A program made the translations under genes and the position numbers. DNA of 64,000 bases from assembly GCF_029167645.1 (NCBI RefSeq), contig NZ_CP119147.1, positions 6,280,501-6,344,500 on the forward strand, given 5' to 3'. The notes under the pieces were generated by a model that worked only from the letters and a program-made list of their open reading frames with translations, had not been told where the DNA came from and searched no databases. Source of the stretch: Streptomyces sp. AM 2-1-1. Lineage in GTDB: Bacteria; Actinomycetota; Actinomycetes; Streptomycetales; Streptomycetaceae. Positions 1-64,000 of the stretch are shown one piece after another. The stretch's first letter is position 1. The number at the start of each line of letters is the position of its first letter.

Positions 1-1
1 C

Positions 2-712
2 GGACGTCAGCGGCTGCGCGCCGGGCTCTGGCCGCCCCGGGTGACCCGCGCTCAACTCGTCGTCGCGCTGCTGCTGTTCGGACTGGGACTGGGTCTGGCG
101 ATCCAGGTCCGGTCGAACAACGACGACAGCGCACTGCGCGGCGCCCGCCAGGAGGACCTGGTCCGCATCCTCGACGAGGTCGACGACCGGACCCAGCGGC
201 TGGAGGACGAGAAGCAGCGTCTCGGCGCCCAGCTGACGGAGCTGGAGAACAGTTCCGACCAGGCCGAGGAGGCGCGCAAGCAGACGCTGGAGAAGGAGCG
301 GCAGCTGGGTATCCTCGCGGGTACCGTCGCGGCCCACGGGCCGGGGATCACGCTCACCATCGAGGACCCGACCGCGTCGGTCGCCCCCGACATGCTCCTG
401 GACGCCGTCCAGGAGCTCCGCGCGGCCGGCGCCGAGGCCATCCAGGTCAACGGGGTGCGGGTGGTCGCCAGTACGTACTTCTCCGGGGAGGCCGGAGCCG
501 TGAAGGTCGACGGACACGCGGTCGGGGCGCCGTACGCGTTCAAGGTGATCGGCAGGCCCCAGGATCTGGAGCCGGCGCTCAACATCCCGGGCGGGGTGGT
601 CCAGACGCTGGAGAAGGAGCAGGCGACGGCGGTGGTGGAACGGGTCGACGACATTGTGGTGGACGCCTTGCGACCTGCGAAGCAGCCTGACTACGCTCGG
701 TCGTCGTCGTAG
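2..712 (+). CDS. DUF881 family membrane protein, 5' end cut by window
   Basis: Open in frame from position 2. The GTG at 41 is probably internal, because family-like residues (LRAGLWPPR) precede it, so the true start lies left of the window. One membrane segment (LVVALLLFGLGLGLAIQV) is followed by a charged coiled coil rich in E, R and Q (about 35-80 residues after the GTG) and an extracytoplasmic domain. This is the DUF881 layout found in actinobacteria beside division and envelope genes. Biochemical function is unknown. In mycobacteria the same family sits just upstream of gcvH and garA; here the FHA gene follows after 202 bp with no gcvH between them. Family assignment is confident, role is not. 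Confidence 0.85.
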   Translation, partial: GRQRLRAGLWPPRVTRAQLVVALLLFGLGLGLAIQVRSNNDDSALRGARQEDLVRILDEVDDRTQRLEDEKQRLGAQLTELENSSDQAEEARKQTLEKERQLGILAGTVAAHGPGITLTIEDPTASVAPDMLLDAVQELRAAGAEAIQVNGVRVVASTYFSGEAGAVKVDGHAVGAPYAFKVIGRPQDLEPALNIPGGVVQTLEKEQATAVVERVDDIVVDALRPAKQPDYARSSS

Positions 713-914
713 TGGTCCACCGGCGGGGCAAGGTGCCGGGCAACTCCGAGCGGCTGTGCGGAGTTACGGGGGGTCGCCGCACCGTATCCACGGTGCGTGG
801 TGGAAACTGTCGGGTGGATACGGACGTTGTGAGAGTGTCCGGGTCGGCAGGTGTGTTCATTCAGGGTTCGTCCTGCCCCACGGGCGGGTCTATGTCGGTC
901 AAGGGGAATCGCCC

Positions 915-1679
915 GTGAAGTTTTTTGCGAAGTTGTTCGGAAAGAGCGCCCGCGAGGACAGCAACAGTGCTGCCCGCCATCGCGCGTCGCGGCACGGCCA
1001 GGACGAGGACCAGGGCGCCGAGCGTCCCCTCTTCCGTGACGAGGTGTCCACCCCCGGCGGCGGCTCCGGAGCGCAGTCGGGCGCTCCCGGCATAGGCTTC
1101 CCGGACTCCGGGCCGAGCACCGGGTTCCACCCCGCCCCGGCGGGTGCCGGGGTGGCCCTCTGCACGCGGTGCGGTCACCGCAATCCGGCGACGAGCCGGT
1201 TCTGCTCCAACTGCGGCGCGCCCCTCAAGGGAGGCATCCCCGAGCGCGCCTCGGAGACCACGTCGACGATCTCCATCTCCGGTCTGGAGGCGTACGACGC
1301 GGAGGTCACCGGCCAGACCATGCTGCCGTCGCTCTCTCCCGAGGCGCAGGCGGCCGTGGACGCCCTGCCGGCGGGCAGCGCGCTCCTGGTGGTCCGTCGC
1401 GGCCCCAACTCCGGCAGCCGCTTCCTGCTGGACAGCGATCTGACGACGGCCGGACGCCACCCGCAGAGCGACATCTTCCTGGACGACGTGACCGTGTCGC
1501 GGCGTCATGTGGAGTTCCGCCGGGGCGCGGACGGTAGCTTCACCGTGGGAGACGTCGGCAGCCTGAACGGCACCTACGTCAACCGTGAGCGCATCGACTC
1601 CGTCGCGCTGACCAATGGTGACGAGGTCCAGATCGGCAAGTACCGGCTGGTCTTCTACGCGAGCCAGCGGAGCGTGTGA
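915..1679 (+). CDS. FHA-domain protein with N-terminal zinc ribbon, GarA/OdhI-like
   Basis: 254 residues from a GTG. A polar linker precedes a zinc ribbon with cysteines at about 83, 86, 97 and 100. An ETT motif follows (E114-T115-T116), and a C-terminal FHA domain covers about 155-250 with the phosphothreonine-binding residues G180-R181, S195-R196-x-H198 and N218-G219. In GarA and OdhI, an N-terminal ETT motif is phosphorylated by Ser/Thr kinases and then bound by the protein's own FHA domain, which switches its control of 2-oxoglutarate metabolism. The motif spacing and the ftsR/bifunctional nuclease neighbours support orthology; the regulatory role here is inferred. The zinc ribbon is an extra absent from mycobacterial GarA. 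An upstream in-frame extension exists but is low-complexity and lacks family residues. Its stop overlaps a possible GTG start of the next gene. Confidence 0.88.
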   Translation: MKFFAKLFGKSAREDSNSAARHRASRHGQDEDQGAERPLFRDEVSTPGGGSGAQSGAPGIGFPDSGPSTGFHPAPAGAGVALCTRCGHRNPATSRFCSNCGAPLKGGIPERASETTSTISISGLEAYDAEVTGQTMLPSLSPEAQAAVDALPAGSALLVVRRGPNSGSRFLLDSDLTTAGRHPQSDIFLDDVTVSRRHVEFRRGADGSFTVGDVGSLNGTYVNRERIDSVALTNGDEVQIGKYRLVFYASQRSV

Positions 1680-1720
1680 CCCTGCCCCGGACCGTGTCCG
1701 GGGGAAACCCGGGAAGGCCC

Positions 1721-2461
1721 ATGCTGCGAACATCCCAGGGCGGTGCCGGAAACGGCACCGCCGCGGACCGGCGTGCGATGAGCATCGGAGCGGTGCTCGC
1801 GCAGCTGCGCGAAGAATTCCCCGAAGTCACGATCTCGAAGATCCGCTTCCTGGAAGCCGAAGGGCTCGTCGAGCCCGAACGGACGCCTTCCGGATACCGG
1901 AAGTTCGGTTCCGAGGACGTGGAGAAACTCGCGCAGGTCCTCCGCATGCAGCGGGACCACTACCTCCCCCTGAAGGTCATCCGGGAGTACCTCGACGCCC
2001 TGGCCCGGGGAGAGCAGGCCGCCCTGCCCTCCCCGGGGGGCCAGAGGGACCTGGCGGACCACTGCTGGGACGGGGCGGCCGGGGCTCCCACCGCGGCCCG
2101 TATCGGGCGTGCGGAGCTCCTGGCCGTCACCGGGGCGTCCGAGGAGCAGCTCTCCGCATGGGAGTCCTACGGGCTCGTCGTGCCCGAGCCCGGGGGCGGG
2201 TACGACGCCGAAGCGGTGAACGTCGCCAAGCTCGTCCACGACCTGGGCCGGTTCGGTCTGGAGCCGCGCCATCTGCGCGCCGTGCGGGCCGCTGCCGAGC
2301 GGGAGGCCGGACTGGTCGAGCAGGTGGTGGCGCCCCTGCGCCGGCACCGGAATCCGCAGACCAGAGCGCGTGCCGAGGCCACCGCGCAGGAGCTCGCCGA
2401 GCTGTCCGTACGGCTGCACGCGGCACTCGTGCAGACCGCCCTGCGCATGCGTTCGCACTGA
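1721..2461 (+). CDS. ftsR: MerR-family regulator FtsR
   Basis: 246 residues from ATG 1721. A GTG at 1676 would add 15 residues and overlap the FHA stop by 4 bp (GTGA), so translational coupling is possible; family proteins usually start near MLRT, which favours 1721. The N-terminal winged HTH (MSIGAVLAQLREEFPEV...KIRFLEAEGLVEPERTPSGYRKF) is diagnostic of FtsR, the regulator that in corynebacteria activates ftsZ. The C-terminal half contains a second MerR-like helical module (about residues 125-195). No metal-binding cysteines are seen. Position between the GarA-like gene and the bifunctional nuclease matches the conserved actinobacterial order. The ftsZ role is inferred from family. Confidence 0.85.
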   Translation: MLRTSQGGAGNGTAADRRAMSIGAVLAQLREEFPEVTISKIRFLEAEGLVEPERTPSGYRKFGSEDVEKLAQVLRMQRDHYLPLKVIREYLDALARGEQAALPSPGGQRDLADHCWDGAAGAPTAARIGRAELLAVTGASEEQLSAWESYGLVVPEPGGGYDAEAVNVAKLVHDLGRFGLEPRHLRAVRAAAEREAGLVEQVVAPLRRHRNPQTRARAEATAQELAELSVRLHAALVQTALRMRSH

Positions 2462-2514
2462 CCTCGGCGGAGCCCGACTACCCAAACATGGCGAGCACGA
2501 CCTAGGGTTGCTGT

Positions 2515-2988
2515 GTGAACGAGCTCGACGTTGTCGGTGTCCGGGTGGAAATGCCCTCCAATCAACCGATCGTTCTCCTGCGTGAAGTGGGAGGCGACCG
2601 GTACCTCCCCATCTGGATCGGTCCCGGCGAGGCCACGGCCATCGCCTTCGCCCAGCAGGGGATGGCCCCTGCCAGGCCGCTGACCCATGACCTCTTCAAG
2701 GATGTCCTCGACGCGGTCGGCCAAGAGCTGACCGAAGTCAGGATCACGGACATCCGGGACGGGATCTTCTACGCGGAGCTGGTCTTCGCCAGCGGTGTCG
2801 AGGTCAGTGCCCGGCCGTCCGACGCCATAGCGCTGGCGCTGCGCACCGGGACGCCGATCTACGGCAGCGACGGGGTGCTCGACGACGCGGGGATCGCCAT
2901 CCCGGACGAGCAGGAGGACGAGGTCGAGAAGTTCCGCGAGTTCCTCGACCAGATCTCGCCCGAGGACTTCGGCACCAACAGCCAGTGA
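2515..2988 (+). CDS. Bifunctional nuclease (BFN/DUF151) family protein
   Basis: 157 residues from a GTG, 53 bp after ftsR. A single BFN domain fills about residues 1-135, with the typical opening MNELDVVGVRVEMPSNQP and the conserved segments LPIWIGPGEA, RPLTHDLF and ARPSDAIALALR. The C-terminus is acidic (EQEDEVEKFREFLD). The family includes plant enzymes with DNase and RNase activity; the bacterial role is unknown. The gene is syntenic with mycobacterial Rv1829, between ftsR and a second MerR gene. Family call is secure, catalytic activity unproven. Confidence 0.9.
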   Translation: MNELDVVGVRVEMPSNQPIVLLREVGGDRYLPIWIGPGEATAIAFAQQGMAPARPLTHDLFKDVLDAVGQELTEVRITDIRDGIFYAELVFASGVEVSARPSDAIALALRTGTPIYGSDGVLDDAGIAIPDEQEDEVEKFREFLDQISPEDFGTNSQ

Positions 2989-3053
2989 CCCCGGTGGACC
3001 GGTCGGCGGGCGCGCATTCGAGAAGCCCTTCCCGGTCCGACGTCACGGGAAAC

Positions 3054-3127
3054 CACCCTCAGGGTGATTATCACTCGGCGTGCCGAGTGTGGCGATCGTT
3101 GACGCACCCCCGGTGACTGCCTACCTT
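3054..3127 (+). promoter_or_regulatory. Promoter and two dyads upstream of the second MerR gene
   Basis: A good housekeeping-type promoter is visible: TTGACG at 3099-3104, a 17-nt spacer, TACCTT at 3122-3127, followed by GGAGG at 3148-3152 and GTG at 3158. Two inverted repeats lie just upstream: CACCCT-C-AGGGTG (3054-3066) and CACTCGGC-GT-GCCGAGTG (3072-3089, 8-bp perfect arms). Either could bind a regulator, or form a terminator for the preceding operon. The assignment of function is inference. Confidence 0.55.
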
Positions 3128-3157
3128 CGAGGGGGCAGGTCAAGGACGGAGGTCGGC

Positions 3158-3775
3158 GTGAGAAGCAGCGGCGACGGTGCGGCGGCGGGCGGGCCGTATC
3201 CGCATCACGGCAGTGGGGCCGACCACACCATCAGGCAACCGGTTCACCCGGTCGCCCCGGTGTCGGACGGGGTCCCAGGGGCGAACGACATCGGATACCG
3301 GGGGCCGACGGCCTGTGCGGCGGCGGGCATCACCTACCGGCAGCTCGACTACTGGGCCCGCACGGGACTGGTCGAACCGAGCGTCCGGCCGGCGTACGGC
3401 TCGGGCACCCAGCGTCTCTACAGTTTCCGGGACGTGGTGCTGCTCAAGATCGTGAAGCGCTTTCTGGACACGGGCGTCGCGCTGCAGAACATCCGCACCA
3501 CGGTGCAGCACCTGCGGGCCCGGGGGTTCCAGGACCTCGAGCGCATGACGCTGATGAGCGACGGGGCGACGGTCTACGAGTGCTCCTCGCCGGACGAGGT
3601 CGTGAACCTCCTCCAGGGCGGCCAGGGCATCTTCGGCATCGCCGTCGGGGTGGTGTGGCGCGACGTGGACACGGCCCTGTCGCAGCTGCACGGGGAGCGG
3701 GTGGACACGGGCGAGACCCTGGTCGGTCACAACCCCACCGACGAGCTGGCCCGGCGCCGCAACCGCGCCGTCTGA
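3158..3775 (+). CDS. MerR-family transcriptional regulator (Rv1830-like)
   Basis: 205 residues. GTG 3158 is chosen because GGAGG lies 5 nt upstream and it sits downstream of a clear promoter; an earlier in-frame start at 3080 would overlap the promoter. A low-complexity N-terminus (about 50 residues) precedes a MerR HTH at about 45-115 (GYRGPTACAAAGITYRQLDY, RLYSFRDVVLLKIVK). The C-terminal part resembles Rv1830-type regulators, which have been linked to cell-division control in mycobacteria. No effector cysteines are visible. It completes the conserved FHA-ftsR-bfn-merR block but has its own promoter. Confidence 0.88.
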   Translation: MRSSGDGAAAGGPYPHHGSGADHTIRQPVHPVAPVSDGVPGANDIGYRGPTACAAAGITYRQLDYWARTGLVEPSVRPAYGSGTQRLYSFRDVVLLKIVKRFLDTGVALQNIRTTVQHLRARGFQDLERMTLMSDGATVYECSSPDEVVNLLQGGQGIFGIAVGVVWRDVDTALSQLHGERVDTGETLVGHNPTDELARRRNRAV

Positions 3776-3890
3776 ACCCGGGCGGCGACGGCCCGCCTCT
3801 CCACCGGAAAGCCGCGAAGTACCGCCCCGGACCCCGCGACCGGGGTGCCGGGCGGTGGCGTTGTCAGTGGCGTAGGGCACCATCGGCGGT

Positions 3891-5429
3891 GTGAGATCCG
3901 CGCCCACCATCCTCCACCTCGACATGGACGCGTTCTACGCGTCCGCCGAGCAGGCCGCCAAGCCCAGCCTGCGCGGCAAGCCGGTCGTGGTGGGCGGTGT
4001 CGGTCCGCGCGGCGTCGTGGCGACCGCCTCGTACGAGGCCCGGCGCTTCGGCGTGCACTCGGCGATGCCGACGGCCCAGGCGCGCAGACTCGCTCCGAAC
4101 GCCGCCTATCTGATGCCGCGCTTCTCCCTGTACCGCGCCGTCAGCGAGCAGGTGATGGAGCTCCTGAGAGGGCTGTCCCCCTTGGTGGAACCGCTCAGTC
4201 TGGACGAGGCCTTCGTGGACCTGGAAGCCGGGGGGACCGCCGACGACTCCGCGTCGGCCCGGGCCACGGGTGAGCGGCTGCGGGAGGCGATCTCGACCGT
4301 CACGGGGCTGCGCGGGTCCGTGGGGCTCGCCGGCTCCAAGATGCTGGCGAAGATCGCCTCCGAGGAGGCGAAGCCGGACGGACTGGTGCTCATCGAGCCG
4401 GGCACCGAGCGGGAGCTGCTGGCACCCATGTCCGTACGCACCCTGCCCGGGGTGGGGCCGGCGACGGGGGACCACCTCCGCAGGGCCGGGATGAGCACGG
4501 TGAGCGATCTCGTCGAGGCGGGGGAGGACGAGCTGGTACGGCTGGTGGGCAGAGCCCACGGTGCCTCGCTGTACCGGATGGCGCTCGGCCGGGACGACCG
4601 GCCCGTGGTCGCCGAACGCGACGCCAAGTCCGTCTCCGTCGAGGACACCTTCGAGGTGGACCTCCACGACCGGGACCGGGTGCGGGCCGAGGTCGAGCGG
4701 CTGGCCAACCGGTGCGTCGAACGGCTGCGGAAGGCCGGACGGTCCGGACGCACCGTGGTGCTGAAGGTACGCAGGTACGACTTCTCCACCCTGACCCGCT
4801 CCGAGACGCTCCGCGGGCCCACGGACGACCCCGGGGTCGTCCGTGTGGCCGCCGCACGCCTCCTGGAGGGGGTGGACACCACCGGTGGCGTCCGGCTGCT
4901 GGGGGTCGGCGTCACGGGCCTGGCCGACTACACGCAGGAGGACCTCTTCGCACAGGCCGCCGAGGCCGAGGCCGAACGGGCGGCCCTGCCGGTGTCCGGG
5001 ACGCTCCCCGGCACGGAGGCCGCCCCTGTGGCGGAAGCCGCCGGGTCGGCCGGGACCGGTCCCCGGGAGCCGCTGGAGGAGCCCGTGGAGGGTGCGGACC
5101 GCCCCGCCGCCCCGTCCCCGGACGCGCGTGCCGACGAGGCCGCCGAGCGGGCCGCGCGACGCTGGCCCGCGGGGCACGACGTCCGGCACGGGACGTACGG
5201 ACACGGCTGGGTGCAGGGCAGCGGCGTCGGCCGGGTCACCGTGCGGTTCGAGCGCCCGGGGGACCCGCCCGGCCGGGTGCGCACGTTCCGGGTGGACGAC
5301 CCCGACCTGCACCCGGCCGATCCGCTGCCGCTGGTGGCCGGGCCGGTGGACTACTCCTCCTGGCCGGCCAGCCTGCCGAAGTCCCTGTCCGGGCCCGGAT
5401 CGGTCACGGAGGAGGAGTCGAGTCCGTAA
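3891..5429 (+). CDS. dinB: DNA polymerase IV (Y-family translesion polymerase)
   Basis: 512 residues from GTG 3891. The palm has the catalytic acidic residues D11 (LDMDAFYASAE) and D105-E106 (SLDEAF), with the usual helix-hairpin-helix region (RTLPGVGPATGDHLRRAG) and little-finger domain to about residue 350. A Pro/Ala/Glu-rich linker (about 360-425) leads to a C-terminal extension of about 85 residues (HGTYGHGWVQGSG...), seen in actinobacterial DinB proteins but absent from E. coli Pol IV. The enzyme does error-prone lesion bypass. The 3' end overlaps the convergent PRC-barrel gene by 79 bp. No sliding-clamp motif was confidently identified. Confidence 0.93.
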   Translation: MRSAPTILHLDMDAFYASAEQAAKPSLRGKPVVVGGVGPRGVVATASYEARRFGVHSAMPTAQARRLAPNAAYLMPRFSLYRAVSEQVMELLRGLSPLVEPLSLDEAFVDLEAGGTADDSASARATGERLREAISTVTGLRGSVGLAGSKMLAKIASEEAKPDGLVLIEPGTERELLAPMSVRTLPGVGPATGDHLRRAGMSTVSDLVEAGEDELVRLVGRAHGASLYRMALGRDDRPVVAERDAKSVSVEDTFEVDLHDRDRVRAEVERLANRCVERLRKAGRSGRTVVLKVRRYDFSTLTRSETLRGPTDDPGVVRVAAARLLEGVDTTGGVRLLGVGVTGLADYTQEDLFAQAAEAEAERAALPVSGTLPGTEAAPVAEAAGSAGTGPREPLEEPVEGADRPAAPSPDARADEAAERAARRWPAGHDVRHGTYGHGWVQGSGVGRVTVRFERPGDPPGRVRTFRVDDPDLHPADPLPLVAGPVDYSSWPASLPKSLSGPGSVTEEESSP

Positions 5430-5722
5430 TGCCGGTACAGCTGGAGTTCCTGCTCGGGAGAGAGATGCCGGCCGACGCCGAAGTCGGGCGCGTCGCGGAT
5501 CAGCGCGCGGTCGAAGGGGACGCGCAGGGTGTCGCCGGTGAACTCGCTCGGTTCCAGCGGGACGAAGGCGTCCCTGCTGAAGAGCCCGGTGCGGACGGCG
5601 GCCCACTCGGGGACCCCGGTGGCGTCGTCGAGGTAGACCTCGTCCACCGTGCCGATCTTGACGCCCTCGCGGTCGAATGCCTTGCGGCCGATCAGGCTGC
5701 GCGGATCGATGTCGGTCTGCAC
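5351..5722 (-). CDS. PRC-barrel domain protein
   Basis: 123 residues from a GTG preceded by GGGAGG. The N-terminal half (about 5-80) is a PRC-barrel: SLIGRKAFDREGVKIGTVDEVYLDD is followed by a second strand set with EWAAVRTGLFSRDAFVPLE. The C-terminus has a short YRHYGLD motif common in actinobacterial members. PRC-barrels occur in photosynthetic reaction-centre subunit H and RimM; small stand-alone versions are of unknown function, often stress-linked. The gene diverges from the gcvP leader and its 3' end overlaps dinB on the opposite strand. Confidence 0.85.
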   Translation of the reverse strand: MQTDIDPRSLIGRKAFDREGVKIGTVDEVYLDDATGVPEWAAVRTGLFSRDAFVPLEPSEFTGDTLRVPFDRALIRDAPDFGVGRHLSPEQELQLYRHYGLDSSSVTDPGPDRDFGRLAGQEE

Positions 5723-5861
5723 GGTGCCTCCCGCTGGTCACGGCAACTGGGGATGGACACAATCACTCCACAGCCACTACAGAAGTGCAGATTCCGGATA
5801 TCGGCCACTCGAAGAAGCGGCGGAGAACCCCGCTGGTAAGCTGGCACATGGCTGCCGACCC

Positions 5862-6085
5862 CGTGCGGGAGAGCCTCCGGTGCGGAATCCGGAGGCGCCG
5901 AAGGAGCAAATCCTCCCCGGAATCTCTCAGGCCCCCGTACCGCACGGACGAGGTCACTCTGGAAAGCAGGGCGGTCCCACCCGGCACGTGCCCGGTGCGG
6001 CCCACCCTCACCGACGGTGAAAGCCGGTGCTCCGCGAGGCGTACCGGTGAAGCTCTCAGGTCGAGATGACAGAGGGGGAGGCCGT
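5862..6085 (+). promoter_or_regulatory. Tandem glycine riboswitch upstream of gcvP
   Basis: Two glycine aptamers lie in tandem 5' of gcvP. The first (about 5862-5972) contains GGGAGAG, GCGCCGAAGGAGCAA, GGAATCTCTCAGGC and ACCGCACGGACGAGG in the canonical order, closing with TCTGGAAAG. The second (about 5990-6085) contains GACGGTGAAAGCCGG, GCGTACCGGTGAAGCTCTCAGGT and GATGACAGAGGGGGAG. Paired aptamers upstream of glycine-cleavage genes normally switch expression on when glycine is plentiful. The gcvP start lies about 60 nt after the second aptamer, so the expression platform is short; whether it acts on translation or transcription cannot be told. Aptamer borders are approximate. Confidence 0.92.
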
Positions 6086-6142
6086 TCGGGCAGCCGCGCC
6101 GCGGTGCCCCTCGCAGGTCGTGCAGACCAGGAGGCCTCCACC

Positions 6143-9028
<2,886 letters not shown>

Positions 9029-9089
9029 CGGGCGCACGGGGGCCGGCGTGTCCGGTCGACCGCGACACGTGGACACCCGGACATGCGTC

Positions 9090-9125
9090 GGGGCCGGTTC
9101 GGAGAGATCTCTCCGGGCCGGCCCC
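9090..9125. terminator. Bidirectional hairpin terminator between gcvP and the DUF5999 gene
   Basis: The outer stem GGGGCCGG (9090-9097) pairs with CCGGCCCC (9118-9125). An inner perfect palindrome GGAGAGATCTCTCC (9101-9114) extends the stem. It lies in the 115-bp gap between two convergent genes. A U-tract is lacking, as is usual in streptomycetes. Confidence 0.7.
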
Positions 9126-9143
9126 TGCTTCGTACCGCCGCGC

Positions 9144-9350
9144 TCAGGCGGCCTTCACCACACGGCCGGCGACCAGGGGGCGGTGCGGGGCGATGATCTG
9201 TCCGTCCGGGAGCAGTTCGCCGGTGTCCTCGAAGAGCAGGACGCCGTTGCAGAGGAGGCTCCAGCCCTGCTCGGGGTGGTGCGCCACGAGCCGGGCGGCC
9301 TCCCGGGCGGCTGAGTCGGCGGTGGGGCAGGGGGGCTGATGCTGGCACAT
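9144..9350 (-). CDS. DUF5999 family small protein
   Basis: 68 residues, starting MCQHQPPCPTAD. Two early cysteines and the segments HHPEQGWSLLCNGVLLFEDTG and PDGQIIAPHRP are typical of DUF5999, a small conserved protein family of Streptomyces. No membrane segment or signal peptide. Function unknown. It ends convergent with gcvP across a strong hairpin. Confidence 0.85.
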   Translation of the reverse strand: MCQHQPPCPTADSAAREAARLVAHHPEQGWSLLCNGVLLFEDTGELLPDGQIIAPHRPLVAGRVVKAA

Positions 9351-9788
9351 GGAAGGTTCTTTCGCTGTGTCGAGTGGTGGACGCGGGGTGCGGGCGCGTA
9401 CGGAACGACGCTTTCACAAGGGCCGGTCGGTCTCAGTGTTGCGCCACACGCCCCGTTCCGCAGGGATTTCGCCTCAGCTGGTTTCCCGCTCCACCCGCCC
9501 GGACGGTCCGCCGGGCCGCACCCGCCTTTTCGGGTGGTCCGGGATAGTCCCAAAGGGCCATGAGGACTCGTCGTCAGGGTGTGCGCCGGGCGCGCGGGCG
9601 TGCGAAAACGCGCGCCCGGCGCGGGCCGGCCGTGCGTGAGGCCGCGCCCCCGGTCGAGCCGGTCGGCGACCGGCGCACGACCGCGGCTGGACCGGGGCGT
9701 GTCCCGCGGGCGCCGCGGAGGCGGTCCGTCCACCGGTGGAACCGCGACCCGCCGGACGCCCCGGGCGGTCCGGCGGGTGCGTGCGGGG
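9351..9788. other. Intergenic region, no gene recognised
   Basis: 438 bp upstream of the DUF5999 gene and downstream of the hypothetical gene at 9789-10379, both on the minus strand. Open frames here are arginine/proline-rich shadows without recognisable motifs. The part near 9350-9550 should hold the DUF5999 promoter; no clear hexamers were found. Confidence 0.5.
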
Positions 9789-10379
9789 TCAGGCCGAACC
9801 GACGAGGGGCCCCGTACGGGGGGCCATGCGCAGGGAGAGGACGGGGAGCAGGTCCGCCGCACGGTAGGGACGGTGGGCGGCGATTCCCGTCGGAGCGGGC
9901 GCGAGGGGGACGAGTATGTCGTTGGGCGCGACCGTGCCGGAGGTGGGGTCGGCGCCGGTGTCACCGTGCAGCCAGAGCGTGAGCATGTAGAGGTCGGGTA
10001 CGGAGAGGAGCCGCGGCTGGTGGAGCGTGGCCGTCGACTCGGCCTGCCGCAGGGCGCGTTCGGTCGACGCGAGGTAAGGGCCCTCGAAGAAGTGCGAGAA
10101 GGTCCAGCCGTCCGCGGTGAGGACGGTCTCGGCCGCGGCGACGATCCCCGACTCGGCGCGGATCAGGAACCGCCAGCCGGCGAGCCTGGTCGCCGGTGCG
10201 GGTCTGTCGGTGGTCGCCCGGTCGAGAACGTGGACGGGCAGGGGCAGTTCGGGGGTCAGAGGTCCCTGGACGGAGCGCAGAGCGGGCGTACGTGCTTCGC
10301 GGACCGCGCTGGGAGAACCGAGTGCCGCGAGAACGCAGCGCAGTGCGGGCGCGGGGGCCGGAGGAACATGCAGCGGCAT
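9789..10379 (-). CDS. Hypothetical protein
   Basis: 196 residues, not recognised. No signal peptide or membrane helix. The core reads as a compact alpha/beta domain (VLTADGWTFSHFFEGPYLASTERALRQAE, LLSVPDLYMLTLWLHG), and a proline/alanine-rich N-terminus (MPLHVPPAPAPALRC) precedes it. Codon usage fits a real gene, and GAGAGG lies upstream of the ATG. It is divergent from the glutamate-cysteine ligase homologue, sharing a 496-bp intergenic region with a long dyad. Confidence 0.65.
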   Translation of the reverse strand: MPLHVPPAPAPALRCVLAALGSPSAVREARTPALRSVQGPLTPELPLPVHVLDRATTDRPAPATRLAGWRFLIRAESGIVAAAETVLTADGWTFSHFFEGPYLASTERALRQAESTATLHQPRLLSVPDLYMLTLWLHGDTGADPTSGTVAPNDILVPLAPAPTGIAAHRPYRAADLLPVLSLRMAPRTGPLVGSA

Positions 10380-10460
10380 GGTGGGTCGCCTCTCGCTTCG
10401 GAGACACGGTGATGCGTGGCTGGGTGCAGACGGCGCTGTCGGCGGGCGTGACGTCAGAAG

Positions 10461-10499
10461 GAGGCCGGTCGACGACTGGACACGTCGACTATCGGCCTC
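10461..10499. promoter_or_regulatory. Long dyad in a divergent intergenic region
   Basis: GAGGCCG-GTCGAC (10461-10473) is mirrored by GTCGAC-TAT-CGGCCTC (10484-10499): 13 paired bases broken by a 3-nt bulge, with a 10-nt loop. The flanks are unusually AT-rich for this genome (AAGTTTATATGACAAGTG at about 10508-10525), suggesting promoters nearby. The rest of 10380-10875 holds no convincing gene. The binding factor is unknown. Confidence 0.4.
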
Positions 10500-10875
10500 G
10501 ACAACCGAAGTTTATATGACAAGTGTTCGCCCGGTGTTTCCACTAGCTGTCGGTCGTATGACGCGCAAGGGCGTTTCGCGTCTTTGAGACGCGCATTTTC
10601 TGGTGATTCGCGACGCACTCCCGGGCCTTCGCCTGCGAGCATTCACATTTCGCGGTCGGCTCAAAAGGATCGGTGTTTCCTTCACCGTTCGGAGGGAAGA
10701 CGACCCAGAATGAGCCGGATGCCTCATGCCAACGGAATGTGCCCGACGGACTCGCGGACCCAGCCTATCCGCTGCCGAACGCTTCCGCAGGCGTTATGGA
10801 TCACTTCTGCGGGGCATTATCGATCGAGATGCGGGCGGCCCGGTCGCGGGCCGCCACTGAGGGAAGGACTCCACG

Positions 10876-12381
10876 ATGGGGGAGAAGGTCGAGGCGCACG
10901 CCTTTGACCTGTCCGACCGCCCGGCGTACCGGCGCAAGCTGGCACGGTGTCTGGTCGGACTGGAGAGGCTGCTGGAGGAGCGGAGGTTCGACCGCCCCCG
11001 AAATTTCATGGGGCTGGAGATCGAGCTGAATCTCGCGGCCCCGGACGGTACGCCGCGGATGATGAATGCCGAGGTGCTCCAGCGGATCGCCAGCCGTGAT
11101 TTCCAGACGGAACTCGGGATGTTCAACCTCGAGGTGAATATCGTCCCGCACCGGTTGAGCGGCCGGGTATTCGATCAGCTGGCGGAGGAGCTGCGTACGG
11201 GGCTCGCCTACGCCCACCGGAAGGCCGCCGAGGTCGACGCGGGCATTGTCATGATCGGAATTCTCCCCACCCTCGGACCGGACGACCTGGTCTTCGGCAA
11301 CCTGTCGGACGTGGACCGCTACACCCTACTCAACGACGAGATGGTCGCCGAGCGGGGAGAGGATTTCGCGATCGACATCGAGGGCGTCGAGCATCTCGTG
11401 TGCGCGTCCTCGTCGATCGCCCCCGAATCGGCGTGCACCTCCGTGCAGTTGCACCTCCAGGTGACCCCCACCCGGTTCCCCGACGTGTGGAACGCGGCGC
11501 AGGCGGTCGCCGGGGTGCAGATCGCACTCGGCGCGAACGCGCCGTTCCTGTTCGGCAAGGAGCTGATGCGGGAGTCCAGGCCCCCGCTGTTCCAGCAGGC
11601 CACGGACGTACGCCCGCCCGAGCTGCGGAATCAGGGGGTGCGCCCCCGGACCTGGTTCGGCGAGCGGTGGATCGACTCCGCGCACGAGCTCTTCGAGGAG
11701 AACCTCCGCTACTTCCCCCCCTTGCTGCCGATCCTCGACGACGAGGACCCGCTGCGGGTGCTCGACGAGGGAGGCGTCCCCACGCTGGCCGAACTCGTCC
11801 TGCACAACGGGACGATCTACCGGTGGAACCGGCCCGTCTACGGGGTCGCGGACGGGGCCCCGCACCTGCGGGTGGAGAACCGGGTGCTGCCCGCCGGGCC
11901 CACCGTCGCCGACGTCCTCGCCAACGCCGCCTTCTACTACGGGCTGGTGCGCGCGCTCGCCGACGAACCCCGTCCGGTGTGGAGCCGGCTCCCGTTCGAG
12001 GCCGCGGAGGAGAACTTCGACAACGCCTGCCGCTACGGCATCGAGGCCGAGCTGCTCTGGCCGCGTCCGGGGCGGTCCGGCGGGATCGCGAAGGTGCCCG
12101 CGATCAAACTCGTACGCGACGAGCTGCTCCCCCTGGCCTCCGCAGGCCTCGACGCCTGGAACATCGAGCCCGCCGACCGCGACCGCTACCTCGGCATCAT
12201 CGAGGAGCGGTGCCGCCGGCGGACCAACGGCGCCTCCTGGCAGGTGGACACCTACCACCGTGCGCAGGAGGCGGGCCTCGGACGGGAAGCGGCCCTCGCC
12301 GCCACCACCCGCAGGTACGGCGAGCTGGCGCAGAGCGGGGAACCGGTGCACACCTGGCCGGTCGGCTTCCCGAAGCCGTGA
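10876..12381 (+). CDS. Glutamate-cysteine ligase (GCS2) family protein
   Basis: 501 residues from ATG 10876 (GGAAGGA upstream). The N-terminal domain has the GCS2-family glutamate/Mg-ATP signature NFMGLEIELNL (about 51-61), then NLEVNIVPH, SVQLHLQV and RVENRVLPAGPTV in the expected order. These enzymes ligate glutamate to cysteine or other amines using ATP. Streptomycetes make mycothiol rather than glutathione, so this may be a paralogue acting on another amine or in ergothioneine-like chemistry; the substrate is not readable. It stands alone, with no egtBCD-like neighbours, so EgtA is unlikely to be its name. Confidence 0.8.
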   Translation: MGEKVEAHAFDLSDRPAYRRKLARCLVGLERLLEERRFDRPRNFMGLEIELNLAAPDGTPRMMNAEVLQRIASRDFQTELGMFNLEVNIVPHRLSGRVFDQLAEELRTGLAYAHRKAAEVDAGIVMIGILPTLGPDDLVFGNLSDVDRYTLLNDEMVAERGEDFAIDIEGVEHLVCASSSIAPESACTSVQLHLQVTPTRFPDVWNAAQAVAGVQIALGANAPFLFGKELMRESRPPLFQQATDVRPPELRNQGVRPRTWFGERWIDSAHELFEENLRYFPPLLPILDDEDPLRVLDEGGVPTLAELVLHNGTIYRWNRPVYGVADGAPHLRVENRVLPAGPTVADVLANAAFYYGLVRALADEPRPVWSRLPFEAAEENFDNACRYGIEAELLWPRPGRSGGIAKVPAIKLVRDELLPLASAGLDAWNIEPADRDRYLGIIEERCRRRTNGASWQVDTYHRAQEAGLGREAALAATTRRYGELAQSGEPVHTWPVGFPKP

Positions 12382-12470
12382 GCGGTGCGCCCCGGCGGCG
12401 GGTACCGTCCCGCGCGCCCGTGTCCCCGCCCGCGCGATCCCGGCGCTTCCGCGGCGCCCTCGGAGAAGCA

Positions 12471-12504
12471 GAACCCTGGGCGGAGCGGAACCCTGGGTGG
12501 AGCG
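12471..12504. repeat. Two-copy 17-bp direct repeat
   Basis: GAACCCTGGGCGGAGCG (12471-12487) is followed directly by GAACCCTGGGTGGAGCG (12488-12504), differing at one base. It lies in the 248-bp gap between convergent genes. No function is evident. Confidence 0.6.
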
Positions 12505-12629
12505 GTGGCGCCTTTGGTCCGCGGCCGCCACGGTCCGGTCCGGAGCGCACCGTCGCCCTACGGGGCGGTGACGCCGCGCACGCCAGCGCGGGGAAGCCCG
12601 TGGCGGACCCTCGTCGCGGGTGACGGGGG

Positions 12630-14423
12630 CTACTCGGGGGTGCTCGTCTGACTGGCGGTCATGATGGCCTGCAGGATGACCGTCTGGATCTCCGCGGGGT
12701 CGCTCACCTCGTAACCGCCCCCGCCGGTCACCTTCGCGATCTCCGCGACCTCCTCCCGGTCGGCGTCCGGCCCCACCGCGATGGCGAGGATCGGCACCGG
12801 GCGCTCCGGATCGACGAGCCCCTTGAGCTGCTGGACCAGGCCGGTGCGCGAGATGCCGTGGTCGTCCTGGTTGGAGCCGTCCGTGAGGATCACCAGCGCG
12901 TTGAACTTGCCCGGCACATAGCTCGTCACCGCCGCCCGGTACGCCGCGAGAGTGGTGTCGTAGAGGCCGGTGGCGCCGTCCGGAACGGGCTGCAACTCGT
13001 CGAAGGCCGCTGCGAGTTCCTCCCGGTGGGTGGAGCCGCTCGCGGTGCGGTCGCCGAGTCGGCCGGTGGGGGTCAGCTCGCGGTAGTCCTTGGTGCCGTC
13101 GAGCGTGGTGGCGAACTCCCAGAGACCGATCTCGTCGTCGTCGGTGAACTGGCTCAGCGCCTGGAGCAGCGACTGCTTCGTCACGTCCATCCGCGATTCG
13201 CCACTGCCCGGTACCGGGGTCGCCATCGAACCCGACGCGTCGACCACCGTGGAGAGCCGGGCGCTCTGCACCGTGATGGTCCACATGCCGAGCACCTCCT
13301 GGAGCTCGGTGGCGGTCGGGGCGGCGGCGGGCGCGTCGGTGTACGGCTGCGGGGCCTTTCCACCGGCTGCCCGGACGATCCCGGGCACCGCGGCGCCGTC
13401 CGGCGGCCGGAAGCCGTGGTCCGGCAGGGAGGTGTCCGCCCCGCCCGAACCGCTGTCCCTGAGCAGCGTCATCAGACGCAGCGCGGTCCGGCTCTGTTCG
13501 ACGGTCATCGACGTCTCGTCCACCAGGGTGTACGGGTAGTTGAGTTGCGGGGCACCGTCCTTCGGGTAGAAGAGGTCCACCTTGCCGCTCCCGGTGGCCT
13601 TTGCGTTGTGCGCGAAGGCTGCCTGTTCGGAGAGCATCAGTGCCTGGTTCCGCTCGGCGTCACCCTGCTCGGCGCCGGCATCGTCGTGCGCCAGTGTCCC
13701 AGCCGCCTGCGGGTCGCTCTCGGACATGCGCTCCGAGAGGATCTTCGCGGTCCGCGCGGCGCGGGTGTCGCCGTCCCCGCCCTGGCCCGCCGACGACGCC
13801 CCGATGGCCGCGAGCGCCAGCAGCCCGGTGGCACTGCGGGCCGGGTCGGCGGCGCCGAGCCGGACGGCACCGCCCGATTCCAGTGCGGCGGCGACCAGTT
13901 CGGCCCAGCTGAGCTGCTTCTGCGGCCACCCCATGGCCTTCGCCGCGGACGGCACGACGGCGAAGGCCACCGGTGACGTGGCCACCGAGTCGCCGGGGGT
14001 GAGCGGGATGCCGTCCCCGCTGCCCTTCGCGCGGTCCAGCCAGAGGTCCGAGTCCGGCAGCCAGACCTGGTACGGGGTCTTCCCGCCGGCCGCCACGGTG
14101 TTGGCGACCTTGTACGAGTCGGCCGCCACCACCTCGACATCCATGCACCGCCCGTCCGTACGCACCTCGTCCGCGCGCGCCCGGTCCGCCACGGCACGTA
14201 CGGCGGGGGCGATGTCGGGGGAGGCCGCGACGGTGAGCCGGACCGCGTCGCTCCCGCAGGGTTCCGAGAACGAGAGGAGGCCGGTCCGTGCGACCGCCGC
14301 CGTGCCGGCCGTCACCACGACGACGAGTGCGGTGGCGAGGACCACCGTACGGCGGCGGTTCGGCGCGGAGGCCTCCCCGGGTCTGCCCGCCGGTGAGCGG
14401 TCGGGCAAGCTGTGACGTCCCAT
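12630..14423 (-). CDS. Membrane-anchored solute-binding/von Willebrand A fusion protein
   Basis: 597 residues from ATG 14423 (AAGGAGGGG upstream). A cytoplasmic basic N-terminus leads to a signal anchor (VVLATALVVVVTAGTAAVA, about 26-44). Residues about 55-330 look like an extracellular solute-binding domain (LTVAASPDIAPAVRAVADRA, YQVWLPDSDLWLDRA, WPQKQLSWAELVAAAL). Residues about 380-590 form a VWA domain with an intact MIDAS motif (VVDASGSM, about 384-391) and ILTDGSNQDD. The protein is therefore likely outside the cell, binding a metal-dependent partner or ligand. Similar fusions occur across Streptomyces with no assigned function. It is divergent from the CPBP gene. Confidence 0.85.
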   Translation of the reverse strand: MGRHSLPDRSPAGRPGEASAPNRRRTVVLATALVVVVTAGTAAVARTGLLSFSEPCGSDAVRLTVAASPDIAPAVRAVADRARADEVRTDGRCMDVEVVAADSYKVANTVAAGGKTPYQVWLPDSDLWLDRAKGSGDGIPLTPGDSVATSPVAFAVVPSAAKAMGWPQKQLSWAELVAAALESGGAVRLGAADPARSATGLLALAAIGASSAGQGGDGDTRAARTAKILSERMSESDPQAAGTLAHDDAGAEQGDAERNQALMLSEQAAFAHNAKATGSGKVDLFYPKDGAPQLNYPYTLVDETSMTVEQSRTALRLMTLLRDSGSGGADTSLPDHGFRPPDGAAVPGIVRAAGGKAPQPYTDAPAAAPTATELQEVLGMWTITVQSARLSTVVDASGSMATPVPGSGESRMDVTKQSLLQALSQFTDDDEIGLWEFATTLDGTKDYRELTPTGRLGDRTASGSTHREELAAAFDELQPVPDGATGLYDTTLAAYRAAVTSYVPGKFNALVILTDGSNQDDHGISRTGLVQQLKGLVDPERPVPILAIAVGPDADREEVAEIAKVTGGGGYEVSDPAEIQTVILQAIMTASQTSTPE

Positions 14424-14461
14424 GTCGGTGGTGCCCCTCCTTGAGAATGAAACAAGGAAAA

Positions 14462-14497
14462 GGGGGACCCCACCATCGGCGATGGTGCTCGTCCCCC
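14462..14497 (-). promoter_or_regulatory. Leader hairpin upstream of the VWA gene, attenuator-like
   Basis: GGGGGAC (14462-14468) pairs with GTCCCCC (14491-14497) around an inner stem CACCATCG-G-CGATGGTG (14471-14487). Read on the minus strand it is followed by TTTTCCTTGTTTC and then, 39 nt from the stem base, the start codon at 14423. A GC-rich stem plus a T-rich tail looks like an intrinsic terminator inside the 5' leader of the VWA gene. Attenuation or mRNA stabilisation is inference. Confidence 0.5.
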
Positions 14498-14608
14498 GGC
14501 CTGTCGCGCATGATCTTCGTACTTGTTTTCGAGACCCTAGCGGTGCGACGGGCGGCATGAGACGCGATTGCAGAACAAAAGGCGGGTGTACTGGTGAAGG
14601 AGGGGCGC

Positions 14609-15388
14609 GTGGCTGATTCTTGTCCTCAAGAGTCGCTTTCCCGGAGGACTTTGCGGTCCGAGGCGCTGTTGGTTCTCGCACTGTCGTTGGGCGCGAGCGG
14701 GGTGTCGGCGCTCATCAGTTTTGTCGGATCACTGACGAAACCGGGCGGTTTGAAGGACCAGGCGGCGACGCTCAACGGCTCGTACGCTCCGGGCCGTCCC
14801 TGGCTGGATCTGGCATGGCAAACGTTCGGGATCGCAACGGCCCTGGTGCCCGTGGCGCTCGTGGCGCACCTGCTGACACGCGAGGGCGCGAGCCTGCGGG
14901 CGATCGGATTCGACCGGACCGAGCCCGCTTCCGATCTGCGCCGCGGAGTCGCGGTGGCCGCGTGCATCGGCAGCGCCGGACTCGCCTTCTACCTCCTCGC
15001 GCGGGCCACCGGATTCAACCTCACGGTGGTGCCGGAATCGCTGCCCGAGGTGTGGTGGAAGTTCCCGGTCCTGATCCTCTCCGCCCTCCAGAACGCCGTG
15101 CTGGAGGAGGTCGTCGTGGTGGGCTACCTGCTGCGCAGGCTGGACCAGTTGGGCTGGACGCCCCGCGCCGCGCTGCTCGCCGGCGCGGTGCTGCGCGGTT
15201 CCTACCACCTCTACCAGGGGATCGGCGGCTTCCTCGGCAACATGGTGATGGGCGTCGTCTTCGTCCTGCTCTACCGGCGCTGGGGCCGGGTCGGCCCGCT
15301 GGTGGCGGCGCACGCGCTGCTCGACATCGGAGCATTCGTCGGATACGCGCTGCTCGCCGGGAAAGTGGGCTGGCTGCCCACGCCGTGA
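14609..15388 (+). CDS. CPBP-family intramembrane protease-like protein
   Basis: 259 residues from GTG 14609, preceded by AAGGAGGG at 5-nt spacing; a GTG at 14594 overlaps that site. About seven membrane helices are visible. The CPBP (Abi/CAAX) core shows motif 1 as ALQNAVLEEVVVVGYLLRRL (EE followed by R), motif 2 as GSYHLYQG and motif 3 as AHALLDIG. In this family the EExxxR and H residues form the metalloprotease site in the membrane. Substrates may be prenylated or small hydrophobic peptides; unknown here. Single-gene unit, divergent from the VWA gene. Confidence 0.85.
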   Translation: MADSCPQESLSRRTLRSEALLVLALSLGASGVSALISFVGSLTKPGGLKDQAATLNGSYAPGRPWLDLAWQTFGIATALVPVALVAHLLTREGASLRAIGFDRTEPASDLRRGVAVAACIGSAGLAFYLLARATGFNLTVVPESLPEVWWKFPVLILSALQNAVLEEVVVVGYLLRRLDQLGWTPRAALLAGAVLRGSYHLYQGIGGFLGNMVMGVVFVLLYRRWGRVGPLVAAHALLDIGAFVGYALLAGKVGWLPTP

Positions 15389-15588
15389 GGCGTCGTACCG
15401 TCGGGGCGTGGTCGCGCGAGCAACGCGAGCGACAACAGGAGGGGCGGGGGAGAACCTGGTGAAGGGCGGGGCGACGGGTGGGGTGGACTGCCGGCCGGAC
15501 GATGTATCGGTCCGGTCGGGTCCTGCTCTCGCCGCTCCCCGCCCCCGGTCGGCCGTACCCGGGGGCCGCGGGGGCCGCTCACGTCGGC

Positions 15589-16410
15589 TCAGAGCCCGGC
15601 GAGCAGTTCGCCGTCGATGACGGTGACGGCGTTCCCGGTGAGAAGGGTCCGGTCGCCGCGCAACTCGGTGTGGACCAGGCCGGTGCGGGCGGAGCCCTGG
15701 AGGCCGGTCAGCGCGTCGCGGCCGAACCGGGCCGACCAGAACGGGGCGAGCGCGGTGTGCGCGCTACCGGTCACCGGATCCTCGTCGATGCCGACCCGGG
15801 GGAAGAAGCCGCGGGAGACGAAGTCGTACCCGAGGGTGGGGTCCTCGGCGGCGGCGGTGACGATCACCCCGCGCCGCGAACAGCGTGTGAGCGCCTCGAA
15901 GTCGGGCGTCAGCCCGCGTACCGTCGCCTCGTCATCGAGTTCGACCAGCAGATCCCCGATGTGCTCGCCGGTGTCGAGGACGGCGAGTGGTTCGGCTCCG
16001 AGGGCCTCGGCCAGTCCCGCCGGCGCCGGCTCGGGAACGAGCCGTGAGGTCGGGAAGTCCATCGTGTAGGCGGAGCCGGGGCGGGCGGCGGTGGTGAGCA
16101 CCCCGGACCGGGTGGCGAAGCGCACGCTGCCCTCGGCCGCGCCCGTCGTGTGCAGCACATGGGCGGTGGCGAGCGTGGCGTGCCCGCACAGGTCGACCTC
16201 TGTCGTCGGGGTGAACCAGCGCAGCGCCCAGTCCGCCTCCCCGCCCGGCGCCAGCGGGTGGGTGAACGCCGTCTCCGACAGATTGACCTCGGCGGCCACC
16301 TGCTGGAGCAGGCCCGCCGACGGGAAGGCGTCGGAGTCCAGCAGGACGACCCCGGCGGGGTTGCCCGAGAAGGGGCGGTCGGTGAACGCGTCGACGATAC
16401 GGATCCTCAT
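15589..16410 (-). CDS. PhzF-family isomerase/epimerase
   Basis: 273 residues. PhzF signatures are clear: MRIRIVDAFTDRPFSGNPA, the catalytic glutamate in NLSETAF, TEVDLCGHATLATAHV, and the C-terminal GIDEDPVTGSAHTALAPFW. Two diaminopimelate-epimerase-like domains (about 1-120, 130-273) frame the active site. PhzF isomerises DHHA in phenazine synthesis, but stand-alone members without other phz genes, as here, have unknown substrates. Phenazine production should not be inferred. Confidence 0.9.
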   Translation of the reverse strand: MRIRIVDAFTDRPFSGNPAGVVLLDSDAFPSAGLLQQVAAEVNLSETAFTHPLAPGGEADWALRWFTPTTEVDLCGHATLATAHVLHTTGAAEGSVRFATRSGVLTTAARPGSAYTMDFPTSRLVPEPAPAGLAEALGAEPLAVLDTGEHIGDLLVELDDEATVRGLTPDFEALTRCSRRGVIVTAAAEDPTLGYDFVSRGFFPRVGIDEDPVTGSAHTALAPFWSARFGRDALTGLQGSARTGLVHTELRGDRTLLTGNAVTVIDGELLAGL

Positions 16411-16435
16411 GGAGCGACCGTAGCGAGGCGGATGC

Positions 16436-16867
16436 TCACCGGCCGAGCCGGCGTGGCCCTTCGGCCCGCGGCGAGGCTGCGGGGCCGTTTTCTTTGGCTT
16501 GCGCGGTGGCTACGGGGCCGCTTCCTTGGGCCTGCGCGGCGGCTGCGGCGTCCAGCAGGAGCCAGCCGTCCATGACCACGGGCGCCGGGTCTTCCGGCCG
16601 CCACCCGCGGGCTCGCGCCACGTCGAGCAGCGCCCGGACCGCACCCGGTTCGTGGAGGTTCAGCGCACTGCCCCGTGTGTGTCCCACGTCTCCGGATCCC
16701 AGCGGCGCACCTTGGGGGACGAATCTGCCCGGACCGCTCGCGAAGACGATGCGCAACGGCCCGCCGGTCCCGGGCGGCTGCGCGAGCAGGGTGAGGGTCT
16801 GACGGCAGTCGACGGACCGGCCGGCCTCGTCCTTCCGGTGGCCGTGGCGCAGCCACCGGAGGAACAC
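16436..16867 (-). CDS. Conserved hypothetical protein, uncertain N-terminus
   Basis: 143 residues from GTG 16867. The features SALNLHEPGAVRALLDVARARGWRP and MDGWLLLDAA resemble a small Streptomyces family of unknown function. The weak ribosome site and good protein-like sequence upstream in the same frame (IAKSSRRLVADGR, back to about 16906) suggest the real N-terminus is longer. The natural first codon position reads ATA (16904-16906), so the start may have been lost. The C-terminal 30 residues are Ala/Gly/Gln low complexity. Function unknown. Confidence 0.6.
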   Translation of the reverse strand: MFLRWLRHGHRKDEAGRSVDCRQTLTLLAQPPGTGGPLRIVFASGPGRFVPQGAPLGSGDVGHTRGSALNLHEPGAVRALLDVARARGWRPEDPAPVVMDGWLLLDAAAAAQAQGSGPVATAQAKENGPAASPRAEGPRRLGR

Positions 16868-17079
16868 CCGCCCGTCGGCGACCAGGCGGCGGGAGCTCTT
16901 CGCTATACGGGGGACGGGTCGGAGCGTACGCGTCGGCTCGGCGAGCCGTCCCGCCGTCGCCTCGTGGTGCCCCGGCGGATCGCTGGTCCTGGCGCCGTGG
17001 CGGACTGCGTGCCGCCCGCGCCGCGTACCGCCGCGTACCGCCGTGCTGGTCCGCCCGTCGGCCTCTGGCGCATGCGACT

Positions 17080-17215
17080 CCCGAGCCGTCCATGTGGTCG
17101 CGGACCCGTGTGATCAGCCCTTCGTGGACGTGGAGCATCAGAAGACCGGGGACGGTCAGGGTGGTGCGAGTGCGGCCCGGAGTGCGCCGACGCCCCCGTG
17201 CGTGGTCCTGCCCGC
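17080..17215 (-). pseudogene. Possible remnant of a SnoaL-like (NTF2-fold) gene
   Basis: One minus frame reads LTVPGLLMLHVHEGLITRVRD and then HMDGSGVA, resembling the end of SnoaL-like/NTF2-fold proteins. The sequence before it is low complexity and contains a 9-bp tandem repeat, and no intact frame covers a full domain of about 120 residues. A decayed gene is plausible; chance resemblance is possible. The rest of 16907-17565 holds no convincing gene. Confidence 0.25.
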
Positions 17216-17220
17216 ACGGC

Positions 17221-17265
17221 CGGAACACCCGGAACACCCGGAACACCCGGAACGCCTGGAACGCC
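17221..17265. repeat. 9-bp tandem repeat, five units
   Basis: Three exact CGGAACACC units are followed by CGGAACGCC and TGGAACGCC. The array lies in the gene-poor stretch between the hypothetical gene and the PadR gene. Units of 9 bp keep any reading frame open, but no surrounding frame looks coding. Confidence 0.8.
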
Positions 17266-17565
17266 CGGGGGCCGGTCTCCGCCGGCGTCGGATCGCTGCC
17301 CCTCGCCGGCAGACGGTCCCGCTTCGGCGGCGACCCGAAGCCGGCGGTCGGCCCAGCAGCGGCGTGAGAGGTCCCGTGCACCGCCTGGCCGGGTGAGGGT
17401 ACGCACCGCCACCCGCGCGACGGTGACGGGTGCGGCTCCGTCCGGGGTCCATCCCGGTCGGTACGGCTGTCCAGCAGCGCCCGCGCCTCCCTACGCCCTG
17501 AGAACCTTCGCCGCCTCGCGACGCGGTCGAGTGAGGGGGAGGAGCCCGGCGCGGCGGGAATCCTT

Positions 17566-17597
17566 GCTCAACGATAGTTTCCGATATATCGTTGAGC
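17566..17597. promoter_or_regulatory. PadR-type operator, 11-bp perfect inverted repeat
   Basis: GCTCAACGATA (17566-17576) and TATCGTTGAGC (17587-17597) are perfect mirror images with a 10-nt spacer, 45 bp before the PadR start codon. It is AT-rich compared with the surrounding DNA. PadR regulators commonly bind such palindromes in their own promoters, so autorepression is likely. Confidence 0.7.
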
Positions 17598-17642
17598 CAT
17601 CGGTACGAACGTATCGGTCGACTGAGAAGAAAGGAGCGCGTC

Positions 17643-18296
17643 ATGCGTTCCCACGGATTCGACAACGAGCGCGGCCGAGGCGGCCGCGGACAGGGCGGTC
17701 CCGGACACCCGGGTCGCGGAGACTTCGACGGGCGGCGGTCCGCCTTCGGGCCCTTCGGCCCGCAGTTCGGCGGCGGACCCTTCGGCGGAGGCCCCTTCGG
17801 TGGGGGAGCCTTCGGAGGCGGTGGCCGAGGACGCGGTGGTGGCGGCGGGAGGGGAAGGGCGCGGCGCGGTGACGTGCGTGCCTCGATCCTGGCGCTGCTC
17901 AAGGACCGTCCGATGCACGGCTACGAAATGATCCAGGAGATCGGCGAGCGCAGTGGCGGAGCCTGGCGGCCCAGCCCCGGTTCGGTCTACCCGACACTCC
18001 AACTGCTGGAGGACGAGGGCCTCATCGTCAGTGCGAGCGAGGGCGGCAAGAAGCTGTTCACGCTCACCGAGGCCGGGAGCGCGGAGGCGGAATCCGGACC
18101 CGACGCTCCGTGGGAGGACGCCGGACGCGGCGTCGACTGGGAGAGTGTGAACGAGATCCGCCAGGCCGGCTTCAGCCTGATGGAGGCGTTCGGCCAGGTC
18201 TGGAAGACCGGATCCGCCGATCAGCGTCAGAAGGCGCTCGCCGTCATCAACGACGCCAAGAAGAAGCTCTACCTCATCCTGGCCGACGAGAACTGA
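17643..18296 (+). CDS. PadR-family transcriptional regulator with glycine-rich N-terminus
   Basis: 217 residues from ATG 17643 (AAGGAG upstream). Residues about 1-80 are disordered and Gly/Arg/Phe-rich (GGGPFGGGPFGGGAFGGGG), unlike the family, which usually begins at the HTH. The PadR winged HTH follows at about 82-155 (ASILALLKDRPMHGYEMIQ, PSPGSVYPTLQLLEDEGLI, KKLFTLTEAG), then a C-terminal dimerisation helix (SLMEAFGQVWK). A perfect dyad precedes the gene, suggesting autorepression. No efflux or detoxification gene is adjacent, so targets are probably elsewhere. Confidence 0.9.
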   Translation: MRSHGFDNERGRGGRGQGGPGHPGRGDFDGRRSAFGPFGPQFGGGPFGGGPFGGGAFGGGGRGRGGGGGRGRARRGDVRASILALLKDRPMHGYEMIQEIGERSGGAWRPSPGSVYPTLQLLEDEGLIVSASEGGKKLFTLTEAGSAEAESGPDAPWEDAGRGVDWESVNEIRQAGFSLMEAFGQVWKTGSADQRQKALAVINDAKKKLYLILADEN

Positions 18297-18446
18297 GGCC
18301 GTGCGTACGAAGTGGTGGGGGACGAGGGCCCTCGCGGCCGGGTGGTCGCGGGGCCCCTTCTCCGTCATATGGCGCTTGGGTGTCCCGGATGCCGCCGACA
18401 CGGACCGGTCCGGTCCGCTCCCGGCGGCGTCGGGCCCGGTGAGCAC

Positions 18447-19438
18447 TCATCCCGCCTCCGGTCCGAACCTGTGCCGGTACGCCGAGGGGTTGAGGCCGGT
18501 GGAGCGGCGCATCAGCGCTCGCAGATTGGCGGAGGTGCCGAGGCCCGAGAGGCGTGCCACCACGTCGAAGCGTGACTCCCCCCGCTCGATCAGCCGGCAG
18601 GCCAGAGTGATCCGCTCTGCCGTGAGCCACGCCAGCGGAGTGGTGCCCAACTGCGCCCGGAAGCGCCGGTGCAGGGTCGCCGGACTGACCGCCGCTCGTG
18701 CCGCGAGCGCCGGGACGGTGAGAGCCGAGCCCAGCCGCTCCTGCGCCCAGGCCAGGACGTGTGCCAGCGACTCGTCCGGCAGGTCCGGCACCGGTCGCTC
18801 GACGAACTGCCGTTGCCCACCGTCGCGGTGGGCGGCGAAGACCAGCCGTCGGCTCACGGCGTTGGCGATCTCCGCGCCGTGGTCGCGGCGGACGAGGTGC
18901 AGCCCCAGGTCGAGCGCGGCGGCGCTCCCCGCGGCGGTCAGGATGTCGCCGTCGTCCACGAACAGCACGTCGGATTCGAGCCGTACGGCCGGGAAGCGGG
19001 TCCGGAAGGAGTCCGCCCACTGCCAGTGCGCGGTGGCCCGGCGTCCGTCGAGCACCCTGCTTCCGCCAAGGTGAACGCCCCGCTGCAGAAACCGACCAGG
19101 CGCGCCCCGCGCGCGTGCGCCCGCCGGACGGCGTCGAGCACGGCCGGGCGGCGAGGCACGTCGACGTCCGGCCGGTTGGGGACGATCAGGGTGTCCGCGG
19201 AGTCGGCCGCTTCGAGACCGGCGACTCCCGTGAGGGTGAAGAACCCGTCCCGCATCCGCGTACGGCGCTCGGGCGAGCAGAGCCCGAAATCGTAGAGTTC
19301 GCGACCGATCTCGGGTCTGCGCAGACCGAAGACCTCGGTCGCGCAGCCGAGTTCGAAGGGGTTGGAGTTCTCGTCGACGATGACGACCACGCGGTGCGGG
19401 CCGGCGCCGTGGGGAGCGTGCGAGGATTTTTGCGGCAT
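18447..19438 (-). pseudogene. GlxA-type AraC regulator split by a single-base frameshift
   Basis: The N-terminal DJ-1/PfpI-like domain reads from 19438 (HRVVVIVDENSNPFELGCA) to the conserved FCSGAFTLAEAG. In the family this motif runs straight into a segment like VLDGRRATAHW; here that segment and the whole AraC HTH half, to the stop at 18447, are one frame over. The break is at the CCC run 19055-19057 on the plus strand: one extra base there restores a protein of about 330 residues. Either a genuine disabling mutation or a sequencing slip in a homopolymer. Intact relatives are sensor-regulators. It is divergent from the cupin gene, its likely target, with 52 bp between. Confidence 0.85.
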
Positions 19439-19490
19439 GTGCGATTCCTAGCACTCACACCGATCCTCCGGCGGAGGGGAGGGTGGGCCC

Positions 19491-19886
19491 ATGAGCAGCG
19501 AACCCCTGTCCCTCGGTACGGCACTGGCCTCCTTCGACGCACTGTGGAGCCCTCGCGTCGTCACGCGCGTCAACGACTACGACGTACGCGTGGCGAAGGT
19601 CCACGGCGAACACGTCTGGCACGCCCACGACGACACCGACGAGTTCTTCCTGGTGCTCGACGGCGAACTGCGCATCGCGCTCCGGGAAGCCGCGGGGGAG
19701 CGCACGGTCGTGCTCGCCCGGGGTGCGGTCTTCACCGTCCCCCGGGGGACGGAGCACAAGCCGTCCGCCCCGTCGGGCGCCGCGATCCTCCTCTTCGAAC
19801 CCACCGGGACGTCGTCGGTCGGCGACCGCCACGACGGGATCCCGGATCACGTGGACGCGACGACGGGCCATGCCCTCGGCACCTGA
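19491..19886 (+). CDS. Cupin-domain protein
   Basis: 131 residues. A single cupin barrel has motif 1 as HVWHAHDDTDEFFLVLDGEL (His-His-Glu metal ligands) and motif 2 as FTVPRGTEHKPSA (His). Members are small metalloenzymes or sensors of unknown substrate. It is divergent from the frameshifted GlxA-type gene, an arrangement in which the regulator often controls the cupin. Confidence 0.85.
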   Translation: MSSEPLSLGTALASFDALWSPRVVTRVNDYDVRVAKVHGEHVWHAHDDTDEFFLVLDGELRIALREAAGERTVVLARGAVFTVPRGTEHKPSAPSGAAILLFEPTGTSSVGDRHDGIPDHVDATTGHALGT

Positions 19887-19969
19887 GGCCCGCGAGAGAC
19901 CCCCGCACGGGCGGGGAGGAGCGCGCCGACAGGGGTGACCCTGTCGGTCGCGCCTGACATGATGTGCCG

Positions 19970-20962
19970 ATGCAGGCGTCCGCGGGGAGAAGAGCCGGTC
20001 TGGGACTCGCCCTGGCCTCGGCGTTCGCGTTCGGCGGGTCCGGAGTGGCGGCCAAACCGCTCATCGAGGCGGGGCTCGATCCGCTCCACGTCGTGTGGCT
20101 CCGCGTGGCGGGCGCGGCGCTCGTCATGTCCCCCGCCGCGTGGCGCCACCGGCGCCTGCTGGGCCAACGGCCCGCACTGCTCGCCGGGTTCGGACTGTTC
20201 GCCGTCGCGGGTGTCCAGGCGTGCTACTTCGCCGCGATCGCGCGCATCCCGGTGGGCGTGGCCCTGCTCGTCGAGTACCTCGCGCCCGCCCTCGTACTCG
20301 GCTGGGTCCGGTTCGTACGGCGCCGTCCCGTCACCCGCGCCGCCGTCCTCGGTGTGCTCCTCGCGGCGGCCGGGCTCGCCTGCGTCGTCGAAGTGTGGGC
20401 GGGCCTCCGTTTCGACCTGCTCGGACTGGCGCTCGCCCTCGGGGCGGCCTGCTGCCAGGTGGGCTACTTCGTCCTCTCGGATCCGGGCGCGCCGAAGGGC
20501 GGGGGCGAACGTCGCGAACCGCCCCACCCCGTGGGCGTCATCGCGTACGGGTTGCTGGCCGGCACGCTGCTCCTCACCCTGGTCGCCCGCCCGTGGGGCA
20601 TGGACTGGTCCGTGCTCGGCGGCGCCACCCGGATGAACGGTCACGAGGTCCCGGCCTGGCTGCTGCTGACCTGGGTGGTGCTGGTGGCGACCGTGCTCGC
20701 CTACCTGACCGGGGTGGTGTCCGTACGGCTCCTCTCCCCACAGGTGGCCGGAGTCGTCGCGTGCCTGGAAGCGGTGGTGGCCACCGTCCTCGCCTGGGTG
20801 CTGCTCGGCGAACACCTCTCCGGTCCGCAACTGGCCGGGGGCCTCGTGGTCCTGGCCGGGGCCTGGATCGCCCAGTCCGCCGCCCCGAAAGAAGCCCTCT
20901 CGGGACCGGTCGTGTCCGGGCATGCCGACGCGGTTCCCCCGCGTCAGAGGGCCGCGAGGTAG
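19970..20962 (+). CDS. EamA-family (DMT superfamily) transporter
   Basis: 330 residues from ATG 19970; a GTG at 19964 would add two residues. Ten hydrophobic helices in two EamA repeats are visible (ALASAFAFGGSGVAAKPLI opens repeat 1; LLSPQVAGVVACLEAVVATVLAW is in repeat 2). Members export amino acids, purines or other metabolites; the substrate is unknown. Its last 19 bp overlap the convergent PPOX gene. Confidence 0.88.
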   Translation: MQASAGRRAGLGLALASAFAFGGSGVAAKPLIEAGLDPLHVVWLRVAGAALVMSPAAWRHRRLLGQRPALLAGFGLFAVAGVQACYFAAIARIPVGVALLVEYLAPALVLGWVRFVRRRPVTRAAVLGVLLAAAGLACVVEVWAGLRFDLLGLALALGAACCQVGYFVLSDPGAPKGGGERREPPHPVGVIAYGLLAGTLLLTLVARPWGMDWSVLGGATRMNGHEVPAWLLLTWVVLVATVLAYLTGVVSVRLLSPQVAGVVACLEAVVATVLAWVLLGEHLSGPQLAGGLVVLAGAWIAQSAAPKEALSGPVVSGHADAVPPRQRAAR

Positions 20963-21669
20963 TCCGGGAGGGCCACCGCCGGGTCGAGGTCGTCGGAGGG
21001 GATCGGGGCGCCGTACGTCGGGGAGACCGGTACGACACCGGCCCAGTACGGCAGGGCGATGTCCTCGGGGTCGTCGTTGGGCCCCCCGGTACGCAGCTTC
21101 GCGGAGACCTCGTCCAGGTCCAGCCGGATCACCGCGGTGGCGGCGAGCTCCTTGTCGTCGGCGGGCCGTGAGTCCCGGGACCGCCCCGCGACGACCTGGT
21201 CCACGATCGCGTCGAGTGCCATTCGCCGCTCGTCCGGGTCCGTCACGGTGTACGCGACGCCGTGCGCCACCACCGAGCGGTAGTTGACGGAGTGGTGGAA
21301 GGCGGAACGGGCCAGGACCAGACCGTCGAGGTGGGTGACGGTCAGGCAGACCGCCAGGCCCGGATCCGTGCCGCCCGCCATCCGCAGCGGGCGGGAACCG
21401 GTCGAGCCGTGGATGTACAGCCGCCTGCCCACCCGGGCGTACAGCGTCGGCAGCACCACCGGGGCGCCGTCGCGGACGAAGCCGAGGTGACAGAGGTAAC
21501 CGCTGTCGAGGATCGGGTGCACGACCCCGGGGTCGTAGGAGGCGCGCTGCTTGGCCCGGGTGGGAGTGGTGCGCCCGGTCGCCGCGTAGGGCGCGGCGTC
21601 CTCGTTCCCGGCGGTCCGCGTCAGGGGAGAGCCGACGGCTGCGGCAGGTTCCGACATTGCCTTCTCCAT
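20944..21669 (-). CDS. PPOX-fold flavoprotein (pyridoxamine 5'-phosphate oxidase family)
   Basis: 241 residues, with a possible later start at MSEP (21657). A split-barrel flavin fold runs from about residue 45 (HPILDSGYLCHLGFVRDGAPVVLPTLYARVGRRLYIHGS) to about 190, related to NimA-like FMN-binding proteins. A low-complexity N-terminal 35 residues precedes it. The substrate is unknown; genuine PLP synthesis is unlikely. Just upstream lies a 12-bp palindrome typical of GntR/MocR operators. Confidence 0.82.
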   Translation of the reverse strand: MEKAMSEPAAAVGSPLTRTAGNEDAAPYAATGRTTPTRAKQRASYDPGVVHPILDSGYLCHLGFVRDGAPVVLPTLYARVGRRLYIHGSTGSRPLRMAGGTDPGLAVCLTVTHLDGLVLARSAFHHSVNYRSVVAHGVAYTVTDPDERRMALDAIVDQVVAGRSRDSRPADDKELAATAVIRLDLDEVSAKLRTGGPNDDPEDIALPYWAGVVPVSPTYGAPIPSDDLDPAVALPDYLAAL

Positions 21670-21681
21670 TGCACTAGTGCA
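21670..21681. promoter_or_regulatory. GntR-like palindromic operator
   Basis: TGCACTAGTGCA is a perfect 12-bp palindrome one base before the longest start of the PPOX gene at 21669 and 13 bp before the alternative start. TGCACTAGTGCA-type sites precede PPOX genes controlled by divergent GntR/MocR regulators in other actinobacteria; no such regulator is next to it here. Confidence 0.5.
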
Positions 21682-21796
21682 TAACTGAGTTTGCGCTAGG
21701 AGAGTACAGGACCGAGGGTGGACGCGTCGCCGGGGTTTTCACGCGCGGGGGCGGGGCCGGCGCGGGCCCCCGCGTCGCCGGTCGACGGCAGGGCCG

Positions 21797-22267
21797 TCAG
21801 CCCGCGTCGGACAGCTTGCGGAAGTCCCAGGAGACGACGGTGTCCGGGGTGAGCCGGAGCCAGGCGTGCCGGCCGTCGTGCGGCAGGGTGTCGATCCCGA
21901 AGTACTTCGCCGGGAACAGGCTCTCCGCGGTGGCGAGTTCCTCGCACGGTTCACCCGTGCGCGGCGCCTCGCCCACCGGGACGGCCTCGCCCCGCAGCTC
22001 GACGCCGCGCAGTTCGCCGTACTCGTCGCCGTCGTCGACGATCACCGCTACCCGTGGGTCCCGCAACAGGTGGGACCACCGCAGGCTGCGGGTCAAGGAG
22101 TAGAGCCAGATCGACGTACCGTCCCAGACGAACCACAGGGCCCCGACGTGGGGCCGGCCGTCCGCGCCGACGGAGGCGACCCGGCAGGTGCGCCGCTCGG
22201 TCAGATAGGCGTCGCGCTCCTCGTCGGTCATCATGATCCGGCGGCCTCGTCGTTGAGCGGCGGCCAT
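21797..22267 (-). CDS. PPOX-class flavin/F420-dependent protein
   Basis: 156 residues from ATG 22267; a longer reading to 22306 is possible. The split barrel is clear: RTCRVASVGADGRPHVGALWFVWDG, SLRWSHLLRDPRVAVIVDDGD and the C-terminal FRKL. This pattern fits the PPOX/F420-binding family, which includes deazaflavin reductases and FMN binders. Same strand as the upstream PPOX gene but unlike it in sequence; the shared strand may reflect a 127-bp-spaced unit. Confidence 0.82.
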   Translation of the reverse strand: MAAAQRRGRRIMMTDEERDAYLTERRTCRVASVGADGRPHVGALWFVWDGTSIWLYSLTRSLRWSHLLRDPRVAVIVDDGDEYGELRGVELRGEAVPVGEAPRTGEPCEELATAESLFPAKYFGIDTLPHDGRHAWLRLTPDTVVSWDFRKLSDAG

Positions 22268-22412
22268 GGGGTGCCTTCCCGTCGTCCGAATGGATCCCAG
22301 GATCATCGGGCCCCCCGGCGGCTCCGCGCAATGCCCGGGAGCGCGCCCGGTGGCGGGAGCGCGCCCCCGCTGCCGGGGAGCGCCCGCACCACCGGGGAAC
22401 GCCCGCGACGCC

Positions 22413-22898
22413 TCAGGCCAGCGTGATCGATCCGTCCGTCACCGTGATCCGCTTCGCGGGCAGGGCGACGGTGGCCGGGCCGCCCGTCGGCTCACCCGTC
22501 GCGGGATCGAAGGTCGACCGGTGACACGGGCAGGTGATGGCGCCGTCGATCACCCCGCTCACCGCGCAGCCCTGGTGGGTGCAGGTGGCGGAGAAGGCCT
22601 TGAACCGGCCGGCGGTCGGCTGGGTCACCACGACGCCCTGGTCCGCGAAGACCCTGCCGCCGCCCTCCGGCACGTCACTGGTCCTGCCGAGGACCGTACC
22701 GGCCTTCCCGCCGGTGCCCGAGTCGCCGGAGTCCCCGCACGCGGTGAGGGCCGCCACCGCCCCTGCCGCGCCCACCGCCACCACGACGGCACGTCTGCCG
22801 GGCCCGGGCCGCGCACCGCTGCTCCGCGGTGCGCGATCCCCCGGGGCGAGACCCTGCGGCGCGAACTCCTGAGACCCGGATTCCTGCGTGGTGGTCAT
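22413..22898 (-). CDS. Rieske (2Fe-2S) lipoprotein
   Basis: 161 residues. The N-terminus has GRRAVVVAVGAAGAVAALTAC, a Tat-like twin-arginine plus a lipobox (LTAC), so it is probably exported folded and lipid-anchored. The Rieske cluster motifs are CTHQGC and CPCHRS in the C-terminal half, the second ending in the usual FD-x-x-TGEPTGGP loop. It transfers electrons; partner unknown. No cytochrome b or dioxygenase gene is adjacent. Confidence 0.92.
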   Translation of the reverse strand: MTTTQESGSQEFAPQGLAPGDRAPRSSGARPGPGRRAVVVAVGAAGAVAALTACGDSGDSGTGGKAGTVLGRTSDVPEGGGRVFADQGVVVTQPTAGRFKAFSATCTHQGCAVSGVIDGAITCPCHRSTFDPATGEPTGGPATVALPAKRITVTDGSITLA

Positions 22899-23090
22899 AC
22901 GGGGTGTCCCTTCGTCGTACCGCGAGGCTGGACCACGGGAACGTACCGGCGCGGGCGGGTGTTCCTGAACCGCCGTTCCTCACAGCCGGCGCCGCGCCCG
23001 GCCCCACGGCCCCGCGCACGGGTCGCCCGGGGTGGGCGGTGGGGTGACGATGGAGAGAATCCCGGGGGCGCTGTGGGACGGGAGTAAACC

Positions 23091-24716
23091 GTGGGGCGCA
23101 CCGATGTACTGATCGTGGGCGCGGGCCCGGTCGGGCTGACCGCCGCTCTGGAACTTCGGCGCCGCGGCGTCACCTGCCGGGTGATCGACAAGCTGCGAGC
23201 CCCGGTTCCGCACGCCAGGGCGGTGGGAATCCAGCCCAGGACCCTCGAATTGTGGGACCGGGCGGGAGTCGCCGACGACGCGCTGGCCGCCGCCGTGCCG
23301 ATGCGCGGCCAACTGGTGTACATCGACGGCGTGGAACGGTCCCGCGTCGGGCTGACGTTGCCGCCGGACGTGCCGTACGGCTTCGCCGCGCTGCCGCAGT
23401 ACGAGACCGAGCGGATCCTCACCGAGCACCTGGAGCGGTACGGCACCACGGTCGAGCGCGGCACCGAACTGGTCTCCTTCGTGCAGGACGGCGGAGGTGT
23501 GTGGAGCAGCGTGGTCACGGAGACGGGCCGCACACGTGACCTCCGCTCCCGTTACCTCGTCGGATGCGACGGCGCGCACAGCGCGGTACGCAAAGGGCTC
23601 GGGCTCACTTTCGAAGGCGGCGCGTTCGCCGAGGAGTACATGCTGGCGGACGTGGAGACCGACTGGAGTCTCCCACCGGGGTACGCCGTCCGCGCGACGC
23701 GTCCCGGCGGCGACGGCCGACCCGACGACCTTCTCGTCGGGATCCCCCTGCCGGGCCGTTCGCGCTACCGGATGTCGATGCTGGTACCGCCGGAGCTGTC
23801 CTCGTCGGGCGGGCCGCCGGACCCGGTCGCGCACGGCACTCGGGAAGGGCTCCGCCCCGAACTGGCGCACATCCAGGCGGTCGTGGACCGGCTCGCCCCG
23901 GAGCCGGCCACGGTGTCCGGGATGCGCTGGTCGTCCGTCTTCCGCATCAGCCACCGGATCGTGGACCGGTACGGGACGGGCCGGGTGTTCGTCGCCGGCG
24001 ACGCCGCGCACATCCACCCGCCCACCGGCGCCCAGGGCATGAACACCGGCATCCAGGACGCGGTCAACCTCGCCTGGAAACTGGCCCTGGCGACGGCGGG
24101 CCTCACCACCCCCTCCCTGCTGGAGAGTTACGACGCCGAGCGCAGGCCGGTGGGGGAGGAGGTCGTCGGCCGCACCGTACGGCACGCCACCGGAGGCGGC
24201 GTACCGTCCGGTCCCGACGACCTCGGGACCGTCATGCTGCGCGAGGCCCAACTCCTCGTCGGCTACCGGGACGGGCCGCTCACCGGGGCGCTCTCGGGAG
24301 GACCCGGAGCGCCCGACTCCGGCGACCGCGCCCCGGACTGCGGAGGGCTCGTCGGCCCTCTCACGAGGTACGGGGTGCGGCTCTTCGACCTGCTGCGGCG
24401 CGGACCTGACCACACGCTGGTGCTGTACGGCCCGGACACCGCGGCCCTGGACCGGTTCGGCGGAGCGGTCGCCGAGCTCGCCCGGCGTACACACGGCCGG
24501 GTGCCCGTCGTCGCGTTGCTCGGGATCGGCGAGCCGGTGGAGGGGAACAGCAGGGTCCCCCTGTGGAGCGACAGCCGGGCGGAGTTCCGGCGGATCTACC
24601 GCACCGAAGCCCCCACCGCCTTCCTCGTCCGCCCCGACGGGTACCTCGCCACGCGGTTCGGGCCGGACAACGTGACGGAGCTGTCCGCATACCTCACCCG
24701 GGTCCTGCGCACCTGA
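23091..24716 (+). CDS. FAD-dependent aromatic monooxygenase (PheA/TfdB/RdmE type)
   Basis: 541 residues from a GTG. The FAD Rossmann motif VLIVGAGPVGLTAALELRRRG lies at the N-terminus; FVAGDAAHIHPPTGAQGMNTG is the second FAD motif at about 300-320. A C-terminal thioredoxin-like domain (about 420-541) ends the chain. Such class A flavoproteins hydroxylate phenols or polyketides with NAD(P)H and O2. The substrate is unknown; there are no polyketide or catabolic neighbours. Convergent with the lipoprotein gene. Confidence 0.9.
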   Translation: MGRTDVLIVGAGPVGLTAALELRRRGVTCRVIDKLRAPVPHARAVGIQPRTLELWDRAGVADDALAAAVPMRGQLVYIDGVERSRVGLTLPPDVPYGFAALPQYETERILTEHLERYGTTVERGTELVSFVQDGGGVWSSVVTETGRTRDLRSRYLVGCDGAHSAVRKGLGLTFEGGAFAEEYMLADVETDWSLPPGYAVRATRPGGDGRPDDLLVGIPLPGRSRYRMSMLVPPELSSSGGPPDPVAHGTREGLRPELAHIQAVVDRLAPEPATVSGMRWSSVFRISHRIVDRYGTGRVFVAGDAAHIHPPTGAQGMNTGIQDAVNLAWKLALATAGLTTPSLLESYDAERRPVGEEVVGRTVRHATGGGVPSGPDDLGTVMLREAQLLVGYRDGPLTGALSGGPGAPDSGDRAPDCGGLVGPLTRYGVRLFDLLRRGPDHTLVLYGPDTAALDRFGGAVAELARRTHGRVPVVALLGIGEPVEGNSRVPLWSDSRAEFRRIYRTEAPTAFLVRPDGYLATRFGPDNVTELSAYLTRVLRT

Positions 24717-24763
24717 GCCGCGGAGCGCGGCCCGTCGCGGTGGGGCGACCGGGCACGCGGGTG

Positions 24764-25561
24764 TCAGGAGAGCTTGGCGAGCTGCGCCGACACGAGCGTG
24801 GCGGGCGGCCCGGACACCTCGTCCGTCGCCGGCCTCTTGCCGAGGTAGGCCCCCGCGTCCATGGTGGTGAAGGAGACCAGGGTGCTGCCCTGGCGTGCGA
24901 CGACCAGGGAGAAGGGGGTCTCCTTGTCCGCGTCGCCGACGGAAGTGGTCCAGCCGGCGGCGGCCTGACCGCCGTTCGCGCCGGCCGGCAGGATCCGGAA
25001 GACTTCCTGGGTCCGGCCCTCCACCCTCGCGGTGAAGCCTGCGCTGCAGGCGGTGGCCGCCGCGCGGACACCCGCCAGCGCCGCAGTCGCCTCCTCCTCC
25101 TCGTAGGAGGAGAGGGTGACCAGACTCGTCGTCATCTCGACGGACTTCTCCACCTCCTCCGTGACCTCGTCCTCGGAGGTGACCGAGCCGGTGTCCACCC
25201 CGGCCGTGTCCGACTTGGTGACGGTGAGGCCGGTCGCGCCGACGCTGCCCTTCTGCGGGGCGGCGAAGAGAGCCAGGGCGAAGGGGAGGCACACGGCCCG
25301 GTCCACTGTGACGGGCCCGGTGATGCCCTCGTCGGCCTTCCCGACGACGTAGCCGGGGACGTCGCCCTGGACGAGTGCTGCCCTGCGCAGTTCGGCGGTG
25401 CTCAGGGCCGCGGTGGTGGTCGTCTCGGCTTCGACGGTTGCCTCCGGGCTCCCGGCTCGTGCGGACGGAGTCTCCGACGAGCTTCCGCAAGCGGGGGTCA
25501 GGACCACCAGGGTGGCCACCGGTACGGCGAGGACGGATCGGCGGAGGACGGCAGCGCGCAT
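24764..25561 (-). CDS. Secreted lipoprotein, unknown function
   Basis: 265 residues from ATG 25561, preceded by GAGGAG. The signal peptide ends in a lipobox (LTPAC), and a Ser/Thr-rich linker (SSSETPSARAGSPEATVEAETTTT) follows. The extracellular domain, about 200 residues, has no catalytic motif I recognise; it resembles families of Streptomyces lipoproteins of unknown role. An earlier in-frame start at 25627 lies outside the ribosome-binding site and is not used. Confidence 0.75.
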   Translation of the reverse strand: MRAAVLRRSVLAVPVATLVVLTPACGSSSETPSARAGSPEATVEAETTTTAALSTAELRRAALVQGDVPGYVVGKADEGITGPVTVDRAVCLPFALALFAAPQKGSVGATGLTVTKSDTAGVDTGSVTSEDEVTEEVEKSVEMTTSLVTLSSYEEEEATAALAGVRAAATACSAGFTARVEGRTQEVFRILPAGANGGQAAAGWTTSVGDADKETPFSLVVARQGSTLVSFTTMDAGAYLGKRPATDEVSGPPATLVSAQLAKLS

Positions 25562-26167
25562 GGGGTGTTTCTCCTCTGGGGGTCGCAACGCCCGGTGTGT
25601 GACCTGAGGTTCACGTGTGTGCACCACGGATGTTGCCCGTGCGCACCCTATGTGCGCACGCGCCCCTGGTCATGGGCGTGTCCGCCGCAGCCGGTGATCG
25701 TGATTCCGTCGTGATCGACTCGTCGGCGCGTACCGGCTCGTACCGGCGCGCACCGGCCCGCACGCCGGGAAACCGGAGTTCCGGGGCCTCGGCGCACCCG
25801 TGGTCCCACGGTCTCCCGCGGCCGCTCCCGGGTGCGCCGGCCCCGGTCGGCGCCCGACCGCGTCCCCCTGCGTGCCGCGCGGATGCGCGTGCGGCGGTTC
25901 GGGTGGTGGGCGCGAAGGATGCGGGGCGGGTGCGGCGGCAGCCACACCGTGGTCGCCGGGGCGGCGTCCCGGGGGCGGCGCCGTCGTCCGCGACCAAGGG
26001 GTGGGAGACCTGCCGGCCGCCCGGAGGCTCCCGCAGCGCGGGCGCCTAAGGCCCCGCGCCGGTCGGTGGCCGGTCGGCACCGGGTCGGGTGCCGGCCGCT
26101 CGCGCCGTCCTGGGCCGCCGAGCGGCTGCCGGCACGGTCCGGGCACCCTTCCGGCTCCACCCTTGCG
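25562..26167. other. Intergenic region, no gene recognised
   Basis: 606 bp between the lipoprotein start and the GH3 promoter. Open frames are Arg/Pro-rich shadows. It contains short GC-rich repeats (e.g. repeated CACCGGCCCGCAC-like words near 25750). No promoter for the lipoprotein was identified with confidence. Confidence 0.5.
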
Positions 26168-26213
26168 TTGACACGCGCGGGCCTTTTGGCGATGCTCTCG
26201 GAGAGCGCTCTCC
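26168..26213 (+). promoter_or_regulatory. GH3 promoter with LacI operator
   Basis: TTGACA (26168-26173), a 17-nt spacer, GATGCT (26191-26196) and, 3 bp later, the perfect palindrome GGAGAGCGCTCTCC (26200-26213). The same palindrome occurs at 33423-33436. LacI-family proteins bind such CG-centred palindromes; the LacI gene at 28745 follows the GH3 gene. Repressor roadblock is inferred. Confidence 0.8.
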
Positions 26214-26249
26214 CCGTTCCTGCGGGGAACGCCTCACGAGGGGGACGCG

Positions 26250-28721
26250 GTGACGCAGGAAGAAATCGCCCGGCTGCTGGACAAGCTGGACACGCGCCAG
26301 AAGGTACGGCTGCTCACGGGCGCGACCACGTGGCGCACCGCCGACGAACCCGCCCTGGGGCTCCGCGGGATGGTGATGTCCGACGGACCCGCCGGGGTGC
26401 GCGGGGAGAGCTGGGAGGAGCGGAACACCTCGGCACTGCTGCCGTCCGCCTCCGCCCTCGGCGCGATGTGGGACGAAGGGCTGACCGAGCGACTGGGCGG
26501 CCTGCTCGCCGCCGAGGCGCGCGGGAAGGGCGTGGACGTCGTGCTCGCGCCCACCCTCAACCTCCACCGGTCACCGCTGGGCGGCCGCCACTTCGAGTGC
26601 TACTCCGAGGACCCCGAGCTGACCGCCCGTACCGGCGTCGCTCTGATCCGGGGCATCCAGGCGCAGGGCGTCGCCGCCTGCGCCAAGCACTACGTCGCCA
26701 ACGACTCCGAGACGGAGCGCCTCACCGTCTCCGTCGGCCTCGACGAGCGCACCCTGCGCGAGGTCTACCTCGTCCCCTTCGAAGCGGCCGTGCGGGCCGC
26801 CCGGGTACGGGCGGTGATGTGCGGCTACAACGCGGTCAACGGCACCACCCTGGCAGAGAACCCCCTCCTCGGGCATCCGCTCAAGGAGGAATGGGGATTC
26901 GACGGCCTCCTCGTCTCCGACTGGGGCGCGGTGCGCTCCACCGTGCCCGCCGGCCGCGCCGCCCTCGACCTGGCGATGCCCGGCCCCGAGAGCCCCTGGG
27001 CGGACGGCCTCGTCCGGGCGGTCGAGGACGGCCGCGTCCCCGTCGCCGCGATCGACGACAAGGTGGGCCGCCTGCTGCGGCTCGCCGACCGGGTCGGCGC
27101 GCTCCACCGCGCCCCCGCCCCGGCACCCGCGGCCCCGGACGAGTCGCGCGCGCTGCTGCGGCGCGCGGTCGCCGCCGGCTGCGTGCTGCTCGGCAACCGG
27201 GGCGTCCTGCCGCTGGACCCGGCCTCGCTCACCTCCCTCGCGGTGATCGGCGCGCAGGCCGCGGACCCCCGCGTGCAGGGCGGCGGCAGCGCCGGCGTCC
27301 ACCCCCGTCACGTCTCCACACCGCTCGACGCCCTCCGCGACGCCCTCGGCGGAACCGCCCGCATCGTGCACGCCCCCGGCCCCGCCCTGGGCGCGCCCCC
27401 CTTCCTCGGCGGCCCCGACTGCCTCGATCCGCGCGACGGCCGGCCCGGCACCCTGCTGCGGGTGCTCGGCCCGGACGGCGCCGAACTGTACGCGGGGCAC
27501 CGGGAATCCGGCCGGCAGATCGAGCCTCCCCTGCCGTCCGGCGCCCGCACCGTGGAGATCAGCGCCCGGCTGACCCCCGCCGCGGGCGGCACCTGGACCT
27601 TCGGTGTCGGGGGATTCGGCCGGATGAGCCTGACCGTCGACGGCACTGCGCTGGTCGACGGGGTGTTCCCGCGCGAGACCGACGACCCGGCGGTGGTGCA
27701 CGTCAACCCGCCGAGCCGGTACGGCGAGGCCGCCCTGACGGCCGGGCGGTCCGTGCTGGTCGTGGCCCGCCGCGAACTCGCCGAGGACACCGGACGCGCC
27801 ACCCTCGTGACGGCCGCCCCGCCGCGGCCCGACCGCGCGACCGCGCTGGCGGACGCGGTGGAGGCCGCCCGCACGGCGGACGCGGCCGTCGTCTTCGTGG
27901 GCACCACTCAGGACAGCGAGTCGGAGGGCCACGACCGGACCACCCTCGCGCTCCCCGGTGACCAGGACGACCTCGTCCGCGCGGTGGTCGCCGTCCAGCC
28001 CCGTACCGTCGTCGTCGTCAACTCCGGCGGGCCGGTCGAGATGCCCTGGCGGGAGGCCGCCCCGGCCGTGCTGCTTGCCTGGTTCCCCGGGCAGGAGGCC
28101 GGAACCGGCGTGGCCGACGTGCTGTTCGGCGCCGCGGAACCGGGCGGCCGGCTGCCGACCACCTGGCCCGCCGCCCTCGCCGACGCACCGGTCACCTCGG
28201 TGCGGCCGGTGGACGGCGTGCTGCGGTACACCGAGGGCCCGCACATCGGCCACCGGGCCTGGCTGCGCGAACACCGCACGCCCGCCTACTGGTTCGGCCA
28301 CGGACTCGGCTACACGACCTGGGAGTACGAGGAGGTGGCGGTCTCCTCCCCGGGCGACGGGGCCGGTGACACGGCCTTCACCGTCTCCGTACGCCTGCGC
28401 AACACCGGCGCCCGGCCGGGCCGGGAGGTCCCACAGGTCTACCTCGCGCGGCCCGGCTCGGCGGTGGAGCGCCCCGTACGGTGGCTGGCCGGGTACACCG
28501 CCGTCACCGCCGGACCGGGAGAGGTCGTCACCGCAGCCGTACACGTGCCCCACCGGGCCCTGCACCACTGGTCCCCGCGGGAGCGGGGGTGGCTGACCGA
28601 GTCCGGGGCGTACGAGGTGCACGCCGGGCCATCGGCCGGACAACTGCCCCTGGCCGCCTCGGTGGAGGTCCGCGGCACGACGGACGGCCGCTTCTGCGGA
28701 GAGCGCTTCCCGGAGCGCTGA
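26250..28721 (+). CDS. Glycoside hydrolase family 3, beta-glucosidase-like, with PA14 insertion
   Basis: 823 residues from a GTG. No signal peptide, so it acts in the cytoplasm. The (beta/alpha)8 domain has KHYVANDSE and the catalytic nucleophile D224 in LLVSDWG. The second domain has GGSAGV and a PA14 insertion at about 385-510 (GPDGAELYAGHRESG ... GRMSLTVDGTALVDG), and a fibronectin-III-like domain ends the protein. PA14-bearing GH3 enzymes usually remove glucose from beta-linked oligosaccharides. Likely it degrades imported oligosaccharides released by the secreted glycosidases regulated through the same palindrome. Confidence 0.93.
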   Translation: MTQEEIARLLDKLDTRQKVRLLTGATTWRTADEPALGLRGMVMSDGPAGVRGESWEERNTSALLPSASALGAMWDEGLTERLGGLLAAEARGKGVDVVLAPTLNLHRSPLGGRHFECYSEDPELTARTGVALIRGIQAQGVAACAKHYVANDSETERLTVSVGLDERTLREVYLVPFEAAVRAARVRAVMCGYNAVNGTTLAENPLLGHPLKEEWGFDGLLVSDWGAVRSTVPAGRAALDLAMPGPESPWADGLVRAVEDGRVPVAAIDDKVGRLLRLADRVGALHRAPAPAPAAPDESRALLRRAVAAGCVLLGNRGVLPLDPASLTSLAVIGAQAADPRVQGGGSAGVHPRHVSTPLDALRDALGGTARIVHAPGPALGAPPFLGGPDCLDPRDGRPGTLLRVLGPDGAELYAGHRESGRQIEPPLPSGARTVEISARLTPAAGGTWTFGVGGFGRMSLTVDGTALVDGVFPRETDDPAVVHVNPPSRYGEAALTAGRSVLVVARRELAEDTGRATLVTAAPPRPDRATALADAVEAARTADAAVVFVGTTQDSESEGHDRTTLALPGDQDDLVRAVVAVQPRTVVVVNSGGPVEMPWREAAPAVLLAWFPGQEAGTGVADVLFGAAEPGGRLPTTWPAALADAPVTSVRPVDGVLRYTEGPHIGHRAWLREHRTPAYWFGHGLGYTTWEYEEVAVSSPGDGAGDTAFTVSVRLRNTGARPGREVPQVYLARPGSAVERPVRWLAGYTAVTAGPGEVVTAAVHVPHRALHHWSPRERGWLTESGAYEVHAGPSAGQLPLAASVEVRGTTDGRFCGERFPER
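28698..28711. promoter_or_regulatory. Degenerate LacI half-matching site upstream of the LacI gene
   Basis: GGAGAGCGCTTCCC differs at two bases from the GGAGAGCGCTCTCC operator and lies 34 bp before the LacI ATG, inside the end of the GH3 gene. It could be a weak autoregulatory site; chance similarity is possible because it overlaps coding sequence. Confidence 0.35.
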
Positions 28722-28744
28722 CCGTCCGCCGGTAGGGTACCGGC

Positions 28745-29785
28745 ATGAGCAGACGCGCCCCCAGGCTCGAAGACGTCGCGCGGGAGGCGGGCGTCTCCCG
28801 CGCCACCGTGTCCCGCGTGGTCAACGGCATCCGCAACGTGGACCCGGCCATCCAGGACGCGGTACGGGACGCCATCGCGCGGACCGGTTACGCCCCCAAC
28901 GGCGCCGCCCGCGCCCTGGTGACCCGGCGGGCCCGGACCCTCGCCCTCGTGGTCTCCGGCGCGGGGGACGACTCCGAGGACGGCCAGAACCTCTTCGCCT
29001 CGCAGGCGCTGGCCGACCCCTTCTTCGGGCGGGTGGTCAGCGGGGTCGTCGGCTTCCTGCGGCCGCGTTCGATGTACCCGGTGCTGATGTTCGCGGAGAC
29101 GGACGCCGCCCGGCGCGAGGTGGTGGAGTACCTCCGGCAGGGCAGGGCCGACGGGGCGCTGATCTTCTCCACGCACGCCGAGGACCCGCTGCCCGCCCTG
29201 CTGGCCGCCGAACGGCTGCCCTGCGTGCTCTTCGCGCGCCCCGGCGTTCCGGCGCGGGTGACCTATGTGGACGTGGCCCACCGGGACGGCGCCCGACTGG
29301 CCGCCGAACACCTGCTGGCCCGGGGGTGCGAACGCGTCGCCACCATCACCGGACCGCTGGACCTGCCGGCCGCCCAGGACCGGCTGGCGGGCTTCCGGGA
29401 GACGATGGAACGCCACGGTCACCCCTACGTACCCGTCGCGGAGGGCGGCTTCACCGCCGACAGCGGGGCCGCCGCACTCCGTCGCCTGCTGCGCGAACAC
29501 CCCTCGATCGACGGGGTGTTCGCGGCCAACGACGTGATGGCGCGGGGCGTGTGCGACGCACTGAGGGAGCTGGGCCGCCGGGTCCCCGAGGACGTCGCGG
29601 TCGTCGGGTTCGACGACTCCAGCGCCGCGACCGCCACCGAACCGCCGCTCACCACGGTCCGCCAGCCGATGGAGGAGATGGCGGCCCGCATGGCGTGTCT
29701 GCTCCAGGAGGAGATCGAGGGGACCCGCACCGAGCCCACCGCCGTCATCTTCGAACCCGAACTCGTGGTGCGCGCCTCCGCGTAG
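28745..29785 (+). CDS. LacI-family transcriptional regulator
   Basis: 346 residues. The N-terminal HTH (LEDVAREAGVSRATVSRVVNG) and hinge helix are intact, followed by a periplasmic-binding-like effector domain (GVFAANDVMARG, VGFDDSSAA, LTTVRQPMEEM). It starts 24 bp after GH3 and is likely the repressor of the 26200 and 33423 operators. The inducer is presumably an oligosaccharide released by the module's glycosidases. Confidence 0.92.
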   Translation: MSRRAPRLEDVAREAGVSRATVSRVVNGIRNVDPAIQDAVRDAIARTGYAPNGAARALVTRRARTLALVVSGAGDDSEDGQNLFASQALADPFFGRVVSGVVGFLRPRSMYPVLMFAETDAARREVVEYLRQGRADGALIFSTHAEDPLPALLAAERLPCVLFARPGVPARVTYVDVAHRDGARLAAEHLLARGCERVATITGPLDLPAAQDRLAGFRETMERHGHPYVPVAEGGFTADSGAAALRRLLREHPSIDGVFAANDVMARGVCDALRELGRRVPEDVAVVGFDDSSAATATEPPLTTVRQPMEEMAARMACLLQEEIEGTRTEPTAVIFEPELVVRASA

Positions 29786-29803
29786 TTCCGCCCCCGCAGG
29801 GGC

Positions 29804-29855
29804 GCGCACGACCTGGTCGGGCGCCGGGTGTCCGGTGCCCGACCAGGCCGTGCGC
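29804..29855. terminator. Hairpin after the LacI gene
   Basis: GCGCACG-A-CCTGGTCGGGC pairs with GCCCGACCAGG-C-CGTGCGC, with a short loop (29804-29855). Lies 18 bp after the LacI stop. Confidence 0.7.
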
Positions 29856-29909
29856 CGGAGGAGCGCGCCCGCCCCGTCACGTCCCGGAGCGCGCGGCCCG
29901 CCTCGACCC

Positions 29910-29945
29910 GGTCCGTCCCGTGACGGGGCGGAAACGGGACGGACC
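29910..29945. terminator. Hairpin at the end of the DUF1996 gene
   Basis: GGTCCGTCCCGT (29910-29921) and ACGGGACGGACC (29934-29945) form a perfect 12-bp stem. It lies in the gap between the convergent LacI and DUF1996 genes, closing the minus-strand unit. Confidence 0.7.
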
Positions 29946-29982
29946 GGGGGTTACGGGGTGGAGACGGCCGGAGCCTGCTCCC

Positions 29983-31098
29983 CTACGGCAGGCGGTAGTC
30001 CGCGTTCAGCGCGGCGCCGGCCTCCGGGTGGTTCTGGTCCCAGCCGCGGGCGTCGCACTGCAGACCACCGACGATGCAGTGGTCGACGAGCGCCTTGAGC
30101 GTCGGCTCGTTCCACGCGTTGAAGAAGTCGTAGTGGAAGGAGTACCCGCGTCCGCTCGCCAGCCTGACCTGCGACATGTCGCCGCTGACGGGGAACGCCA
30201 TCTTGAACTCGACCATCGGCAGGGCCACCGGATGGTCGGCCGGGCAGACGTTGTCGTTGGTGCCCGGCTTCACGACCGGATACGCCATGTGGGCCTGGTG
30301 GTTCGGCGTGTCCAGGTGCAGACCGTCCCAGCAACTGGGAGCCTGCATGCGGAGGTTGAGCTGACTACCGACCGGGCAGGTGGCCGGGAAGTCGATGTTG
30401 CCGAAGCTCTCCCCGCACTCCCAGCCCTCCACCCAGCCCTTGAGTGCCCGGAACTGCGCGGCGCTCTGCGTCGGACTGCCCACCACGTAGCGCAGCCCCT
30501 TGGGGAAGGGACGGACGCTGGTGTAGTCGGTCACCCCGGCCTTGTAGTAGATGACCTGCTGCCCGATCGGGAGGACCTTCGTGTCGCCCTTGAAGAGGGA
30601 CGGCATCCAGTAGGCCGAGGAGTCGCCGGGCACCTTGCAGGTGGTGTTGCCGCCGTACAGCGAGGCGGTGACACTCCGGGCGTTGGTCGTCGTGTTGCCC
30701 ATGAAGGTGTGGTCGTGGGACGCGCCGGCCTGGCCGGGGAAGACGATCGGGTCGTCCGGCGCGGTGTGGGTGACGGAACAGTTGGCCTGGAACTCGTGGA
30801 AGTAGCGCGGCGCCGGCGTGCCCCACGACGGGTTCACACCGGTGACGGGCGGGACGGCGGGGATGTAGCCGTCACCGTCCACGTCGTCGGCCGAAGCGGC
30901 CGAGGCCGCCGCGGCGACGTGCCCCATGTGGGGCGAGCCCGCCGTCGCCGCGCCCGCCACCGCGTCGGTGGACGCCGCGCCGGGCGAGACCGCCGTGAGG
31001 GTCGAGCCGACACCGAGGAGGGTGGCGGCCAGGGCCGTGCCGACCAGGATCGCCGAAAGCCTTCTCGCGGCGCCCTGCTTGTTCTTCGTGCCTTTCAT
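29983..31098 (-). CDS. Secreted DUF1996 protein (module A)
   Basis: 371 residues from ATG 31098. A signal peptide (SAILVGTALAATLLGVG) precedes a DUF1996 domain at about 95-360: ANCSVTHTAPDDPIVFPG, SHDHTFMGN, CWDGLHLDTPNHQAHMAYP and FHYDFFNAW, with many His and Cys. The family is common in fungi and actinobacteria and has no proven activity; the conserved Asp/His cluster suggests metal or sugar binding. It follows the discoidin glycosidase by 89 bp on the same strand. A homologue fused to a CBM sits in module B at 51219-52589. Confidence 0.9.
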   Translation of the reverse strand: MKGTKNKQGAARRLSAILVGTALAATLLGVGSTLTAVSPGAASTDAVAGAATAGSPHMGHVAAAASAASADDVDGDGYIPAVPPVTGVNPSWGTPAPRYFHEFQANCSVTHTAPDDPIVFPGQAGASHDHTFMGNTTTNARSVTASLYGGNTTCKVPGDSSAYWMPSLFKGDTKVLPIGQQVIYYKAGVTDYTSVRPFPKGLRYVVGSPTQSAAQFRALKGWVEGWECGESFGNIDFPATCPVGSQLNLRMQAPSCWDGLHLDTPNHQAHMAYPVVKPGTNDNVCPADHPVALPMVEFKMAFPVSGDMSQVRLASGRGYSFHYDFFNAWNEPTLKALVDHCIVGGLQCDARGWDQNHPEAGAALNADYRLP

Positions 31099-31187
31099 GG
31101 AGTTCCTCTCCGCTGGAGGGGGTGGGATGCCGCCGGTGCCGGTCCGGCACCGGCGGCACGGAAGAGGGGGAGTGCGCCGCCCGTCCG

Positions 31188-33371
31188 TCAGGCGTAGACA
31201 CCGATCTCGTGCAGGGAGTAACCCCAGCCGGTGCCCCGGGCCTTGAGGACGAGGCGGACGTGGCGGGCGGTCTGCCCGAGGGTGACGGTGTCGATGTCGC
31301 CGTTGCCCGTGGTGGTCGTGTACACCGTGCGCCAGGTGGCGTTGTCGTCGGACAGCTGCACCTCGTACGAGGAGGCGAAGGCCGGGTCCCACTGGAGCTG
31401 GAGCGTCCGCAGGGCGGTGCGGCTGCCCAGATCCACCTGGATGGACTGCGGGTCGCTCCAGTCGCTGGCCCACCGGGTGACCGGGTTGCCGTCGACCGCG
31501 TTGGCCGGGGTGCAGGGGCAGTCGCCGTACGCGGCCTGGGAGGACGAGGCGGTGGCCGGCTTGTTCAGCGCCACGTTGGTGCCGTCCACGGGCGGCGCCA
31601 CCACCCGCACCGACTTCGTCTCGAAGCCGGCGTTGCCGTGCCCGTCCTCCGCCCGGATGTAGACCTTCCAGACGCCCAGCTTCTCGGGTGCCGTCACGGC
31701 GAAGGTGCCGTTCCCGGTGGACCGCCACGCGGCCTCCACCAGCGCCTTGTCGCCGGTGGCGTAGTTCCCGCTGAGGAAGACCTTGTACGTCACCGGGTCG
31801 TTGTCCGGGTCGCGGACGTCGGCGCGGACGGTGAACTCCTTCCCGGCCGGGGCGGCGGAGGCCGGCGAGACGGTCATGTTGCTGATCACGGGCGGGGTGT
31901 TGTCCCCGGCCGTCGAACCGGCGTACGCCCGCTTCACCGCGTAGTACGAGAGCCGCTTGAACCCGCCCGGCACCAGGTTGAACCAGATCCCGCCGAAGTC
32001 GTGCTCGGTGCCGTAGTGGAACATCGTGGCGCCGAGCGCCACGCCCCGGTGGGCGGTGATGCAGTTCCACGCGTCGGTGTACCCGGCGGCGGTCTGCACG
32101 TCGGTCTTCTGGTCGGGGACGCCGTTCGCGTCGTTCGCGACCTCCCACTCACCGGCCGGACCCGTCTCGGTGATGATGTAGGGCTTGGTGTATCCGCCCG
32201 CCACCCAGTCGCGCTGCACGTTGCAGACGTCGCCGTAGGAGTTCATCGAGTAGAGGTCCAGGTCGGGCGCGTTGCGCTTGTAGTACGGCCAGGCGCCGGT
32301 CCACGCGTCGGTGGAGGTCACCGGGTGGTCGGGGTCGATCGAGTGGATCTTCTTGGCCACGTCGTTGACGAAGGTGGTGTACGCGTTGCGCTGCGCCTCC
32401 AGCTCCGTCCCGCTGTAGCAGTTCTGGAGCCCGAGCACCGACTCGTTGCCGACGTTCCACATCAGGGTCGCCGGGTGGGTCTTGTAGGCGTCGACCCACT
32501 TGGCGAACTCCGCCAGCGAGTTGTTCTTGTACGTGGTGTCGGTGACGTAGTTGACGCAGCCGCCGCTGCCGGGGCCGCCACCGGGCTGCAGCCAGAAGCC
32601 GTTGATGATCCGGATGCCGTTGGCCGCCGCCGAGTCGAGCAGCGGTTTGGTCGAACCGTCGGTGCCCCAGGTGCGGATGGTGTTGACGCCCATGGACTTC
32701 ACGTCGGGCAGGTACTTCGGGGCGTCGGCGACGGAGGGGCCCCACGTGAGGCCCTTCACGGTGTACGGCTGGCCGCCCGCCTGCAACTGCCAGTTGCCCT
32801 GCGAGCCGGTCACCTTCACCGCGCCCCCGGAGGCCGGCGGCGTGGTGGTGCCGGTGCTGCCGTAGACCTGGAACTCCCAGAGGGAGTAGCCGTATCCGCC
32901 CGCCCGGGCGGTGCCCAGCATCCGGACGTACCGGCCGGAACCGGAGAGCGTGAGGTCATCCGTGCCGCCGTCGCCCTGGGTGACGGTACGCAGGGTCCGC
33001 CAGTCCGTGCCGTTGTCGGACGCCTGGATCTCGTACGACTTTCCGTAGGCGGACTCCCAGGTCAGGACGGCGCGGCTGAGGTTCGCCGACGCGCCGAGGT
33101 CGACCTGGATCCACTGCGGATCGCTCCACCGGCTCGCCCACCGGGTGCCGGTGAGGTTGCCGTCGACGGCGGCCGCGGCGGAGTAGCCGTCACCCTCGGC
33201 CGAGGAGGCGGTGGCGGGCCGGCCCTGCGAGAGCAGGGTGTCGGCCGCCGTGGCGCCCGGCGCCGCGAGCAGGGTGAGCGAGGACGCCACGAGGGCGCCG
33301 AGGGCGGTGAGGGAGACGAGCCGCCGTCCGGCCCGTGGGCGGCCGGAAACAGCGGGGAGTGGTCTGAACAC
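31188..33371 (-). CDS. Secreted clan-A glycoside hydrolase with two discoidin domains (module A)
   Basis: 727 residues from GTG 33371, chosen because CAGGAG lies 5 nt upstream; the ATG at 33407 has no good site. A signal peptide ends near AATA (about 43). Discoidin/F5-8C domain 1 spans 44-172. A (beta/alpha)8 hydrolase spans about 185-480, with acid/base E310 (NVGNE) and nucleophile E402 (IITETG), as in GH2/GH5-like enzymes. An Ig-like domain follows (about 490-595), then discoidin domain 2 (600-727). Discoidin domains bind polysaccharide or galactose-type sugars. Beta-glucan or fungal wall as target is inferred from the neighbouring GH3 gene. Confidence 0.88.
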   Translation of the reverse strand: MFRPLPAVSGRPRAGRRLVSLTALGALVASSLTLLAAPGATAADTLLSQGRPATASSAEGDGYSAAAAVDGNLTGTRWASRWSDPQWIQVDLGASANLSRAVLTWESAYGKSYEIQASDNGTDWRTLRTVTQGDGGTDDLTLSGSGRYVRMLGTARAGGYGYSLWEFQVYGSTGTTTPPASGGAVKVTGSQGNWQLQAGGQPYTVKGLTWGPSVADAPKYLPDVKSMGVNTIRTWGTDGSTKPLLDSAAANGIRIINGFWLQPGGGPGSGGCVNYVTDTTYKNNSLAEFAKWVDAYKTHPATLMWNVGNESVLGLQNCYSGTELEAQRNAYTTFVNDVAKKIHSIDPDHPVTSTDAWTGAWPYYKRNAPDLDLYSMNSYGDVCNVQRDWVAGGYTKPYIITETGPAGEWEVANDANGVPDQKTDVQTAAGYTDAWNCITAHRGVALGATMFHYGTEHDFGGIWFNLVPGGFKRLSYYAVKRAYAGSTAGDNTPPVISNMTVSPASAAPAGKEFTVRADVRDPDNDPVTYKVFLSGNYATGDKALVEAAWRSTGNGTFAVTAPEKLGVWKVYIRAEDGHGNAGFETKSVRVVAPPVDGTNVALNKPATASSSQAAYGDCPCTPANAVDGNPVTRWASDWSDPQSIQVDLGSRTALRTLQLQWDPAFASSYEVQLSDDNATWRTVYTTTTGNGDIDTVTLGQTARHVRLVLKARGTGWGYSLHEIGVYA

Positions 33372-33422
33372 GTGGGCTCCTGGCGGGTGCTGAGAGGAGA
33401 CCGGCATCCCGTTGCCGGTCTT

Positions 33423-33467
33423 GGAGAGCGCTCTCCCGAGAGTGTCGCGGGGGCGTGTTCCTGTCAA
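33423..33467 (-). promoter_or_regulatory. Promoter and LacI operator of the discoidin glycosidase
   Basis: Read on the minus strand: TTGACA (33467-33462), a 17-nt spacer, CACTCT (33444-33439) and, 2 bp later, GGAGAGCGCTCTCC (33436-33423). The operator is identical to that of the GH3 gene, so one LacI protein probably controls both transcripts. Confidence 0.8.
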
Positions 33468-34224
33468 TGAGGTGGGCGCGAACTCTCTGGGGCGCCGCCT
33501 CCGCGGGCGCCTTCGACACCCCGCCGGCACGGGGCGCCGTGGCGTCGCGGGCGTACGGGTCGCTTCGCGAGGTTTCACCGGTCCGGCGTTCCGGGGGAGA
33601 GGGTCGGTCGACCGAAGTGTGGCTGGAACTCGATCCACACCGTTGGCCCGGAGTCGCGCCGATGGAAGGGTGGTCGAACTGGGAAGAGGCAGATGGGGCG
33701 GGTGTGCGGCAGCGGCTCCGGAGTCTGCGGAGAATGGCCGGTTCAACGCTTGCTTTCCCTCGGTGTGTCGAGTAAAGCGGTCAGGACTCGCCGCTGGTGC
33801 GGAGGTGGGGTGACCGAGGGGCCGCGGCGCCGGAACGGAGGCGGCTGACCCTCGGGCCGTTGCCCCATACACGTGGTGGTGCGGGGCGAGGAAGAGGCGG
33901 CCGGGCCGGGACGGCGAGCCGCCCCGGCCGCCGGCGAACGGACGAAGGACCCGCCCGATCCCGCGGGTGGGGGCCGTGCTCGGGCCGCACGTCCGGTGGC
34001 CGGAACCCGCCCGGCCTCGTCGGCGGTCGCCTCCACCCGGTGGCGCTCCCGGTCGGGGAGCCGGACGGGGGCGCCGGGAGACCGGGGGGCTTGCCGTCGG
34101 GAGTGGGCGCCCCGCACCCGGTGTGCCCGGACCGGGCCCGAGCGCCGATACTGCGTAGAGGCGGGAACGCGGAGGGAGCTCCGCCGCCCGCGACACGAGG
34201 CTCCATGGTGGAAGGCAAAACAAG
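33468..34224. other. Intergenic region, no gene recognised
   Basis: 757 bp between the discoidin glycosidase promoter and pheA. No frame has recognisable motifs and overlapping frames are similar in quality, all Arg/Gly/Pro-rich. The pheA promoter was not identified. Confidence 0.5.
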
Positions 34225-35070
34225 GTGACGATCGTCGCATATCAGGGGGAACCGGGCTCCAACTCGGCGACCGCCGCCCACGCGCTCTACCCCGGGTGCG
34301 GCGAGATTCCCTGCACGGGCTTCGAGCAGGCGCTGGACGCCGTGACGCTCGGTACCGCGGACGTCGCGGTGATCCCGGTCGACAACTCCGCGGCAGGGCG
34401 CGTCGCCGACGTGCACCACCTGCTGCCGGATTCGGGCCTCTTCATCATCGCGGAGCACTTCCTCGCGATCCGATTCGACCTGATGGGCGTCCCGGGCGCC
34501 TCACTCGATCAGGTGGAATGCGTGCGCAGCCACGTCCACGCCCTGGGCCAGTGCCGGAAGTTGCTGCGCGAGGGCGGCTGGCGCACCCTCGTCAGCGACG
34601 ACACCGCCGGATCGGCCCGCGAGGTGGCGGAGCTGGGCGATCCCCGCCACGCCGCGCTCGCCCCGCCCGCCGCGGCGAAGCTGTACGGGCTGGACGTGCT
34701 CCGGCCGGAGGTCGAGGACGACCCGGAGAACACCACGCGCTTCGTGGTGCTCTCCCGCGACTCGACCCCCCGGCCCGGCACCGACGGCGCCACGATGACG
34801 AGCCTGTTCTTCTGCGTGCGCAACATCCCCAGCGCGCTCTTCAAGGCCCTCGGCGGATTCGCCACCAGCGGGGTCAACCTCACCAAGATCGAGAGCTACC
34901 AGATGGGCGCGGGGCTCAGTCCCAGCCGCTTCTACGTGGAGATCGAGGGGCACCCCGACGAGCCGCGCGTCGCCCTCGCCCTCAACGAGCTGAGCTTCTT
35001 CTCCTCCGAGGTACGCGTGCTCGGCGTCTACCCGGCCGACCCGCACCGGCTGCGGGAACACACCGGCTGA
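34225..35070 (+). CDS. pheA: Prephenate dehydratase, ESYQ subtype
   Basis: 281 residues from a GTG. The periplasmic-binding-like catalytic domain contains the TTRF catalytic motif (NTTRFVVL, about 172-179). The C-terminal ACT domain has GVNLTKIESYQMG, where most actinobacterial PheA proteins have GVNLTRIESRP. The ESYQ form is familiar from alphaproteobacterial PheA. The enzyme turns prephenate into phenylpyruvate, and the ACT domain binds phenylalanine. It may be a second copy beside a housekeeping pheA elsewhere. Convergent with the FHA-monooxygenase across a hairpin. Confidence 0.88.
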   Translation: MTIVAYQGEPGSNSATAAHALYPGCGEIPCTGFEQALDAVTLGTADVAVIPVDNSAAGRVADVHHLLPDSGLFIIAEHFLAIRFDLMGVPGASLDQVECVRSHVHALGQCRKLLREGGWRTLVSDDTAGSAREVAELGDPRHAALAPPAAAKLYGLDVLRPEVEDDPENTTRFVVLSRDSTPRPGTDGATMTSLFFCVRNIPSALFKALGGFATSGVNLTKIESYQMGAGLSPSRFYVEIEGHPDEPRVALALNELSFFSSEVRVLGVYPADPHRLREHTG

Positions 35071-35113
35071 CCCGGACCGGGCGGGCGGCCGCCGGCCGGC
35101 CGCCCCGTCCGGG
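35071..35113. terminator. Hairpin between convergent pheA and FHA-monooxygenase genes
   Basis: CCCGGAC-C-GGGCGG...CCGCCC-C-GTCCGGG forms a long imperfect stem starting right at the pheA stop and ending 12 bp before the next gene's stop. Likely bidirectional. Confidence 0.65.
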
Positions 35114-35124
35114 CAGCGGGCCCG

Positions 35125-37077
35125 TCACACGACGCCCGCCGAGGGGAGACTTCTGGGGTCGGCGGGACCGGCCGTCCGCGGACCGGCGGGCCGCGGCACG
35201 TAGACCGGCGAGTCCGACTGGTAGAAGAGGTCGATGTCGGCCTCCTCCCCGCCGACGATCAGGGTGTCCCAGGCCCCGCTCTCCTGCAGGGTGCGAAGGG
35301 TCCCCGGGGCGAGCGGCGCGAGGTGCGCGCGGAGCTGCTCCATGGTCGGCATACCCGGCAGCCTCGGCGCGAGACGGTCGCGGATCGCCGCCATGCGGTC
35401 CAGCAGTTCGTCGAGGTCCGGGCGTCCCGTGCCTGACCCGGCAGCCGGCCCGGCCTCCTTCGGCCCGGCTTCCGTGCTCCGGGCGATGATGTCCTTGATG
35501 GCCCGGGTGACGCCCCGCTCGTCGGTGGTCACCATCGCGTTCCAGGCGCGGCTCTTGTGCCGGTACTGCAGCATCGACATCGCCGCCTCGTGGCGGATGA
35601 AGTCGGCGTCGCGCAGCGGCTTGCCCCGCCAGGACCGGCTGAGCGACCGGGCGAGGGAGGTGGCCGAGGCGAGACCGCTGTTGAGCCCGCGGCCGGGCCA
35701 GAAGTGGATGGCGTTGGCCGCGTCCCCCAGCAGGAAGCCGTACGTCCCCGGGGTCGTCGCCGTCGGACGGCTGAGCTGGGCGGTGAACCGGGGGCGCTGC
35801 ACCATGTCCAGCCGGAACGACGTGATCGCGGACAGATCGTCCTCGGCCACACCGAACAGGTTCAGGCCCTGCCGGATCTCCTTCCACAGGGGCGATCCGC
35901 GCAGCAGGGCGGGCAGGAAGAGGGTTCCGTGCGTCGAGCAGCGGAACTCGTTGTCCTCCTCGCGGTTCATCAGGCAGGGGCGGGCCGCGATGCACGGCTC
36001 GAACACCTGGCGGACCGGATCGATGCCGATCACACCCTTGGCCTCCTCGCGGGTGAGCCGCATGTTCAGGAAGCCCTCACCGCGCAGCGAGTTGAGCAGG
36101 AAGCGGTTCTGCGACACGGTCAGCAGCACGCTCATCGGGTCCGACAGGCGCGACTTGACCCGCAGCCCCAGCACGACGTCCTGGAGGTGCTCGCCGTCGA
36201 GGGAGTAGATGGACGGGTCGGCCGAGCCGAACCGGTCGGCGAAGTGGTCGCGGGTGCGGGAGCGTCCGCCCTCCCCGATCACCAGGACGTGTTCCTGGGC
36301 GAGCCGTCCCTGCCGCTCGACCGGGTCGAAGCGGTGCGGTATCAGCTGGATCGCGGGCCTCGTGTTGGCGAGCGCCAGGAGCCGGTCCTCGATGTAGGCG
36401 ATCCGGATGTTGCGGGGCGGCCGGCCGTCGACGGAGTCCGGCCCCACCGGCCACATCTCCGAGTACGAGGCGGCGTCGTCGAAGAGCGCCGAACGCACCT
36501 CCTCCGAGAGCGCCAGGTACTGCCGGCTCTGGACAGTGACCACCTGCTGACGCCGGACGTTGCCCTGCGACTCGTCCTTCCAGACGACGTCGGCGCCCTC
36601 GCGTACCCACCGTCCGTCGTACACGGTGATCGCCACCCGGCCGCTCAGCATCTCGTCCAGCGCCAGCGCGAAAGCGAGTCCCACCGGCCCGCCGCCGGTG
36701 ACCGTGACCCGCAGGACCCCGGGGTTCGCGGCGGCGTTCAGCCGGGGAAGATGCAGCTGGGAGAGGTCGATGACCGTCTCCATGACGTCCTGCGCCTCGT
36801 AGAGGAAGGTCTCGTCCCCGATCCGGACGCAGTCGTGCGGCCGCAGTACGTGCCGGGTGACGCGCTCGTCGTTGACGTACGTGCCGTTCCTGCTGTCCCG
36901 GTCGTACAGGACGTACTCGGCGTCCTCCCTGACGATCTCGGCGTGCAGGCGGGACGCGCTGGGGCTCACGATCACGACCCCGTTGTCGCCCTTGCGCCCG
37001 AAGGTCACAGGAGCGGTTCCCAGAACCACGCTCTGCCCGGTGAAGGGGCCCGAACGCCCCACGATGACTGATGGCAT
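35125..37077 (-). CDS. FHA-FAD monooxygenase fusion protein
   Basis: 650 residues from ATG 37077; AAGGAG lies 5 nt upstream, while the GTG at 37083 sits inside that site. Residues 1-98 form an FHA domain with GRKGDN, SASRLHAEI and RNGTYVND, the phosphothreonine-binding pattern. A linker leads to an FAD domain with VTGGGPVGLAFALALDE (about 125-142) and LLGDAANAIHFWPGRGLNSG (about 450-468), as in class A flavin monooxygenases. A charged C-terminal extension (about 485-650, with ARSTEAGPKEAG) follows. The substrate domain holds several cysteines (FEPCIAARPCLM, EFRCSTHG). This fusion is rare; FHA suggests control by a Ser/Thr kinase. Confidence 0.85.
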   Translation of the reverse strand: MPSVIVGRSGPFTGQSVVLGTAPVTFGRKGDNGVVIVSPSASRLHAEIVREDAEYVLYDRDSRNGTYVNDERVTRHVLRPHDCVRIGDETFLYEAQDVMETVIDLSQLHLPRLNAAANPGVLRVTVTGGGPVGLAFALALDEMLSGRVAITVYDGRWVREGADVVWKDESQGNVRRQQVVTVQSRQYLALSEEVRSALFDDAASYSEMWPVGPDSVDGRPPRNIRIAYIEDRLLALANTRPAIQLIPHRFDPVERQGRLAQEHVLVIGEGGRSRTRDHFADRFGSADPSIYSLDGEHLQDVVLGLRVKSRLSDPMSVLLTVSQNRFLLNSLRGEGFLNMRLTREEAKGVIGIDPVRQVFEPCIAARPCLMNREEDNEFRCSTHGTLFLPALLRGSPLWKEIRQGLNLFGVAEDDLSAITSFRLDMVQRPRFTAQLSRPTATTPGTYGFLLGDAANAIHFWPGRGLNSGLASATSLARSLSRSWRGKPLRDADFIRHEAAMSMLQYRHKSRAWNAMVTTDERGVTRAIKDIIARSTEAGPKEAGPAAGSGTGRPDLDELLDRMAAIRDRLAPRLPGMPTMEQLRAHLAPLAPGTLRTLQESGAWDTLIVGGEEADIDLFYQSDSPVYVPRPAGPRTAGPADPRSLPSAGVV

Positions 37078-37246
37078 GGCCACTCCTTGTGAACGACGCC
37101 CAGCTCCAACGGGCCGCCCCGAGCCGCCGATCCGGCCCTGGGCGTCCCGTACCCCCCGCGCTGACGGTGCCGGCCGTCCGACGCGTCGTCACACCGTGCA
37201 CGACGATCCCACCAGTCCGTCCTGTCCCGTGACGGACCATCAATCG

Positions 37247-37259
37247 CTTGTGTGACAAG
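37247..37259. promoter_or_regulatory. Short dyad upstream of the FHA-monooxygenase gene
   Basis: CTTGT-GTG-ACAAG lies about 170 bp upstream of the start, flanked by AT-richer DNA (CCATCAATCG). It may be an operator or the -35 region (TTGTCA on the minus strand). Low certainty. Confidence 0.35.
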
Positions 37260-37367
37260 ACGTGTTGACCGGCCGCCGTCGCGCTCTCGAAGTCTACGGG
37301 ACACCCCCCGCGCGGCGCTTCGAAGTGCGCGAGGTGAGCGGTGCGGGAGAGGGGCCGGCGCGGGCGT

Positions 37368-38012
37368 TCAGTCCGCCCGGTCCGCACCGTCCGGTGGAGT
37401 GTCACCGGTCTCCTGGGCGGCGGGCGCCCCCGCGCCGCCGCCCAGGGGCCACGCCTCGATGTCGCGGTAGTGGATCGGACCGCTGCTGCGGCCCACGTTG
37501 CTGCCGACCAGGTGCAGTCGTGCGGCGGGCCACCGGACGCCCGTGAAGCCGCTGAGCCCCGCCGCGATCTCCCCGGCCGAGGAGAGATCGCCCCGGCGGG
37601 CGCGGGCCAGGGTCAGATGGGGCCGGAAAGGCCGCTCCGCGAAGGCGACGCCCTGGTCCCGGACGGCGGTACGCACGTCGGCGGCGAGTGCGCGCAGCGC
37701 GTCGAGGTCGCCGTCGACACCGCTCCACAGCACCCGGTCGTCGAAGGTTCCGCTGCCCCTCAGGGCCAGCCCGGGCGGTCGGTGGGCCGCCGCGAGGCCG
37801 GCGAGGAGCGGGCGCAGCGGCGGGACCGCCCCCACCGGGAGCTCGCCGAGGAACGCCAGGGTGACGTGCCAGTCCTCGACGCGGTTCCAGCGCATCCGCG
37901 GATGCGTGAGGTAGGAAGGGCCCAGCTCCCGGGCCAGTTCCTCCTTCGCGTGGTCGGGCGGGGCGAGGGCGATGAACACGCGAACGGTCGCGGGTCGGGT
38001 CTCTTCGTTCAC
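37368..38012 (-). CDS. thpR: RNA 2',3'-cyclic phosphodiesterase (2H family)
   Basis: 214 residues from GTG 38012. The two HxT motifs of the 2H superfamily are HVTLAFLG (about 49-56) and HLTLAR (about 134-139), correctly spaced, with FIAL at the N-terminus. These proteins hydrolyse 2',3'-cyclic phosphates and were formerly called 2'-5' RNA ligases. The C-terminus is low complexity. It ends the minus-strand run from the CoA transferase genes, with 56 bp between. Confidence 0.88.
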   Translation of the reverse strand: MNEETRPATVRVFIALAPPDHAKEELARELGPSYLTHPRMRWNRVEDWHVTLAFLGELPVGAVPPLRPLLAGLAAAHRPPGLALRGSGTFDDRVLWSGVDGDLDALRALAADVRTAVRDQGVAFAERPFRPHLTLARARRGDLSSAGEIAAGLSGFTGVRWPAARLHLVGSNVGRSSGPIHYRDIEAWPLGGGAGAPAAQETGDTPPDGADRAD

Positions 38013-38068
38013 ACCCGACTTCGTACCGCACCCGGCCGCCCGCGTGGCGACCGGGTGGCGGTCCGGGA

Positions 38069-38728
38069 TCAGCAGGCCGCCGCGACGCCGTCCAGGCGCA
38101 GGGGTGCGCCGGTGCGCCCGGTGATCTCCTCGACGGACACGCCCGGGGCGGTCTCGACGAGGGCGAGGCCGTCGGCGGTGACGTCGAGGACGCCGAGGTC
38201 GGTGATGACCCGGTGCACGCAGCGTTGGCCGGTCAGCGGCAGGGTGCACGCGTCGAGGATCTTCGGTGTGCCGTCCTTGGCGGTGTGCTCCATCAGGACG
38301 ATGACCCGGCGGGCACCGTGGACGAGGTCCATGGCGCCGCCCATGCCCTTCACCATCTTGCCGGGGATCATCCAGTTCGCGAGGTCCCCGTGGGAGGAGA
38401 CCTGCATGGCACCGAGGACGGCGGTGTCCACGTGGCCGCCGCGGATCATGCCGAAGGAGAGCGCGGAGTCGAAGAAGCTCGCCCCGGGCAGGACGGTGAC
38501 CGTCTCCTTCCCGGCGTTGATCAGATCCGGGTCGACCTCCCCCTCGGTCGGGTAGGGGCCGGTACCGAGGATGCCGTTCTCGGAGTGGAGCACCACGTGC
38601 ACCCCGGAGGGGAGATGGCTGGGAATCAGGGTGGGCAGCCCGATGCCCAGATTGACGTAGGAGCCGTCGTCGAGTTCGGCGGCCGCGCGGGCGGCCATCT
38701 GGTCGCGGGTCCAGCCCAGGGTGCTCAT
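38069..38728 (-). CDS. 3-oxoacid CoA-transferase subunit B
   Basis: 219 residues from ATG 38728. The family signature with the catalytic glutamate is [14 protein letters not shown] (SENG), preceded by [10 protein letters not shown], and [14 protein letters not shown] follows. It forms a heterodimer with subunit A and moves CoA from succinyl- or acetyl-CoA to an oxoacid such as 3-oxoadipate or acetoacetate. Its start overlaps the subunit A stop by 4 bp (ATGA). Confidence 0.93.
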
Positions 38729-39480
38729 GCGCGTACGGTCCTCTTCTCGATCTGCTTGTCGGCTGCCTCGGCCGGGGTCAGCTCCACCACGCGCTGTACG
38801 TAGATGCCCGGCAGGTGCACCTGGTCGGGCTGGAGTTCGCCGGGTTCCACGAGCTCTTCGACCTCGGCGACGGTGATGCGGCCGGCCATCGCGGCGAGCG
38901 GGTTGAAGTTCGCGGCCGCGCGGCGGAACACCAGGTTCCCGTGGCGGTCCCCGCGCCAGGCGCGGACCAGGGCGAAGTCGGTGGTGATGCCGTGCTCCAG
39001 CACGTACGAGTCTCCCTGGAACTGCCGGGTCTCCTTGGGCGGGGAGGCGAGGGCCACCGTGCCGTCGGGGGCGTACCGCCACGGCAGGCCGCCCTCGGCC
39101 ACCTGGGTGCCGACCCCGGCGGGGGTGTAGAAGGCGGGAATGCCCGCGCCGCCCGCGCGCAGCCGCTCCGCGAGGGTGCCCTGCGGGGTCAGCTCGACCT
39201 CCAGTTCGCCGGAGAGGTACTGGCGGGCGAACTCCTTGTTCTCGCCGACGTAGGAGCCGGTGACGCGCTGGATACGGCCGGCGGCCAGCAGGACGCCGAG
39301 ACCGCGGCCGTCCACCCCGCAGTTGTTGGACACCACCCGGAGCCCGGTCGCGCCCTGCGCGTGCAGGGCGTCGACGAGGACGGCGGGAATACCGGAGAGG
39401 CCGAAACCGCCGACGGCGAGCGAGGCGCCGTCCGGTATGTCGGCGACCGCATCGGCCGCGTCGGCGTGCACCTTGTTCAC
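38725..39480 (-). CDS. 3-oxoacid CoA-transferase subunit A
   Basis: 251 residues from GTG 39480, preceded by AAAGGAA. The subunit A signature reads [17 protein letters not shown], then [14 protein letters not shown] and [10 protein letters not shown]. It pairs with the following subunit B gene. The GTG overlaps the SDR stop by 4 bp, so the four genes FAH-SDR-A-B are translationally coupled. The substrate is probably the oxoacid end-product of the ring-cleavage pathway. Confidence 0.93.
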
Positions 39481-40298
39481 AACGGGTTCCTTTCGGGTGG
39501 CGGCACCGGGCCGGACAGGAGGCCCGCCCCGGCTCCGGTGGTGACGGCGCCGCTCACCGGCCGCAACGCGTCGGAGACGGACTTGACACCGCCGTGCGCC
39601 GTCAGGCCGCCGTCCACGGCGATCTCGGCCCCGCTGATGAACGAGGACTCCCGCGAGAGCAGGAAGACGACCAGCGGGGTGATCTCCTCGACGGTTCCGG
39701 TGCGGCCGAGCGGCGTCTCGCGGATGTTGGCCTCCCGGAAGGCGGGAGCGGCCGAGGCGGTCATCTCCGTCTCGATGTAGCCCGGATGGATCGTGTTGAC
39801 GCGGATGCCGCTCGGCCCCAGTTCGAGGGCCGCCGTCTTCGACAGGCCGCGCAGCGCCCACTTGCTGGTCGTGTAGGCGACCGGGTAGTGGCCGGTGAGG
39901 GCGGCCGAGGAGCCGACGTTCACGATGGAGGAGCCGGCGGGCATGAGCGGCGCGAGGTGCTGGATGCCGAGCAGCGGACCGGTGACGTTCACGGCGTGGA
40001 CCCGGGCCATGTCCTCGGGGCGCACGTCGCCGATCCTGGCGCGCCACGTGATACCCGCGTTGTTCACCAGGCCGTGGACCTGGCCGTACGTCTCGCGGAG
40101 TTCGGCGGCCAGTTCGGCCCAGTCCCTCTCCTCGCTGACGTCGAGGCGGCGGCAGCCGTCCGCGGATCCGACGTCGGTGGCGACGACGTGCGCGCCCTCC
40201 CGGGCGATCGCCGCGACCTCGGCGGCTCCCTGGCCCCGGGCGGCACCCGTCACGACGACGACCTTGCCCAGGAGCCGTTGCCCGGGGACCTCGTTCAC
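39477..40298 (-). CDS. SDR-family oxidoreductase
   Basis: 273 residues. The classical SDR motifs are present: TGAARGQG for cofactor, LVNNAGI, the catalytic serine (VGSSAALTG) with YTTSK (Y-x-x-x-K). The TDVGSADG after strand 2 favours NAD(H). The C-terminal 35 residues ([28 protein letters not shown]) extend past the usual end at AVDGG. It probably oxidises or reduces an alcohol intermediate of the aromatic pathway. Four-bp overlaps join it to FAH upstream and CoA transferase downstream. Confidence 0.9.
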
Positions 40299-41266
40299 GG
40301 CCGCTCCCGGTCATGACGCCGGCCGGCCGGCAGCGGCACGGGTTCCACACCGGGCACGACGGTGCTGGTCAGGGTGCCGATGGCTTCGACCGTGAGACGC
40401 ACGGTGTCGCCCGGCCCCAGAGGTGGCGGCGTCTGCTCGCCGCGCAGCCCCCAGAGCTCGGCGAGGCAGCCGCCGTTGCCGCAGGTGCCGGAGCCGAGGA
40501 CGTCGCCGGGTACGACACGGGTGCCCCGTGAGGCGTAGGCCGTCATCTCCTCGAACGTCCAGCTCATGTGGGAGAGCAGGTCCCTGCCGATCACCTCGCC
40601 GTTGACCTCCGCCGTCAGCGCGAGGCGCAGCAGCCCTTCGGCGTCCCGGTACGGTTCCAGCTCGTCGGCGGTGACCAGGTAGGGACCGAGCGTCGTGGCG
40701 GTGTCCTTGCCCTTGCAGGGGCCGAGGCCGACCTTCATCTCCGCGGACTGCAGGTCCCGCGCGGACCAGTCGTTGAAGACGGTGTAGCCGACGATGTGGT
40801 CCCGCGCCTGCTCGGGGGTGAGGTCGCGCCCCTCCCGGCCGATGACGGCACCCACCTCCAGCTCGAAGTCGAGGGCGGCCGAGCCGGGGGGCATCGGCAC
40901 TCCGTCGTGCGGGCCGTAGACGGCGTGCGGGTTGGTGAAGTAGAAGGTCGGCGCCGCGTACCACTGCTCGGGAACGCCCGCGACACCGTCGACGGCGCGG
41001 CGTACCCCCTCGACGTGCTCTTCGAAGGTCACGAAGTCCCGTACGGAGGCGGGTTCCAGAGGAGGGAGCAGCCGCACCTGGGAGACGTGCGGACCGGGCG
41101 GCACGTCGAGCGCAGCCGCCCCGGCGGCGAGCAGCCCCGGCAGCCCTCCGGTCTCCTTGAGGAGAGCGGTGAGGGAGGTGACACCGGGGAGGGGGAAGAG
41201 CGTCCCGTCCTCCTCCACGACGGCCACCCGGTGGCGGTGCTGGTGCTCGTAGGCGGCGAAACGCAT
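40295..41266 (-). CDS. Fumarylacetoacetate hydrolase family protein (second copy)
   Basis: 323 residues. The FAH-fold core has DFVTFEEHVEG, metal ligands DFELEVGAVIG and GYTVFNDWSARDLQ, and the Gly-rich SGTCGNGGCLAELWG. The two-domain form resembles fumarylacetoacetase rather than the short isomerases. Following an SDR and a CoA transferase, it may cleave an acylpyruvate-like compound to an oxoacid and pyruvate or fumarate. First gene of the second catabolic operon. Confidence 0.9.
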   Translation of the reverse strand: MRFAAYEHQHRHRVAVVEEDGTLFPLPGVTSLTALLKETGGLPGLLAAGAAALDVPPGPHVSQVRLLPPLEPASVRDFVTFEEHVEGVRRAVDGVAGVPEQWYAAPTFYFTNPHAVYGPHDGVPMPPGSAALDFELEVGAVIGREGRDLTPEQARDHIVGYTVFNDWSARDLQSAEMKVGLGPCKGKDTATTLGPYLVTADELEPYRDAEGLLRLALTAEVNGEVIGRDLLSHMSWTFEEMTAYASRGTRVVPGDVLGSGTCGNGGCLAELWGLRGEQTPPPLGPGDTVRLTVEAIGTLTSTVVPGVEPVPLPAGRRHDRERP

Positions 41267-41402
41267 GTGCGGCTCCTGGGGGAGGCGAGGGGGTGCGGGG
41301 GAGTGGGGCGGGGACGGGCGTCGGGTCGCGGCGCCGGGCGTCCGCCGGCCGGGGCGGCGACGAGGGCCCGCACCCCGCGGGGCACGGGGTGTCCGGCGGA
41401 TC

Positions 41403-41450
41403 GAGGGGGAGGTGGCGCCCGCCGTCGAGCGCGGGCGCCACCTCCCCCTC
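41403..41450. terminator. Perfect 20-bp stem terminator
   Basis: GAGGGGGAGGTGGCGCCCGC (41403-41422) and its exact complement at 41431-41450 form a 20-bp stem with an 8-nt loop. It lies 24 bp after the dioxygenase gene stop, separating the two catabolic operons. Confidence 0.9.
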
Positions 41451-41473
41451 GCCGTGGGCCGCCGGACGACCGG

Positions 41474-42412
41474 TCAGACCGGCGGGGCGACGAAGACGCC
41501 GCGGTCGGGATCGTTGAACGACTCCTTGGCGACGATCTCGTTCATCGCGTTGGCCGTGCCCCACTGGTCGGTGACTTCGGGCTGCGAGAAGTCGTAGACG
41601 TGGGGGTGCCAGGTGTCCTCGTCGAGGTTCTCCAGCTCGGTGGTGTACTCGACGGTGTTGCCGTGGGGGTCGAGGAAGTACGTGAAGGTGTTGTCGCCCG
41701 CCATGTGCCGGCCGGGACCCCAGACCTTCTTGAAACCGGCCCGCATGACGCGGCCGGATCCGCGCATGTACTCGTCGATGCCGCGCATCTCGAAGGAGAC
41801 GTGGTGCAGGGCGGTGTGCGGGCCCTGGGCGATGGCCATGGAGTGGTGCTGGTTGCTGATCCGCATGAAGTGCATGACCTCGCCCATGTGCGGGGAGCTG
41901 AGGGTGTCGGAGAGCGCGAAGCCGAGGTGGCGCTCGTACCACTCGCGGGTGCGGTTGAGGTCGGGGGAGTTGAGGACGACGTGGGAGAGCTTGACCGGGA
42001 TGGCCTCCTTCTCCTCGATCTTCCGGTGCCGGCGCACCTCGACGTCGGCGGAGACCTCGAGGGTGCGGCCGTCCACGTCGAAGAAGCGGAAGCCGTAGCC
42101 GCCACCGGGCGTGTCCAGGTTCCCGGGCCGGGACACCAGCTGCACGCCGCCCGCGAGCAGGCGCTCGGCGAGCGTGTCGACGGCGGCCGCGTCGGCCGCG
42201 CCGTAGGAGACGAGGTCGAGGCGCTTCTCCTCGGCCTTGCGCAGCCGCACGACGTAGTTCTCGGGGGAGCCCTCGGCCGCCAGGAAGGAGATCCCCGAGT
42301 CCTCGGAGACCTTGGTGAGGCCCCAGACCCCGCCGTAGAAGTCGAGCTGCTTCTCGTAGTCCGGCACCGCCAGGTCCACGTGGCGCAGGTGGGTGAGCAG
42401 ACGTCCGTTCAT
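41474..42412 (-). CDS. Type I extradiol ring-cleavage dioxygenase (VOC family)
   Basis: 312 residues, two VOC modules. The Fe(II) ligands are in the second module: H in SHVVLNSPD, H in HHVSFEM and E in NTVEY, the 2-His-1-Glu facial triad of catechol 2,3-dioxygenases. GAGGAGG precedes the ATG. It would open an aromatic diol next to the two hydroxyls (meta-cleavage). Last gene of the first catabolic operon, 21 bp after the amidohydrolase. Confidence 0.93.
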   Translation of the reverse strand: MNGRLLTHLRHVDLAVPDYEKQLDFYGGVWGLTKVSEDSGISFLAAEGSPENYVVRLRKAEEKRLDLVSYGAADAAAVDTLAERLLAGGVQLVSRPGNLDTPGGGYGFRFFDVDGRTLEVSADVEVRRHRKIEEKEAIPVKLSHVVLNSPDLNRTREWYERHLGFALSDTLSSPHMGEVMHFMRISNQHHSMAIAQGPHTALHHVSFEMRGIDEYMRGSGRVMRAGFKKVWGPGRHMAGDNTFTYFLDPHGNTVEYTTELENLDEDTWHPHVYDFSQPEVTDQWGTANAMNEIVAKESFNDPDRGVFVAPPV

Positions 42413-42433
42413 GGTGCTTCCTCCTCGTTGAGG

Positions 42434-43432
42434 TCAGGCATGGCGCAGCAGGGCAGCGGCGTTTCCCCCGCGTACGGAGTCGAAGTCGGCCTCGGAGAGA
42501 CCGGCGGCGCGCAGGGCGGCGACCGGATCGTCGGTGCCCATGTCGAAGGGGAAGTCCGAGCCGAGCAGCACCCGGTCGGCGCCGGCGACGCGAATCAGCT
42601 CCCGCAGGACGTCCGGGTCGTGTACGAGCGAGTCGAAGTGGATCCGCTTCAGGTAGCTGCTCGGCGGACGGGCGCATCCGGCACCCGCGTCGGAGCGCGC
42701 CGACCAGGCGTGGTCGGAGCGGCCGATGTGGGTGGGCAGGTAGCCGCCGCCGTGGGCGGCGACCAGCTTCAGCGCGGGATGACGGTCGAGCACCCCGGAG
42801 AAGATGAGGTGCGAGAGCGCCACGGCGTTCTCGGTGGGCTGACCGACCGTGTTGGACAGGTACCACTGGTCCAGGCGCTCGTCGAGCGTGCACCCGAAGG
42901 GGTGCAGGAAGAGGATCGCACCCGTCTCCTCCGCCCGGGACCAGAACGGCTCGTACGCCGGGTCGGACAGCTCCCGCCCCGGGGCGTGGCTGGACAGCTC
43001 CACCCCCGCCAATCCCTGCTCCAGCGCGTGGTCGAGAGCGGGCACCATGAGGCCCGGGTGCTGGAGGGGTACGAGGCCGAGGCCCCGCAGCCGGTCCGGA
43101 GCAGCCGCGCAGTGCGCGGCGGTGGCCTCACCGGCCAGCCGGTACACCTTCTCCGCCGTCTCCTCGTCGGCCCAGTAGTGGTACTGCGACGGGGAAGGGC
43201 TGACGAGTTGGACGTCCACCCCCTGCGCGTCCATCGCCGCGAGGCGTACGGAGACGTCGGTCAGCTTCGGTATGCGGGCACCGACCATGGGGCCGCTGAC
43301 GGCGAGCGCCGCGGGACCGTTGCGGCGGGCGTCCAGCTCCCTGGCCTCCGCGAGTCCCGGGAGCCCCGCCACCAGAGCCTCGACCTCGGGCAGCAGGACG
43401 TGGGCGTGCACGTCGACGGTCGGGGAGGTCAC
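42434..43432 (-). CDS. Amidohydrolase (ACMSD-like decarboxylase/hydrolase)
   Basis: 332 residues from a GTG whose last 4 bp overlap the preceding stop (GTGA). Metal ligands are DVHAH near the start, LHPFGC, AAHGGGYLPTHIG and LLGSDFPFD, the pattern of the aminocarboxymuconate-semialdehyde decarboxylase family, which also includes gamma-resorcylate decarboxylase and 4-oxalomesaconate hydratase. Decarboxylation of a ring-cleavage product or aromatic acid is the likely role. The exact reaction cannot be assigned. Confidence 0.88.
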   Translation of the reverse strand: MTSPTVDVHAHVLLPEVEALVAGLPGLAEARELDARRNGPAALAVSGPMVGARIPKLTDVSVRLAAMDAQGVDVQLVSPSPSQYHYWADEETAEKVYRLAGEATAAHCAAAPDRLRGLGLVPLQHPGLMVPALDHALEQGLAGVELSSHAPGRELSDPAYEPFWSRAEETGAILFLHPFGCTLDERLDQWYLSNTVGQPTENAVALSHLIFSGVLDRHPALKLVAAHGGGYLPTHIGRSDHAWSARSDAGAGCARPPSSYLKRIHFDSLVHDPDVLRELIRVAGADRVLLGSDFPFDMGTDDPVAALRAAGLSEADFDSVRGGNAAALLRHA

Positions 43433-44559
43433 GGGAGCTCCCGGAGCATCGTCATGGTGCGGCCCATCAGGCCGGGGACGTCGGCGTCCCGCACCCCGTC
43501 GAGCTGCCACTGCCCGATCTGCACGGACGCCTCCACGACGGGCCGGACCCGGGCGATGCGGCGCTCGTAGTACGCCTGGAACAGCGCGTCGTCCCAGCTC
43601 TCGGCCCCGGTCAGCATCCGCGCGAGCACGAGGGCGTCCTCCAGGGACAGGGCGGCGCCCTGCGCGAGGGTGGGCGGGCAGCAGTGGGCGGCGTCGCCGA
43701 CGAGGACGACGCGTCCGCGGTGCCAGGAGCCCTCGACCAGCAGCCGGTCGAACCAGGTGTAGTTCACCTGTCCCGAGTCGGTGATCGTCCGGGTGATCTC
43801 CGGCCAGAAGCCCCCGTAGGCGGAGGTCAGGCGGCGCATCTCGTCGGCGTACGAGTCCACCGGGATGGAGGCCCGGTCGCGGTTGGCCTCGACCACGTAC
43901 GCGTAGAGGGTCGTCTCGCTGGTGGGGCAGTAGCCGGCGATGTGGGCCGGCCCCCCGTAGGCGAGGTCGGTGCGGGTCAGGCCGGCCGGACGCGGGGCGG
44001 CGACGCGCCAGATGGCCATGCCGGTCGGTTCGGGCTTCGCGGTGATACCGATGGCGGCGCGGGTGGTGGAGCCGAGTCCGTCGGCGGCGATCACCAGGTC
44101 GTAGCGGCCCTCGGTGCCGTCGGAGAAGCGCACGGTGACGCCGTCGTCGTCCTGAACCAGGCCGGTGGTCCGGACGCCCAGGCGCACCCGGGCCCCGCTC
44201 CCGCGGACGGCGTCGATGAGGATCCGCTGCAACTGGGGGCGCTGCATGCCGACGGTGGCCGGCAGGTCGTCGCCTCCGCTGCGGATGTCGTCCTGCGCGT
44301 GCAGGACGGTACCGTCGGGGGCGGTGATGCCGACCGAGCCGAAGCCGTAACCGGACGCCTCCACCCGCTCCCAGACGCCGAGTTCGCGCAGCACGCGCAG
44401 GGCGTTGCCCTGGAGGGTGATGCCGGAACCCGCCGTCGCGTTCCAGTCCTCCTTCGCCTCGACCAGGTCGACGCCGAAGCCGGCCCGGCGCAGCAGGACC
44501 GTGACGGCGTTGCCTGCCGCCCCGCCGCCGACCACCAGGACCGTACGGGATGTGCTCAT
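43429..44559 (-). CDS. FAD-dependent monooxygenase (aromatic hydroxylase)
   Basis: 376 residues; AAGGGAG precedes the ATG. FAD motif 1 is VLVVGGGAAGNAVTVLLRRAG (G11, G13, G16) and motif 2 is VVLVGDAAHCCPPTLAQGAALSLEDA. Length and motifs fit the PHBH/6-hydroxynicotinate 3-monooxygenase type. It probably adds the hydroxyl that makes a substrate for the extradiol dioxygenase two genes on. Confidence 0.92.
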   Translation of the reverse strand: MSTSRTVLVVGGGAAGNAVTVLLRRAGFGVDLVEAKEDWNATAGSGITLQGNALRVLRELGVWERVEASGYGFGSVGITAPDGTVLHAQDDIRSGGDDLPATVGMQRPQLQRILIDAVRGSGARVRLGVRTTGLVQDDDGVTVRFSDGTEGRYDLVIAADGLGSTTRAAIGITAKPEPTGMAIWRVAAPRPAGLTRTDLAYGGPAHIAGYCPTSETTLYAYVVEANRDRASIPVDSYADEMRRLTSAYGGFWPEITRTITDSGQVNYTWFDRLLVEGSWHRGRVVLVGDAAHCCPPTLAQGAALSLEDALVLARMLTGAESWDDALFQAYYERRIARVRPVVEASVQIGQWQLDGVRDADVPGLMGRTMTMLRELP

Positions 44560-44581
44560 GGGAACTCCCTTGTTCCTCTTG

Positions 44582-45544
44582 TTACTTGACGGCGATCGGA
44601 TTGACCGGGCTGCCGACCGCACCGGTGATGCGCAAGGGCGCGGCGGTGAGGAGGAAGTCGTACGTCCCGTCGTCCGCGCAGTCCTCGGCGAGTGCGTCGA
44701 GGTCCCACATCTCGCCGATCAGCAATCCGATGTTGGGGATGGCGACCTGGTGCAGCGGCTGGAAGGCGTGGTCGAACTCGTTGGGCCGCACCTCGAAGCC
44801 CCAGGTGTCGGTGGCGATCGCGGCGATCTCCGTGCCGTGCAGCCATCCGGCCGCGGTGAACGACAGGCCGGGGGCCGGGCCGCCGGCGTACTCGCCCCAG
44901 CCGTCGCGGCGGACCCGGGCGAGCTGCCCGGTCCGCACCAGCACGATGTCGCCGCGCCCCACGGCGACCCCCTGGGCCCCGGCCGTGGCCGCCAGGTGCT
45001 CCCCGGTGATGGCGAAGCCGTCCGGCAACTCCCCGTCCTCGCCGATCGCACGGCCGACGTCCAGCAGCACCCCGCGGCCGGCGACGTGCGGTGCCATGTG
45101 CTCGATGCCGGTGACGAGGTCGCCCTCGGACGTGACGACCTGCTCCGCCGGACGTCCGTTCCAGGCCTTGCCGTGGTCGAAGATGTGCCCGAGCCCGTCC
45201 CACTGGGTGGAACACTGCAGCGGCATCGCGATCACGTCGTCGGCGCCACCGAGGCCGTGCGGGAACCCCTGCCCGTTGACGACGGCGTCGGTGCCGGTGT
45301 CGAGCATGGTGTGCACGGGGTTGGTGCGCCGGCGCCAGCCCTTCTGCGGGCCGTTCATGTCGAAGCTCTGGGAGAGGGAGAAACTGGCCCCCCGCCGCAC
45401 GAGCGCGGCCGCCTCGCGGCGCTTGGCCCCGTCGAGGAAGTTGAGGGTGCCCAGCACGTCGTCCGCGCCCCAGCGTCCCCAGTTGGAGTACGCCTTGGCC
45501 GCCTCGGCGATCGCCCCCTCGGGGTCGGTGCGGTCGAGGGTCAT
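44582..45544 (-). CDS. Cyclase-family metal hydrolase
   Basis: 320 residues from ATG 45544, overlapping the FAH stop by 4 bp. The cyclase/kynurenine-formamidase fold (PF04199-like) is seen as STQWDGLGHIF, a WDGLGH variant of the usual HxGTHxD metal site, with GRGVLLDVG and GDIVLVRTG. Such enzymes hydrolyse amide or ester bonds. Substrate unknown; the kynurenine route is not otherwise represented. Confidence 0.85.
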   Translation of the reverse strand: MTLDRTDPEGAIAEAAKAYSNWGRWGADDVLGTLNFLDGAKRREAAALVRRGASFSLSQSFDMNGPQKGWRRRTNPVHTMLDTGTDAVVNGQGFPHGLGGADDVIAMPLQCSTQWDGLGHIFDHGKAWNGRPAEQVVTSEGDLVTGIEHMAPHVAGRGVLLDVGRAIGEDGELPDGFAITGEHLAATAGAQGVAVGRGDIVLVRTGQLARVRRDGWGEYAGGPAPGLSFTAAGWLHGTEIAAIATDTWGFEVRPNEFDHAFQPLHQVAIPNIGLLIGEMWDLDALAEDCADDGTYDFLLTAAPLRITGAVGSPVNPIAVK

Positions 45545-46542
45545 GACTCCTCCGCGACGACACACCGGGTGCGCTGGACACCGAGCCCGGAGACCGAACC
45601 CTCCATCACGTCCCCGTCGCGCAGCAGCCGGCCCCAGTGCATGCCGTTCCCGGCCGGGCTGCCGGTCAGGACGAGGTCGCCGGGGAGCAGGCGCGCGGTC
45701 TGCGACACGTAACTCACCACGCGCGCGACGCTGAAGATCATGTCCTCGGTGGACTCGTCCTGCATCGTCTCGCCGTTCAGCTTCAGCGTCACCCGCAGGT
45801 CGTCCGGGTCGGTGACCGACCCGGCGGGCACGATCCAGGGCCCGAGCGGGGTGAAGCCGGGGGCGTTCTTGCTGCGCAGCCAGTCCGTGCCGATCTGCGG
45901 CATGTCACGGCGGAAGACGGTCCCGCGATCGGTCAGGTCGTTGGCGATCGTGTACCCGGCGACGTGGTCCAGCGCCTCTTCGACCGGCACCTGGTAGGCG
46001 GGCCGGCCGATCACGACCGCCAGCTCCAGCTCCCAGTCGGGCTTCCCGGCCCACGCGGGGAGCACGACGTCGTCGTACGGCCCGGTGATCGCGCTCGGCA
46101 GGCCGATGAACACGTACGGCAGGTCCTCCGTCGCGCGCCGGTCCATGATCTCCGCCGCCTCCGCGCGCCGCTCCTCCTCGGAGCGGTCGTCGTCCGGGGC
46201 CCGGTGCGCGACATGCAGGTCGATGACGTGCTGCCGGTAGTTCGCGCCGGACTGGAAGACCTGACGCGGCTCGACGGGGGCGTGCACCCGGAAGTCCGCC
46301 AGGGGCTTTCGCTCCGGTCCGTCGCTCCCGGCCAGCGCCTCCAGCCGGGGGAGCGCGGACTCCCAGCTCTCCAGAAGGCTCCGGACGTCCAGCCGGTCGT
46401 CGCCGAGTACGGCCCGGAGGTCGAGCACCCGGGCGTCGGGCGTGACGAGGGCCGGGAACGCCGGTCCGTCCGGGGCCGAGAGCGTGGCGAGGGCGAACGG
46501 TCCGGCGAAGAGCGCGGACGCGGGTTCAGGTTTCACGGGCAT
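45541..46542 (-). CDS. Fumarylacetoacetate hydrolase family protein (first copy)
   Basis: 333 residues from ATG 46542; a GTG at 46536 has better spacing to GGAGG and may be the true start. The FAH core has QVFQSGANYRQHVIDL, metal ligands in WELELAVVIG and the GYTIANDLTDRGT segment, and LTGSPAGNGM. It is first in the catabolic operon. It may hydrate or hydrolyse a dienoate produced by ring cleavage. The two FAH copies in this island are clearly different in sequence. Confidence 0.9.
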   Translation of the reverse strand: MPVKPEPASALFAGPFALATLSAPDGPAFPALVTPDARVLDLRAVLGDDRLDVRSLLESWESALPRLEALAGSDGPERKPLADFRVHAPVEPRQVFQSGANYRQHVIDLHVAHRAPDDDRSEEERRAEAAEIMDRRATEDLPYVFIGLPSAITGPYDDVVLPAWAGKPDWELELAVVIGRPAYQVPVEEALDHVAGYTIANDLTDRGTVFRRDMPQIGTDWLRSKNAPGFTPLGPWIVPAGSVTDPDDLRVTLKLNGETMQDESTEDMIFSVARVVSYVSQTARLLPGDLVLTGSPAGNGMHWGRLLRDGDVMEGSVSGLGVQRTRCVVAEES

Positions 46543-46566
46543 GTCCTCCTGATTGCGGTGGGACTA

Positions 46567-46669
46567 ATCTGAACCCGCCACCCGGAATCATGGAAATAGA
46601 TTGTATGGATGAGTGTCATCCACAGTGTTTATTTCTCCTGGTGGGCGCCGCCTCGTAGGGAGAAAGCCC
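46567..46669. promoter_or_regulatory. Divergent LysR/FAH control region
   Basis: The 127-bp region is the most AT-rich in the locus. It holds ATGGAAATAGATTGTAT (46590-46606), an imperfect dyad of the LysR T-N11-A type, and GGATGA-GTG-TCATCC (46607-46621, perfect 6-bp arms). LysR regulators typically bind such sites between themselves and the divergent target. The exact promoter is not assigned. Confidence 0.55.
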
Positions 46670-47599
46670 GTGAATCTGTCCCGACTCGACCTCAACCTCG
46701 TCGTCGCACTGCGCGCCCTGCTGGAGGAGCGCAACGTCACGCGCGCAGGACAGCGCGTCGGGCTCAGCCAGCCGGCCATGAGCGCGGCCCTCGCGCGACT
46801 GCGACGGCACTTCGACGACGACCTGCTGGCGCGGGTCGGCGGCCACTACGAACTCACCGCCCTCGGCCAGGTCCTCCTCGACCGCACCTCGACCGCCTAC
46901 GACGTACTGGAACGTCTCTTCGCCAGTCAGGCCGTCTTCGATCCGGCCGGTGAGAGCCGCGAGTTCAAGCTGATCGCCTCCGACTACGCCGTCGCCGTCT
47001 TCGGGGCCGAACTCGCGCGGGTCGTCCACGAGGAGGCCCCCGGCGTCCGCCTGCGCTTCGCCCAGACCCCGCCCACCGTGGTCGACGACACGGCCACACT
47101 GCTGAGCACCACCGACGGTCTGCTCATGCCGCACGGTGTCATCAGCGGTTTCCCCGCCACCGACCTCTACGAGGACAGCTGGGTCTTCCTCGTCGCGGAC
47201 GACCACCCGAGCGTGGAGGACCGGCTCACCCGGGCGGACCTGGCCCGGCTGCCCTGGGTCACCTACCAGCGCACCTACGACGCCCCCGCCGTGCGCCAAC
47301 TCGGGATGCTGGGTGTCGAACCGCGGGTGGAGGTCTCCGTCGACAGCTTCCAGGTGCTGCCGCTGCTGGTCGCGGGGACCCGGCGGATCGCCCTGATCCA
47401 GGCCCGCCTCGCCCGTCTTCTCTCCCCGCTGGCGGCCGTACGCGTCCTGCAACCCCCCTACGAGGCGGTTCCGCTGCGGGAATCGATGTGGTGGCACCCG
47501 GTGCACACCCACGACGCCGCCCACATCTGGCTGCGCGAAACGGCCGCCCGGGTCGGACGGCGCATGGCCGACGCCCCCGGACGGCCGGCGTCCTCCTGA
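46670..47599 (+). CDS. LysR-family transcriptional regulator of the aromatic operon
   Basis: 309 residues from GTG 46670 (AGGGAG upstream). HTH near the N-terminus: LNLVVALRALLEERNVTRAGQRVGLSQPAMSAALARLR, typical of NodD/LinR-like members. The effector-binding domain has two lobes (about 90-300). It is divergent from the FAH-cyclase-monooxygenase operon, which it presumably activates in response to a pathway aromatic or its product. Confidence 0.92.
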   Translation: MNLSRLDLNLVVALRALLEERNVTRAGQRVGLSQPAMSAALARLRRHFDDDLLARVGGHYELTALGQVLLDRTSTAYDVLERLFASQAVFDPAGESREFKLIASDYAVAVFGAELARVVHEEAPGVRLRFAQTPPTVVDDTATLLSTTDGLLMPHGVISGFPATDLYEDSWVFLVADDHPSVEDRLTRADLARLPWVTYQRTYDAPAVRQLGMLGVEPRVEVSVDSFQVLPLLVAGTRRIALIQARLARLLSPLAAVRVLQPPYEAVPLRESMWWHPVHTHDAAHIWLRETAARVGRRMADAPGRPASS

Positions 47600-47950
47600 C
47601 GGGCGCTGCGGGCCTCCCGCCGACCCGGCACCGCACCGCCCGGTCGGCATCCCGATCGGCGTAGACCGGCCCCACGGCATCCACGGCGTGGATCCGGGGC
47701 ATCCGTGAATCGGATCGCGCCAGGGCTGGACAGACGGTCCCGGCGACCGCACGGCAGGGAAACGCCGCTGGGGGCGCCTCCCCTCCCATCGGGCCCGGGA
47801 CTGCATTCCGCCGTCCCGCCCTGCCCGCTCCCGCGCCCCGTACGTACCCGCCCGGGGAACCCCCCGTCCCCCGCCGGCCGCCGCCAGGAGCGCCGCACTC
47901 CGCCGGCCTCCCGCACGACCCGGACAACCCGGCGGGGCCCTGCCGGAAGA
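47600..47950. other. Intergenic region between convergent LysR and LacI genes
   Basis: 351 bp. It includes ATCCACG-G-CGTGGAT (47679-47693), possibly a terminator stem. No gene is recognised. Confidence 0.5.
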
Positions 47951-48943
47951 TCAGGTCGACTCGCGCACCACGAGTTCGTTCGGCATGATCACCGGCGTGG
48001 CCGGGCCCCCGTCGATCAGGCCGAGGAGCAGGTGGACGGCGGCGGTCGCCTGGTCGGCCATCGGGCTGCGCACCGAGGTCAGCGCCGGGCTGGTGTAGGA
48101 CGCGGCCTCGATGTCGTCGAAGCCGACGACCGCCACGTCCTCGGGGACCCGTCGGCCCGCGCGGTGAAGGGTACGCAGGGCCCCGATCGCCATCAGGTCG
48201 TTGGCCGCGAACACCGCGTCGAGACCCGGATCGTCCTCCAGGAGCTGACGCATGGCCTCGGCGCCGGAGGCCCGGGTGAAGTCGCCCAGCGCCACGATGG
48301 AGCGCCGGCCGGTGTCACGCAGAGTCCGGCGGTAGCCGTCGAGACGTTCGCGCGCCTCGTACAGTTCGAGCGGTCCGGTGATGGTGGCGATCCGGCGCCG
48401 CCCGCGCTCCAGGAGATGACGCACGGCCAGGGCCGCTCCACCGGCGTTGTCCAGCGCCACGTACGGGACGTCCTGTGCGGAGGTGCGGTTGAACGACACG
48501 ACGGGCAGGCCCTGCCGGGCCAGCGCGGCCGGCAGCGGATCCGTACCGTGCAGGGCGACGAGGAGCACACCGTCCACGTGCCCGCCCGCGATGTACCGCA
48601 CCACCCTGGTCCGGCTCCGGTCCGATTCCGCGAGCATGAGTACGAGCCGTTTGCCCGCGTTCTCCAGCTCCCTGCTGACGGCCCGGACCACGGCGGAGAA
48701 GAGGGGGTCGTCGGAGACGACTCCTTGCGGCGGGTCGGAGACCACGACGGCAAGGGTGTCCGTACGCCGGGTGACGAGATTGCGTGCCGCTCCATTGGGC
48801 ACGTAGCCCAGCTCCTGGACGGCACGCATGACGACGTCCCTGATCTGGGGGGCGACCGTCGTCTCGCCGTTGATGACGCGGGAGACGCTCGACTTGGACA
48901 CGCCCGCCCGCGCGGCGACCACTTCGAGCGTGGGGCGTCTCAT
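47951..48943 (-). CDS. LacI-family transcriptional regulator (module B)
   Basis: 330 residues. HTH: LEVVAARAGVSKSSVSRVING, then hinge helix and effector domain (AVFAANDLMAIG, VGFDDIEAA, LTSVRSPM). It is a relative of the LacI at 28745, both having PNGAAR-x-LVTRR in the hinge. It is divergent from the GH16 gene, whose promoter contains a 20-bp palindrome. Confidence 0.92.
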   Translation of the reverse strand: MRRPTLEVVAARAGVSKSSVSRVINGETTVAPQIRDVVMRAVQELGYVPNGAARNLVTRRTDTLAVVVSDPPQGVVSDDPLFSAVVRAVSRELENAGKRLVLMLAESDRSRTRVVRYIAGGHVDGVLLVALHGTDPLPAALARQGLPVVSFNRTSAQDVPYVALDNAGGAALAVRHLLERGRRRIATITGPLELYEARERLDGYRRTLRDTGRRSIVALGDFTRASGAEAMRQLLEDDPGLDAVFAANDLMAIGALRTLHRAGRRVPEDVAVVGFDDIEAASYTSPALTSVRSPMADQATAAVHLLLGLIDGGPATPVIMPNELVVREST

Positions 48944-49194
48944 GCGGGTCCGTCCCCTGAACCGCCGCCCAAGTGCCTGCGCGGAGCGGGTTTTCTCATC
49001 GGGGCGACCTCCGGCTCTGCGTCTAGGCGATGGGAGCAGCGTATCCGCAGGCCGGAGCGGCCGGAGCACGGCCCGGGCATGTCCTGCCCGCCGCCGACGC
49101 CACGGACCCCGACATCGCACAAGGTCGCCGAGAGACCGTTCCCTGAGAACTCACCTCGGCGACGAGGCGCTTTTTTTACGAGGTGAAAGAGGCC

Positions 49195-49247
49195 TTGACA
49201 GCCTCTACCGGCCCCTCCATCCTCCCTCTCAGGGAGCGCTCCCTGAG
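49195..49247 (+). promoter_or_regulatory. Promoter and LacI operator of the GH16 gene
   Basis: TTGACA (49195-49200), 17-nt spacer, CATCCT (49218-49223) and, 4 bp later, CTCAGGGAGCGCTCCCTGAG (49228-49247), a perfect 20-bp palindrome. The core GGGAGCGCTCCC differs by one base per half-site from the module A operator (GGAGAGCGCTCTCC). Confidence 0.82.
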
Positions 49248-49279
49248 CTCCCTCCCCCCCCACACCGGAGGAGTCGCCC

Positions 49280-51004
49280 ATGCACGCGCCGCTGCGTCGC
49301 TTCGCCTTACTTCTGGCCCTCGCGGCCTCTCTGTTCGCCTTCACCGCTCTTCCCGCCCCTTCCGCGCAGGCGGCGGAGACGCTGCTCTCGCAGGCGAAGC
49401 CCGTCACCGCGTCGAGCACCGAGGGCCCCTTCGGTGCTTCCAGCGCCGTGGACGGCGACCTTGGGACGCGCTGGTCCAGCGGGTTCGCCGACCCGCAGTG
49501 GATCCAGATCGACCTCGGGGCGAACGCCGCGATCAGCCGGGTGGTCCTCACCTGGGAGGCCGCCTACGCCAAGGGGTTCAGGATCGAGGTGTCGAGCGAC
49601 GCGGCGAGCTGGACCGTCGTCCACCAGACGGCCACCGGCACGGGCGGCGTCCAGAACCTCGCCGTCACCGGCACCGGCCGCTACGTGCGCATGTACGGGA
49701 CGCAGCGCGCCACGCTCTACGGCTACTCCCTGTGGGAGTTCCAGGTCTACGGCACCGCCGGTGCCGGCAACCCCGGCGGCGACGCCGGCAAGCTCCTCTC
49801 CTACGGCAAGCAGGGCGTGGCTTCTTCTTCGCAGGCCGACTCGAACTGCTGGGAGTGCACACCGGCCAGGGCCTTCGACCGCGATCCGGCCTCCCGCTGG
49901 GCCACGAGCCCCACGACGGGTTGGACCGATCCGGGCTGGATCTCCGTGGATCTCGGCGCCACGGCACAGATCGACAAGGTCGTCCTGCAGTGGGACCCCG
50001 CCTACGCCAAGTCCTTCCAGATCCAGGTCTCGTCGAACGGAGCCGACTGGACACCGATCTACTCGACGACGTCCGGCACGGGCTTCAAGCAGACGCTGGC
50101 CGTCTCGGGAACCGGCCGCTACGTGCGCATGTACGGGACACAGCGCGCCACCCCCTACGGATACTCGCTGTGGGAGTTCCAGGTGTACGGCACCGGCGGC
50201 AGTCCCGTACAGGCTCCGCCCCTGCCGAGCGACCCCGCGAACCCGCCGCGGCTCGTGTGGAGCGACGACTTCGACGGCGCCGCCGGCGGCAAGCCCGACG
50301 CGTCGAAGTGGCGGGCCGACCCGGGCTCCGGCCCCAACAACGAGCTGGAGTACTACACCGATCACCGCAACGCCGCACTGGACGGGGCGGGGCACCTGGT
50401 GATGGAGGCGCGCAAGGAGGCCACCGCCGGGGCGTCGTGCCCGCCCGACCCGCTGAGCGGCAGCACCACCTGCCAGTACACCTCTGCGCGGATGAACACC
50501 GGCGCCACCTTCCAGTTCACCTACGGACGCGTCGAAGCACGCATCAAGGTCCCCAAGGGCAACGGCCTGTGGCCCGCGTTCTGGATGATGGGCGCCGACT
50601 TCCTGACGGGCCGCCCGTGGCCGTACAACGGCGAGGTCGACATCATGGAGATCCTCGGCAAGGACGTGAAGACGGCCTACTCGACCGTCCACGCACCCGC
50701 CTACAACGGCGGAGGCGGCATCGGCTCGCCGTACACCCTGCCCGGGAACGCCGACTTCTCCGACGACTTCCACACCTGGGCCGCCGACTGGAACAGCAGG
50801 GGCATCACCTACAGCCTCGACGGCCGGACCGTCTTCACCCTCGACAAGGACCAGGTGGAGCAGACACGCGGGCCGTGGATCTTCGACCACCCCCACTACA
50901 TGATCCTCAACCTTGCGGTCGGTGGTGACTGGCCGGGCCCGACGGACGCCGGCACCCCCTTCCCCTCCAAGATGCTCGTCGACTACGTGCGGGTCTATCA
51001 GTAG
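49280..51004 (+). CDS. Secreted GH16 endo-beta-glucanase with two discoidin domains (module B)
   Basis: 574 residues from ATG 49280 (GGAGGAG upstream). The signal peptide ends at SAQA-AE (about 31). Two discoidin/F5-8C domains span 33-157 and 170-303, similar to each other. A Pro-rich linker leads to GH16 (about 320-574) with the catalytic motif GEVDIMEI: nucleophile E452 and acid/base E457. The overall form is like beta-1,3-glucanases (laminarinases). Discoidin domains carry it to insoluble glucan. Under the 20-bp LacI palindrome. Confidence 0.94.
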   Translation: MHAPLRRFALLLALAASLFAFTALPAPSAQAAETLLSQAKPVTASSTEGPFGASSAVDGDLGTRWSSGFADPQWIQIDLGANAAISRVVLTWEAAYAKGFRIEVSSDAASWTVVHQTATGTGGVQNLAVTGTGRYVRMYGTQRATLYGYSLWEFQVYGTAGAGNPGGDAGKLLSYGKQGVASSSQADSNCWECTPARAFDRDPASRWATSPTTGWTDPGWISVDLGATAQIDKVVLQWDPAYAKSFQIQVSSNGADWTPIYSTTSGTGFKQTLAVSGTGRYVRMYGTQRATPYGYSLWEFQVYGTGGSPVQAPPLPSDPANPPRLVWSDDFDGAAGGKPDASKWRADPGSGPNNELEYYTDHRNAALDGAGHLVMEARKEATAGASCPPDPLSGSTTCQYTSARMNTGATFQFTYGRVEARIKVPKGNGLWPAFWMMGADFLTGRPWPYNGEVDIMEILGKDVKTAYSTVHAPAYNGGGGIGSPYTLPGNADFSDDFHTWAADWNSRGITYSLDGRTVFTLDKDQVEQTRGPWIFDHPHYMILNLAVGGDWPGPTDAGTPFPSKMLVDYVRVYQ

Positions 51005-51218
51005 ACCCCGGCCCCACCCCGTACCCCGGCGGTGCTCCGGCACTCCGGCGTCCACGAGGTTCCCGGGTCGCCCCACCCGTTCTCCGGGGCGGCCCGGGCA
51101 CCTCGAACGCACCTCGCACACGGCGGGACTCCAGGGAACTGTCCGGCTCCCGCACTCCACCTCCCGCCATGGTCCGGCAAGAAGCACCTCTCCACCCCGA
51201 AGCCCGTGAGGAAGTGAC

Positions 51219-52589
51219 ATGCGCAGACATCCCGTTCCGCTGTACACCCTGATGGTGAACGCTCTGGCGGTCGTCCTGGCCGCCGCCCTGAGCTTGACCG
51301 TGTCGGCCCCCCAGGCGCAGGCCGCGACGGTCACGGTCCAGGCCGAGTCCTACGCCGCCCAGTCCGGCGTCGCGTTGGAGGCGACCGCGGACACCGGCGG
51401 CGGCCAGAACGCCGCGTTCCTCGCCGACGGCGACTGGATGCGCTTCGACAACGTGGACCTCGGCGGAACCGGCCGGCTGACGGTGTCGGCACGGACCGCT
51501 TCCGCCGTCGGCACGGGCACGGTGGAGCTGCGTACCGACGGCCTGAGCGGACCGCTGCTCGCCGTCATACCGGTCTCCCCGACCGGCGGCTGGCAGAACT
51601 GGTCGACCCGGACCACCGAAGTCACCACCCATCCCACCGGTGCGCAGACGGTGTTCGCCGTGCTGCGCGGCGCCGCACCCGGCGACTTCGTCAACATCAA
51701 CTGGTTCTCCTTCGCCGGTGAGGGCGACGGCGCAGCGGCCGGCTGGGTCCCCGTGGACCAGGCCCAGTGGAACGCCCAACTGGCGCAGTTCCGCGCGATG
51801 ACGCCGGCCGCGGTGCCCGCGGGCGTGGTCCGGGTCCCTGAGTTCAACGCCACCTGCACCTACAGCCACTCCAAGCCGGACGACCCCATCGTCCTGCCGG
51901 GACTCCCCGGCGCGTCCCACATGCACAGCTTCTTCGGCAACAAGAGCACCGACGCGTTCTCCACGACCCAGTCGCTGCGGGCCCACACACCGACCAGCTG
52001 CACCCCTGCCGACGACCTCTCGGCGTACTGGATCCCCACCCTCTACCAGGGCGACACGGCCATCGAACCGGAGGGCATGATCGTCTACTACGGCTCCCGG
52101 CTCACCGACCCCGCGGCGACCGTTCCCTTCCCCCAGGGATTCCGCATGATCGCCGGAAGCGCCAAAACGCAGACACCCACCCCCGCGGGATCTCCCGGCC
52201 AGTTCTGGTGCGCCGGTGAGGGCGGCGAGATCGGACGCAGCGCCGACGGCAACTGGCCGGTGTGCGCCCCCAAGGCCCACCTCACCCATCAACTGGTCTT
52301 TCCCGACTGCTGGGACGGCAAGAACCTCGACAGCCCGGACCACAAGTCGCACGTGGCGTTCACGTACGACGGAAAATGCAGCGGCGCCTACCCCGTCGCC
52401 ATCCCCAACCTCTCCTTCGTCACCAGCTACCCGACCAGTGGCGGCACCGGCGGCTTCCGGCTCGCTTCGGGCATGGCATCGTCCATCCACGGCGACTTCT
52501 TCAACGCCTGGGACAACGCCGCTCTCGGACACCGCGTGAGGGACTGCATCAACCAGAAGGCCAAATGCAGCGCCGCCGGCACGTTCTGA
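51219..52589 (+). CDS. Secreted CBM6-DUF1996 protein (module B)
   Basis: 456 residues from ATG 51219 (GAGGAAG upstream). The signal peptide ends at AQA-AT (about 36). A CBM6-like carbohydrate-binding domain (VQAESYAAQSGVALEATAD ... NINWFSFAG) covers about 38-168. DUF1996 covers about 195-450 with TCTYSHSKPDDPIVLPG, ASHMHSFFGN, FPDCWDGKNLDSPDHKSH and IHGDFFNAW. Fusion to a glucan-binding module supports a role on polysaccharide. It follows the GH16 gene by 214 bp, as in module A the DUF1996 gene follows its glycosidase. Confidence 0.92.
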   Translation: MRRHPVPLYTLMVNALAVVLAAALSLTVSAPQAQAATVTVQAESYAAQSGVALEATADTGGGQNAAFLADGDWMRFDNVDLGGTGRLTVSARTASAVGTGTVELRTDGLSGPLLAVIPVSPTGGWQNWSTRTTEVTTHPTGAQTVFAVLRGAAPGDFVNINWFSFAGEGDGAAAGWVPVDQAQWNAQLAQFRAMTPAAVPAGVVRVPEFNATCTYSHSKPDDPIVLPGLPGASHMHSFFGNKSTDAFSTTQSLRAHTPTSCTPADDLSAYWIPTLYQGDTAIEPEGMIVYYGSRLTDPAATVPFPQGFRMIAGSAKTQTPTPAGSPGQFWCAGEGGEIGRSADGNWPVCAPKAHLTHQLVFPDCWDGKNLDSPDHKSHVAFTYDGKCSGAYPVAIPNLSFVTSYPTSGGTGGFRLASGMASSIHGDFFNAWDNAALGHRVRDCINQKAKCSAAGTF

Positions 52590-53134
52590 CCCTGTGGTCG
52601 GCGTGCGTCGTGGCGACGGCGCTCCCGGCTGTCGGCTGCACCCCGCAGCCGACAGCCGGGGCCTCGCCGGCGGCCTTCAACGCCACCGACAGCGCCTGGA
52701 CGCTCCTGATGATCCCCATGGCCGAGCGTGCGCGGCTCCTGACCGATCTGGCTCCGCCGCGCACGGCGGACCCGGCCCTGGCCGGCTTCGCGGCGGACAC
52801 CGGATCGGCACTGCGCGCGGACCTGCGCCGCCTGCGCGCGGTCCTGCGACTCTCGGGCGTCCCCGACACCCACCCCCACGAGGGGCACGACATGCCGGGG
52901 ATGGTCAGCCGGAGCACCCTCGAGGAGGCGACCGCCGCGAACGGCCCGGCGTACGACCGGATTCTCACCGACGCGCTGCGCGCCCACTTCACGCAGTCCC
53001 GGATGCTCTGTGCCGGCGAGCGGACCCGGGGCCGGGGGGACGAGGCGAGGGACCTGGCCGCATCCCTCGCGAAGAGCGCGGCCGCGCAGATCTCCCGGCT
53101 GGACACGTTGCGCGCGGCACGGACACCGCTGTGA
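52565..53134 (+). CDS. DUF305-family lipoprotein
   Basis: 189 residues from ATG 52565, which overlaps the DUF1996 stop by 25 bp, so translation is coupled. The lipobox is LPAVGC. The DUF305 core is a helical bundle with HPHEGHDMPGM and catalytic-type His and Asp residues characteristic of ferritin-like metal binders. Family members occur near copper or silver genes; here it is attached to a polysaccharide module, so metal supply to DUF1996 is possible but unproven. Confidence 0.8.
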   Translation: MQRRRHVLTLWSACVVATALPAVGCTPQPTAGASPAAFNATDSAWTLLMIPMAERARLLTDLAPPRTADPALAGFAADTGSALRADLRRLRAVLRLSGVPDTHPHEGHDMPGMVSRSTLEEATAANGPAYDRILTDALRAHFTQSRMLCAGERTRGRGDEARDLAASLAKSAAAQISRLDTLRAARTPL

Positions 53135-53559
53135 CCGCACACGTTCCCGGGCAGGGCCCTCCCTCGTCCCGCACGCTCGTCTCCGCATGGGGGACGAGCG
53201 ACCGCCCGGGCTCCGCGCATCACCGGTCCCGCCGGAGGAAGCAGGCGGGCGGTGGGCGGCGTGCGGCCGGCCGGCGGGTCCGCCCGCCGGTCACTCCACC
53301 GGATCGGGCGGTAGTCCGGTTCCAGGAGAGGAGGACCCGCACGCCGTCGGGGCCGGTGCGGGAGGCGGGCACGACGGCCGGCCTGCCCCGACCCCGGATC
53401 GGGACGTGGGCCTGATCCGGTGATCCGCCCGACAGCTCCGGCGCCGCGCCCGTGGGCCCGCCCCGCGAAGGCCCGTACCGCCGAGCGTCCGGCGGCCGCC
53501 GCGCCCCGCACCACTACCGATTCGGTCACCGAGTAACGGCGCAGGGCCTCCCGCCCTCC

Positions 53560-53757
53560 CGGAACGCAGAGCCGTTCGTCAGCGATGCCGCGCAGTCCGT
53601 CCAGCACCGCCTCGTCCCGGTCGACGACGCCCCACGCGCGGTCCTGCTCGTCGACATGCTCGACCAGTTCACTCCGGGAGGCACGGTCGCCGCCCTCACC
53701 GACAGCGCGAGCCGGCCTCACCGTGCGCCACCCGAACCCGGCGGCCACCGCCGCCAT
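53560..53757 (-). pseudogene. Possible NUDIX N-terminal fragment
   Basis: The minus frame reads SELVEHVDEQDRAWGVVDRDEAV, very like the opening of bacterial NUDIX (isopentenyl-diphosphate isomerase-like) proteins. It then drifts (GLRGIADERLCVPGGREALRR) and no NUDIX box follows. A decayed gene fragment is plausible. The rest of 53135-53800 holds no convincing gene. Confidence 0.3.
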
Positions 53758-53800
53758 ACGGGGCCACCACCCTCTGCCGCACGCCTGGATGCCGGCGTCT

Positions 53801-54247
53801 TCAGCCCGCCCGGTGCTGCCGGGGGGTGACGGCGGTGCCGAGGAAAAAGCTGTCGATGCCCTGGACGGTCTCCATGAAGTCGTCGAGGTTGACCGGCTTG
53901 GTGACGTAGGCGTTGGCGTGCTGGGTGTAGGCGTCCTGGACGTCGTCGGGGGCGGCCGAGGTGGTGAGGACGACGATCGGGATGCTGGAGAGCTGCTCGT
54001 CGTTCTTGAGCACGCTGAGCAGCTCGCGGCCGTTCATCCGGGGCATGTTGAGGTCGAGCACGATCAGGTCCGGGCGGTCGTTCGCGGGGTCGCGGAGATA
54101 CTCCAGGGCGGACACCCCGTCGTCGACCCGGTTGATCTCCCGCGTCATCCCGCGCTCGATCAGGGCCTCCTCGATGAGCATGGCGTCGGCCACGTCGTCC
54201 TCCACGAGCAGGACGGTGTAGCTGCGCCGGGGTGCAAGGCCGTTCAT
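53801..54247 (-). CDS. Single-domain response regulator (Rcp1-like)
   Basis: 148 residues from ATG 54247. The receiver domain has the acidic pocket E16-D17-D18 (VLLVEDD), the phosphoacceptor D65 (LIVLDLNMP), T in VLTTSAAP, and K in YVTKP. No output domain. The long alpha3/beta4 region and the TTSAAPDDV segment fit Rcp1-type receivers paired with phytochrome-like kinases. It is divergent from the CHASE3 histidine kinase, its likely partner. Confidence 0.9.
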   Translation of the reverse strand: MNGLAPRRSYTVLLVEDDVADAMLIEEALIERGMTREINRVDDGVSALEYLRDPANDRPDLIVLDLNMPRMNGRELLSVLKNDEQLSSIPIVVLTTSAAPDDVQDAYTQHANAYVTKPVNLDDFMETVQGIDSFFLGTAVTPRQHRAG

Positions 54248-54619
54248 GTGGGGGCTCCGGAGATCGTTGGGCGGAGGGCGGGAGGAGGGCCGTCGGGTGA
54301 GGACCGGGCGGGGCCGGCGTTCGCGGGCACCTGCCGGCTGACGCCCCGGGTGCTGCCCGGCTGCGGGTCTCCGGCTCCCCGGCCGGCGGCGGGGGCACAG
54401 TCGTCCACCACGCGGCCGGGGGAGGGCCGGCGCCCGCAGCGGAGGCCGACGGGCCGCTCCAGCCCTCAGGCGCGGGAAGAACCGTCCCCTCTCCGGCCGG
54501 CCCCGGGGCCACTGTGCCAGGTCCGCGACCGCGCGGCGTGCCCGCCCGGCGAGCTCGTCGGTCCCGGGCCGAGCCGAGGTCTCCGCTGTCATGGGCGAAC
54601 CGTAGTCCGGGCCGAAGAG

Positions 54620-54643
54620 TCATGACAACCTTCGTTGTCGTGA
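54620..54643. promoter_or_regulatory. Dyad between the response regulator and the kinase
   Basis: TCATGACAAC and GTTGTCGTGA are mirror arms (9 of 10 matching) around CTTC; the core GACAAC-CTTC-GTTGTC is perfect. It lies 89 bp before the kinase GTG. The binding factor is not evident. The rest of 54248-54731 holds no convincing gene. Confidence 0.5.
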
Positions 54644-54731
54644 GGGTAGGGTGGCCCGCGCTCCACGTGAGTACCGGAGCCTGAGTTCCACCCCCTCTTT
54701 CCCGCTCCCCAGAACAGAGAGGCACGCCACC

Positions 54732-56357
54732 GTGCAGAGCGCCGAGATGAGTTCGCGGCCGGACGACCACCGTCCGGTGCGGGAACGGCCCGGCTGGACC
54801 ACGAGCCGCTGGCTCGCCACCGGCACGACGGCTGCCCTGATGGTGCTGCTCATCCTCGGCAGCTTCGGCGCCTGGGCCCTGGTCCATGCCACAGCGGTCA
54901 ATCAGCGGCTCGTCGACCGGTGGTCCCCGGCGCTCATCTCCTCGGTGCGCATGGAGGCCGCACTGGTCAACCAGGAGACAGGAATCCGCGGCTACGGGCT
55001 GACGGGCGACGAGGAGTTCCTCGCCCCGTATCGCACCGGTCTGACCCAGCAGGAGACGGCGGCGGCCGATCTGCGCGACCTCACCGCGGGAGACGGGCGG
55101 GCGACCGCCGATCTCCGACAGGTGCTCGCCACCGCCGAGGCGTGGCACGGGTCCGTGGCCCGGCCCGTCGCCGCCGCCGCCGACCCCACCGTCCTGGCCC
55201 AGGAGCGTGCCGAGAACGGGTGGGCCCAGTTCGACGCCGTGCGCACCGCACTGCGCGACCAGCAGGCGCACATCGCCGCCGAACGCGACGGGGCCCGCAC
55301 CGATCTGACTCACGTCCGCACGGTGCGCAACACGATCTTCGTCATCATCGCCGCCGTGGTGCTGGCCCTGATGGCCCTGGCCTTCGCGGGCCTGCGGCTG
55401 GGTGTGCAACGGCCGCTGGACCGGCTCCGGGCCGACGTCCGCGAGGTCGCGTCCGGGAACTACACCCACACCCTCGTCCCCACCGGCCCCGCCGACATCC
55501 GGATCCTCGCCTCCGACGTGGACGCCATGCGGCGTCGCCTCGCGGAGGACCTCGCCCTCAAGGACCACGCACGGGACGTGCTCGACGCCCAGACCATGGA
55601 ACTGCGCCGCTCCAACGAGGAGCTGGAGCAGTTCGCGTACGTCGCCTCGCACGACCTCCAGGAGCCGCTGCGCAAGGTGGCCAGCTTCTGCCAGCTGCTG
55701 GAGCGGCGGTACGCCGAGCAACTCGACGACCGGGCCAGGCAGTACATCTCCTTCGCCGTCGACGGCGCCAACCGCATGCAGAACCTCATCAACGACCTGC
55801 TCACCTTCTCCCGCGTCGGCCGCCTCCACACCGACGAACGAGACGTCGACCTGACGGGAGTGGTCCGGCGGACGGTCGGGGACCTGGACGTCGCCGTCCA
55901 GCAGACCGGCGCCACCGTCACCTACGGCGAACTGCCCACGGTCCACGGGCAGCCGACCCAGCTCGGCCTGGTCCTGCAGAACCTCATCTCCAACGCGATC
56001 AAGTTCCGCGCACCCGGCACCACGCCCGCCATCCACATAGCCGCCCGCCGCATACCCCACCCGGCCCACCAGGGAAGCGAAGAAGGCGGACACCCGTTCT
56101 GGGAGATCTCGGTGACCGACAACGGCATCGGCATCGCACCCGAGTACGTGGAGCGGGTCTTCGTCATCTTCCAGCGGCTGCACACCCGCGAGAGCTACGA
56201 AGGCAACGGCATAGGCCTGGCGCTCTGCAAGAAGATCGTCGAACACCACGGCGGATCGATCACCGTGGACACCACCCACACCGCGGGCACCCGCTTCGTC
56301 CTCACCCTGCCGGGGGCGTCGCACGACGACGGATCAGCGGGACCCGCGGACGCGTAG
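54732..56357 (+). CDS. CHASE3-domain sensor histidine kinase
   Basis: 541 residues from GTG 54732 (AGAGAGG upstream). TM1 at about 27-50, an extracellular CHASE3 domain (about 51-198; NQETGIRGYGLTGDEEFL), TM2 about 199-219, HAMP about 220-275. The HisKA has the phospho-acceptor H307 (YVASHDLQEPLRKV), and HATPase follows (LISNAIKF, NGIGI, GNGIGLALC). The SHDLQEPLR motif is of the phytochrome-associated HWE-free class that pairs with Rcp1-type regulators. Ligand unknown. Confidence 0.93.
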   Translation: MQSAEMSSRPDDHRPVRERPGWTTSRWLATGTTAALMVLLILGSFGAWALVHATAVNQRLVDRWSPALISSVRMEAALVNQETGIRGYGLTGDEEFLAPYRTGLTQQETAAADLRDLTAGDGRATADLRQVLATAEAWHGSVARPVAAAADPTVLAQERAENGWAQFDAVRTALRDQQAHIAAERDGARTDLTHVRTVRNTIFVIIAAVVLALMALAFAGLRLGVQRPLDRLRADVREVASGNYTHTLVPTGPADIRILASDVDAMRRRLAEDLALKDHARDVLDAQTMELRRSNEELEQFAYVASHDLQEPLRKVASFCQLLERRYAEQLDDRARQYISFAVDGANRMQNLINDLLTFSRVGRLHTDERDVDLTGVVRRTVGDLDVAVQQTGATVTYGELPTVHGQPTQLGLVLQNLISNAIKFRAPGTTPAIHIAARRIPHPAHQGSEEGGHPFWEISVTDNGIGIAPEYVERVFVIFQRLHTRESYEGNGIGLALCKKIVEHHGGSITVDTTHTAGTRFVLTLPGASHDDGSAGPADA

Positions 56358-56428
56358 ACACGTGGACGCCCCGCGCACGCGCCACGGATCTTCCGCGCCC
56401 TCTCACGGAGTGGGCCGCGGCAGGCAGG

Positions 56429-58645
56429 TCAGGGGCGGTCGCCGGTGCCACTGCCGGTAGGGGCGGAGGTGTGCTGGTGTCCGCCGGGCCGCGGTGCCCG
56501 TCGGGTGTCGTGGATGCTGTCGCGGGCGGCTTCGGCGACCGCGTCGGGGGTGATGCCGAATTCGGTGTAGAGGCGCTGGTAGTCGGCGGAGGCGCCGTAG
56601 TGCTCCAGGCTGACGATCCGTCCGGCATCGCCGACCAGGTCGCGCCAGCCCTGCCCGACGGCGGCTTCGACGCTGACCCTGGCCCGGACCTCCGGGGGCA
56701 GGACCCGGTCCTGGTAGTCCTGGGGCTCGGCGGCGAACCACTCCCGGCACGGCATGGACACCACCCGTGCCGCGATGCCCTCGGATGCCAGCAGCGCGCG
56801 GGCCTCCAGGGCGATCCGGACCTCGGAGCCGGTCCCGATCAGGATGACGTCCGGGGTCGCGTCGTCGGGCGCCTCCGCCAGGACGTATCCGCCGCGGCCC
56901 GCCCCGCTCGCGGGGGCGTACTGTCCGCTGTCGCGGTCCAGGACCGGCAGGTTCTGCCGGGACAGGATCAGCCCGGCGGGACGGTCGCCGTGCTCCAGGA
57001 CGGTGCGCCAGCAGGCGGTGGTCTCGTTCGCGTCGGCCGGGCGGACCACGTCCAGTCCGGGGACGGCGCGCAGCGCGGCCAGGTGTTCGACCGGCTGGTG
57101 GGTCGGGCCGTCTTCGCCCAGGCCGATGGAGTCGTGCGTCCAGACGTAGATGGTGGGCAGCTTCATCAGTGCGGCCAGCCGGACCGCTGGGCGCATGTAG
57201 TCGGAGAACGTCAGGAACGTGCCGCCGTAGGGCCGGGTGAGGCTCTGCAGGGCGATGCCGTTGAGGATCGCGCCCATGGCGTGCTCACGGATCCCGAAGT
57301 GCAGGGTCCGGCCGTACGGGCCGCCCTTCCAGTCCTTGGTCTGCCGGTCGGCCGGCACGAAGGAAGGCTCCCCGTCCATGGTGGTGTTGTTGCTGCCGGC
57401 CAGCTCCGCGGAGCCGCCCCACAGCTCCGGCAGCACCGGCGCCAGCGCGCTGAGAACGGCGCCCGACGCGGCACGGGTGGCCATGCCCTTGTCGCTGTCC
57501 GCCGGGAAGGAGGGCAGGACGTCGGTCCATCCGTCGGGCAGCTCCTGCCTCTGCAGCCTGTCCAGCAGGGCGGACCGGTCCGGGTGCTCCCGCTGCCAGG
57601 CGGCGAACCTCTCGTTCCACCGTGTGTGGGCTTCGCGGCCGCGGTCGGCGGCTTCCCGGGTGCGGGCCAGCACCGACTCCTCGACGGTGAAGTGCGCCTC
57701 CGGATCGAAGCCCAGCAGCCGCTTGGTGGCGGCGACTTCGTCCTCGCCCAGGGCGGATCCGTGCGCCTTGCCGGAGTTCTGTTTGTTCGGGGCCGGCCAG
57801 CCGATCAGCGTACGCAGCATGATCAGCGAGGGGCGGCCGGTCTCCTCCCGCGCCGCGCGGGTCGCCGCCAGAAGCGCGTCGACGTCCTCGACGTAGCCGC
57901 CGGTGCCGGTCCAGTCGACGGTCTGCACGTGCCAGCCGTACGCGGCGAAGCGTGCGGGGACGTCCTCGCTGAAGGAGACGTCGGTGTCGTCCTCGATCGA
58001 GATGTGGTTGGAGTCGTAGAACACCGTGAGGTCACCGAGTCGCTGGTGTCCGGCCAGCGACGCCGCCTCGGCGGTGACGCCCTCCATCAGGTCACCGTCG
58101 GAGGCGATGACGTAGACGTGGTGGTCGAAAGGGCTGGTGCCCGCTGCGGCGTCGGGGTCGAGGAGGCCGCGTTCGCGGCGAGCGGCCATGGCCATGCCGA
58201 CCGCGCCGGCCAGGCCCTGTCCCAGGGGACCGGTGGTGATCTCCACTCCGCGGGTGTGGCGGTGCTCCGGATGCCCCGGAGTCGCCGAGTCCCAGGTCCG
58301 GTAGGCCTCCAGGTCCGACAGTTCCAGGCCGTAGCCGGCCAGGTAGAGCTGGATGTACAGGGTCAGACTGGAGTGGCCGCAGGACAGCACGAACCGGTCC
58401 CGGCCCAGCCACTGGTCATCGGCGGGATCGTGCCGCATGACGTTCTGGAACAACAGGTATGCCAACGGGGCCAGGCTCATCGCCGTTCCGGGATGACCGT
58501 TACCGACCTTCTGCACCGCGTCGGCCGCCAGCAGACGCGCGGTGTCCACGGCTCGTACGTCCACCTCGTCCCAGCCCGCGCGCTCCGCCACCGGTTGCTC
58601 CACGGACCTGTCGCCGCGCGCCGTTCCGGTCTGGTCGTTCGTCAT
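56429..58645 (-). CDS. tkt: Transketolase
   Basis: 738 residues; GAAGGAGCG precedes the ATG. The thiamine-pyrophosphate motif is SDGDLMEG...[10 protein letters not shown], and [21 protein letters not shown] and [12 protein letters not shown] are all typical. The C-terminal Arg/Pro/His-rich tail (about 25 residues) is extra. It moves two-carbon units between sugar phosphates in the non-oxidative pentose phosphate pathway. No transaldolase or zwf is next to it, so it is probably an additional transketolase, not the housekeeping tal-zwf one. Confidence 0.95.
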
Positions 58646-58746
58646 GCGATCGCTCCTTCGTCGAGAGGGGCGGCTGCGGTCGCCACCCCGCGTTCCAGGC
58701 TGACTGCGGCAGGGGACCGGTCACCTACGGCGGGCTTCGGCGGGCT

Positions 58747-59268
58747 TCACCGAGCGTCGGCAGGTCGCGAGGACAGCGTCCGGGCGGCCGTCGCGGCACG
58801 CAGTTCCTCCAGCGCGGCGCTCTGCCGCTCGGCGCGGTCCACCAGGGCGTCCAGCTGTCCGGCGGAGAGCCGTTCGTCGGATTCGGCCAGCGCGCGCAAG
58901 GTGCGCCAGCAGGCTGCCTTGCCCAGGACACCCAGCAGCATCGACTCCGCTTCCACGACGTCGCTCAGCGGCGAACGGGAGAGCAGGTGTCCGTTGGGCT
59001 TGAGACGGCCCGCCTTCTCCGCCACCCAGCCGAGGGCCGCCTTGGAGCCGCTGACCGGGATGCCCAGGTCCTTCATGATCGCGGACAGCGCGTCCCGGTC
59101 CTCGTCGACCTGCCGGGCCAGGTCGGCCAGCACCGCCGCCTCCCGCGCGTCCGGGCGTGTCTTCGCGGCGCGCCGGAACAGTTCCAGGCCGCCGGTGGCA
59201 CCGGTGTGGTGGTCGTTGAGGTAGATCCCCAGCAGGTCGGTGTTTTCGGACGCCTCGGGAGCGGACAT
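58747..59268 (-). CDS. Hypothetical helical protein (ferritin-like pattern)
   Basis: 173 residues; GGAGG precedes the ATG. It is all-helical with DLLGIYLNDHHTGATGGLELF, EDRDALSAIMKDLG, WVAEKAGRLKPNGHLL and SMLLGVLGKAACWRTL, a pattern of conserved actinobacterial proteins with ferritin-like four-helix folds. No enzyme function assigned. It precedes the transketolase gene by 101 bp on the same strand, possibly cotranscribed. Confidence 0.7.
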   Translation of the reverse strand: MSAPEASENTDLLGIYLNDHHTGATGGLELFRRAAKTRPDAREAAVLADLARQVDEDRDALSAIMKDLGIPVSGSKAALGWVAEKAGRLKPNGHLLSRSPLSDVVEAESMLLGVLGKAACWRTLRALAESDERLSAGQLDALVDRAERQSAALEELRAATAARTLSSRPADAR

Positions 59269-59642
59269 GTGCGAACCTCCGGAAATCGATGGGGAGCCAC
59301 GAAGGCGACGCCGCCCGCCGATGGCGCTGTCCGGCTGCGGGCGGCAGGAACGGTAGATGTACCCGTCTCCCCGCTTTCGCCTCCCTCATACTCGTCGCGG
59401 CCCCGTCGTCCCCCGGATGACCGAATGGACGGGCGGGCGGGCGAGGTCGGTCAGGAAGCCGCCGTCGCCGGTGTGCGCAGCCACCCGGCGCCCCGCCCGT
59501 CTTCACGACGGTGGCTCCCGACCGTCAGGAGCTCACCGGTCGGGAGGGGTGGATTCCTCAGCTGACGCGGTCCGCCACGACCGGGTGGGGCACCCTCGGC
59601 GTCAGGGGTGGAGGGGCCGGATACCGGGGCCCGGCGCTGCCG
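59269..59642. other. Intergenic region, no gene recognised
   Basis: 374 bp upstream of the helical hypothetical gene. No clear hexamers; open frames are shadows. Confidence 0.5.
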
Positions 59643-60044
59643 TCACCCGGCGATCTCCCATATGTGGCCGGCGGGATCCCGGAAACTGGCGGTCCGAATG
59701 CCCCAGGGCCGGTTCACGGGGCCGTTGAGCAGAGTGACACCGCGAGCGGTCAGTTCCTCGCACATCGCGTCCACATCGCTCACCGGCAGGGTCAGCTGGA
59801 GACGGGAGCCGGCGTCGGCCCGGGCGACGCGAGCGGGTGCGATGAGCGCGGGCGCTGCGGTGGTCTTCAGCAGGTTGATGAGGGTGGTGCCGAACGCGAA
59901 GACGGCCGAGTTGTCGTCCTGGAAGACCACCGGCAGTCCGAAGACCTCCCGGTAGAACTGCTCCGTGGCGTCGAGATCCTCGACGAAGAGGGTGATCGCA
60001 CTGATACCTGGGGGCCATGAGGGGGTGCTCGCCGTGTCTGTCAC
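59643..60044 (-). CDS. VOC-family protein (glyoxalase/bleomycin resistance fold)
   Basis: 133 residues from GTG 60044. The two beta-alpha-beta repeats read GISAITLFVEDLDATEQFYREVFGLP and LQLTLPVSDVDAMCEELTARGV, ending PAGHIWEIAG (metal-ligand Glu). Small VOC proteins often bind antibiotics or glyoxalase substrates; the role here is unknown. Longer upstream reading to 60350 is Arg/Pro-rich and rejected. Confidence 0.85.
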   Translation of the reverse strand: MTDTASTPSWPPGISAITLFVEDLDATEQFYREVFGLPVVFQDDNSAVFAFGTTLINLLKTTAAPALIAPARVARADAGSRLQLTLPVSDVDAMCEELTARGVTLLNGPVNRPWGIRTASFRDPAGHIWEIAG

Positions 60045-60503
60045 AGCTACAGAGGATCTACGAGCGGAAGAGCCACGTACAGAGGCCGGAGCGCGCGGTT
60101 CTCCCGGCGAGACGGCCGGCACCACCCGGTCCACTCCGAAGGCGGAGTCCGGAAGTGCCTTCGGCCCGTGGCCCGCCCGGCGAAACGGGACCGTCCACGA
60201 CGGCTCCGGCAGGTGGCGAGGAGGGCTGCGGTCACGGGGCGGAGGGCTCCGCGCACCCAGGTCGCGCCGAGGTCGCACCCCGGTCGCGCCACGGACGTGG
60301 GGCAGGGAACGCGGGGCGGACCGGGCCGGAGCGGGCCGGCTTTTCCGCACCCCGCGCCCCCTGCGGTGCCGGCCCCGTGCCGAGGGTCCCGTGTCCGGGG
60401 CTCCCGCCGCCCGACCGTCCGGAGCGTTCGGGTGCTCCCCACCGATCGCCGGCGTTCGCCGCCCCGCTACCGGCTTCCACCTCCGAAGACCCGAGGCCCC
60501 GGA
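60045..60503. other. Intergenic region, no gene recognised
   Basis: 459 bp between two minus-strand genes. It contains three direct near-copies of GGTCGCGCC (about 60256-60288). No convincing coding frame. Confidence 0.5.
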
Positions 60504-61094
60504 TCAGCAGTGGTGGATGAACGGGGGCAGTTGGGCATGTACCTGCGAGGTGGCCCTGCGCAACATGCCGGTCTGCTGCTGGAGCGGGCGCTGCTGCTCT
60601 CCGTGCAGGGCGTTCAGGACGACGATGGCGCCGGTCAGGGCCGGGACGGTCCACTGCATGAGCGTCAGGTGGGTGCGGGCCCTGTCGAGGTCGACGGGGT
60701 GGGCCGCCGCCTTCTCCAGGTCGCGCGGGTCGTCGGAGACGGACAGTTCGAGCTTCTTGCCCAGCACCCGGCAGTACGCGGTCGCGGCCAGGGCCGCCCC
60801 GGTGAGCACCGTCTTGGCCAGAGTCGAGGCGGCGACACCCTGCTGGGTCTGCACCCGGGCGGCGTTGGCGGCGAGCAGGCCCGTACCGCCGATCAGATGC
60901 GCCCCGATCGCCGCGGCGTTCACCGGCAGCCACTTGGCCCAGCCGTCGCTCGCGATCCGGTCGGTCTCCGCCGCCGTGGAACCCTGGCTCCGAGCCGCTC
61001 CGTTCAAGCCGACGGCCCCCATCAGGGACCCGCCGAACCACGCCGCCATCCCCAGATCGTGGACGCTGCGCAGAATAGTGTTGCGCTCTGACAT
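60504..61094 (-). CDS. Conserved membrane protein, unknown function
   Basis: 196 residues from ATG 61094 (AAGGAG upstream). Several hydrophobic helices are visible (SLMGAVGLNG, AAIGAHLIGGTGLLAANAA, LTGAALAATAYCRVLG, LMQWTVPALTGAIVVLNAL). It opens NTILRSVHDLGMAAWFGGSLMG, typical of a small actinobacterial membrane protein family without assigned function. The tail (EQQRPLQQQTGMLRR) is cytoplasmic. Confidence 0.8.
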   Translation of the reverse strand: MSERNTILRSVHDLGMAAWFGGSLMGAVGLNGAARSQGSTAAETDRIASDGWAKWLPVNAAAIGAHLIGGTGLLAANAARVQTQQGVAASTLAKTVLTGAALAATAYCRVLGKKLELSVSDDPRDLEKAAAHPVDLDRARTHLTLMQWTVPALTGAIVVLNALHGEQQRPLQQQTGMLRRATSQVHAQLPPFIHHC

Positions 61095-61145
61095 CGGTGC
61101 TCCTTCAGCCTGCTGGGCCCGCGGAGGTGCGGACGCCTCACCCAC

Positions 61146-61966
61146 GCTCGCCGGGACCCGGTCGGCGCACCACAGGGGCGACGCATCCGGCCTACGCCAC
61201 CCACGTCGGCCACGGCGCGCCCGCCGGTGGAACGGGCGGGGGGGCGGTGCCTTTGCGCGCCTGTGCGCGAGGGTCGCTCACCGCCGTCGATCACTCTGCG
61301 TTACTATGTTCCCTTCATGCCGGAGACCGGCAGCAGGGGCACGAAGCCGCCGACGGGCCGTCCCGGAGGCGAGGGGGAACAGCGGGCCAGCCGGAGCTCC
61401 CGACACGCTCTCCAGCGCCGTCGGCGGCCCGGGTGGGCTGCGAACATCACGTGGAGTGGACTGTTGAAGGCGGCACCCACCTTTGAGCGGACCCGAACCG
61501 TCGCGCGCCCGTCTGCGACAGGCCCCACCGCTTCCCCCCGGGCCAACACCCCGCAATCATCTACGACAGCTTGGCGTTCCCCAGCACTCCCGCCAGGACA
61601 AAACGCTCTTTCAGGCGGCCCCGGTCCGGTCCGTCGCGGTTGCACGCTGATGAGCCCTCTCAGCCAGAGGTGCCTTCCGTGCGCCGGCGGGGACGCGGCG
61701 GCCGGCCACGATACGCCCCCCGTCAGGACGGCCGCGGCGGCGTCGACGCCATGAGCCCGCCGTCCGTTCGGCTGCGGGCGCGGCGCGTCACCGACCACAG
61801 TCCCCGCCACGCGCCGGAGGGCGGGAAAGCAGCAGGGCGAACGCCGGCCGTCGCGGCGCTGGATCCCGCGACCTCACGAGCGGCGGGGGTCCGTCGGCGG
61901 CGCGGGAACCCACCGTCGGGAACCGTCCGGTGAGGCTGGTGGCTCACCGCGCTGCGCCTGACACCG
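61146..61966. other. Gene-poor stretch, no convincing gene
   Basis: About 820 bp. The base composition is somewhat lower in GC than elsewhere near TTACTATGTTCCC (about 61301-61313), which could be a promoter. An ORF from 61317 lacks homology-like motifs. A remnant or a regulatory region for the CHAT side is possible. Confidence 0.45.
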
Positions 61967-64000
61967 TCATCCTCTCCGGAGCGTCCGAGCGGGCCCCGGG
62001 TGCCCCTGGTGGATGAACGCGGCCCAGGCTGCCGGGCGGTCCAGTTCCTGCGCACCGGCCAGTTCCCTCACGAGTTCGTCGCTGAGCGAACCGGGGTTCT
62101 CGCGTTCCGGATCGAGCATCCACATCCGGGCCCGGTGGAGGGCGTCCACAGGGCTCAGCCCTTCGACGGCCAGGTAGTGGTGGAAGATCGCCATCATCAG
62201 GGCCGCCGCCGAATCCCGCGCCGCCCACCGGGAGCCCACCACGTCCCGCGCCCCGCTCGCCACGAAGGCGGTGGTCAGGGTGAGCGCCTCGTCGTGGTCG
62301 CGCCTGCTCAGGTCCGTCTCGCAGGCACTGAGTACGACCAACGGGCCTTCCGGGCAGTCCTGTTCACCGGCGACGCGGTCGAGCAGCCGCGACACGGTCA
62401 GCAGCTCGGTGGGTGACCGGCCCTCCTTCCCCGGGTCAGGAGCCAGCCGTAGGGCCGATGCGGTCGGGCTGGTGCCGGCAGAGCCGTGACACGCCACGTG
62501 GAGCAGGGACGGCCCCTCGGCGAGGGCCGCGAGGATGTCATCCGGCGTGCCGGTCGCCACGAGTCCGGCGGGAGGCGTGTAGAACGCCCCGTACAGGCGC
62601 GCCCGTGGATACAGCGTCTGCTGGAGCCCTGTCACTTCCAGTTCCGCGAACGGTAGGCTCAAGGTGGGATCGGCCACCATGACGGGGGCGGAGGCTGGAG
62701 AACGCCGGGCGCGCCGGACCGTGCTCAGGAACTGGCGTCCGGACGCCGCGTAACTGATGATCATGATCTGGCACACCCAGTCCCGGCGGGACCCGGCCGG
62801 CAGGCGTGCCGCGTGCCAGGGGACGATGCCGAGGCGCCCGCAGGGCACCAGTACGATCCTCGGCGGTCCGGGGCGGTCCGTGCGTCGGCTCTCGTTCGCG
62901 GCGAGCCGTTCCGCGACGCCGGTCAGCACCGGGAGGATGACGGCGTCCGTCGCCCAGTCGCAGAGCTCGGACAGCGCCTCCTCCCAGGCCCGCAACGCTT
63001 CGGGGGCATGGGGCTGCTGCTGGTACGCCGCCGCGGCGTCGAGGTACCGCTCCAGGGTTGCGCTGTTCTCGCCGGACAGCAGGGGCATCGCCCGTACGCC
63101 GGTGCCGATGTCCGGACCCAGTACGACCGCCATGCCCGGCGCGGCGCCCTCGCCCGCGATCAGATAGACGAGCGCGTCCGCGTCGCCCTCGGCCACGCCG
63201 GCCTTGAGTTCGTCGACCGTCGGAGTGCGGAACAGGGATCCGTCCCGTTCGCGATGGCCCAGGGCCCACAGGGCGCGGCGCCGCAGGGAACTGGGAAGCT
63301 CCCTGGGGAGCGCGCCGGCCGCGCCGCCCGACCCCTGCTGCGCCGCTCGCCATTCCCGGGCGAGGTCCTGGTGGCCGCCGGCCTCCAGGAGTTCGGGTAC
63401 GGCCCGTGAGGTGGACGCCGCTTGCAGCACCAGCGCGCGGCCCAGCTCCAGCGCGGCCACCGCCTCCTCCACCCGGCCCTGGGAGGCGGCCCAGACAGCG
63501 GCCCGCATTCCGTACTCGGATCCGGACCGGGCGGTCAGCAGAGCGTCGTGGGAGCCCGACTGCAGGACGACGTCACCGGCGAGTGCCCGCAGCGATTCCA
63601 GCGCGGCGGCCGTCGCCGCGTCCCGGTCAGCCGGGTCCTGAGTGCTCCGGAGGCGCGACCGGTAGCACTCCGCGAGCTGCCACAGGGCGGCGAATGCCAC
63701 GTGCTGCATCCGGCCCTGGCGTACCTCGTCGCGCACGTGCTCCAGGCCGGTGATGGCGGCCGCGAGATCGGTGGGGTCCTCGTTGGTCATGTGACGGACG
63801 GCCGCCGTCATGGCGCGGAGGTACTGGGTACCCGCCGACGAGTCGGCGGGGGACGGCACGGATCCGGGCATGAGGTCGGGCAGACGGTCCGCCACCGCCC
63901 GCGAGGCGCGTATCCCGTCGAGAAGGGCGTCGAGTTGCGCGTCGGGGACCCCGGTCCCTCCGTCGGGCCTGGACGCGAGGGCGGCCTCCTGCTGGGCCAG
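61967..64000 (-). CDS. TPR-CHAT caspase-like protease protein, 5' end cut by window
   Basis: The frame is open to the window edge, so at least 677 residues are present and the N-terminus is missing. A GTG at 63895 is not a reliable start. Helical TPR-like repeats are seen (MQHVAFAALWQLAECYRSRL, EEAVAALELGRALVLQAAS). The C-terminal CHAT domain has the catalytic His in HVACHGSAG and Cys in VVLSACETD, both intact, and the conserved end RWAARDSAAALMM. CHAT proteins are caspase-like peptidases, some working in bacterial defence or kinase-linked regulation. Partner genes must lie to the right. Confidence 0.9.
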   Translation of the reverse strand: MAQQEAALASRPDGGTGVPDAQLDALLDGIRASRAVADRLPDLMPGSVPSPADSSAGTQYLRAMTAAVRHMTNEDPTDLAAAITGLEHVRDEVRQGRMQHVAFAALWQLAECYRSRLRSTQDPADRDAATAAALESLRALAGDVVLQSGSHDALLTARSGSEYGMRAAVWAASQGRVEEAVAALELGRALVLQAASTSRAVPELLEAGGHQDLAREWRAAQQGSGGAAGALPRELPSSLRRRALWALGHRERDGSLFRTPTVDELKAGVAEGDADALVYLIAGEGAAPGMAVVLGPDIGTGVRAMPLLSGENSATLERYLDAAAAYQQQPHAPEALRAWEEALSELCDWATDAVILPVLTGVAERLAANESRRTDRPGPPRIVLVPCGRLGIVPWHAARLPAGSRRDWVCQIMIISYAASGRQFLSTVRRARRSPASAPVMVADPTLSLPFAELEVTGLQQTLYPRARLYGAFYTPPAGLVATGTPDDILAALAEGPSLLHVACHGSAGTSPTASALRLAPDPGKEGRSPTELLTVSRLLDRVAGEQDCPEGPLVVLSACETDLSRRDHDEALTLTTAFVASGARDVVGSRWAARDSAAALMMAIFHHYLAVEGLSPVDALHRARMWMLDPERENPGSLSDELVRELAGAQELDRPAAWAAFIHQGHPGPARTLRRG

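Follow-up and report, generated by a model that had tools for sequence, protein, structure and literature searches.

FHA-bearing effectors that work with a Ser/Thr kinase are known from mycobacteria, where the genes for Rv1747 and PknF are adjacent and where EmbR and PknH represent another such pair; to our knowledge, bacterial Ser/Thr kinases have many substrates and few dedicated outputs. By the titles of works cited there, the FHA domains of Rv1747 mediate phosphorylation by PknF (cited in PMC6213207) and FHA proteins of Streptomyces coelicolor are linked to PknB (cited in PMC7501462); PMC12321487 describes a regulatory ETTS motif adjoining the FHA domain of GarA, a protein of actinobacterial metabolic control. 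A published fusion of an FHA domain with a flavin monooxygenase was not found in searches of the open literature for such fusions, for FHA-kinase pairs and for GarA/OdhI, and the passages of PMC6835275 and PMC7501462 that came up concern other proteins. Such a fusion is encoded in the window analysed here, a stretch of 64,000 nucleotides from Streptomyces sp. AM 2-1-1, and its features are as follows.

35125..37077, minus strand (37077-35125): FHA-flavin monooxygenase fusion gene, 650 aa, translated without a stop
37083..37088, minus strand: ribosome site AAGGAG, five bases 5' of the ATG (sequence)
36793..37065, minus strand: FHA domain, residues 5-95 (Pfam, alignment, GarA-like fold)
36763..36786, minus strand: linker motif around T101, residues 98-105, VMETVIDL in the window (alignment)
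35488..36717, minus strand: class A flavin monooxygenase domain, residues 121-530 (motifs and fold)
35218..35412, minus strand: conserved C-terminal segment, residues 556-620, with helices and the motif SGAWDTL..GGEE.DIDLFY (alignment, conservation)

The fusion gene and its family

The earlier note, made from the sequence alone, had described an FHA domain joined in one frame to a flavin monooxygenase with both FAD motifs, behind a strong ribosome site, and had named FHA-less homologues, a hidden stop or a sequencing join as signs of an artefact. Its description was borne out: a single open frame comprises the FHA domain, identified by Pfam, and a class A flavin monooxygenase fold, identified by fold comparison and by intact GxGxxG and DG motifs (plus GD), and AAGGAG precedes the ATG. 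A scan of positions 34900-37500 for promoters and terminators returned nothing among the promoter types that it covers. The search for the same fusion in other actinobacteria yielded 68 relative loci in several genera, and the FHA domain is present in 206 of 210 aligned rows of the family (the window, 70 loci and 139 listed proteins, some proteins being entered twice); additionally, FHA and flavin domains share one frame in all 30 loci fetched from an order-level scan, the window's own included. The four rows lacking the FHA domain (L057, L080, P0122 and P0126) are what speaks for an assembly artefact or chance frame. P0126 is a protein from the same species as L057, a locus of two called genes in which no FHA was found upstream, while in L080 only residues 83 onward were recovered, although a kinase adjoins. 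The stop-free translation, the FHA-bearing rows and the in-frame loci rule out a hidden stop or a sequencing join, and with independent genomes refuting it the artefact explanation can be practically dismissed. The fusion is therefore confirmed as real, and as a genuine family.

Its spread is patchy. The genome scan recovered the fusion in Streptomyces, Streptacidiphilus, Streptantibioticus, Kitasatospora, Microbispora, Microtetraspora, Sphaerimonospora, Actinoplanes, Virgisporangium and Actinoallomurus; among near relatives, however, only 3 of 41 genomes carry it, across the phylum 4 of 396 (E<=1e-10, up to four candidates scored per genome, all frames of at least 645 aa), and across the order 44 of 293 at full length (profile, E<=1e-4, up to six candidates scored per genome), the window's own genome being counted each time. 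One further genome of the order, G026, gave a weak partial match, and the 30 fetched loci mentioned above were taken from the 44. When the window protein was used as a query, 1076 proteins were returned at E<=1e-3, and FHA is present in every one of the best 120. An FHA-less ancestor or donor of the flavin domain was not detected in the 396 phylum and 293 order genomes, where few candidates were scored per genome and weaker ones may have been missed, and this absence of an intermediate suggests that the flavin domain seems specific to the FHA-fused architecture; a search with the flavin part does include the FHA-less P0122 and P0126 among the best 120 of 1109 proteins, and weaker FHA-less relatives may exist.

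A transmembrane kinase gene beside the fusion

The genes round the 68 relative loci and the window were called by script and then clustered. One gene cluster recurs at the fusion, that of a Ser/Thr kinase, for which all five members scanned gave Pkinase matches of E 4.5e-41 or better. Altogether, a Ser/Thr kinase gene is the immediate neighbour in 44 of the 68 loci. This count includes L043, L046 and L050, where only the C-terminal part of the kinase is visible near a contig end. The kinase lies immediately upstream in 40 loci, codirectional in 26 and divergent in 14, with orientation differing between lineages. In 39 of these 40 (L029 ends at the contig) it possesses a hydrophobic stretch of the membrane-span type and a C-terminal ectodomain of approximately 110 residues, in which two cysteines are invariant among 16 aligned sequences. 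Pfam did not recognise the ectodomain in any of the five kinases scanned, and a sequence search of the PDB gave nothing better than E 0.5; the Thr motifs in the kinase linkers are variable. The next gene outward of the 40 upstream pairs, on either side, falls into 34 families among 38, and since the flanking genes vary to this extent the kinase-fusion pair travels together. Distances of the FHA and FAD domains correlate with kinase-domain distances (r 0.85 and 0.88, respectively, in 38 loci), a result that linkage alone would also give. In Microbispora, a gene for an ECF-type sigma factor, identified by cluster membership with a Pfam check in L063 only, directly follows the fusion on the same strand in seven loci (L060, L061, L063, L065, L066, L070 and L084), and is possibly another signalling partner.

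After omission of L003, L057 and L080, the tree of the fusion comprises 68 rows and divides into clade I, with 44 rows, and clade II, with 24. The transmembrane kinase adjoins the fusion in 42 of the 44 clade I rows, the exceptions being the window and L024. Clade II proteins are approximately 61-68% identical to the window protein, and 22 of the 23 scanned clade II loci (L002 left out) carry no kinase in their fetched flanks, which vary in length; only L067 (Sphaerimonospora, 10001-15438) does so, with three Ser/Thr kinases around the fusion, none of which has the clade I ectodomain, and this locus is counted within the 44 of 68. The 24 loci without an adjacent kinase are 22 clade II loci, L024 and L057. 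Divergent kinases form a single group in the kinase tree, and because the window and L024 group next to the divergent-kinase rows in the fusion tree, loss of the kinase is the simplest reading. Furthermore, the Actinoallomurus locus L083 is placed among Streptomyces in both trees, so that it looks as if the pair moved jointly, provided that the L083 contig is no contaminant.

Within the window genome, 21 kinase matches were obtained, the best being 53% identical over the kinase part, while a search of the genome gave no match to the ectodomain of the partner kinase; near the window gene (35001-41500) no convincing kinase remnant was detected, the best having E 0.015 over 24 residues. Therefore, another of the approximately 20 Ser/Thr kinases of this genome would have to serve. 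Here, as in nearly all scanned clade II loci, either another kinase must act or the FHA domain works without phosphate. The earlier suggestion that the oxidase is recruited or switched by a Ser/Thr kinase thus stands in part, agreeing with the kinase neighbour in most loci but not with the window genome, which lacks a cognate kinase, nor with clade II. A relaxed FHA domain in the window genome was considered and rejected: its FHA/FAD divergence ratio of 1.53 lies close to the median, which is 1.50 over 44 rows (range 1.22-1.71), and as it does not diverge faster than in kinase-paired genomes it still appears to be in use.

Co-occurrence over the 293 order genomes was assessed with at most 15 ectodomain and six fusion candidates scored per genome. 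Ectodomain matches occur in 159 genomes, two of them weak, and most of these genomes are without the fusion; 22 genomes have two ectodomain copies and 21 of these carry the fusion. In at least 22 of the 44 genomes with the fusion, an ectodomain match lies no more than 4 kb away from it (two tables compared by eye). Kinases with the same ectodomain and different neighbours were observed at L148, L153-L155, L157, L159 and L160, and are present in many Streptomyces genomes without the fusion.

The surroundings of the window gene bear on a different explanation, namely that the protein is an ordinary pathway hydroxylase to which the FHA domain is a minor add-on. The relevant genes, with a second FHA gene elsewhere in the window, are:

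37368-37979, minus strand: LigT-like gene, nearest upstream of the fusion
38069-46536, minus strand: catabolic run of nine genes (CoA-transferase pair, SDR, two FAA hydrolases, glyoxalase-family, amidohydrolase, FAD monooxygenase, cyclase)
46670, plus strand: LysR gene beside the catabolic run
915-1679, plus strand: second FHA gene, FHA match at 1383-1661; we take its neighbours to resemble the garA-ftsR region

The nine-gene run and the LysR gene look like an aromatic degradation operon, and the CoA-transferase, FAA hydrolase, glyoxalase-family and amidohydrolase genes lie upstream on the same strand as the fusion, as a pathway hydroxylase would have it. However, an FAD monooxygenase is already part of this operon (43429-44559), its genes fell outside the neighbour clusters of the 68 relatives, and the closest upstream gene is the LigT-like one, making this explanation very improbable.

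The FHA domain, its linker threonine and the flavin domain

FHA domains bind phosphothreonine through a pocket composed of Gly-Arg, Ser-x-x-His and Asn-Gly, and favour ligands of the pTxxD type. The FHA domain of the window protein (PF00498, E 6.4e-16, 59 bits against a gathering score of 20.7) retains this set as G27 R28, S42 H45 and N64 G65, which together with R43 are identical in all 206 FHA-bearing rows. Among solved chains its sequence is closest to GarA/OdhI, and the fold search placed it closest to GarA chains, one such entry being solved with PknB. In the adjoining linker T101 is likewise invariant in 206 of 206 rows, most of which are close relatives; its codon is not fixed (ACG 57, ACC 11 in 68 loci), Glu precedes it in 200 of 206 rows, and the +3 position is Asp in 184 (N 12, A 7, G 2, E 1). 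Owing to this invariance, to the prevalence of Asp at +3 that matches the pTxxD preference, and to the ETTS motif next to the FHA domain of GarA, T101 would be the best candidate for a phosphothreonine site of the fusion protein. Its role could instead be structural, and it falls in a stretch of low model confidence (97-117).

The similarity to GarA raises the alternative that the FHA domain, while unphosphorylated, binds a partner enzyme independently of phosphate and so carries the monooxygenase to its substrate or electron source, and that phosphorylation of T101 by a kinase folds the FHA domain onto the linker and frees the partner. Besides the resemblance in sequence and fold and the invariance of T101, this would be in keeping with the control of GarA by its ETTS threonine motif, as described in PMC12321487. 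Against this, no partner enzyme gene recurs among the neighbour clusters of the 68 loci, and the T101 motif is C-terminal to the FHA domain while that of GarA is N-terminal; such a scaffold thus appears unlikely.

Class A monooxygenases are defined by GxGxxG, DG and GD motifs. In the window protein the first two have one match each (GGGPVG at 128 and EGGRSRTR at 269), while GD, one of three such pairs, is found at 451, in the expected place. The predicted model is of moderate confidence, with a mean pLDDT of 71.5 and low values at 97-117, 350-386 and 456-463, and the fold search assigned it to the class A flavoprotein monooxygenase fold, with many monooxygenase types tied as nearest. Pfam PF01494 remained below its cutoff (18.9 bits against 22, residues 448-486 only), and is annotated as a precomputed domain in some relatives. 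The domain would presumably act on a small-molecule substrate. Flavin halogenases are characterised by a WxWxIP motif, and the window protein has no WxWxI match. A FWP motif, which we take to be MICAL-like, was not supported by the profile search, from which MICAL was absent at E<=1; human MICAL3 stood at rank 28 in Foldseek (E 3e-8, rmsd 29).

It was also considered that information might flow in the opposite direction, the flavin domain being a redox or metabolite sensor of little turnover, with the FHA domain conveying its state to the kinase. The domain is far in sequence from solved monooxygenases, the best profile match being TetX7 (E 5e-5, two short motif regions), and no biosynthetic partner gene recurs beside the fusion loci, as might be expected of a sensor. 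However, the GxGxxG, DG and GD motifs are intact and conservation in the alignment is highest in the flavin domain (0.88 against 0.81 for FHA), as in a working active site, and we regard a sensor as quite improbable.

Signalling model and comparison with known systems

The reading that we favour, and consider probable, is that of a signalling output enzyme. A receptor-type Ser/Thr kinase, composed of a kinase domain, a Thr-rich linker, one membrane span and an ectodomain of about 110 residues, would sense an outside signal and autophosphorylate, perhaps also phosphorylating T101. The FHA domain would then dock on the phosphorylated kinase, or on T101 of its own linker (pTxxD) once phosphorylated, and this docking would position or switch the attached FAD monooxygenase. 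The direct basis of this model is the fusion itself, the intact phosphothreonine-pocket residues, the flavin fold and motifs, the kinase linkage in clade I and the invariance of T101; the link between fusion and kinase rests on genome organisation, and from these we infer docking, phosphorylation and the change in activity. The direct adjacency of the two genes in many related soil bacteria suggests a compact device, made of kinase and fusion, by which a signal from outside is converted into an oxidation. More tentatively, it is possible that this is a mobile two-gene module, the first of its kind: a flavin monooxygenase would be gated directly by a bacterial transmembrane Ser/Thr kinase, by way of the FHA domain fused to the enzyme and of the invariant threonine in the linker (mostly pTxxD), leading from extracellular signal to chemical output without transcription. 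A kinase with one phosphothreonine-reading enzyme as its steady genomic companion would be a clean signal-to-chemistry pair, with possible links to redox signalling or to specialised metabolism in antibiotic producers. Since the pair is found in many different genomic settings, and since some lineages lack the kinase, nature itself offers comparisons between its presence and its absence.

FHA effectors that work with kinases are known already, and what is new, as far as the searches of the open literature extend, is a flavin monooxygenase as the effector. The likeness to Rv1747-PknF and EmbR-PknH lies in an FHA-bearing effector that works, or in the present case would work, with a Ser/Thr kinase; those effectors are an ABC transporter and a transcription factor, respectively, and the kinase ectodomain, unlike theirs, is without a Pfam match. 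With the class A flavoprotein monooxygenases KMO, UbiH, StyA, PHBH, TetX and RIFMO the protein shares the fold and the GxGxxG, DG and GD motifs. GarA/OdhI provide the closest FHA domain among solved chains, in sequence and in fold, along with a Thr motif beside it; GarA, however, is a stand-alone FHA protein and binds enzymes in trans, whereas here domain and enzyme form one chain, with the Thr motif on the C-terminal side of the FHA domain.
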